A program made the translations under genes and the position numbers. Source: an uncultured Treponema sp. (GTDB lineage: Bacteria; Spirochaetota; Spirochaetia; Treponematales; Treponemataceae). Taken from it: a DNA stretch of 37,513 bases. Position 1 is the first letter of the stretch. Each line of letters opens with the position of its first letter. The DNA lies in the NCBI GenBank assembly GCA_946411215.1, contig CAMKDH010000002.1, forward strand, positions 1 to 37,513. The letters are read 5' to 3'. This document shows positions 1 through 37,513 of the stretch, piece by piece. The notes beneath the pieces were generated by a model. The model ran no database searches. It was not told where the DNA came from and saw nothing but the letters and a program-made list of their open reading frames with translations.

Positions 1-56
1 AGCCGGAAGTTGTTCAGAAGACTTTGCCACCAAAAGCTAAGAAGAATAAGAGATAG
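1..56 (+). CDS. yidC: Membrane protein insertase YidC, C-terminal tail only (partial)
   Basis: Frame 3 reads ...PEVVQKTLPPKAKKNKR-stop (tag at 54-56), a basic tail typical of YidC, directly upstream of jag. yidC-jag is a conserved gene order. Confidence 0.55.
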   Translation, partial: PEVVQKTLPPKAKKNKR

Positions 57-66
57 GAGATATAAA

Positions 67-771
67 ATGACTTACGAATATGAAGGAAAAACAGAGAGAG
101 AAGCAATTGAATTGGCTGCCAGCGAACTTGGACTCGAAAGAGATCAGTTTGATGTAGAAATTCTTGAAACTCAGAAAAACTCTCTTTTCAAAAAAGGATA
201 TGTAAAAATCAGAGTTCATACTCTTGAAGATGTAAAGCCATCTCACGCAATGTTTGATGACGGTGATGCTGAAGAAAAGCATTCACGCCTTGTTGCAGAT
301 CCACTTCCACAGGATGAGTTCGAAGAAAAGCTCATTGAATTCATTTCTAAGATTGTTGAAAAAATGGGTTACGATGTTAAAGTTCAGGTTTCTTACCGCG
401 AAGATAAAAAAATTGGAATTAAGATGGATTCTTCAAGTTCTTCAATTTTGATTGGACGCAAAGGAAAGAACCTTGATGCACTTCAGCTTCTTGCAAATAT
501 TTATGCAGGTCGCCTTGGACACGAAGAAGTTCGCGTAATTTTGGATACAGAAAACTACCGTATTCGCCGCGAAGAATCTCTTGTTCGTCTTGCATACACA
601 ACAGCAGATAAGGTTCGTTCACGCCGCAACTCAATTTTGCTTGAACCAATGAATCCTTTTGAACGCAGACTTATTCATACAACACTCAACGACATTCCTG
701 ATGTTGAAACCAAAAGTGAAGGCGATGGTTTATATAAGCAGGTAAGAGTATTGTATAAGGGAATTAGATAA
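67..771 (+). CDS. jag: RNA-binding protein Jag/KhpB (Jag-N, KH and R3H domains)
   Basis: MTYEYEGKTEREAIELAASELGLERDQFDVEIL (Jag-N), ILIGRKGKNLDALQLLANI (KH), R3H-like C-terminus. SD aggaga at 55-60. The ORF-track start at 10 reads through yidC DNA in another frame. Confidence 0.93.
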   Translation: MTYEYEGKTEREAIELAASELGLERDQFDVEILETQKNSLFKKGYVKIRVHTLEDVKPSHAMFDDGDAEEKHSRLVADPLPQDEFEEKLIEFISKIVEKMGYDVKVQVSYREDKKIGIKMDSSSSSILIGRKGKNLDALQLLANIYAGRLGHEEVRVILDTENYRIRREESLVRLAYTTADKVRSRRNSILLEPMNPFERRLIHTTLNDIPDVETKSEGDGLYKQVRVLYKGIR

Positions 772-842
772 GTCATTGCGAGTGAAGCGCGGCAATCCAT
801 TTTTTGAATAGATTGCCACGTCGTTATACTCCTCGCAATGAC
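772..842. repeat. Palindromic intergenic repeat, family A copy 1 (gtcattgcgag...ggcaatcca / gattgccacg...ctcgcaatgac)
   Basis: Inverted arms seen directly. Begins on the base after the jag stop codon. Confidence 0.85.
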
Positions 843-871
843 GAAGTTATACAAGCTCTTGAGGAGTTGAT

Positions 872-1666
872 TTGAAAAGATCTGTTTTTTTATTTACAAC
901 AACTTTGTTACTCGGAGTTTGTTCCAATATGTTCAGCCAGAATAAGGCTACCAGCAGCAATCCTGCAAGTTCTATAAGCGTACAGGATGTTGTTGGAGAC
1001 AAATACTATTCACAACTAATCAAAGACGGAAAAATCGTTCTTACACACGAGGATGGCAAAGGAAATTTAAAGCTCATTCCTCAATCACAATACGCAGGCA
1101 CTATAAAATCAAATCTTATTGAAAAAAAGCCAAAACATTTTTACTACACTTACGAAGCACTTTATTATTTACCAAAAACTATATCAGTTCAAAAATCCTC
1201 TGAAATTGCGCGTTCAATTTCTAAAATGACAGAAATCAATTATTACTCAAACACAAGACGCAAGGTAATACCTCTTTATAAAAAAGCATTTATGATAGAT
1301 AATGAAAAATCAACTGTTGCAATTGCCGACAACAATGCGGGAAATTGCGACGGTAAAATATATTACTGCCTTATGGATGATGCAAGCTTTGGCGAAACAA
1401 GATACAAGCTTACATACAGCCAGTCTGAAAGGGAGTTACTTACAGTATTTACAAATACAGATGATCTTGGCCTTGGACCAATTAGAGCCATCATGCCACA
1501 GGATCTTGTAATTAACCTTCTTATTCAGGAATGCGGGGACGGAATGGTTGTTTATCTTTGTGCAGACCTGGACAGCAAAAAAATGCCTGGAGTTCGCGGA
1601 AAGATTACAGAATCTATGACAGCCCGTATGGATGCCATAAGCGGTTGGTTTGCAAGCAAAATGTAA
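872..1666 (+). CDS. Secreted hypothetical protein
   Basis: TTG start with SD gaggag at 861-866; N-terminal signal-like sequence MKRSVFLFTTTLLLGVCSNMFSQ. Confidence 0.75.
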   Translation: MKRSVFLFTTTLLLGVCSNMFSQNKATSSNPASSISVQDVVGDKYYSQLIKDGKIVLTHEDGKGNLKLIPQSQYAGTIKSNLIEKKPKHFYYTYEALYYLPKTISVQKSSEIARSISKMTEINYYSNTRRKVIPLYKKAFMIDNEKSTVAIADNNAGNCDGKIYYCLMDDASFGETRYKLTYSQSERELLTVFTNTDDLGLGPIRAIMPQDLVINLLIQECGDGMVVYLCADLDSKKMPGVRGKITESMTARMDAISGWFASKM

Positions 1667-1678
1667 TTGGAGGATATT

Positions 1679-2842
1679 TTGAAAAAGGTAACATCACTTG
1701 TGGTGGCTTTAATGGCATTAACATGTCTTTCTTGCTGCAGCACAAAAAAGGAAAACAAAAACACAACTTCTGAAAAGAAGCAGGAAACTGTAATTTCGGA
1801 AGCAAAACCTAAGGAAGAAAAAAAATCATCAAAGAAAAAACAGGAGATAAAAATGAGTGCAGAAACTTTAGAAGCTTTAAAAGGCAAAGAAGGATTGTTT
1901 GCAGTACTTCAGACAGAAAAAGGACAGATTGTTTTAGAGTTGTTCTTTAAAGAAACACCAATGACAGTAGCCAATTTTGTTGGTTTGGCAGAAGGAACCT
2001 TGGATGCTGCAAAGGGAGAACCTTTCTATGACGGACTTACATTCCATCGTGTAATTTCTGATTTTATGATTCAGGGTGGAGACCCACAGGGTAACGGTAC
2101 TGGTGGCCCTGGATATAAGTTTGCAGATGAGTTTGTAGACGGATATATTTTTGATAAGCCTGGTAAGCTTGCTATGGCAAACAGCGGTGCAAATACAAAC
2201 GGAAGTCAGTTCTTTATTACACATGTTCCAACAGACTGGCTCAACTACAAGCACACAATTTTTGGACAGGTTGTAACAGGCCAGGATATTGTAGATGCAG
2301 TTGAACAGGGCGATCATATTCAGGCATTACAGATTATTCGACAGGGTGCCGAAGCAGAAAAGTTCACAGTAACTCAGGACAGCTTTAACAAGCTCAAGGC
2401 CGAAGGTGAAAAGAAAGCTTCTAAGTTTGCAGAAGAACAGGCTGCCCGCGAAGCAAAACGCGCAGAAGAACAGCTTAAAGAAATCACTAAGGGATATGAA
2501 AAATCAAAAGAAGGTATTTACTTTAAGATTGCAGAAAAAGGCGCTGGTGACAAAGTAGGAAAGGGAAAGAACGTTACTGTTGGATATATGGGATACCTTG
2601 TAGACGGAACCTTATTTGATGCTTCTAGAGAATTCCACCCACAGGGACACGATCCATTAAGCTTTACAACAGGTGCCGGCCAGATGATTCCTGGATTTGA
2701 TTTTATGGTTCAGGACATGCAGAAAGGCGAAGTTCGTAAAACTGTAATTCCTCCTGCACTTGCTTATGGTGAAAGAGGATATCCTGGAGTAATTCCTGGC
2801 AACGCATATATTTGCTTTGATATTAAAGTTTTGGATTTTTAA
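1679..2842 (+). CDS. Dual-family peptidyl-prolyl isomerase lipoprotein: cyclophilin domain followed by FKBP domain
   Basis: Lipobox-like ALTCLSCCS; cyclophilin motifs (TVANFVGLAEGT, FHRVISDFMIQGGDPQGNGTGGPGY, ANSGANTNGSQFFIT); FKBP motifs (VTVGYMGYLVDGTLFDAS, MIPGFDFMVQDMQKGEVRKTVIPPALAYGERG). TTG start at 1679 preceded by SD ggagg at 1669-1673. Confidence 0.92.
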   Translation: MKKVTSLVVALMALTCLSCCSTKKENKNTTSEKKQETVISEAKPKEEKKSSKKKQEIKMSAETLEALKGKEGLFAVLQTEKGQIVLELFFKETPMTVANFVGLAEGTLDAAKGEPFYDGLTFHRVISDFMIQGGDPQGNGTGGPGYKFADEFVDGYIFDKPGKLAMANSGANTNGSQFFITHVPTDWLNYKHTIFGQVVTGQDIVDAVEQGDHIQALQIIRQGAEAEKFTVTQDSFNKLKAEGEKKASKFAEEQAAREAKRAEEQLKEITKGYEKSKEGIYFKIAEKGAGDKVGKGKNVTVGYMGYLVDGTLFDASREFHPQGHDPLSFTTGAGQMIPGFDFMVQDMQKGEVRKTVIPPALAYGERGYPGVIPGNAYICFDIKVLDF

Positions 2843-2859
2843 TTTAAGCAGGAAATAAT

Positions 2860-3753
2860 ATGCTGAACGAGTTAGAACTTTCTAAAAAAACAATTTTCTC
2901 TTTTGAAGTTTTTCCTCCAAAAAAGGACATGCCCATAGACACAATTTTTTCTACACTTGATGAGCTTAAAGGTCTTAATCCCGATTTTATTTCGGTAACA
3001 TTTGGTGCAGGTGGAAGTTCTAACAGTCAAAACTCGATTGCAATTGCAAAAAGAATTAAAGAAGTTTGCAAGGTTGAACCTGTTATTCATATGCCATGTA
3101 TAAACATGACAAAACAGGATGCCACAGAAGTTCTGGAACAGTTTGATACAGCAGGAATAGATAATATTCTTGCTCTTCGTGGTGACAGAATTGAAGGCAA
3201 AGAACCTTGCAACGACTTTAAGTATGCAAGCGAGCTTATTTCATTTATAAAAGATTATGAAAACAAGAAGGGTGGCAAAAAGTTCAACATTTTAGCGGCC
3301 TGCTACCCTGAGCTTCATCCAGAATCAAAATCGGTTTACGATGATATTGATTTTTTAAAGACAAAGGTTGACGCCGGCGCTACACACCTTCTTTCCCAGC
3401 TGTTTTTTGACAACAGTCAGTTCTACCGCTTTTTGGAACGCTGCCAGATAAAAGGAATTAATGTTCCTGTAGAAGCTGGTATTATGCCTGTTACAAATAA
3501 AAAATCGGTAGAGCGCATGGTAAGCATGACAAACGCCAGACTTCCTAAAAAATTTACAGATATGATGGAAAGATATGCCGACTGCCCTGAAGCAATCCGT
3601 GACGCAGGTATTGCCTACGCAATTGATCAGATTGTAGATTTGATTACTCATGGTGTTCAGGGAATCCACCTTTACACCATGAATAATCCTCTGGTAGCCC
3701 GCAGAATCTACGAAGCCACCAGAAGTTTGTTTAATGTAAGTCCTATTAGATAA
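2860..3753 (+). CDS. metF: 5,10-methylenetetrahydrofolate reductase
   Basis: FSFEVFPPKKD, SVTFGAGGS, NILALRGD, GIMPVTN and GIHLYTMN motifs of the MTHFR family. Confidence 0.92.
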   Translation: MLNELELSKKTIFSFEVFPPKKDMPIDTIFSTLDELKGLNPDFISVTFGAGGSSNSQNSIAIAKRIKEVCKVEPVIHMPCINMTKQDATEVLEQFDTAGIDNILALRGDRIEGKEPCNDFKYASELISFIKDYENKKGGKKFNILAACYPELHPESKSVYDDIDFLKTKVDAGATHLLSQLFFDNSQFYRFLERCQIKGINVPVEAGIMPVTNKKSVERMVSMTNARLPKKFTDMMERYADCPEAIRDAGIAYAIDQIVDLITHGVQGIHLYTMNNPLVARRIYEATRSLFNVSPIR

Positions 3754-5146
3754 CTCCAATACCAGTAAGAAGAATTACAAACAGGAGAATTGGGGCAACA
3801 AACTTAAGCATGATAATGTAAAGTGTTTTGCGGCCAAATTTTTCACCGTTGAGTGTAACTTCATCAATAACTGTATTAGGCTTAGCAACCCAACCAATAA
3901 GAATACATGTAAGAATTCCAACGATTGGCATGAGTACGTTGTTACTTGCATAGTCAAGAATATCAAGAACCTGACCAGTTGAACCTGTAGGGAACAACAA
4001 TTCAAAGTAAAGTACGTTGTATCCAAGACAAACAATCAATGAAACGACAGCAGAAGCTCCTGCCATAACAAGTGTTGCCTTTTTGCGGTCCCACTTGAAC
4101 TTATCCATCATACTTGATGTGATTGCTTCAAGAAGAGAAACTGCAGATGTAAGTGCTGCGAACAATACCATTACAAAGAAAATCAAACCAAGGAACTCGC
4201 CGAACTTTCCAAGAGAAGCAAATACTTTTGGAAGTGTTACGAACATAAGTCCTGGACCTGCAGACATTCCTTCGCGGCCAGAGAAAGCAAATACTGCTGG
4301 AATAATCATGAGTCCGGCAAGCATAGCAATTCCTGTATCGAAGATTTCAATCTGGTTTACTGATTTTCCGAGGTTTACGTCTTTCTTCATGTATGAACCG
4401 TAAGCAACCATAATACCCATAGCAATAGAAAGTGAGTAGAAAAGCTGACCCATTGCATCGAGACAAACTGTAAGGAACTTTTTAACTGTAAGGCCCTTGA
4501 AGTCTGGGATAAAATAAATTGCAGCTCCCTGAAGACCTGTTCTTGTAATTCCTGTTTCTGGATCTGTGTATTTAATGAACAAAGCATAAATAGAGATGAA
4601 AAGAACGATGATTACAAGAATTGGCATGAGAACTTTAGAATATTTTTCAATTCCCTGTTCAACGCCTTTATAAACAATTACAAAGCACAAGAGGGCAAAC
4701 AAAATTGTGAAGAATATTGGCTGCCACTGTGCTGTAATGAATCCTGTAAAGAATCCGTCCTGAACTGCGGCCTGACCCTGGAATGCAAGATAAGTTGCCA
4801 TATACTTGATTACCCATCCGCCGATTACACAATAGTAAGGATAGATAATGAAAGGTACAACAAATGAGAATACTCCAAGGAATCCCCAGGCTGGATTGAT
4901 TTTCTTATAAGCTGTAAGAGGGCTTTCCTGTGTTTTACGTCCAATTGAAATTTCTGTAATCAAAAGTGTAAAACCAAAGGTGAGTGCAAGCACAAGATAA
5001 ACGACCAGGAATAATCCGCCTCCATCTTTTGCTGCAAGATAAGGGAAGCGCCAGATGTTTCCAAGACCTACAGCACTTCCTGCCGCCGCAAGAACGAATC
5101 CGATTGAACCGGTAAACGAGTTGCGTGGTTTGATTTCGTTTTCCAT
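3746..5146 (-). CDS. Neurotransmitter:sodium symporter (NSS/SNF) family transporter
   Basis: GSIGFVLAAAGSAVGLGNIWRFPYLAAKDGGG signature; multiple TM segments. Confidence 0.93.
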   Translation of the reverse strand: MENEIKPRNSFTGSIGFVLAAAGSAVGLGNIWRFPYLAAKDGGGLFLVVYLVLALTFGFTLLITEISIGRKTQESPLTAYKKINPAWGFLGVFSFVVPFIIYPYYCVIGGWVIKYMATYLAFQGQAAVQDGFFTGFITAQWQPIFFTILFALLCFVIVYKGVEQGIEKYSKVLMPILVIIVLFISIYALFIKYTDPETGITRTGLQGAAIYFIPDFKGLTVKKFLTVCLDAMGQLFYSLSIAMGIMVAYGSYMKKDVNLGKSVNQIEIFDTGIAMLAGLMIIPAVFAFSGREGMSAGPGLMFVTLPKVFASLGKFGEFLGLIFFVMVLFAALTSAVSLLEAITSSMMDKFKWDRKKATLVMAGASAVVSLIVCLGYNVLYFELLFPTGSTGQVLDILDYASNNVLMPIVGILTCILIGWVAKPNTVIDEVTLNGEKFGRKTLYIIMLKFVAPILLFVILLTGIGVI

Positions 5147-5218
5147 AACAAATCTCCTTGTTTTTAATTAGACATTATAAGATTTTATTATATCATAGGA
5201 GGGGGAAGTTGTAAAATC

Positions 5219-5263
5219 GATCCTTCGACAGACTCAGGGACCACAATTATATAGGCTCAGGGA
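5219..5263. repeat. Remnant of a TTCGACA-ACTCAGG-type palindromic repeat (family C)
   Basis: tccttcgacagactcagggaccacaattatataggctcaggga; same core as the copy at 28102-28134. Confidence 0.5.
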
Positions 5264-5302
5264 ACTCTTTAAAAAAATGTCAAAATCACCGATAATAAAC
5301 TT

Positions 5303-6532
5303 ATGGCTAAGAAAAACTCTAAAAAAATGAACAAAAAAACTGAACAATCACAAAAGAGAAATAAGATTATTAAATTGGTTGCAATTATTGTTGTAGCGCT
5401 TGCTGTTGTTATAAGCGGTATTACGGCAACCGTTTCGACTATAAAAAAGAAGAAGGCCGAAAAAACTGTACGTATTGCGTTTTACGGACTTTCTGAAGAA
5501 TATGTAAATATTTTAAAAGAAAAGATTCCTGTGGAAGACAAAATCATTTTGAAAATGGATGTGCTTTCGGAAGGTGCAATTGATCTTGCTGCTATAAAAG
5601 AAAAATATGATATGCTTTTTACATGGAAGGGCGAAGTTACAGATTCATTGGAAGCTTCGAGCGAAGACATTCCTGCAAAGATTGTTGAAACTATGCCAAC
5701 CAGCTTGCGCAACAAAAAGTGTGTACCAATTCTTTTGGATCACTGTGAACTTGCATACAGCAAAACAGTTGTTCAAAATACAACAGAAAACTTGCCATCG
5801 AGCTTTCCAACATTTTTGAATTATTTGAGCCAGGCAAAAAATCAGGTATTCAGTCCATTTTTCTGTGCAGGTGCAGATGACAGAATTCTTACCGCATTTG
5901 TAGGAAGCCTTATAGAAGCTATGGGCGGTATAAAGGCTTATAAAAATCTTATTACTGAATTAAAAAACGGAACAGAATTTGAAGAACTGTTAGATAAGGA
6001 TCTTGGTTCTCCAAATGTAACCTTGCGTTCTGTACTTGATATGCTTAAATCCTGGCCAAAGGATGGTCTTACACATCCTGCGTGGTTCAACGGACAAAAA
6101 AATGATCTTATTTATTTTGCAGAGGAAAACCATATTGGAGTATTTTTTACTTTCTTAAGTGATCACAGAAATATTCAGTATGGAACAATCAGTAAATTTG
6201 AATCATTCGTTGTTCCACCAGCTTCTTCAACAATTGAATACGGAATTATTGCTCCTGCAATTTCCTGTATGCTTTTGACAGATAACTCAAATTGTAAACG
6301 ATATCTTGGTGAATTTTTTACCGAAGATGCTCAGATGGAATTGTCAAACCTTACAAAGCTTGCACCTGTTCATTCAAGAGCACAGGCATACGACAGACAG
6401 GCTGATGATGTACGCTTCTGGGCCGCTTCTTGTCCTGGTGGAGCTTTGCCAGATCTTTATCTTGCAGTATATCAGCGAAATCCAACTGCATTTGCTGAGT
6501 TTGCAAGAAATATTAGAAGCTCAATAAAATAG
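5303..6532 (+). CDS. Membrane-anchored extracellular protein resembling an ABC solute-binding protein
   Basis: Lys-rich N-terminus plus single TM (IIKLVAIIVVALAVVISGITATV), then an SBP-like domain pattern (VRIAFYGLSEEYVNILKE..., late Pro/Gly-rich helical region). Family not certain. Confidence 0.6.
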   Translation: MAKKNSKKMNKKTEQSQKRNKIIKLVAIIVVALAVVISGITATVSTIKKKKAEKTVRIAFYGLSEEYVNILKEKIPVEDKIILKMDVLSEGAIDLAAIKEKYDMLFTWKGEVTDSLEASSEDIPAKIVETMPTSLRNKKCVPILLDHCELAYSKTVVQNTTENLPSSFPTFLNYLSQAKNQVFSPFFCAGADDRILTAFVGSLIEAMGGIKAYKNLITELKNGTEFEELLDKDLGSPNVTLRSVLDMLKSWPKDGLTHPAWFNGQKNDLIYFAEENHIGVFFTFLSDHRNIQYGTISKFESFVVPPASSTIEYGIIAPAISCMLLTDNSNCKRYLGEFFTEDAQMELSNLTKLAPVHSRAQAYDRQADDVRFWAASCPGGALPDLYLAVYQRNPTAFAEFARNIRSSIK

Positions 6533-6643
6533 CAAAATTTTGTAAAAAATCCAAATTTCTCAAGTCGAAAATCAAATTTTCCGAAAATCAAAGGTACGAA
6601 TAGTTATTTTCATATCGTAAAGGGTTTACGGAGGAATGCGTAT

Positions 6644-9600
6644 ATGAAACTTCAAAAAGTTTTTCTTAAAAACGCGTTAATTTTTATATTTCTTTTTTCA
6701 ATTATTTCTATAATTTCTTGTGAAATAGGGTTAGGTGCAGCTGTAGATATTCAGCCACCAGGATTAACAATTGATAACCCTAAAATGAATTCTATTATCA
6801 GAGATAGTTTTGCTATTACAGGGTCTTGGAACGATGACGGTTCCATAGACGATGTATATGCAATATTAAAAAGAACAGACGGAAAACTTGTAGACGGAGT
6901 TCATGAAGAAAAACGAATTCAAGGCGAGTGGTCTTCAAGCGATGACGATAGGAATAAAGGTTCCTGGAAAGTAATTGTTGAACCGTTATCTGAAACAGAA
7001 AAACTTTTAGATGGAATATACCAGGCAACAGTTTATATTCAGGATAAAAGTAAACACATAACAACGCAAACCTCCTCTTTTACAATTGATAATACTCCTC
7101 CGGTTATTGTAATTACCCGACCGTCGACATCTATAAACGCAAAATCATTTGATACTTATGGACAGCTTTTTACTCTGGAAGGACAAGCCGCTGATGATAA
7201 TAACGTAAGCCTCATAGAAGTTCAGGTATATAACGACGAAGCTTGTACAGATTTTAATCATTCTATTTCGCTCAAAAATGTCCCTAATTCTATAAATATG
7301 GATGCCGCAATTTATGATAAAGAACAGGGCGGTTATATAAGTCAGGATGAAGAGAAATATGTTTTTGAAGTTCCTTTAGAGCAAGCAGGAAGTGGTAAAG
7401 AATTTTATTGTAAAATCGTTGCGTATGACGGAGCACAAAAATATCCTATAGATGAAAACGAAAAACAGGACTCCGATGAAAAGGGAAATAATGCAGATTA
7501 TTATTATCTGTATAAAGATATAGCAACTGTTGTTCTTCAGAATTATAAAATCACAGAAGTCTATTCAATTCTTAATGGCACTTATTCTTCAGAAAATTCC
7601 AGAAGCGCAATAACACCAGAGGAAGTTATAGAGCTTATTGGTTCTGAGGAACTTAAGACTTCAATTGGTAAATTTATTTTAAATCCAACAAACAATCCTA
7701 CTTTCCAGATAACAGGTAGAAGTCCTCTGCTTTTGAATGGTGAAGATTTTATAGACGCAAAGAATGATGTTTCAAACGGTGGACAGATTGTTGTAGAAGT
7801 TTCTCCTGGTCTTGATGGAATTCTTTTGGATGAAGAAAGCCTTAAGGTTTATGCACAAAAATGTGATGCAAATGGAAAGGTTGCCGAAGGCACTCCAAAA
7901 ATTTATTTCACAGATGCGTCCGTTCAGGAAAGCGGAACTTCGTATCGTTTTTCAATAATAATCAGACGCAGTGATGGTTTTGAAATTGGCGGCAACTATA
8001 TAGTTGGTGTAGAAGGTCATGATCAGAGCACAACAAAAAATCCTGTTGAACCGGCTGGAAAAGCATATGGTTTTCATATGGCAAGCTCCGGAAATGCACC
8101 TGCTCTTGAAGTAACAACGCCAGCTTCTGGAGAAGATGTTTATAAACGCGCGGGGCAGAGTCAGATTTTTAGCGGAACTATTCAGGTAGAAGCAGGTGTG
8201 CCTGTTTTAAACATTTATAAAACTGGAGTAGAAGATCCTATAATTACTAAAAACTTTACACTTGCAGATGCTATAACTTTGAATTCAAGAACTGAATATA
8301 GCTTTAGTGAGGAAGTTAGTGATTTTGGAACTACAAGCGGAAAACAGGTTTACAAGTTAGTTGCTTCTTTTGATGGAGTTACTTCTCCTATTGTAGAACG
8401 CGAAATTATTTTTGATGTATCGGCTCCTGAAATTTCAATTACTCAACCACAACTGGCAAACAAATATGATGAAGATGGAAATATTGTTACTACTTCTAAA
8501 TTTGTAAACGGAACTATTGCTTTTGAAATTTCTGCAAAAGATAGAGGTGGTGCGGGTCTTGGTAATGCTTCAAACCCTTCACAGGCAACTGCAAAATATG
8601 AAGTTCTTGTTGAGGGGCAAGCGGTTCTTTCTGAAGAGATTAATCTTGAAAATGATGTAGCTGTTGCTGTTGATACAACAAATCCAAAAATTAATGGAAA
8701 GACTTTTATTTTTAGAGTAACTGCACAAGACAACGCAGGAAACCTTGGCGTGTCTAATGATGAAAACTTCACCTATTTTGCAGATCAGAATACCGATGTT
8801 CCATATTTTGTAAAACATATTCTTTCGGCCGAAGAAATTTCTGACGGTAAAAAAGATTTTGATTTTAACATGACACAGATTTCGGCTTACAACAGTCTTA
8901 ATAAAACAAACAAGCTTGGAACTGTAACAAAAGGTGATTACTTAAAATTCAGATGTTATGATGATGATGGAACAGTAAGAATAACTATTAAGAATAAGAG
9001 ATTGGTTTCAAACACACAGAGCGATTGGGAAAATAATATTAACAATCTTATTACTGTATATAATAAAACAAAAGATACAAAAGCTCTTACAGAATTTGAT
9101 GATTATCAATTTCCGAACACTGATGATGACTGCGGATTTTATGAATATGTAATAATTCTGAGCGATGGAAATAAAACAGAAACAATAGGACCATTCCTTG
9201 TTAATGTTGCAAAGGATAAAGCCACAATTAAAGTTGAAGTTTCTCCAGAGTATGCAAGAGATGAAAATAATTTTTCAAATAAAATTACAATAACACCTTC
9301 TATGCCGCCTTATAGTGCTTACAGAAAAATTGAAGGCAATGTAGATGCAGAAGGAAATCTTATAATTGAAAATCTGCCTATTGGAACAGAAACATCACCA
9401 GGGGTTTATGAATTTTCAGACCTTGAAGTAACAGATGAATTAAATGCATCACAACTTTTGGCAAATGAAAATCCTGTAATTTATTATGTTGTAGATGGAA
9501 ATAATCAGGCAAGTACAGAGTTTAAAGTAATTCTCAAAAAAGATAATGATGCACCAGAAACAGTAACCATTACAGCGCCTCCTGCAGGAAAAATAAATAA

Positions 9601-12600
9601 ACTGGCTCTTAATGATGATGAGTATGGTTTTAGAGGTGAAGTAAAAGATAATAAGTCTGGTGTAAAAACTCTTTATTATTGTTTTAATCAAAACGAAACT
9701 GCGCCGACAGATATTTCTGCGTATAATTCAGAACCGGCTTCAAATGGAAATTATATTATTAATAAAACAATTGATACAGGAACAACAGCTTCGGCTGCTG
9801 GAAATCTTTATGAAGGAAACTGGTCCCTTCATATTATTGCCGAAGATAATGCTGGAAACAGAACTACTCCAATAAGTCGTCAGTTTGATATTGATAAGGA
9901 AGCACCTGAATTAACAGAAACCAGTGCTGATGATCTGGGATATAAAAACGGAACCTTTACTTTAAGCGGAAAAGTTTTTGATTCTAACGGATTAAAACCT
10001 GGCAATGAAGTTGTTATTACAGATGATAAAGATAATACATATTCTCCAACAATAGAGTTTGGAACTAATAATACCTGGACAGCTTCAATAGAAGGTCTTT
10101 CGGAAGGAAAGCATACTCTTACAATAACTGCTACAGACAAAGCAGAAAAGACAACAACTCTCAAACGACTTGTAACAATCGACAGTAAAAAGCCTGTTGT
10201 TTCGCAAGATATGATACTTCCAAACGGATATTCTTTTGCGGGTACAAGTGTAACAATCAGCGGAACTACTACAGATGATGCTCCAAGTTCCGGATTAGAA
10301 TGTATTAAATATTTGTTTGCAGACGGCGAGACAGATAGCGCAACTAAATCTCAGGAATTTACTTTGCAGAATGCCGCTTATTGGTCTGAAAATATTGATG
10401 TCTCTGCACTTTCTGGTTCCGAAATGAACGGATTGTTTGAACAGCAGGGAATAAAATATATTTGGGTTACCGCTTATGATAATGCAGGAAACGTTTCTGA
10501 TACTGTAAAAAAATCTTTTGTTTATGACTTAAACAATCCTGTAATTAGTGATGTAAAAATTCAATATACAGGTGAAACAGAAGAATCGGCGCTTGATACA
10601 AATACAATTTACACAAAGAAAACCGGATATACAATTTCTGGAAACTTTAGCGACAGTGGTTCAAATGTAACAATTGGAGTTACAAGCAATGGAGAAAACT
10701 GTACTGTTGAACAGACAGCAAATGCAAAATCAGGTGAATGGCATTTTACAACTTCTGATTTAGCAGATAATAGTTACACTTATATTATTACTGCAACAGA
10801 TGCTTCTGGCCGAATGAATACTGTAACAGCATATATTGTTGTTGATACTCAAAACCCAGAAATTGTAATTACTGAAACAGATGATATTTATAAAAACACA
10901 AATGCACATCAGTTTAGTGGTACAATAACAGAGCCTTATTTAAAATCTGCAAAGGCATATTTATATAAAAACACAACAGCAACGCTCTTTAAGGAAGAAG
11001 CAATTTCTCCTGTAAATGGAAAATGGTCTTGGACAGTAACAGGCCTTGAAGATGCAGAATATATTCTTAAGTTAGAAGCAGAGGACGACGCCGGAAATCA
11101 TAACGAAAAAGCGTCTACAAAAAAACTTGTAATAGATTCTACAAAACCTGTAATAAGTTTATGTGCAGATAAGAAGCTTTTTAATGTATCGGGATCTCCT
11201 GTAAATGCGGGAACTGCACTTAGTGCTTCGGGAACATATTTTGCTAAAGAAGGCTTTACTTTAACTGGAACAATTACAGAAGTAAACTTTAAAGAAGCAA
11301 CAATTAAAAACGGAGACAGTCCTTTAAGCTTTACCTCTGGAGGAACTTCTGCGGGCGAGTGGACATATACACAAGCACAAACTGACGGAGAATATGATTA
11401 TAATATTTTCGTTACAGATGAAGCGGGCAATTCTGAATCTGTTCATATAACTGTAAAAATTGATACTACCGCTCCACAGACAAACAGCATAACAGCTCCT
11501 GTTGAAGGTTCTACAGGCCAATCCGCAATTTCAGAAACTTCGTTTATTTTCAAAGGATTGGCTTTTGATGCCGAAGACAACACAGGTACTGGTGTATCAA
11601 AAATATGGTATGCATTTACAAAGGATGCAACTGCACCTGGAACTGCTGAAGAACCACTTACTGGTTATACAGAGATGGCAGTAAATGATAATGCAGTTTG
11701 GAGTATTCCAAAGACTATTAATTCTGGAACAAGTGCATCTACAAGCGGAAACCTTTATGAAGGCAAGTGGTATCTTCATGTAAAAGCACAGGATTTAGCG
11801 GGTAACATTTCTGAAGCAGCAAGCTCCCGTCAGTTTGATATTGATTTTGCAAAACCAGAAATTTCTCTTGAAGTTGCAAAGTCTGTTTATAATTATTCGG
11901 ATATAACAAGTGGAGCAGGAAGCTTCAGCGTTACAGGAACAGCTTCCGATTCTCAGGCTCTTGCTTTGGTAAAGGTTTTTGCTAAAAAAGGAACAGAAGC
12001 TGCAAAAGAAATTTCTTTAACAGTAACAAACGGAAAAGTAAGTAATGACGATTCCTGGACACAGACTTTCATTTTTGGAGACAGTGCAGATTCAACTGCA
12101 GACAATTATCTTTCAGAAGGCAAATACGATATTTGGGCAGAAGCTAAAGACATTGTAGGAAAAACTACAACAACCGGAAAAATCCAGATTACAATAGACT
12201 ATACAAAGCCAGAAATAAAAGAATCAACTCTAAAGCTAAATGAGCTGAACTATGATATTAATAAATGGTACGACTCAAAAACATTAAAAGTAGATATTGA
12301 GGTAACAGATAATACTTCTGGAGTTTCAACAGTTCAATGTATTACAAAGAAAAATGCTACAGAAGACAGAACGGTACCTCTTTCTAAAGATAATGGCGAT
12401 AGATATACAGGAACAGCCCAGCTTTCTTCCGACGGAGATTCCCTTACAATCAAATTCAAAGCAAAGGATATTGCGGGAAACGAAACTGCAGAAATTACAA
12501 AAACTGTAAAAATTGATACAACTGTGCCAGCGCTTGAATTGTATAAGTACAAAGTTGCAGACGGATCTTTAAAAAGCGCAAACGGAACTGTTTACATAAA

Positions 12601-15600
12601 TGGAACCGCATCTCTAACTGTTTATGGAAATTATTCAGATTTACAAAGTGGAGTACAGGCTCTTACTTTTGCGGGTACTAAAAATTCTGTTCAGCCAACA
12701 GTAACTTATTCAACTGCCGTAGCAAGCGATACAAACACCTCTTATACAATTGATTCTATTACTAATGACAATAAGGCTTCAATAAAATCCTGGAAGGCTG
12801 TATTTGCAAATGCAGATCTTGAAACAGCAACCCTTAGTGTAACTGGTGTAAATAACGCAGGTGCCGAAGGTCTTTCTGTAGAAAAGAATCTCTTTGCAAT
12901 AAGCCGCGATGAATTGCCTCCAACATTAAAGAACCTGAATTTTGCAACAGATTCTGACCATTTTACGGTATATGCTAAGAAAAATAATAGTGGTACTGTA
13001 GAAAACTACTACATAAATAACACACAGGGTAAATTTATTATTTCGGGATTAGTCGAAGACCCTGTTGATGAAAATAATCCAGCTGCGTCTGGAGTAGAAA
13101 GTGTAAAACTTGAAATAGAAGATACGGCCTCTCCAAAGCATACTTATACAAAAACATCAAACACTGCTTATTTTGCAAATATTGATTTAAGTACATTTAC
13201 AACTCCTGCAACTGCAAAAATCACTCTTAATGATTATGCGGGAAACAGTTATACATATACACTTCCACAAATAATATTTGATACTGCAGGTCCTGTAAGT
13301 ATTCATGAAATAGATTCAACAGGAAAAGATATTGTTTTCAGAGTTGGCGATAAAACTAACGATGATATTTCTTCAACAAATGCTTCGACCTATTCTTTAG
13401 CATGGAACACATACACAGACTCATCTGTGGACGCAAGCCATACTTACGAAAAAATAGATGAAGCTGTCGGTGGAAAATATGCAGGCGGAACATTTGGAAA
13501 TTCAACAACTTTAAAAATCCGCGGAAGCTTTGAAGATTCTGGAAGTGGACTAAAGCAGGTTTTCTATAAAATATACGACAGATCAAATTCTCTGATTTTT
13601 GATAATGGCGAAGAAAGATATAATTTAACAGATGCAGAAAAAACACAGCTTGTAGAAGATGTAATTAGTGCTAATCAATATTTTGCACCTTTAACAACTC
13701 CAGATTACAAACGAGTATTCTACAATGTAGACAAATCGGATTATGATTCTGCAACTGTAGAAGATCAGAAGAAATTAGCTTTTGGCGGAAATCAGCTTAA
13801 AGAAAACGGAATAGATGTTACAGAAACAAAGGGCACAATAGAATATTACAAGTTCTGGAAAATAATTGAAACAACTTATTCATTTACAATTCCACAATTA
13901 AATGAAGGTTGTAATTATCTTGTTGTTGTAGCCGAAGACAATGTTGGAAATTATTATCTTGATACTTCAGATCCAATAGATCATGATAATGATTCATCAA
14001 CAGGTCCTCGTTCATTCTCAAACTTCTCTATGAATCTTGATACAACTTCTCCTACAATTGAACTTCAAGATCCAGCTTCTACAACAATAGTTTATACAAG
14101 TGATAGTTATACTATAAAAGTTAAAGCAACTGACCCTGGAGTTTTGGGCGTAGAAAATTCTTCTTCGGGAATAAAATCGGTTTCTTTAACTGGAAACGGA
14201 CAAACTGTGTCTTGTAGTAAATCGGCAACAGAAGATGATATTTGGGAAGCAAATGTTGAAGCGCTGCTTAAGGAAAATGATTCTGTTACAATTTCGGCAA
14301 CAGTAAAAGATGTGGCAGGAACTTCATCCGATAAGGTTGTTGCAAATATCTTTAAAGATATTACAAAACCAAGTGTAAGTATAACAGCGCCTGCTGATGC
14401 AGATAAAGATACTGCTGATATTCAGGTAAACGGAACAATTTCTCTTAAAGGAACAGCTAACGATAATTCAGGCGGAAGTGGACTCAAAGAAGAATCTTCT
14501 GGCAGCAAAACTCTCAAACTTTATTACACAACAAACAGTGAACTTGGTGGTAAAGAAGCAGCAGAAATAGCAGCTGAGGATATAAAATCTCAAAATACTC
14601 AGACAGCTTCAGATAAATTTATTTTTATACAGGAAACAGATAATTCACCTTCATGGCAATTTGAAAATCTTGTAACTTCAAAGATTGATGGAACTACAGC
14701 CATCACCGATAACACAGCTGTATATTTTATGGTCAGCACTCAGGATAAATCTGGAAATATTGGATATTCAAAACCACAAAAAGTAATAGTAAATCAAAAT
14801 ACAGATAGACCTGTTCTTGTGCTTTCTCAAATTTCTAAAAATACAGTAAAGACTCTTAAAACAAAAACAGTTTACGGATCCGTTTCTGATGATGATGGAA
14901 CTTTGGAAAAATTGTGGTTCTATTCTGGTGCAAAAGAGCAGATGCCGGCTTTACCTGAATTTAATGCAGGTAATAAAACCTGGACTGCTACCGGCTGGAC
15001 CGAAATAACAATAGACGGAAACTCTTGGACAGTCGATTCAGAAGAAAACGATGGCGAAACAACATGGTATTTTGCGCTTGCCGATGCAAATCATTCTTTA
15101 TTTGCAACTGTTGGCGATGATGAAATGAAACATCCGTATCTTAAGTATAATGATACTGAAAATAAAGTTGACGGAGCTTCAACAGGAGTAACATTCAAAT
15201 ACGATACAAATCCGCCAACACCAACATATTTGTATCTTTATAAGGCACAAAAAAATACAACAACAGCTCTTACAACAATTGCTGTCGATACAACTATTCC
15301 TTGGACAACAGAAAGCAATATAGCGTTTGGTGCGGCTTATGATGTTCTTTATGCAAAGGTAATTGTTGAAGAAGGAACAGCAATGAAGAACCTTACAGGA
15401 GCAAATGGTGCATTACCAACATCAACACCAGTTTCTATAAGTTATAAAAACAGCCAGGGCGTTTCTCCTTTGACATATGAAAAGATTCTTGAAGTTGCGG
15501 GAACCGAAAATGAAGCGGGTAAGTATACTTATTATCTTGGTCCTCTTGTAATGGATACTACAGAACAGCATGAATTCAAAATAACAGTAGAAGATGCTGT

Positions 15601-18600
15601 AGGTAATAAGGGTTATATCAGTCGAAGCATTATTGTAGATAATGAAGGTCCAGCTTCTTTAACAAATGTAAAACCATCAAAGCTGGAAGCAGTAAGTGGA
15701 GTAGTTAACTTCCGCGGTAGTGTAAGTGATAATGAAAACGGCTCGGGCATTCTTTATGAAACAAATGAAAATAATGAAATTACTGCTTATGGTGTTGAAT
15801 GGTATATTCCAACCTATGGTCAAGTTTCTGCAGGCGCTGAGGCAATTACAACAGGATGGGCATATCCAACTTCTAAGGGAACTGCTTCCTGGGAAATTGA
15901 GTTTGAAAATCTTGGAACAATAATTGGTTATAATGCTTCAAGTTACGAAGTTAGTGCTAATTATAAAGATTTTGAAACAGGATCAAATACAGGTCTTTAT
16001 GATATTCCTGTATGGTTCCGACTTACAGATGCTGTAGGAAATGTTGGTTATATAACAAATAATTCAATCCGTTATAATCCGAATGCAGACCGCCCGGTTG
16101 TTCAAATTACTTATCCGGTTCACGAAGATGGAAAAGATTATGTTACAATGGGTGGAACAATCAATATTTCTGGTATGGCAAATGATGATGACGGCATTAC
16201 CGCTGTATATCTTCAGTTTGATATGGATGGCGATAATACTTATGAAAATGGAGTAGGTATTTCAGGAACGCCATTTACTAATTCCGAAATAGTTGATATT
16301 CCAAATACAAATCCAGTTCAAAAAGGTGTTCTTGCAAACGGAACAAAGAGCTGGTATAAAACTCTGAGCATAAATAATATCAGTAATCCTATTATTAAAG
16401 TTCGGGCAATATCAATTGAAAAAGATTCCGAAAAAAATACTGCAGACTTGCTTGTAAGTGCCTGGTCTGATGTTCTTAATATTCAGGTTAATAATGATGT
16501 TCCGACTTTCTCTAATATTAAATTAAAGAAATTTAATACAGTACCAACTTCTGCAACTTTGTCTGGCCTGACTCCTTCGGGCGAAATGGATTATGCTTCC
16601 GATATGTTTATAAAAGGAAGTGATACAAGCTGGTACCTTACAGGCGAAATAAATGTTGCAAATACTACAACAATTTCGAGTGTAGTTGTAAGAGGCGCTG
16701 TTTCTTATGATTATACAAATGATGAAAATAATACAAATGATACTTTAATTTCATATCTCACAAACGCAAATAAAAAATGTTATTTTGCAATTCCTGTTGC
16801 ATTGGCAAATAACGCTGGTTCAACCTGGGAAACAACAATTACAGCTACCGATAAAACAACCGGTCAGCCACAATCAAACAGATTCCAGGCTGTTATTAAT
16901 CTTGATAAAACAGCTCCAAACTTTACAGATGTAAAAACAGTTGGTGAAAATGAAGAAATCAAGCTTTATAAAAATTCCTATGGCGCTTCCGGTGTAGAGC
17001 TTTCAACAGCATCTTCAGATAATTATGTTCAAAATTCAAACGGTTCATTTACTTTGACCGGAAAAATAAACGAAGAAGGTAGTGGTTTTGAAAGACTGGC
17101 CTTCTATTTTGAACGCAAGGGTTCCGGGGCAGACACAGCAAATAGAATTTACAATCCTATGGAAAAGCATGGAGACGAAAATCTTGCTAACAGAACAAAT
17201 CTGTCTTCTTCTCAAGCAAACGGTAGTGTTTCTATAAATTCAGATGGTTTGCCGGCTCTTTATCTTACAGGAGTAACACGAACAAATAATCTTGCCATTA
17301 AATCTGCTGCTCTTAAAAATAATAAGAATATTCGTAAAGGTGGACTTGTAAAAATTGGTGATGTATATCGTTTGATTGATAATATCGATAACCGCGATGT
17401 AGACGGAACCATTACCTTTACACCAGGCTGCGATACTTCATTTACGATTGCAGAATTTATTTACGCAATGGTAATTGATAACAACGGTGAAAGTACAAAC
17501 ATAGATGGTTCACTTAAGAATGATGACGGCGATGGAATGGTTGAATCTTTCACAAAGTCTGGTACAAACTATATATGGGATGCCAACCTTGATTCTAAGC
17601 ATATTCCTGATGGTCCAATAGAAATTCACTGTGTTGTATTTGATAAGGCAGGAAATTCTAGTCATGGTTATACAACAACAAAAGTAAGCAATAATCCTCC
17701 GCGTATTACAAGTGTAATGTTTGGAACAGATTTGAATGCTGATGGTAATTTTGAGCTTGGCACAGAAGACTCAGAATTTAAGACCTACTATGTTTCGACA
17801 AATGTAAATGGTACCGGAAATAAAACAATTGGTACTGAGCGCTGGGATCTTGAAGCTAAGATTGATGATACAAATTACTGGACAGCAAAGAGAGGACTTG
17901 TTGTAATTCCAGAGTTTGTTGGTGGTACAGGAACAATTTATTATAAGTATTCAAAGAGTATAGGAGCAAATGCAGAAGGACTTACAAGTGCGGCAGAAGG
18001 AACACTAACAGGAACGGCAACCATAAAGGCTCTATCTGCTTCTGATGAAAATATCAGGGATGGTGAAAATCAGGCTACAATATCAGCAGCGAGCGGAAAC
18101 ACAACAGGTGTTATTATTCTTGCAAATGGAGATACTGATAGTCTTACAACAATCAGCAAAACTACCGGAGAAATAAGTTCATCATATACATATCCAAATG
18201 TTTACAGCTTCAGCTTCTGGGATTCTACAGAAGGTTGTACACCAGGACAAGATTCTCAGTGGTCTGTTTTGAATGCTAAGTTCAAGCAGGATCTTGTTGA
18301 TGATACACCTCCAACAGGAACGATCACACCATTCTATTGGAACAGTCTTACAGAAAATTCTGTATATACTTCAAAAGCTGTTGAAGATATTTCTTCTGTT
18401 GCCGATCTTGAAGGTCATATAGAGCTTGAAGGTGATTTACCTGCAGATACATTCGATGAAGCTAGCGGTGAGTTCGATAATAATCCTAAGGTTTCGGGAA
18501 AAATCAAGATAGAAGGAAATGCCTTTGATGAAACAAGAATTTCTTCAATAACAGTTTCGTTTGCAGATAAGACTGTTGTTGCAACATATAATTCAATTGC

Positions 18601-21202
18601 AAAAACCTGGACGTTTACAGGCAATGAAGAAAATATTTATAAACTTACAATTATAGACCCAGATGGTCCAAATCAGCAGGGCCATGCTGTAACCTGGGAA
18701 TTGCTTGCAGACACAAGTGCTGTTACAACAGGAAAAGCTGCTGCAACAGATAAAACAATAACTGTTACAGTAGAAGATGCTGCAGATGGTACACATAACT
18801 CCAGCACTCCAGGAACAACTCAAACAGGCGAAACAAAAACCGGCTACTACAAGGTTGATATTGTACCGTATATTACAGGTGTAAAAACCGCTTTGTCTGA
18901 TCTAAAGAAGAACAATCCTAGTGTTTACGCAAGAACTGCCCTTGGTCATTATTCAGTAGCTGCTACCGAAACAATTAAAATTACTGGATTCAACCTTACA
19001 GGTGGTACTGTTAAGTTCACTGGCGGCGCTACAGCTTCTTACAATGCAGAAGGAATTGCTTTAACAGCTTTGTCTACTGCAAAATCTGGCAGCATGAGCA
19101 TTGCTGTTAATGAAGTAGAATCTTTGAACAACAGCAACAACGATGATGGTCATGGTTCTTACGACAAGACAGTAAACCTTGCAACAACACCAACAGGCGA
19201 CAAAACAATTTTCACCAACTACTACAACCGCCAGCCTAATGGCGACAACAACAACAGACTCACTGATGATGTTGTGGTGGATATTTGGGATTTGGATCCA
19301 ACCGCAGTTTACCCAATGCGCCAGAAAGGTGGTATTGCACAGGCAATTATGAAGATAAATCCAGCTACTGATCAGCTTGGATTTGCGTTTGCGAACGGAG
19401 CGGCTTATTTTAGTATGCCAGGTAAGACGGTAGAAGCGGCAAGGGATACTTCGGTTGTTGCCTGGGAAGGATTTAATGTAAAAGAATTTAGTAAATTACG
19501 AGATTACTCATATACTTATTGGAATGGAGAACTTGAACCATTTACTTCTGTTGGTTTTGCCTATGATAAATATGGATATTCGTATGGTGTTGCCAGTGGT
19601 GGAGATATAAACTCAGGATCTGGAAATAGTATTGATTTCTTTAGCTTCATGACAGATCGTTGGGGAAAAGCTTTAGGTGATACGGATAATAGTAGTTCTA
19701 GTGATAATACAGGAAGACATAAGAGTTCAAAACATGACCAGAATTCTATTCGTATTGAAACAAATGGTCTTAAGATTGATGGAGCTAGTGTCTTTGAAAC
19801 AAAGAGAATAAGATCTCCTTCTGTTGTCGTTTCTGCACATGGTAATAACGCTTCTTCAACAGATACAAATGTTTATCTTGCATATTTTGATGTATTGACA
19901 GCACAAATTAGATTCAGAGCAGGAAATATTGGTGAAACACTAACAGGAGTAAATTCAAATAATTATAATACAACAAAATTTTATAAATTAACAAAACTAG
20001 AAAAATCTGATACCACAGGATTATCATTTTATAGTATTAGTGAAAGTCCTTATTGGAATCTTACAGATGGAAATAGGGTAAAGATTTATACAGATGATGA
20101 TGAAGGCAATAAAATTTTGGTAGATGATTATAAGAATAATGAATATGTAATTTACAATTTACATGTTAATAATAAAAAATTTGCATTGTTGTTAAGTAAT
20201 TCAACTTCTACAACAGAACCACTTCCTTTGTATGATTCTTCAACGTCAACAAAATTAATGGAAGGTACGTATTACATACAAGCTATTCCAGAAAAGAGCA
20301 AGGGCTTTTTTGGTAATTTTACAAATACATTTGGAACAAATAATAAGAATAATATAACTCCAGCTTCTAGCAAAACAAATGTTGGAATTATTGCTAGCGA
20401 TTCAACTGCTGGAGAGTACATATCTATGGGTGTTATTCCAAAAGGCTCAACAGGAGGTTTGTCTACCGACGATGTTGTTGTAATTGTCTGGTACGGCGAT
20501 GATTTGAAACTTCATTATGCATATAACACAACACCATCTACAATCCGTGGAAATGGAAGCACAGCAGGTTGGACATCTACAACTTTGTTTACTGGTGATT
20601 TAGAACAGGCTGGAGAATATTGTCAGCTGGCTGTAGATGCAAAAGGTGGTATCCATATTGCAGGACTTGACTCAACAAACAGCGATCTTATTTATGCGTA
20701 TATCGCCAAATATAACGAACCAAATAATGTACAAACTTGTATTGTAGATTCAAGTGGTATTGTTGGTGATAACCTGATGATTGATGTTGCAATGAATGGA
20801 AGTGGAACAGATGCAAAAGCAATCCCAAGAATCAGTTACTATAACTCATCAACAAAGAGACCAAAGCTTGCCTATCTGGTTGACACAACACAGGCAAATC
20901 CTGCTGGTGCAAATAATGATTTGTTTACAGGAAAATGGGAATGCGCTGTTGTTCCAACTTCTAGTAAGATCGATTTATCTGACAGTGGAAACAAGATTAA
21001 TGTTGGAGTCTGGAAAGATGATTATGGAGTTGTAAAAAATTCAACACCTATAACAAAAGTACAATCTGTGGATCATGTAAACAATTATTATTCAACCTCG
21101 TACGGAATAGTCGGTGGTAATGGCTCTGCAAATGCAGTTTTAGGTTATATCATCAAAAAAGATTCTACAACCAACACCATCGAAACCGCCCAGATGAGGT
21201 AA
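6644..21202 (+). CDS. Giant (4852 aa) Ig-like-repeat surface lipoprotein with an IPT/TIG-like segment and a propeller-like C-terminus
   Basis: Single intact ORF, SD ggagga, spirochaete-type lipobox (IISIISC, Cys at about residue 26). Over 20 recurrences of the domain-boundary pattern (x-I/L-D-x-x-x-P-x-I: TIDNTPPVIVI, IFDVSAPEISI, VIDSTKPVISL, KIDTTAPQTNS, NLDTTSPTIEL, NLDKTAPNFTD...) and DNAGN/DxxGN loops. Confidence 0.9.
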   Translation: MKLQKVFLKNALIFIFLFSIISIISCEIGLGAAVDIQPPGLTIDNPKMNSIIRDSFAITGSWNDDGSIDDVYAILKRTDGKLVDGVHEEKRIQGEWSSSDDDRNKGSWKVIVEPLSETEKLLDGIYQATVYIQDKSKHITTQTSSFTIDNTPPVIVITRPSTSINAKSFDTYGQLFTLEGQAADDNNVSLIEVQVYNDEACTDFNHSISLKNVPNSINMDAAIYDKEQGGYISQDEEKYVFEVPLEQAGSGKEFYCKIVAYDGAQKYPIDENEKQDSDEKGNNADYYYLYKDIATVVLQNYKITEVYSILNGTYSSENSRSAITPEEVIELIGSEELKTSIGKFILNPTNNPTFQITGRSPLLLNGEDFIDAKNDVSNGGQIVVEVSPGLDGILLDEESLKVYAQKCDANGKVAEGTPKIYFTDASVQESGTSYRFSIIIRRSDGFEIGGNYIVGVEGHDQSTTKNPVEPAGKAYGFHMASSGNAPALEVTTPASGEDVYKRAGQSQIFSGTIQVEAGVPVLNIYKTGVEDPIITKNFTLADAITLNSRTEYSFSEEVSDFGTTSGKQVYKLVASFDGVTSPIVEREIIFDVSAPEISITQPQLANKYDEDGNIVTTSKFVNGTIAFEISAKDRGGAGLGNASNPSQATAKYEVLVEGQAVLSEEINLENDVAVAVDTTNPKINGKTFIFRVTAQDNAGNLGVSNDENFTYFADQNTDVPYFVKHILSAEEISDGKKDFDFNMTQISAYNSLNKTNKLGTVTKGDYLKFRCYDDDGTVRITIKNKRLVSNTQSDWENNINNLITVYNKTKDTKALTEFDDYQFPNTDDDCGFYEYVIILSDGNKTETIGPFLVNVAKDKATIKVEVSPEYARDENNFSNKITITPSMPPYSAYRKIEGNVDAEGNLIIENLPIGTETSPGVYEFSDLEVTDELNASQLLANENPVIYYVVDGNNQASTEFKVILKKDNDAPETVTITAPPAGKINKLALNDDEYGFRGEVKDNKSGVKTLYYCFNQNETAPTDISAYNSEPASNGNYIINKTIDTGTTASAAGNLYEGNWSLHIIAEDNAGNRTTPISRQFDIDKEAPELTETSADDLGYKNGTFTLSGKVFDSNGLKPGNEVVITDDKDNTYSPTIEFGTNNTWTASIEGLSEGKHTLTITATDKAEKTTTLKRLVTIDSKKPVVSQDMILPNGYSFAGTSVTISGTTTDDAPSSGLECIKYLFADGETDSATKSQEFTLQNAAYWSENIDVSALSGSEMNGLFEQQGIKYIWVTAYDNAGNVSDTVKKSFVYDLNNPVISDVKIQYTGETEESALDTNTIYTKKTGYTISGNFSDSGSNVTIGVTSNGENCTVEQTANAKSGEWHFTTSDLADNSYTYIITATDASGRMNTVTAYIVVDTQNPEIVITETDDIYKNTNAHQFSGTITEPYLKSAKAYLYKNTTATLFKEEAISPVNGKWSWTVTGLEDAEYILKLEAEDDAGNHNEKASTKKLVIDSTKPVISLCADKKLFNVSGSPVNAGTALSASGTYFAKEGFTLTGTITEVNFKEATIKNGDSPLSFTSGGTSAGEWTYTQAQTDGEYDYNIFVTDEAGNSESVHITVKIDTTAPQTNSITAPVEGSTGQSAISETSFIFKGLAFDAEDNTGTGVSKIWYAFTKDATAPGTAEEPLTGYTEMAVNDNAVWSIPKTINSGTSASTSGNLYEGKWYLHVKAQDLAGNISEAASSRQFDIDFAKPEISLEVAKSVYNYSDITSGAGSFSVTGTASDSQALALVKVFAKKGTEAAKEISLTVTNGKVSNDDSWTQTFIFGDSADSTADNYLSEGKYDIWAEAKDIVGKTTTTGKIQITIDYTKPEIKESTLKLNELNYDINKWYDSKTLKVDIEVTDNTSGVSTVQCITKKNATEDRTVPLSKDNGDRYTGTAQLSSDGDSLTIKFKAKDIAGNETAEITKTVKIDTTVPALELYKYKVADGSLKSANGTVYINGTASLTVYGNYSDLQSGVQALTFAGTKNSVQPTVTYSTAVASDTNTSYTIDSITNDNKASIKSWKAVFANADLETATLSVTGVNNAGAEGLSVEKNLFAISRDELPPTLKNLNFATDSDHFTVYAKKNNSGTVENYYINNTQGKFIISGLVEDPVDENNPAASGVESVKLEIEDTASPKHTYTKTSNTAYFANIDLSTFTTPATAKITLNDYAGNSYTYTLPQIIFDTAGPVSIHEIDSTGKDIVFRVGDKTNDDISSTNASTYSLAWNTYTDSSVDASHTYEKIDEAVGGKYAGGTFGNSTTLKIRGSFEDSGSGLKQVFYKIYDRSNSLIFDNGEERYNLTDAEKTQLVEDVISANQYFAPLTTPDYKRVFYNVDKSDYDSATVEDQKKLAFGGNQLKENGIDVTETKGTIEYYKFWKIIETTYSFTIPQLNEGCNYLVVVAEDNVGNYYLDTSDPIDHDNDSSTGPRSFSNFSMNLDTTSPTIELQDPASTTIVYTSDSYTIKVKATDPGVLGVENSSSGIKSVSLTGNGQTVSCSKSATEDDIWEANVEALLKENDSVTISATVKDVAGTSSDKVVANIFKDITKPSVSITAPADADKDTADIQVNGTISLKGTANDNSGGSGLKEESSGSKTLKLYYTTNSELGGKEAAEIAAEDIKSQNTQTASDKFIFIQETDNSPSWQFENLVTSKIDGTTAITDNTAVYFMVSTQDKSGNIGYSKPQKVIVNQNTDRPVLVLSQISKNTVKTLKTKTVYGSVSDDDGTLEKLWFYSGAKEQMPALPEFNAGNKTWTATGWTEITIDGNSWTVDSEENDGETTWYFALADANHSLFATVGDDEMKHPYLKYNDTENKVDGASTGVTFKYDTNPPTPTYLYLYKAQKNTTTALTTIAVDTTIPWTTESNIAFGAAYDVLYAKVIVEEGTAMKNLTGANGALPTSTPVSISYKNSQGVSPLTYEKILEVAGTENEAGKYTYYLGPLVMDTTEQHEFKITVEDAVGNKGYISRSIIVDNEGPASLTNVKPSKLEAVSGVVNFRGSVSDNENGSGILYETNENNEITAYGVEWYIPTYGQVSAGAEAITTGWAYPTSKGTASWEIEFENLGTIIGYNASSYEVSANYKDFETGSNTGLYDIPVWFRLTDAVGNVGYITNNSIRYNPNADRPVVQITYPVHEDGKDYVTMGGTINISGMANDDDGITAVYLQFDMDGDNTYENGVGISGTPFTNSEIVDIPNTNPVQKGVLANGTKSWYKTLSINNISNPIIKVRAISIEKDSEKNTADLLVSAWSDVLNIQVNNDVPTFSNIKLKKFNTVPTSATLSGLTPSGEMDYASDMFIKGSDTSWYLTGEINVANTTTISSVVVRGAVSYDYTNDENNTNDTLISYLTNANKKCYFAIPVALANNAGSTWETTITATDKTTGQPQSNRFQAVINLDKTAPNFTDVKTVGENEEIKLYKNSYGASGVELSTASSDNYVQNSNGSFTLTGKINEEGSGFERLAFYFERKGSGADTANRIYNPMEKHGDENLANRTNLSSSQANGSVSINSDGLPALYLTGVTRTNNLAIKSAALKNNKNIRKGGLVKIGDVYRLIDNIDNRDVDGTITFTPGCDTSFTIAEFIYAMVIDNNGESTNIDGSLKNDDGDGMVESFTKSGTNYIWDANLDSKHIPDGPIEIHCVVFDKAGNSSHGYTTTKVSNNPPRITSVMFGTDLNADGNFELGTEDSEFKTYYVSTNVNGTGNKTIGTERWDLEAKIDDTNYWTAKRGLVVIPEFVGGTGTIYYKYSKSIGANAEGLTSAAEGTLTGTATIKALSASDENIRDGENQATISAASGNTTGVIILANGDTDSLTTISKTTGEISSSYTYPNVYSFSFWDSTEGCTPGQDSQWSVLNAKFKQDLVDDTPPTGTITPFYWNSLTENSVYTSKAVEDISSVADLEGHIELEGDLPADTFDEASGEFDNNPKVSGKIKIEGNAFDETRISSITVSFADKTVVATYNSIAKTWTFTGNEENIYKLTIIDPDGPNQQGHAVTWELLADTSAVTTGKAAATDKTITVTVEDAADGTHNSSTPGTTQTGETKTGYYKVDIVPYITGVKTALSDLKKNNPSVYARTALGHYSVAATETIKITGFNLTGGTVKFTGGATASYNAEGIALTALSTAKSGSMSIAVNEVESLNNSNNDDGHGSYDKTVNLATTPTGDKTIFTNYYNRQPNGDNNNRLTDDVVVDIWDLDPTAVYPMRQKGGIAQAIMKINPATDQLGFAFANGAAYFSMPGKTVEAARDTSVVAWEGFNVKEFSKLRDYSYTYWNGELEPFTSVGFAYDKYGYSYGVASGGDINSGSGNSIDFFSFMTDRWGKALGDTDNSSSSDNTGRHKSSKHDQNSIRIETNGLKIDGASVFETKRIRSPSVVVSAHGNNASSTDTNVYLAYFDVLTAQIRFRAGNIGETLTGVNSNNYNTTKFYKLTKLEKSDTTGLSFYSISESPYWNLTDGNRVKIYTDDDEGNKILVDDYKNNEYVIYNLHVNNKKFALLLSNSTSTTEPLPLYDSSTSTKLMEGTYYIQAIPEKSKGFFGNFTNTFGTNNKNNITPASSKTNVGIIASDSTAGEYISMGVIPKGSTGGLSTDDVVVIVWYGDDLKLHYAYNTTPSTIRGNGSTAGWTSTTLFTGDLEQAGEYCQLAVDAKGGIHIAGLDSTNSDLIYAYIAKYNEPNNVQTCIVDSSGIVGDNLMIDVAMNGSGTDAKAIPRISYYNSSTKRPKLAYLVDTTQANPAGANNDLFTGKWECAVVPTSSKIDLSDSGNKINVGVWKDDYGVVKNSTPITKVQSVDHVNNYYSTSYGIVGGNGSANAVLGYIIKKDSTTNTIETAQMR

Positions 21203-21203
21203 A

Positions 21204-21238
21204 AAAAACCATTGCCTTTTTTCGGGGCAATGGTTTTT
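21204..21238. terminator. Intrinsic terminator downstream of the giant ORF
   Basis: aaaaaccattgcc (21204-21216) / ggcaatggttttt (21226-21238): perfect 13-bp stem with A and T tracts, likely bidirectional. Confidence 0.85.
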
Positions 21239-21243
21239 ATAGA

Positions 21244-21681
21244 TTAATCCGGAAGGAAATATCCTATAATCGCAAGAATTCCCAGAACGACTAATCCAAT
21301 AATACGAGTTGTCCAGGATCTGTTTTTCCAGAAGATTCTGTGCCATCCTAAGAAAGGCCAGAAAATCAACCATGCTATACAACCAGGACCACTTCCTGTG
21401 TTTGAATATGAGGTGCTCGTATTCGACTGATAGTTTTGATAAGTTGACTGGGTGTTATTAGACATAGCCGCGTTGCGTTCGTTTCGCTCGGCAGTTAGTC
21501 TTGCCTGATAGTCTGCTTCGCGTTGTGCTCTTTCAGCAGCCTTTTGAGCTTCTACCTTTTCTTTGTAGACTTTTTCACAATATCCTTTGCAAACTAAAAC
21601 ACCAAGACTTGGTACTACATAAGTCTCAAGATGATCGTTATCTATTACAGCTCCACAAATTTCGCAATTTCCAATTTTCAT
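21244..21681 (-). CDS. Zinc-ribbon-containing membrane protein, hypothetical
   Basis: CxxC...CxxxC pairs (GNCEICGAV...VCKGYCEKV), Ala/Arg/Glu-rich coiled coil, C-terminal hydrophobic segments. Confidence 0.7.
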   Translation of the reverse strand: MKIGNCEICGAVIDNDHLETYVVPSLGVLVCKGYCEKVYKEKVEAQKAAERAQREADYQARLTAERNERNAAMSNNTQSTYQNYQSNTSTSYSNTGSGPGCIAWLIFWPFLGWHRIFWKNRSWTTRIIGLVVLGILAIIGYFLPD

Positions 21682-21717
21682 AGTAGGACTTTCCTTATGT
21701 ATGTTTTTCCTGTTTTT

Positions 21718-23019
21718 TTATTCTGCTAAAACGTTATAAACTTCTTTGTAAGCCTTTTTTGGTTTTAAGTTTTGATCAAACAAGCCGCAATAAGGGCCGT
21801 TCATTTTATAACTGTAATCAGTTTTTGGAAGACTTGGATTATCACAGATACCCCAGATTGTGAGGCCTGTAAAATTAGCGCCTTCGTTACATGCACTGAT
21901 GATAGCACGCATTAAGTTTCCGTAGAAGCGGCCGTGCTTGTCTATTTGTAATTTGTCGTAATTTCGAACTGCAACTTCTGTAAGCTGAACTTCAATTCCA
22001 AGGTCGCTGTACATTTTGATAGCAGTTTTAATAAGGTTCAAATCGTTTCCGTTCATACAGCCATTCTGCTGACCGTAGCCGCCGATGTAACCCTGCATTC
22101 CAACACCATCACAAAGCTTTTCTTCTTTGTTCAAATACTGAACAAGGCGGATAATTGCATCGCGCTTGTCCTGGTAGAAAGTGTTGTAGTCATTGTAAAA
22201 AAGCTTGATGTTTGGATTAACCTTTTGAACAGTGTCGTGTGCACACTTAAAGGCATACTTTACATATTCTTCGCCCATTGTCTGGTAGAAGATGTTTGTC
22301 TGTCCGCTGCGCATTTTTCGTAAGTGATATGGATTGTCTGGAACCCATTCATTTGCGCCATCAGCAACTGCTTCGTTTACAACATCCCAGCAGTAAACAA
22401 GGCCTGGGAACTCTGTTTCAAAATGGGTGATTACGTCTTCGATATAAATCTTCAGGCGTTTTTCCATTTCTTCTTTGCTTACAATTGCTCCGTCTGATTT
22501 AAAACCTTCACGGAAGAACCATGGTGTCATGTAAGCATCCCAAACAAGAACATGTCCGCGGATTCCAATTCCATTTTCCTGAGCCATGCGTGCAATTGCG
22601 TCTGCCTGACCGTAATTCATTGCAGGAACTCCGGCTTCCTGACTCTTTCTTTGAGACAAAAGAGAATATGCTTTAAATTCGTTTGTAGCTGTTGTTGTAT
22701 TAAAATCTTCAGCGAGCATTTTGATGTAGCTTGCGCGATTTAACTGGCTGTAAGAAATACAAGCACCAACTTTGAATCCGTATTTTTGAGCCATATCGCA
22801 AAGACGTGCTTCTTTTACAAAATCATCTGCTTCTTCCTGCCCATCAGCTGCACCCTGATTAGCAGTAACTTTTTTTCCGGCAAATTGACCTGTAAAAGGA
22901 GATGTTGATTCTGCAACCTCTGCCACTTCGTTTGACTCCTTTGTGTCTGATTTTTTTGAACAGCAGCTAAGGCAACCAATAGCTGCTACCAACATTAAAA
23001 GCATTAAAATTTTTTTCAT
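21718..23019 (-). CDS. GH10 endo-1,4-beta-xylanase, lipoprotein
   Basis: GHVLVWDAYMTPWF, YCWDVVNEAVAD (acid/base motif), VQLTEVAVRN (nucleophile region), LTIWGICD; lipobox CLSCCS. Confidence 0.92.
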   Translation of the reverse strand: MKKILMLLMLVAAIGCLSCCSKKSDTKESNEVAEVAESTSPFTGQFAGKKVTANQGAADGQEEADDFVKEARLCDMAQKYGFKVGACISYSQLNRASYIKMLAEDFNTTTATNEFKAYSLLSQRKSQEAGVPAMNYGQADAIARMAQENGIGIRGHVLVWDAYMTPWFFREGFKSDGAIVSKEEMEKRLKIYIEDVITHFETEFPGLVYCWDVVNEAVADGANEWVPDNPYHLRKMRSGQTNIFYQTMGEEYVKYAFKCAHDTVQKVNPNIKLFYNDYNTFYQDKRDAIIRLVQYLNKEEKLCDGVGMQGYIGGYGQQNGCMNGNDLNLIKTAIKMYSDLGIEVQLTEVAVRNYDKLQIDKHGRFYGNLMRAIISACNEGANFTGLTIWGICDNPSLPKTDYSYKMNGPYCGLFDQNLKPKKAYKEVYNVLAE

Positions 23020-23076
23020 AATTGCAACCTCAAATTCTAGTGTATCAGATTAGGTCTTTTAGGTAAATTGCGCTTG

Positions 23077-23105
23077 TTGAATTAAGACGTTTGTTTCTAT
23101 ATAAT
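23077..23105 (+). promoter_or_regulatory. Putative sigma70-type promoter for purA
   Basis: TTGAAT (23077-23082), 17-nt spacer, TATAAT (23100-23105), upstream of the purA SD/start. Confidence 0.6.
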
Positions 23106-23142
23106 GTTTACGGTGCGAAAAAAATCGCGGAGGTAAAAAATA

Positions 23143-24369
23143 ATGAATGTAGTTGTAATTGGTGCCCAGTGGGGAGATGAAGGTAAAGGTAAAATTGTTG
23201 ATTATCTTGCCGAAGATGCAAAGTATGTTGTTCGTTATGCAGGTGGTCCAAATGCAGGTCACACAATTGTTGTAGACGGAAAACAGTATGCACTTCATCA
23301 GGTTCCTTCTGGAATTCTTTATGCCGATAAAAAAGTATTCCTTGGTTCAGGCATGGTAATTGATGCAGAAGCTTTTTTCAACGAGCTGCAGATGCTTAAG
23401 GATAACGGAATTAACTGGGAAGGCAGAGTATTTATTTCTGACCGCGCACAGCTTATTCTTCCACGTTATCGTCAGATGGATAAAGATCGTGATGCTGCAA
23501 GAAAACGACCAATTGGAACTACAGGACGCGGTATGGGTATTGCCTATGCCGAAAAAGCCCACCGTGATGGTGTTCGCCTTGCCGACTTAGACTGGCCAGA
23601 AAAAATGGCTGAGTTTGATGGCGAAGACAAAGAATATCTTGATAAATATCGTGACCGCCTTATGAGCATGCGTGTTAATATGGCTGCCGAAATGTATAAA
23701 GTAAAGGGAGAAAATATCCTTTTCGAAGGCGCTCAGGGTGCAATGCTCGACCTTGACAGCGGTACATATCCATACGTAAGCTCTGGTGCTTCTTGTGCTG
23801 CCGGTGCTGCTTCTGGTTGTGGAATTGGTCCTCATGACCTTGACCAGATTGTAGGTGTATTCAAGGCTTATGAAACACGCGTTGGTAACGGTCCAATGCC
23901 TTCTGAATTCAACAACGAAAGCGAAGGTGAACTTTGCCAGTATGTACGCGATACAGGTCGTGAATACGGAGTTACAACAGGACGTGCCCGCCGCTGTGGT
24001 TACCTTGACCTTGTTGCTTTGCGCTATGCCTGCCGCGTAAACTCATTGGATGGTCTTGTTCTTACTCACCTTGATATTTACGATGCAATGGATCAGATTG
24101 AAGCCTGTGTTGCTTACGAAATAAACGGTAAAGAAGTTACAGACTTCCCTGCAAATGTAAAAGAACTTGAAACAGCAAAACCAATCCTTAAGAAATTTAC
24201 AGGTTGGAAAACAGTTCTTAAAAACTGCCGTTCATATATGGAGCTTCCGGAAAATGCCCGTGCTTATATTAAGTTCATCGAAGACTACTGCGAAACTCCG
24301 GTAACAATTGTTTCTGTTGGTTATGAACGCAACGAGACTTTTGTTAGAAAGGATCCTTGGATAAAATAA
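23143..24369 (+). CDS. purA: Adenylosuccinate synthase
   Basis: VVVIGAQWGDEGKGKIVDYLAEDA, GGPNAGHTIV, GTTGRGMGIAYAEKA, EGAQGAMLDLDSGTYPYVSSGA motifs. Confidence 0.97.
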   Translation: MNVVVIGAQWGDEGKGKIVDYLAEDAKYVVRYAGGPNAGHTIVVDGKQYALHQVPSGILYADKKVFLGSGMVIDAEAFFNELQMLKDNGINWEGRVFISDRAQLILPRYRQMDKDRDAARKRPIGTTGRGMGIAYAEKAHRDGVRLADLDWPEKMAEFDGEDKEYLDKYRDRLMSMRVNMAAEMYKVKGENILFEGAQGAMLDLDSGTYPYVSSGASCAAGAASGCGIGPHDLDQIVGVFKAYETRVGNGPMPSEFNNESEGELCQYVRDTGREYGVTTGRARRCGYLDLVALRYACRVNSLDGLVLTHLDIYDAMDQIEACVAYEINGKEVTDFPANVKELETAKPILKKFTGWKTVLKNCRSYMELPENARAYIKFIEDYCETPVTIVSVGYERNETFVRKDPWIK

Positions 24370-24409
24370 AAAACTATAAAAAATCAGGAAAAAAAATCAG
24401 GAGGAATTA

Positions 24410-25894
24410 ATGAAAACTGTTGCTGGAATTGACCTTGGTACACAGAGTATGAAGGTTGTAATTTATGATTACGAAAAAAAGGAAATCATCGAAAAGGCTA
24501 GCTGCCCGATGGATTTGATTTCGGAAGCCGATGGTACACGCGAACAGAAGACTGAATGGTTTGATGAAGGTCTTAAAGTTTGTTTTGGAAAATTGAGCGC
24601 TGCCAATAAGGCAACAATTGAGGCTATTGGTGTTTCCGGCCAGCAGCATGGTTTTGTTCCTCTTGGAGCAGACGGGAAGGCTCTTTATAATATCAAGCTT
24701 TGGTGCGACACTTCTACTGCAGAAGAATGTAAAATTATTACAGAAGCTGCTGGTGGAGATGCTGCTGTTGTAGAAGCTCTTGGAAACCTTATGCTTCCTG
24801 GTTTTACTGCTCCAAAGATTTTCTGGCTCAAACGACATAAGCCAGAAGCTTTTGCTGCTCTTAAATATATTATGCTTCCACACGACTATCTAAACTGGAA
24901 GCTTACCGGCGAATATGTTATGGAATATGGTGACAGTTCTGGTACTGCACTTTTTGATTCTAAGAATCGCTGCTGGTCTAAAAAAATCTGCGATATTATT
25001 GACGCAGGCTTGATGGAAAAACTTCCTAAGCTGATTGCTCCGGAAGCTCCTGCCGGAAAGGTGTCGGCTGAGGCTGCCGCTGCTTATGGTATTCCAGAAG
25101 GCATTCCAGTTTCTGCAGGTGGTGGAGACAACATGATGGGTGCTGTTGGAACAGGTACTGTTGCCGACGGATTCCTTACAATGTCTATGGGAACTAGTGG
25201 TACTCTTTACGGCTACTCTGATAAACCAATTGCTGACCCTGCTAACGGTTTGAGTGGCTTCTGTTCTTCTACTGGCGGATGGCTTCCACTTCTTTGTACA
25301 ATGAACTGTACTGTTGCTACAGAATTTGTTCGCGGTCTTTTTGACCTTGATGTTAAAGCTTTGGACGGAGAAGCTGCTAAAGCTCCTTGTGGTTCTGAAG
25401 GCGTTCTTGTTATTCCGTTCTTCAATGGTGAACGTACTCCAAACCTTCCAAATGGACGCGCAAGCATTACAGGAATGACAAGTGCTAATACAAATCGTGC
25501 TAACATTGCACGTGCTTCTTTGGAAAGTGCTGTATTTGCAATGCGTGGTGGCCTTGATGCATTCCGCAAGCTTGGATTCCAGCCTCGCGAAATTCGTTTG
25601 ATTGGTGGTGGTTCAAAGAGTCCTCTGTGGCGTCAGATTGCTGCAGATATCATGAACCTGCCAATTCGTGTTCCAGCACTTGATGAAGCCGCTGCTCTTG
25701 GTGGTGCAGTTCAGGCTTTGTGGTGCTTGAAGAATCAGACAGGCAAGTGCGACATTGCTCAGCTTTGTGCCGAACACATCACACTCGATACATCAAAGAG
25801 TGCCGACCCAATTCCAGAGAATGTTGCTGCTTACGACAAGGCCTACGCGGAATATACAAAAGTCGTTGAGACTTTAAGTCCGTTGTATCAGTAA
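24410..25894 (+). CDS. xylB: Xylulokinase (FGGY kinase family)
   Basis: AGIDLGTQSMKVVIYD, SGQQHGFVPLG, GGGDNMMGAVGTGTV, FNGERTPNLPNGRASITG, RLIGGGSKSPLWRQIAADIMNLPI. Confidence 0.93.
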   Translation: MKTVAGIDLGTQSMKVVIYDYEKKEIIEKASCPMDLISEADGTREQKTEWFDEGLKVCFGKLSAANKATIEAIGVSGQQHGFVPLGADGKALYNIKLWCDTSTAEECKIITEAAGGDAAVVEALGNLMLPGFTAPKIFWLKRHKPEAFAALKYIMLPHDYLNWKLTGEYVMEYGDSSGTALFDSKNRCWSKKICDIIDAGLMEKLPKLIAPEAPAGKVSAEAAAAYGIPEGIPVSAGGGDNMMGAVGTGTVADGFLTMSMGTSGTLYGYSDKPIADPANGLSGFCSSTGGWLPLLCTMNCTVATEFVRGLFDLDVKALDGEAAKAPCGSEGVLVIPFFNGERTPNLPNGRASITGMTSANTNRANIARASLESAVFAMRGGLDAFRKLGFQPREIRLIGGGSKSPLWRQIAADIMNLPIRVPALDEAAALGGAVQALWCLKNQTGKCDIAQLCAEHITLDTSKSADPIPENVAAYDKAYAEYTKVVETLSPLYQ

Positions 25895-25902
25895 TAAAGC
25901 AG

Positions 25903-25934
25903 GGGTGCACTAAAAAATGTGCACCCTTTTTTTT
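25903..25934 (+). terminator. Intrinsic terminator after xylB
   Basis: gggtgcac-taaaaaat-gtgcaccc followed by 8 T. Confidence 0.9.
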
Positions 25935-25945
25935 GAGGAAATAAA

Positions 25946-26620
25946 ATGAGAATTGTACTTATCCGTCACGGAGATCCTAATTACGAAAAAGATTGTCTTA
26001 CAGAGCTTGGACACAAACAGGTAAAGGTTGCAGCTCAGCGGCTTTTGAAAGAAGGCATTGAAGAAATTTATAGTTCGCCACTTGGAAGGGCAAGACAGAC
26101 CGCACAGGCTTTTTCGGATGCATCAGGAATTAAAGAAATTAAGATTCTTGATTTTATACAGGAAATCCGTTTTGGGCGTGAAGGAGAATTGTACAATAAT
26201 AAATGGAATCCGTGGCTTGGTGTAAATACGCTTGTGCGTGAAGGAAAAGATCTTCAATCTGATGACTGGCGAGAGTATCCTGTTTTTAAAGATAATTTTG
26301 CAACAATCGATGCAGATAAAATTGCAGAAGAATCGGACAAGTGGCTTGAAGAATTAGGCTATAAACGCGAAGGTCAGTATTACCGAAATATGGGCAAGGA
26401 CGACAAAGAAAAAACAATTGCGATTTTCTGTCACGGTGGTTCAAGTGCTGCTTTTTTGGCAAGAGTTTTGAATCAGACTTTTGCATATATGTGCGGGGTG
26501 CTTTTGAGATTTCCTCATACAACAATTACTGTTTTGCATTTTGACAATACACCTGGCGCGCTCACACTTCCTGTAATTGAGCTTTTAAATGACGACAGGC
26601 ATTTGAAGGATGTAAAATAA
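25946..26620 (+). CDS. Histidine phosphatase family protein
   Basis: IVLIRHGDPNYEKD (RHG), YSSPLGRARQTAQAF, late FCHGGSSAAF. Confidence 0.88.
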   Translation: MRIVLIRHGDPNYEKDCLTELGHKQVKVAAQRLLKEGIEEIYSSPLGRARQTAQAFSDASGIKEIKILDFIQEIRFGREGELYNNKWNPWLGVNTLVREGKDLQSDDWREYPVFKDNFATIDADKIAEESDKWLEELGYKREGQYYRNMGKDDKEKTIAIFCHGGSSAAFLARVLNQTFAYMCGVLLRFPHTTITVLHFDNTPGALTLPVIELLNDDRHLKDVK

Positions 26621-26621
26621 A

Positions 26622-27062
26622 TTAACCTAAAAGTTTATAAAGCAGCTGATAAAGTTTTTTTGCTTCGGCTTGTGTGAGGGTAGAGCCGAAGGCTTCATTA
26701 TTAGCGGCAAGTTCCAGCGGGATATTCTTGCACTTTTCTTTGAGTTCGTTTCCTTTTTTAGTGATAGTTATATTTGTTATGCGTTCATCTTTTTTAGAAC
26801 GCTGTCTTGTTACATAACCATCCTTTTCAAGATGTTTAAGAAGAGGGGTGAGAGTGCCGGCATCTAGATGAAGAATGTTTCCAAGCTGTCCGGCAGTTAC
26901 TGATTCTTTTTCCCAAAGAACCATGAAAACAATATATTGAGTGTAAGTAAGTCCTAAGGGTTTTAGATAAGGTGTGTACTGGGCAACAATTTTACGGGCA
27001 CAAGCGTAAAGAGGAAAACAAAGTTGATTCTGTAATAAAAGCTGTTCGTATTGCTGACTCAT
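26622..27062 (-). CDS. MarR/OhrR-family transcriptional regulator
   Basis: LCFPLYACARKIVAQYTPYLKPLGLTYTQYIVFMVLWE (conserved reactive-Cys region of OhrR) and LDAGTLTPLLKHLEKDGYVTRQRSKKDERI winged helix. Confidence 0.9.
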   Translation of the reverse strand: MSQQYEQLLLQNQLCFPLYACARKIVAQYTPYLKPLGLTYTQYIVFMVLWEKESVTAGQLGNILHLDAGTLTPLLKHLEKDGYVTRQRSKKDERITNITITKKGNELKEKCKNIPLELAANNEAFGSTLTQAEAKKLYQLLYKLLG

Positions 27063-27095
27063 TCTGGTACCACCTTATCTGATATAATATGCAAA

Positions 27096-27638
27096 CTACA
27101 AAAGACTTGCAACACAAGAGGCAACATCTGCCATTTTTGCAGTTGGTTCAAAACGTGCAACAACATTTCCCTGGCGATCAATTACGAACTTTGTAAAGTT
27201 CCATTTGATGTCCGGATTCTTTTTATAGTTCTTATCAATACCTTTAAGCATAACGCTCATTGCAAGAGCTGCAGGACCTTTTCCAAAACCTTCAAAGCCT
27301 TTCTGATCTTTAAGGAAGCGGAACAAAGGAAGTTCATTTTCGCCATTTACATCTGATTTTTTCATTTGAGGAAATTTAGTGTTGTACTTGAGTGTACAGA
27401 ATTCGTGAATCTGATCATCAGTGCCAGGAGTCTGTCCCGCAAACTGATTACAAGGAACATCAACAACCTCAAAGCCCTGGTCGTGATATTTTTCGTACAT
27501 TTCTTCAATGTCTTTGTAGTGAGGAGTAAAGCCACAGCCTGTAGCAGTGTTTACAACAAGAACAACTTTTCCTTCGAAGCTCTTCATAGAAACTTCTTCA
27601 CCTTTTGGTGTCTGAACTGAATAATCATAAAATCCCAT
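27096..27638 (-). CDS. Glutathione peroxidase-family (Cys-type) peroxidase
   Basis: VNTATGCGFTPHY, DVPCNQFAGQTPG, WNFTKFVIDRQGNVVARFEP motifs. Start at MGFYDYS with SD ggagga; the longer ORF-track start reads into the promoter. Confidence 0.93.
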   Translation of the reverse strand: MGFYDYSVQTPKGEEVSMKSFEGKVVLVVNTATGCGFTPHYKDIEEMYEKYHDQGFEVVDVPCNQFAGQTPGTDDQIHEFCTLKYNTKFPQMKKSDVNGENELPLFRFLKDQKGFEGFGKGPAALAMSVMLKGIDKNYKKNPDIKWNFTKFVIDRQGNVVARFEPTAKMADVASCVASLL

Positions 27639-27658
27639 ATCTGGTTCCTCCGTTTGTT

Positions 27659-27701
27659 TATATTTAATCAAATTATATTTGATTAAATATATTATTGTCA
27701 A
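27659..27701 (-). promoter_or_regulatory. gpx-marR promoter with overlapping palindromic operator
   Basis: Minus strand: TTGACA (27701-27696), 18-nt spacer, TATAAT (27677-27672). Perfect palindrome of 14-bp arms with 5-nt centre spans 27659-27691. Confidence 0.72.
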
Positions 27702-27726
27702 GCGGAGGAATTATAAATTCTTGTTT

Positions 27727-29079
27727 TTAAAACTTAAACGAAGCATTTATTGCTATGGTGCTTAAATCTTTGTAGGCTCCGTATTGGCCGTCGCGGTCGG
27801 GGCCGGGGAGGAAGATGTAAGCGGTTGTACCTAGCGAAATCTGGTCCGACAGGCTGTACTTTATTGATGGCGAAAGCATGCTGTCAAAGTCATTCAAACC
27901 GATAACGCCTGCAAAGCTTAATTCCAAAGTTTCGTTAACAAGTGATTTTGAAATGCTCAAGGTTGCGCCATGCTGGTAGGCATCTGTGCGTTCCAAAGAG
28001 TCCAAGTCACCGAATACATAATCGCAGTAGTATTGTGCAGTGAGTGTCCAGCCGCTAGGCATCCAGTCTAAACCGGCGAGGGCAGAAAGCTGATTTCTTT
28101 TGACATCCTGTGGGTCCTGAGTTTGTCGAAGGACTTCATTAAGAATCTCTTCTGCTGATTTTTGGAAATATCGCTGTGGGAAGAAAGCTGTTTCCAGGCG
28201 AAGGACTGTTGGACCAATTGGCAGCGCTGCATCAGCTCCCACCATGGCCATGCGTTTGTATTCACCGTCTACAGTTATACCATTTGGAAGCGCAGTTGCA
28301 GGATTTGATGGATCCATAGGTGCGCCAAATGTTATTCCGTAATTAAGGAGAGGAATATCATCCCAGCCGTAGAAACCGTAAAGTGATAAATCGAGGGCAG
28401 AAAAATATCCTGAAAGTTTTAGACCGTATTCACCATTCAAGATTGCGAGAGCTGGTTTTTCAAACTCATTGATCGTTACTGGAAGCTGCAAAGTTGTGTT
28501 CATTGCAGGGATAGGAAAGTCCACGGTTGAAGGAACTATGAATTTACGAAGACTGTTTCCTTCATCTAGAGGGAGTGCTGTTGGAGTGAAGAACGGGATC
28601 CACCAGGCATCGGCAGTAAAGGAGTTTCCGTTAAAAGAAAGGCGAATTGTATCTACTGAAAGTTTTCCGTCGTCACTTGTCATTGCGGAAAAACTTGACT
28701 TATCTGACGGGCACAAAATATTTGTGATGTCTATTCCATCAGCCTTGCCCCAGGCTGCTTTCTGGCGGCCAATTCGTAGGCCCCAAAAGGATTCTGTATA
28801 ATCTAACCAAAGTTCTCCGAGTGAAAAATTAAGATTGTTTTTAAGAGCGTCGTAAGAAACTGTGCCTTCTGCAAGAGCAGAGCTGTTTCCATACCAGGCG
28901 TCTACCTTGCCGGTAAAGTTAGTGTTACCTAACGAAAAATCTCCAGAGGTATCGTCATTTGTCCAGGGAGCAAAAATTCCCCAGGAAGTTGAGATGTCTC
29001 CGGAAAATTCTACGCCGTCGGCAAACAGGAATGGGGTAATTACAAATAATATTAGTGTTATGAAAAATATTTTTCTCAT
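27727..29079 (-). CDS. Outer-membrane beta-barrel protein, DUF1302-like
   Basis: Signal peptide MRKIFFITLILFVITPFLFA; FWGLRIGRQKAAWGKADGIDITNILCPSD motif; alternating aromatic strands; C-terminal ...STIAINASFKF. The upstream ORF extension (MDCHVATLLAMTECAVIASPKDVAIHI) is repeat DNA read through. Confidence 0.78.
   Translation of the reverse strand: MRKIFFITLILFVITPFLFADGVEFSGDISTSWGIFAPWTNDDTSGDFSLGNTNFTGKVDAWYGNSSALAEGTVSYDALKNNLNFSLGELWLDYTESFWGLRIGRQKAAWGKADGIDITNILCPSDKSSFSAMTSDDGKLSVDTIRLSFNGNSFTADAWWIPFFTPTALPLDEGNSLRKFIVPSTVDFPIPAMNTTLQLPVTINEFEKPALAILNGEYGLKLSGYFSALDLSLYGFYGWDDIPLLNYGITFGAPMDPSNPATALPNGITVDGEYKRMAMVGADAALPIGPTVLRLETAFFPQRYFQKSAEEILNEVLRQTQDPQDVKRNQLSALAGLDWMPSGWTLTAQYYCDYVFGDLDSLERTDAYQHGATLSISKSLVNETLELSFAGVIGLNDFDSMLSPSIKYSLSDQISLGTTAYIFLPGPDRDGQYGAYKDLSTIAINASFKF
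28102..28134 (-). repeat. Family C repeat inside the beta-barrel CDS, in frame
   Basis: Minus strand gtccttcgacaaactcaggacccacaggatgtc, encoding VLRQTQDPQDV. Confidence 0.65.
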
Positions 29080-29097
29080 ATATATCTCTCTTTGTAT

Positions 29098-29176
29098 GTG
29101 GATTGCCACGTCCTTCGGACTCGCAATGACAGCGCATTCCGTCATTGCGAGGAGCGTAGCGACGTGGCAATCCACG
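29098..29176. repeat. Palindromic intergenic repeat, family A copy 2 (inside-out arrangement)
   Basis: gtggattgccacgtccttcggactcgcaatgac - agcgcattcc - gtcattgcgaggagcgtagcgacgtggcaatccac. Confidence 0.88.
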
Positions 29177-29190
29177 TATTTGATGGCCTG

Positions 29191-29970
29191 TTACTTAACT
29201 CTTCCCTTTTCCAAGGCAGCTACTGTAAACAATGAATCGTCAATGTCTTCGTCGTCATAAACGATGTTCTTTGATTCAATAAGAGACCAGGTTCCTGACT
29301 GCACATTTTCCATTTTCATAACCTGAGCAGTTGTAAAGCCTTTGATTGTTGTAAAGTTTGTACAGGTCAATACACGGTGAAGCTGATCCTGGCGGTCAAA
29401 GAATTCACACTTACGCATAATGTAATCAGCCTTACCAATGTATGTGATGTAACGAGGATCTTTTTCTGTGTGAGCCTTGCTTATACATTCAACCTTATAG
29501 CAGGCAACACCGTCGATGTTATCTTCGCCTAACAAATTGTAATCGTATTTGTTGATGCTACGATCGCCCATATCCTGATAAGTGAAATCTGTGCCCATAA
29601 AGCTTCCTTCACTTTCGGAACCACTTGAAGCAATACGACGTGTCTTTTTCATAGCAGGAAGATAAAGCCAATTGTCAGAATCCTTGTCGTCATCGTCGTA
29701 ATCAAACATAAGATAACCAGTTCCTGCAACATCCTTTGGGGTTGTAAATACGATTACGCTTTTTTCAACGTCACCGTAATCCTTGCTCATCATAATTACT
29801 TCGCGGAGTCGGTCCGAACCTTTCTTTGAATGAATTGTGAGTGTAGCTGTTGAAGAAGAAGTTTTAGGTTCAGCAACTTCATCTGCCTTTTTCATAATGT
29901 CGTAGCCACTTTCTGCAAAAAGTGCGGCTCCCAAAAATAATGCTGTAATTGATAAAAGAATCTTTTTCAT
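29191..29970 (-). CDS. Outer-membrane lipoprotein-sorting (LolA-like) protein
   Basis: Signal peptide MKKILLSITALFLGAALFAES; STATLTIHSKKGSDRLREVIMMSKDY, GTGYLMFDYDDDDKDSDNWLYLPAMKKTRRIASS, SFMGTDFTYQDM typical of the LolA-like family found beside MMPL/RND exporters. Confidence 0.88.
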   Translation of the reverse strand: MKKILLSITALFLGAALFAESGYDIMKKADEVAEPKTSSSTATLTIHSKKGSDRLREVIMMSKDYGDVEKSVIVFTTPKDVAGTGYLMFDYDDDDKDSDNWLYLPAMKKTRRIASSGSESEGSFMGTDFTYQDMGDRSINKYDYNLLGEDNIDGVACYKVECISKAHTEKDPRYITYIGKADYIMRKCEFFDRQDQLHRVLTCTNFTTIKGFTTAQVMKMENVQSGTWSLIESKNIVYDDEDIDDSLFTVAALEKGRVK

Positions 29971-29994
29971 AGTGTTTCTCCTTGTAGCGTTAGC

Positions 29995-30062
29995 GTCATT
30001 GCGAGCGAAGCGCGGCAATCTACAATAATGGATTGCCACGTCGCTTCGCTCCTCGCAATGAC
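29995..30062. repeat. Palindromic intergenic repeat, family A copy 3
   Basis: gtcattgcgagcgaagcgcggcaatc-tacaataatg-gattgccacgtcgcttcgctcctcgcaatgac. Confidence 0.9.
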
Positions 30063-30068
30063 GATAGT

Positions 30069-32423
30069 TTATTTATTCTCTTTGCCAAACGGCTTTGTGA
30101 TATAAAGAAGTACCGGCGTCAATGTGTAGTCGGCAACAAGGGCGCTGCCAAGACCTACAATTGAAAGCCAACCGATATTTACCAGGACAGTCATTGTGCT
30201 TGTAAGGAAGATTCCAAACATGGCACAGAGGATAACTGTTGTCATAATCATTGTTTTTCCAATTTCGCGATATGAGTTTAAAACTGCCGATCGGTAGTTT
30301 CCTGTAAGCTCAAAGTGATATTTAATATGGTTTGTAAAGTGGATTGTATCATCAACCGCAATACCAAGAATCATCGGCATAATCATTGCAGTGATCATAT
30401 CAAGGTTTACGCCAGCATAACCCATAATTCCTCCGATGATGGCGATTGGAGCAACATTAGGAATCATTGCAATAAAGCCTGTGCGGAATGAAGTGAATGC
30501 AACAATCAAAAGAATAAGAATTACAATAAGCGATGTGCCGATTGAACGCAGCGAACCTCGTACAAGCTTTCCGTTCATATGAGCATACTGAACAACTTCT
30601 CCAACTACACCTGCATTTGATGCATCCGGAAAAAGCTCTGCACACCATTTTTTTACTTCGGCAAGATCCTGAACAATTTGTTCGCCATCATAACCGCTAA
30701 GTTCAATGTGAAGGTATCCGGCCTTAAAGTCTTCGCTAACATAATTGTAAAGATCGCTTCCTCCGGAAATTTCGTAGAGGAACATTTCCTGACTAACAAG
30801 ATCCTGGTCGTCCGGAATTACATAAAAGTCAGGGGCGTCGCTGTTGAGGGTACGGTTCATTTCTTTGACAACCTTTGTTACAGAAGAAACTCGTGGTTTT
30901 CCGTTAGAAACTTTTGTCGAACCTAAAGTTCCAATGCGCGCTGCAAGTTCATCCATATTCTTAAGAACCTGCGGATTTTTCAAAGCATCCTCTTCCTGAT
31001 ATTCAACAAGAACTTCGTAGCTGTACTGGCTTCCAAGCTGACTGCGGGTAATTTCCATAAGGCGGTGAATATAAGGAGTTCGCTCACCCATCATGTCGGC
31101 ATAGTTCATATTAACTTTGATTTTGAACATGCCCGGAATTACTGCAATAATTACTGCTGCACCAACAACAACTGTAATCCACTTTTTATTGAGAATTGAT
31201 TTTCCCATTGCTTCTACACGAAGATCTGATTTTGTTGAACCTTCTGTGCTTACAAAGTTGGGATCCGGTTCCTGATCTTTTCCAAAGCTGTAAAGACAAG
31301 GAAGAAGGATTATTTCAAAAATGAAAACAGCAAGAACAGCCGCAGCAGTAATTCCTCCAACCCAGCGCATTGGTCTGATGTTTGCAGAAAGGAATGAAAG
31401 CATACCTGCCATTGTAGTGATTACTGTAAAAAACAAAGCCCAACCGGAATCTCGTATACCCATTACAACAGATTCTTTTCGTAATCCTGTTTTTCTAAAG
31501 TACATCTTAAAGCTGTTGATATAGTGAACTGCATAACCTACTGCGAGAGCCATTGAAAGGAGGACGGTTATAAGAATCATTGTGTTGTTTCCCTTTATGT
31601 TCATCCAGGCAGAAGCACCAAGTGTTGTACAAAGAGCGCCAATTGTTGCAATAGATGGAACAACAACTCCACGAAGAGAGCGTATAAAGATGATAAGGAA
31701 AATGAGCATTACTACAAAACCCAAAGCGATTCTGCTTATACACTGACTTACGATAGATTTTTCTTCTTCGTATTCTGTATATGAAAGTCCGGCTGGACGG
31801 ATTTCCCATTTATCTGATTTATATTTTGGATCTGTAAAGATTGCCATTGCTGGTGGAGCAATTTTGTTCATTGCTTCATCAAGACTTTCTGAATACTGTT
31901 CAAGATTTACGATGAGCCAGGTTTCTGTGCTGTCATCACTTACAAGATTGTTTACAAGTGATTCGCGGCTCATGATAAAGGCTTTCTTTTCTGCAAGCTC
32001 GGTTGGGTCTGTTGGAACTCCGTCTTCAAAAGGACTTGTTACTTCAAAACCGTCGTCTGTTCCAATTGGGAGAGAGAGTTCCATAAGAGAAGTGATGCTT
32101 CCTGCATAAGGAACATTGTTCAAAAGCTCGTCTCCAAGCTCGTCTATCATCTGTAAAACTTCCGGATCAAAAACATCGTCGGCTTTGATATGAGCCAGAA
32201 GGCTGTCTGTTGAACCAAAAATACTTTCAAAATGATCCTGATTTACTTTTGTTGTTTCCCAGTCGTCAAACCAGTCTTCTTCTCCGTTATCCAGCTTGAG
32301 TCTTGTAAGTCCAAGGCTACAAACGATTGTTACAATCAAGAGGCCAATGATAAAGCCCCAGCGATGTTTTACTTCAAAACGACCAAATTTTTCGAACCAG
32401 TCGTTGATTTTCTTAACCTGCAT
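30069..32423 (-). CDS. MMPL/RND superfamily exporter
   Basis: Two blocks of TM segments after periplasmic loops; GFIAMIPNVAPIAIIGGIMGYAGVNLDMITAMIMPMILGIAVDDTIHF signature. Start MQVKKIND with SD aggaga; the longer ORF-track N-terminus is repeat DNA. Confidence 0.93.
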   Translation of the reverse strand: MQVKKINDWFEKFGRFEVKHRWGFIIGLLIVTIVCSLGLTRLKLDNGEEDWFDDWETTKVNQDHFESIFGSTDSLLAHIKADDVFDPEVLQMIDELGDELLNNVPYAGSITSLMELSLPIGTDDGFEVTSPFEDGVPTDPTELAEKKAFIMSRESLVNNLVSDDSTETWLIVNLEQYSESLDEAMNKIAPPAMAIFTDPKYKSDKWEIRPAGLSYTEYEEEKSIVSQCISRIALGFVVMLIFLIIFIRSLRGVVVPSIATIGALCTTLGASAWMNIKGNNTMILITVLLSMALAVGYAVHYINSFKMYFRKTGLRKESVVMGIRDSGWALFFTVITTMAGMLSFLSANIRPMRWVGGITAAAVLAVFIFEIILLPCLYSFGKDQEPDPNFVSTEGSTKSDLRVEAMGKSILNKKWITVVVGAAVIIAVIPGMFKIKVNMNYADMMGERTPYIHRLMEITRSQLGSQYSYEVLVEYQEEDALKNPQVLKNMDELAARIGTLGSTKVSNGKPRVSSVTKVVKEMNRTLNSDAPDFYVIPDDQDLVSQEMFLYEISGGSDLYNYVSEDFKAGYLHIELSGYDGEQIVQDLAEVKKWCAELFPDASNAGVVGEVVQYAHMNGKLVRGSLRSIGTSLIVILILLIVAFTSFRTGFIAMIPNVAPIAIIGGIMGYAGVNLDMITAMIMPMILGIAVDDTIHFTNHIKYHFELTGNYRSAVLNSYREIGKTMIMTTVILCAMFGIFLTSTMTVLVNIGWLSIVGLGSALVADYTLTPVLLYITKPFGKENK

Positions 32424-32442
32424 GTTGTCTCCTGTATGTCTC

Positions 32443-32503
32443 GTCATCACGAGCGCAGCGAAGTGATCCACTAGCATGGATTGCTTCGCTGCGCTCGCAA
32501 TGA
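32443..32503. repeat. Palindromic intergenic repeat, family A copy 4
   Basis: gtcatcacgagcgcagcgaagtgatcca-ctagca-tggattgcttcgctgcgctcgcaatgac. Confidence 0.85.
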
Positions 32504-32536
32504 CGATGCTGTGTGTTAGTATGCACTAACGTTTTT

Positions 32537-32632
32537 GATAACACTGTTATCGTTAACAGATAATAATGATAACGGTGTTATCTTGTCAATAGAATTTTGA
32601 AGAATTTGACAAATTTTGATAACAATGTTATC
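32537..32632. promoter_or_regulatory. TetR divergon control region: three GATAAC-N3-GTTATC operators plus divergent promoters
   Basis: gataacactgttatc (32537-32551), gataacggtgttatc (32568-32582), gataacaatgttatc (32618-32632). Plus promoter TTGACA 32606-32611/TATCTT 32629-32634 (17 nt); minus promoter TTGACA 32589-32584/TATTAT 32565-32560 (18 nt). Confidence 0.85.
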
Positions 32633-32641
32633 TTTTATCCT

Positions 32642-33277
32642 ATGAGCGAATCCGCAACCGAAACAAAAAGTAAAATTCTCGAAAGTGCAAAAAAGGAATT
32701 TCTGGAAAAAGGCTTTATGAATGCCTCTTTGCGTACAATTGCGTCAAATGCAGGAGTTACTACAGGTGCAATGTACCGTCATTTTAAGGACAAAGATGCC
32801 CTTTTCTGCGCACTGGTAGACGACGCTATTGCCGTAACAACAAAAACAGTTATGCTTGCAGATGTTATGAATCATCAGGATTTGGATAATGTTGTTTCGG
32901 AAAAACATTTTGAAGAAGAAGAAAAACAAACAAACGATCTTTTAAATTATATTTTTGATAATTATGATGCATTTACTTTACTGCTTACAAAATCAGCAGG
33001 AAGTACCCACGAACATTTTCAGGAAGAAATCTGCGATTTATACACAAAAAATTGCGCTCAAACCTTTAACTGGATGTTCCAGAACAAAATTGCAACAAAA
33101 AAAATCGACAAAATGACTGTTCATTTTATAGCATCAACAGTTATAAATGCCTTCGTAGAAATCATCACCCACAAAATGTCAAAAAAAGCAGCCTTTCAGT
33201 ATATCGAAAATATTGAAGAATACACTCGCTACGGAATGATTCACATGATGGGTATTCCGTGTGAGCATCACGAATAA
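32642..33277 (+). CDS. TetR/AcrR family transcriptional regulator
   Basis: TKSKILESAKKEFLEKGFMNASLRTIASNAGVTTGAMYRHFKDKDALFCALVDDA, canonical TetR helix-turn-helix. Confidence 0.95.
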   Translation: MSESATETKSKILESAKKEFLEKGFMNASLRTIASNAGVTTGAMYRHFKDKDALFCALVDDAIAVTTKTVMLADVMNHQDLDNVVSEKHFEEEEKQTNDLLNYIFDNYDAFTLLLTKSAGSTHEHFQEEICDLYTKNCAQTFNWMFQNKIATKKIDKMTVHFIASTVINAFVEIITHKMSKKAAFQYIENIEEYTRYGMIHMMGIPCEHHE

Positions 33278-33286
33278 GAAATCCGT

Positions 33287-34066
33287 TTAACCCAGCGCTA
33301 CATCCAGAATCATCATAAGCGTAAAACCCAGCATAAAGGTAATTGTACCCCAGTTGGAATGTTCGCCTTCTGCCATTTCTGGGACGAGCTCTTCTACTAC
33401 TACATAAATCATAGCACCGGCGGCAAAGCTCAAAAAATATGGGAGCACTGGCATTACTAGGCTTGCAAGAAGAATTGTGAGAAGACCCGCAACTGGTTCT
33501 ACAATTCCGGAAAGAACGCCGTACCAGCAGGCCTTACCTTTTGACAACCCCTTGGAATGAAGCGGCATAGAAATAATTGCACCTTCAGGAAAGTTTTGAA
33601 TTGCAATACCAAGAGCTAAACTTAGCGCGCCTGCTTCGGTAATCTGAGCAGAACCGCTGGCCCATCCAGCATACAAAATACCAACAGCCATTCCTTCCGG
33701 AATATTATGAAGTGTGACGGCAAGCACCATCATCGTAGTTTTTTGAAGACTAGACTTTGGACCTTCCTCTGTTTCATCAAGATGCATATGAGGAACAGTT
33801 TTGTCCAGAATCAAAAGGAAAATCATTCCAAAGCAAAAGCCCACAGCAGCAGGAACAAAGGCAAGCTTTCCGCGGTCGGCAGACATTTCCATAGACGGAA
33901 TAAGAAGACTCCACACAGATGCCGCAATCATAACGCCGGCAGCAAAGCCCGAAAGCATTTTTTGAATACGGGAATCAAGCTCCTTTTTCATAAAGAAAAC
34001 AAGTGCCGAACCAAGAGCAGTACCAAGAAACGGAATTAAAAGTCCTTTTGCGATTATATTAGTCAT
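33287..34066 (-). CDS. ZIP-family metal transporter
   Basis: LHNIPEGMAVGILYAG, LGIAIQNFPEGAIISMPL, GAMIYVVVEELVPEM motifs. Start could be 34075 or 34066. Confidence 0.93.
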   Translation of the reverse strand: MTNIIAKGLLIPFLGTALGSALVFFMKKELDSRIQKMLSGFAAGVMIAASVWSLLIPSMEMSADRGKLAFVPAAVGFCFGMIFLLILDKTVPHMHLDETEEGPKSSLQKTTMMVLAVTLHNIPEGMAVGILYAGWASGSAQITEAGALSLALGIAIQNFPEGAIISMPLHSKGLSKGKACWYGVLSGIVEPVAGLLTILLASLVMPVLPYFLSFAAGAMIYVVVEELVPEMAEGEHSNWGTITFMLGFTLMMILDVALG

Positions 34067-34104
34067 ACCTAACATTATAAAAACAAAGTTTCAGGATGAC
34101 AATA

Positions 34105-34476
34105 TTAATTTGAAAGGAGTTTTATTAAAGTATATCCGGCTTTAGAAATTACAGGGGAAAGGTCGTCCCATTCCAGCGGATTTTTTGAACGAACAAGAAC
34201 GGTATTATTTTCGAGTTTTACTGTTGCCCAAACACCTTCTTTTGTGTTCAGGGCATTTTCTACGTGGCGTGCACAATTTGAACAATGCATGCCGTCAACG
34301 GTAAGAATATAAGTGTATGGATAGTGTGATTTGTTTTTATCCTTCACCCGGATTTTTTTGGGAGCAGCATCATGTGTTCCACAGCAGGCAGAGCCGTATT
34401 TTATTCTTTTTATTATGCTGAAGATTGCAAAGATAATTATTGCAATTAAAACAAGTGTGATTATTACTGTTCCCAT
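34105..34476 (-). CDS. Single-TM Cys-containing protein with C-terminal heavy-metal-associated (HMA) domain
   Basis: N-terminal TM followed by YGSACCGTHD; then YILTVDGMHCSNCARHVENALNTKEGVWATVKLENNTVLV (HMA, MxCxxC-type). Confidence 0.85.
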   Translation of the reverse strand: MGTVIITLVLIAIIIFAIFSIIKRIKYGSACCGTHDAAPKKIRVKDKNKSHYPYTYILTVDGMHCSNCARHVENALNTKEGVWATVKLENNTVLVRSKNPLEWDDLSPVISKAGYTLIKLLSN

Positions 34477-34518
34477 AAAACCTCCAGGGATGCCAATGTT
34501 ATTTTATAACTTCCCACA

Positions 34519-34719
34519 TTACGCCCATGTTTTTAAATCCGCCTTTTGGCATACAGGCGGCACAGGCTTGTGTTCAAAAGTTCCTTCTTTTTTTTCTACA
34601 GTTTTTCCAGGCCAGTTACCAACATGCTGCTTTAATCCTGTAAGAGCATTAAATAAAGTCGATTTTCCTGAGTTAGGCTGTCCTAAAAGAGCAATTACTG
34701 TTTCGCCGTTTTCTGTCAT
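34519..34719 (-). pseudogene. feoB: Truncated FeoB: only the GTPase N-terminus remains
   Basis: [38 protein letters not shown] is the FeoB G1/switch-I start, then unrelated [15 protein letters not shown] and stop. Only about 40 nt separate it from the next ORF. Confidence 0.8.
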
Positions 34720-34946
34720 ACAGCTGCCTCCTCTACTTCAATTCCATCACATTCATTACGATTTAATGCAATCATTGTGTCGCGTGAATACAAAAGAATT
34801 GGTCTTCGTTTTTCATTTTTGATGATTGTAATACTGCAACCAGGAGTTAGCCCGATAGAAGTAATTCTGCTGACAAAACGAGCGTCTCCATTTATTGAAG
34901 CGATTACACCCGTTTCATCCTTTGCGAGTTCTGATAATTTTTTCAT
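34716..34946 (-). CDS. feoA: Ferrous iron transport protein A
   Basis: SH3-like Feo[24 protein letters not shown]...[23 protein letters not shown]; overlaps the feoB start by 4 bp. Confidence 0.88.
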
Positions 34947-34966
34947 GGTTTTGTTTCCTCTTAACA

Positions 34967-35021
34967 GTTAGCACAGGCTAACTAATTGATTTATTTTAGT
35001 TAGTTAATACTAACGTGTCAA
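34967..35021 (-). promoter_or_regulatory. feoA promoter with two GTTAG...CTAAC inverted repeats (DtxR/IdeR-like iron boxes, putative)
   Basis: Minus strand TTGACA (35021-35016), 17 nt, TAAAAT (34998-34993). gttagttaatactaac fills the spacer (34999-35014); gttagcacaggctaac lies downstream (34967-34982). Confidence 0.65.
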
Positions 35022-35046
35022 GTTAAAGGAAGGGGATTGCGAAGCA

Positions 35047-35121
35047 TGGATTGCCACGTCGTCCTACGGACTCCTCGCAATGACGGTCATTGCGAGGAAC
35101 GAAGTGACGAAGCAATCCACG
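35047..35121. repeat. Palindromic intergenic repeat, family A copy 5 (inside-out arrangement)
   Basis: tggattgccacgtcgtcctacggactcctcgcaatgac - g - gtcattgcgaggaacgaagtgacgaagcaatccacg; a partial copy ggattgcgaagc lies at 35034-35045. Confidence 0.85.
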
Positions 35122-35128
35122 TATTAGA

Positions 35129-36946
35129 TTACAGTTTCCAAGAAACTGCTTCTTTTCTAGAATCAATAAATCTTGCGTAAATTCCACCAAGCTTTACCAG
35201 ATCGTCGTGTTTACCTTGTTCTACAATGCGTCCTTTGTCTATTACAACAATCTGGTCTGCATTGCGGACTGTCTTAAGGCGGTGGGCAATCATAATAACT
35301 GTCTTTTCTTTTGTAAGCTCTTCTATGGCCTGCATGAGATCGCGTTCGTTTTCCGGGTCAACGTTTGCAGTTGCTTCGTCCAGAATGATGATAGGTGAGT
35401 CTTTCATGATGGCACGGGCAATAGAAATACGTTGGCGTTCACCACCACTAAGGCTTGCACCACCTTCGCCGATTACCGTTTCGTAGCCGTCTGGTAAAGC
35501 GCTGATAAAGTCATGACAGCAGGCTTTTTTAGCAGCTGCAATAACTTTTTCCATTGGAGCGTCTGGCTGACCAAAACGGATATTATTTGCGATTGTGTCA
35601 TGGAAAAGGTAAACGTTCTGGAAAACAAAGCTGAAGTTTCTCATGAGGTCGTCCATACTATAGTCACGAACATCTTTTCCGTCGAGAGTGACAGTTCCCT
35701 TGTCTACATCCCAGAAGCGGGAAAGCAGATGACAGAAGGTTGTCTTACCGCCACCACTTGGACCAACAATTGCAGTTGTTGTATGCTCTGGAATTGCAAG
35801 TGAAATATTGTCGATGATTTTCTTTTTGTCGTAGGCAAAGACGATAGAGTCTGCGGTGATAAGAGATTGTCGGGTCAAGCCCGACAATGACACAGGGTCT
35901 TCGCCTGTCAATGACGCAGCGGAATCTGTCATTCCCGTGCTTGACACGGGAATCTTTCCTTCTATATCCATCGTCGGCAATGCAAGAATCTTATTAGCCT
36001 TTTCAACACAAAGATCAACTGTACGAAGCAATGCAGAGAAGTTTCCACCAACGTCCAAAGCATTGAAGAGCATGAAGGCACAAACAAGCATTGTACAGCA
36101 GTCAGCTAAAACCATACTGCCGTTGAGGTAGAAGTAAAGAGAGGCAATCATAATTGCAACGCCACTGAGCTTGGCTACAAGTGACTGAAGATTTGCAAAA
36201 GGAATAAAACGAAGCTCCATTTTTATAAGGCTCTTTACGCGCTTGTTTATAACGTTATTCAAATCCTTACGGCGTTCACCACTGATGTTGTAAGCTTTTA
36301 CTTCTGCAATTCCCTGAATGTATTCAAGAACCTTGCCAACTTCTTCTGTGTCGTCTTTGATTTTTTGATCCTGGATGCCTTTTACAGAAAGACGCAGGAA
36401 CACATTTACAAACTGGAAAAGTGCAAAACCTGCCAAGGCAATAAGTGCAATGCGCCAGTCAAAAATAAACATCATTAATATGATGAACACTGTTTCGAGC
36501 AGTCCTTTGAGAACCATCATTACAACGCGGGTTGCAACGTCGCTGAGTGCTTCCATTGTGTTAGTTGTAACTGATGTAATTTCGCCAAGGCTGTTTTCGT
36601 TGAAGTAACCCATTGGCATGTAGCGCAGGTGTTCTGCAATTTCGATTCGTTTTTTTGCGCAGGTTCTGTAGCCGCCTTCGCACTGCCACATTGCTGTAAA
36701 CTTTGTGGTAATGATGGCACCCAAAACGCTTACACAGATTATTGCAAACGAAATCCAGATTGTACTTTTTTCAAAGGGCTGGCCTTCTACTGCAGTTCCT
36801 ATAACTCCGCGGAGCATTACTGCAACTGCGGCAATTCGCAATGCCATAAAAAAGGCATTTATAATTCCAACTATAATTGAACCGTAAAATTTCTTACGGT
36901 TTTCTTTGTCACAAAATCTAAAAAAGTTTCTTAAAGTTTCGAACAT
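35129..36946 (-). CDS. ABC transporter, fused permease/ATP-binding protein
   Basis: Six-TM exporter domain; Walker A VGPSGGGKTTF, signature LSGGERQRISIARAI, Walker B IIILDEATANVD. Start MFETLRNFF with SD aggaga. Confidence 0.95.
   Translation of the reverse strand: MFETLRNFFRFCDKENRKKFYGSIIVGIINAFFMALRIAAVAVMLRGVIGTAVEGQPFEKSTIWISFAIICVSVLGAIITTKFTAMWQCEGGYRTCAKKRIEIAEHLRYMPMGYFNENSLGEITSVTTNTMEALSDVATRVVMMVLKGLLETVFIILMMFIFDWRIALIALAGFALFQFVNVFLRLSVKGIQDQKIKDDTEEVGKVLEYIQGIAEVKAYNISGERRKDLNNVINKRVKSLIKMELRFIPFANLQSLVAKLSGVAIMIASLYFYLNGSMVLADCCTMLVCAFMLFNALDVGGNFSALLRTVDLCVEKANKILALPTMDIEGKIPVSSTGMTDSAASLTGEDPVSLSGLTRQSLITADSIVFAYDKKKIIDNISLAIPEHTTTAIVGPSGGGKTTFCHLLSRFWDVDKGTVTLDGKDVRDYSMDDLMRNFSFVFQNVYLFHDTIANNIRFGQPDAPMEKVIAAAKKACCHDFISALPDGYETVIGEGGASLSGGERQRISIARAIMKDSPIIILDEATANVDPENERDLMQAIEELTKEKTVIMIAHRLKTVRNADQIVVIDKGRIVEQGKHDDLVKLGGIYARFIDSRKEAVSWKL
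35866..35953. repeat. In-frame cluster of three palindromic units (family B) inside the ABC transporter gene
   Basis: attgtcggg-tcaag-cccgacaat (35866-35888), acagggtcttcgcctgt (about 35893-35909), attcccgtg-cttga-cacgggaat (35931-35953). Confidence 0.85.
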
Positions 36947-36966
36947 ATTTTTCTCCTGATTAGCAT

Positions 36967-37052
36967 CGTCATTGCGAGCGAAGCGCGGCAATCCACATAT
37001 GACAATGCATTCTGCTACGTGGATTGCCACGGCCTTCGGCCTCGCAATGACG
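36967..37052. repeat. Palindromic intergenic repeat, family A copy 6
   Basis: cgtcattgcgagcgaagcgcggcaatcca...tggattgccacggccttcggcctcgcaatgacg. Confidence 0.9.
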
Positions 37053-37062
37053 GGACGCCTTA

Positions 37063-37513
37063 TTACTCATCCTTTGAATCAATGTGGGCTTTCCACATAT
37101 CAGCGTATAATCCTTTCTGAGCAAGCAGCTCTTCGTGAGTGCCTTCGCTGTCTATTACACCATCCTTAATTACATAAAGCTTGTCTGCATCCTTTACTGT
37201 TGAAAGGCGGTGAGCAATTACAATCAAAGTCTTGCCTTTTACAAGCTGGGCAACTGACTTCTGGATGATTGCTTCGTTTTCGGGGTCGGTGTAGGCTGTG
37301 GCTTCATCAAGAATTACGATTGGCGCATCCTTCATCATGGCACGGGCAATTGCGATTCGTTGACGTTCGCCACCGCTTAAGTGTGCACCGCTTCCACCAA
37401 CGATTGTGTCAAAGCCGTTTTCGAGCGACATGATAAAGTCGTAGCAGCCGGCTTTATTGGCAATCTCTTCTACTTCTGCATCTGTTGCGCCCTGGCGTCC
37501 AAGACGGATATTG
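37063..37513 (-). CDS. ABC transporter ATP-binding region (partial, runs off the window end)
   Basis: NIRLGRQGATDAEVEEIANKAGCYDFIMSLENGFDTIVGGSGAHLSGGERQRIAIARAMMKDAPIVILDEATAYTDPENE; frame is open to the window end. Confidence 0.93.
   Translation of the reverse strand, partial: NIRLGRQGATDAEVEEIANKAGCYDFIMSLENGFDTIVGGSGAHLSGGERQRIAIARAMMKDAPIVILDEATAYTDPENEAIIQKSVAQLVKGKTLIVIAHRLSTVKDADKLYVIKDGVIDSEGTHEELLAQKGLYADMWKAHIDSKDE

Follow-up and report, generated by a model that had tools for sequence, protein, structure and literature searches.

The window, which is the whole stretch of 37,513 nucleotides analysed here from contig CAMKDH010000002.1 of an uncultured Treponema sp. (assembly GCA_946411215.1), carries a gene for a TetR/AcrR-family regulator and, on the opposite strand, three genes for an MMPL/RND transporter, a LolA-like periplasmic protein and a DUF1302-like outer-membrane barrel protein, whose order is conserved in relatives. 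The region between the regulator and transporter genes contains three exact matches to GATAAC-N3-GTTATC, with start-to-start spacings of 31 and 50 bp, and two divergent promoters, both called as consensus matches (Table 1).

Table 1. Features of the regulator and transporter locus, in positions of the window
Feature	Position	Strand	Description
DUF1302-like outer-membrane barrel protein	27727-29079	-	Pfam DUF1302 2.8e-08; start inferred
LolA-like periplasmic protein	29191-29970	-	Pfam LolA_like 6.7e-54, DUF1329 1.4e-10; start inferred at the methionine of MKKILLS
MMPL/RND transporter, HAE3-like	30069-32423	-	784 aa from corrected start; Pfam MMPL; NCBIfam TIGR00921 HAE3 4.6e-54, below the curated cutoff of the model
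REP-like palindromic repeat	32442-32505	-	strong hairpin; in predicted 5' leader of MMPL mRNA
Operator 1	32537-32551		GATAACACTGTTATC; exact palindrome; about +2 to +16 of predicted MMPL transcript; conserved in relatives
MMPL-operon promoter, predicted	32560-32589	-	TTGACA-18-TATTAT; consensus scan, 11/12 matches
Operator 2	32568-32582		GATAACGGTGTTATC; exact palindrome; within -35/-10 spacer of MMPL promoter (spacer 32566-32583)
TetR promoter, predicted	32606-32634	+	TTGACA-17-TATCTT; consensus scan, 10/12 matches, TG before -10
Operator 3	32618-32632		GATAACAATGTTATC; exact palindrome; in TetR promoter spacer, overlaps -10 (32629-32634)
TetR/AcrR-family regulator	32642-33277	+	211 aa; Pfam TetR_N (PF00440) E 2.2e-14; AlphaFold pLDDT 93.1

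The PF00440 match of the regulator scores 53.4 bits against a cutoff of 24, and its AlphaFold model has nine helices in an all-helical two-domain fold. A fold search with this model gives TetR-family proteins as the top PDB matches, with MtrR, PfmR and DesT as the nearest folds; these matches are general to the family and point to no ligand. MtrR of Neisseria and DesT of Pseudomonas are repressors with hydrophobic ligands, which resemble the Treponema regulator in fold but share only 17-22% identity with it and have operators and targets different from its own. The most likely start of the transporter gene is the ATG at 32423, and an upstream start at 32477 was rejected, because the best alignments of 39 relatives have residue 19 of the longer reading as their first position and GGAG stands before this ATG. 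The 18 extra codons of the longer reading are partly repeat sequence.

Exact matching and the promoter scan recover the palindromes and both pairs of promoter hexamers where the original prediction, made from the letters alone, had located them. It had also put operator 1 near the start of the minus-strand transcript, now predicted at about 32553, operator 2 in the spacer of the minus promoter and operator 3 in the spacer of the plus promoter, overlapping its -10 hexamer, and all three placements agree with the scan. Exact copies of the 15-mer number three in the whole metagenome-assembled genome (MAG), all at the window operators; this MAG has 2.52 Mb and is 75% complete, so further operator targets could be missing. 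The three palindromes are not a product of chance, since 300 Markov-1 copies of the window contain no exact match and those in the MAG are confined to these three.

A search of Treponema genomes with the TetR protein gives 77 orthologue loci with at least 50% identity, and 73 of them have one site or more with at most one mismatch. Three or more sites are present in 61, and the usual number is three to four. The consensus from these loci is G(A/G)TAAC-RNY-GTTA(T/C)C, in which the central base is free; the RNY centre is kept in 164 of the 166 exact sites. The MMPL gene lies upstream of the TetR gene on the opposite strand in 71 relatives, which is the divergent arrangement of the window. Loci of other TetR genes (20 paralogues with 26-37% identity) contain no exact site, and within 665 kb of orthologue loci the derived consensus does not occur beyond the region upstream of TetR. 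Clustered copies are also found in other genera of the family to which Treponema belongs, where each of the five site-bearing loci that were fetched has this TetR together with this MMPL. In Treponema and in these genera, the sites track the TetR orthologue group and the divergent MMPL gene.

The genome search for the 15-mer had been proposed as a means to define the regulon and to hint at the ligand. It gives a regulon of one locus, in which the exporter is the sole pointer to the ligand. In the genomes searched, the 15-mer is rare outside the TetR locus. An extra match in L038 was rejected as a target because it falls inside a FlaA-like gene, and another at 7844 in L187 because it lies inside a 577-aa open reading frame. 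In three genomes with many matches (G082, G169 and G188), most of the extra copies have GAA/TTC or AAA/TTT centres that violate the RNY rule. As far as the sequences tell, the regulon appears to be essentially a single locus, made up of TetR and the MMPL(HAE3)-LolA-DUF1302 genes.

Rearranged loci serve as natural experiments on this association. In L188, the lolA-DUF1302 pair is about 6.6 kb away from the MMPL gene, with other genes between them (L188:4437-11079), and the detached lolA has its own TTGACA-18-TATTAT promoter 66 bp upstream, with GATAACACTGTTATC exactly in the spacer. The TetR gene of L086 has lost its divergent position relative to the MMPL gene, but one operator remains immediately 5' of the TetR -35 hexamer. 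These two loci link the operator independently to each of the genes predicted to be regulated. L127 has a TetR gene without a nearby MMPL gene and has no operator even at two mismatches, which is a single case of co-loss of transporter and operator.

The placement of the operators is more constant on the exporter side than on the regulator side. The exporter promoter is conserved in relatives as TTGACA-17/18-TAnnAT, and its spacer of 17-18 bp holds an operator, as operator 2 does in the window, in 66 of the 73 loci. On the other side, the operator begins 21-24 bp upstream of the TetR -35 hexamer in at least 34 relatives, with its centre near -50. Among the strong promoters detected, only those of the window and of L064, its nearest relative, have an operator within the TetR core promoter, so that operators overlap both core promoters in these two loci and the exporter promoter alone in most relatives. 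The statement that the operators are set inside both promoters is thus correct for the window and L064 and fails as a general rule. Autoregulation, which was also proposed, appears well founded for the window, while the geometry on which it depends is specific to the lineage and appears to be a derived feature. Because the TetR-side operator is upstream of -35 in most relatives, steric repression of TetR is less certain there and autoregulation may vary. The transcription start of tetR is predicted at about the A of its ATG at 32642, and its mRNA is therefore predicted to be leaderless. The same is likely for the orthologue group, as 61 of the 73 loci have no Shine-Dalgarno-like motif before the TetR start and many have a predicted transcription start at or next to the ATG.

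The reading that accounts best for these features is a local one-component switch, in which TetR would repress both the exporter operon and itself until a ligand releases it, and we hold this to be highly probable. Each of the three 15-bp palindromes would be a binding site for a TetR dimer, which would obstruct RNA polymerase at the MMPL-LolA-DUF1302 promoter from operator 2 (and operator 1) and at the TetR promoter from operator 3. Release of TetR, and with it induction of both transcripts, would come from a ligand that is likely to be hydrophobic and likely to be exported by the transporter itself. The comparison of loci directly establishes the sequence of the site, its exclusivity to the locus, its co-conservation with TetR and the operon, its placement in the spacer and its helical phasing. 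The assignment of the site and of its presumed target genes is strongly supported.

Two other roles for the palindromes can be set against this switch. They could be bound by a regulator other than the neighbouring TetR, and L121 would fit this, because it keeps three operators between tetR and a DAHP-synthase-like gene without an MMPL gene upstream (L121:1458-2743), an exception which is a possible rewiring or assembly artefact. Within the scanned orthologue loci, however, sites occur only beside a TetR orthologue, and similar sites stand upstream of distant TetR homologues, which makes another regulator very unlikely. These homologues include L140 and L141 of Lachnospiraceae (38-39% identity), with two site copies 16 bp apart, which in L140 adjoin, together with the TetR homologue, an ABC exporter. 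They also include L152, a paralogue with 34% identity, where two near-copies overlap and one of the two falls within a TTGACA-TATAAT spacer. In view of the sites at L140, L141 and L152, the DNA specificity may predate the link to MMPL. It is even harder to see the palindromes as RNA elements or as parts of dispersed repeats: each of them could form a short hairpin and a REP-like repeat lies nearby, but operators 2 and 3 are inside predicted promoters and do not belong to the predicted transcripts, the sequence of the REP-like repeat is distinct from theirs, and the genome shows no dispersed copies of the 15-mer. We give this last idea practically no credence.

Other readings accept TetR as the binding protein and differ in what it does. 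It might act as an activator at one promoter, for instance its own through the upstream operator of most relatives, since a site 21-24 bp upstream of -35 is compatible with activation; the blocking positions of operator 3 over the -10 in the window and of operator 2 in the exporter spacer, the latter shared by nearly all loci, speak against this, and activation seems improbable. It is conceivable, and we put it forward tentatively, that TetR dimers on one face of the DNA touch each other or form short loops and act as a unit. The helical-turn spacing noticed in the window is indeed present there and also across relatives, where adjacent operators cluster at 19-23, 29-31, 39-43 and 50-51 bp, centred on 20, 30/31, 40/41 and 50 bp, and never lie at 24-28 or 32-38 bp. 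The phase vector is 0.88 in 33 loci with less than 80% TetR identity, while the highest value among 5000 random draws is 0.43, and the distance between operators 1 and 2 differs between the window and L064 by exactly 11 bp, about one helix turn. This phased spacing suggests that TetR would bind on the same face of the DNA. The phasing test is weakened, however, by shared ancestry and promoter constraints, as sites fixed to promoter elements could give the same pattern, and besides a few outliers there is a minor class of adjacent spacings at 15-16 bp, with ten pairs at 16 bp out of phase. A cooperative reading by TetR of 2-5 phased operators, whose number and spacing shift by whole turns from one species to another, with one site fixed in the exporter spacer throughout, is therefore a possibility to which we lean less than to its opposite. 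From the patterns described above we infer binding by TetR, repression and not activation, release by ligand and an export function, and the locus is very likely a genuine switch of a conventional type, in which a repressor regulates itself.

The tetR/tetA system of Tn10 is a divergent regulator and exporter pair, in which the palindromes tetO1 and tetO2 overlap both promoters and are about 30 bp apart. Its operator sequence, exporter class and ligand are all different from those of the Treponema locus. A comparable regulatory logic is found in Mycobacterium abscessus, where the TetR-family repressor MAB_4384 is divergent from mmpS5/mmpL5 and has a palindromic operator in the intergenic region, with a model of autorepression and of induction by exporter substrates (PMC5895659). 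Both loci have a divergent TetR, an MMPL-family exporter and an intergenic palindrome, while MAB_4384 has one 27-bp operator instead of three separate 15-bp operators and its exporter has MmpS as a partner instead of LolA-like and DUF1302 proteins. The transporter set itself has a counterpart in AmeABCD of Castellaniella defragrans, which consists of an HAE3 RND transporter with LolA-superfamily (DUF1329) periplasmic and DUF1302 outer-membrane proteins and has been linked experimentally to the export of apolar monoterpenes (PMC6394551). The HAE3, LolA/DUF1329 and DUF1302 components are common to both, whereas the gene order differs, and the three genes of the Treponema cassette show no Pfam or NCBIfam family match to an AmeC-like second periplasmic protein, so the cassette is not classed as an AmeABCD-type member.

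A literature search on the operator sequence, on Treponema TetR-efflux systems and on Treponema REP elements found no description of this TetR-exporter system. For the regulator of this predicted lipophile-type exporter of gut Treponema, phylogenetic footprinting defines the operator precisely as G[A/G]TAAC-RNY-GTTA[T/C]C and limits the regulon to one locus. The operator array across species is a natural spacing series for tests of cooperativity, and the promoter with an operator in its spacer could be a ready-made regulated promoter for reporters in E. coli or for tools in poorly tractable bacteria.

The REP-like repeat (CGTCATTGCGAG...) in the predicted MMPL leader is one of several at the locus, and other copies lie between the operon genes at 29994-30063 and at about 29140-29174. 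The genome contains 45 matches to the repeat, full or partial, and the centre of the leader element is absent at the loci of relatives. The fold of the MMPL leader has -61.6 kcal/mol with a z of -9.2, and the leader copy is predicted to fold into a highly stable hairpin 5' of the MMPL ribosome site. Downstream of the DUF1302 gene, on the same strand, there are genes for a glutathione peroxidase and an OhrR-like MarR regulator (26622-27701), the first of which was not found in the flanks covered at relatives' loci. Elsewhere in the window, positions 6644-21202 of the plus strand form one open reading frame of 4852 codons.
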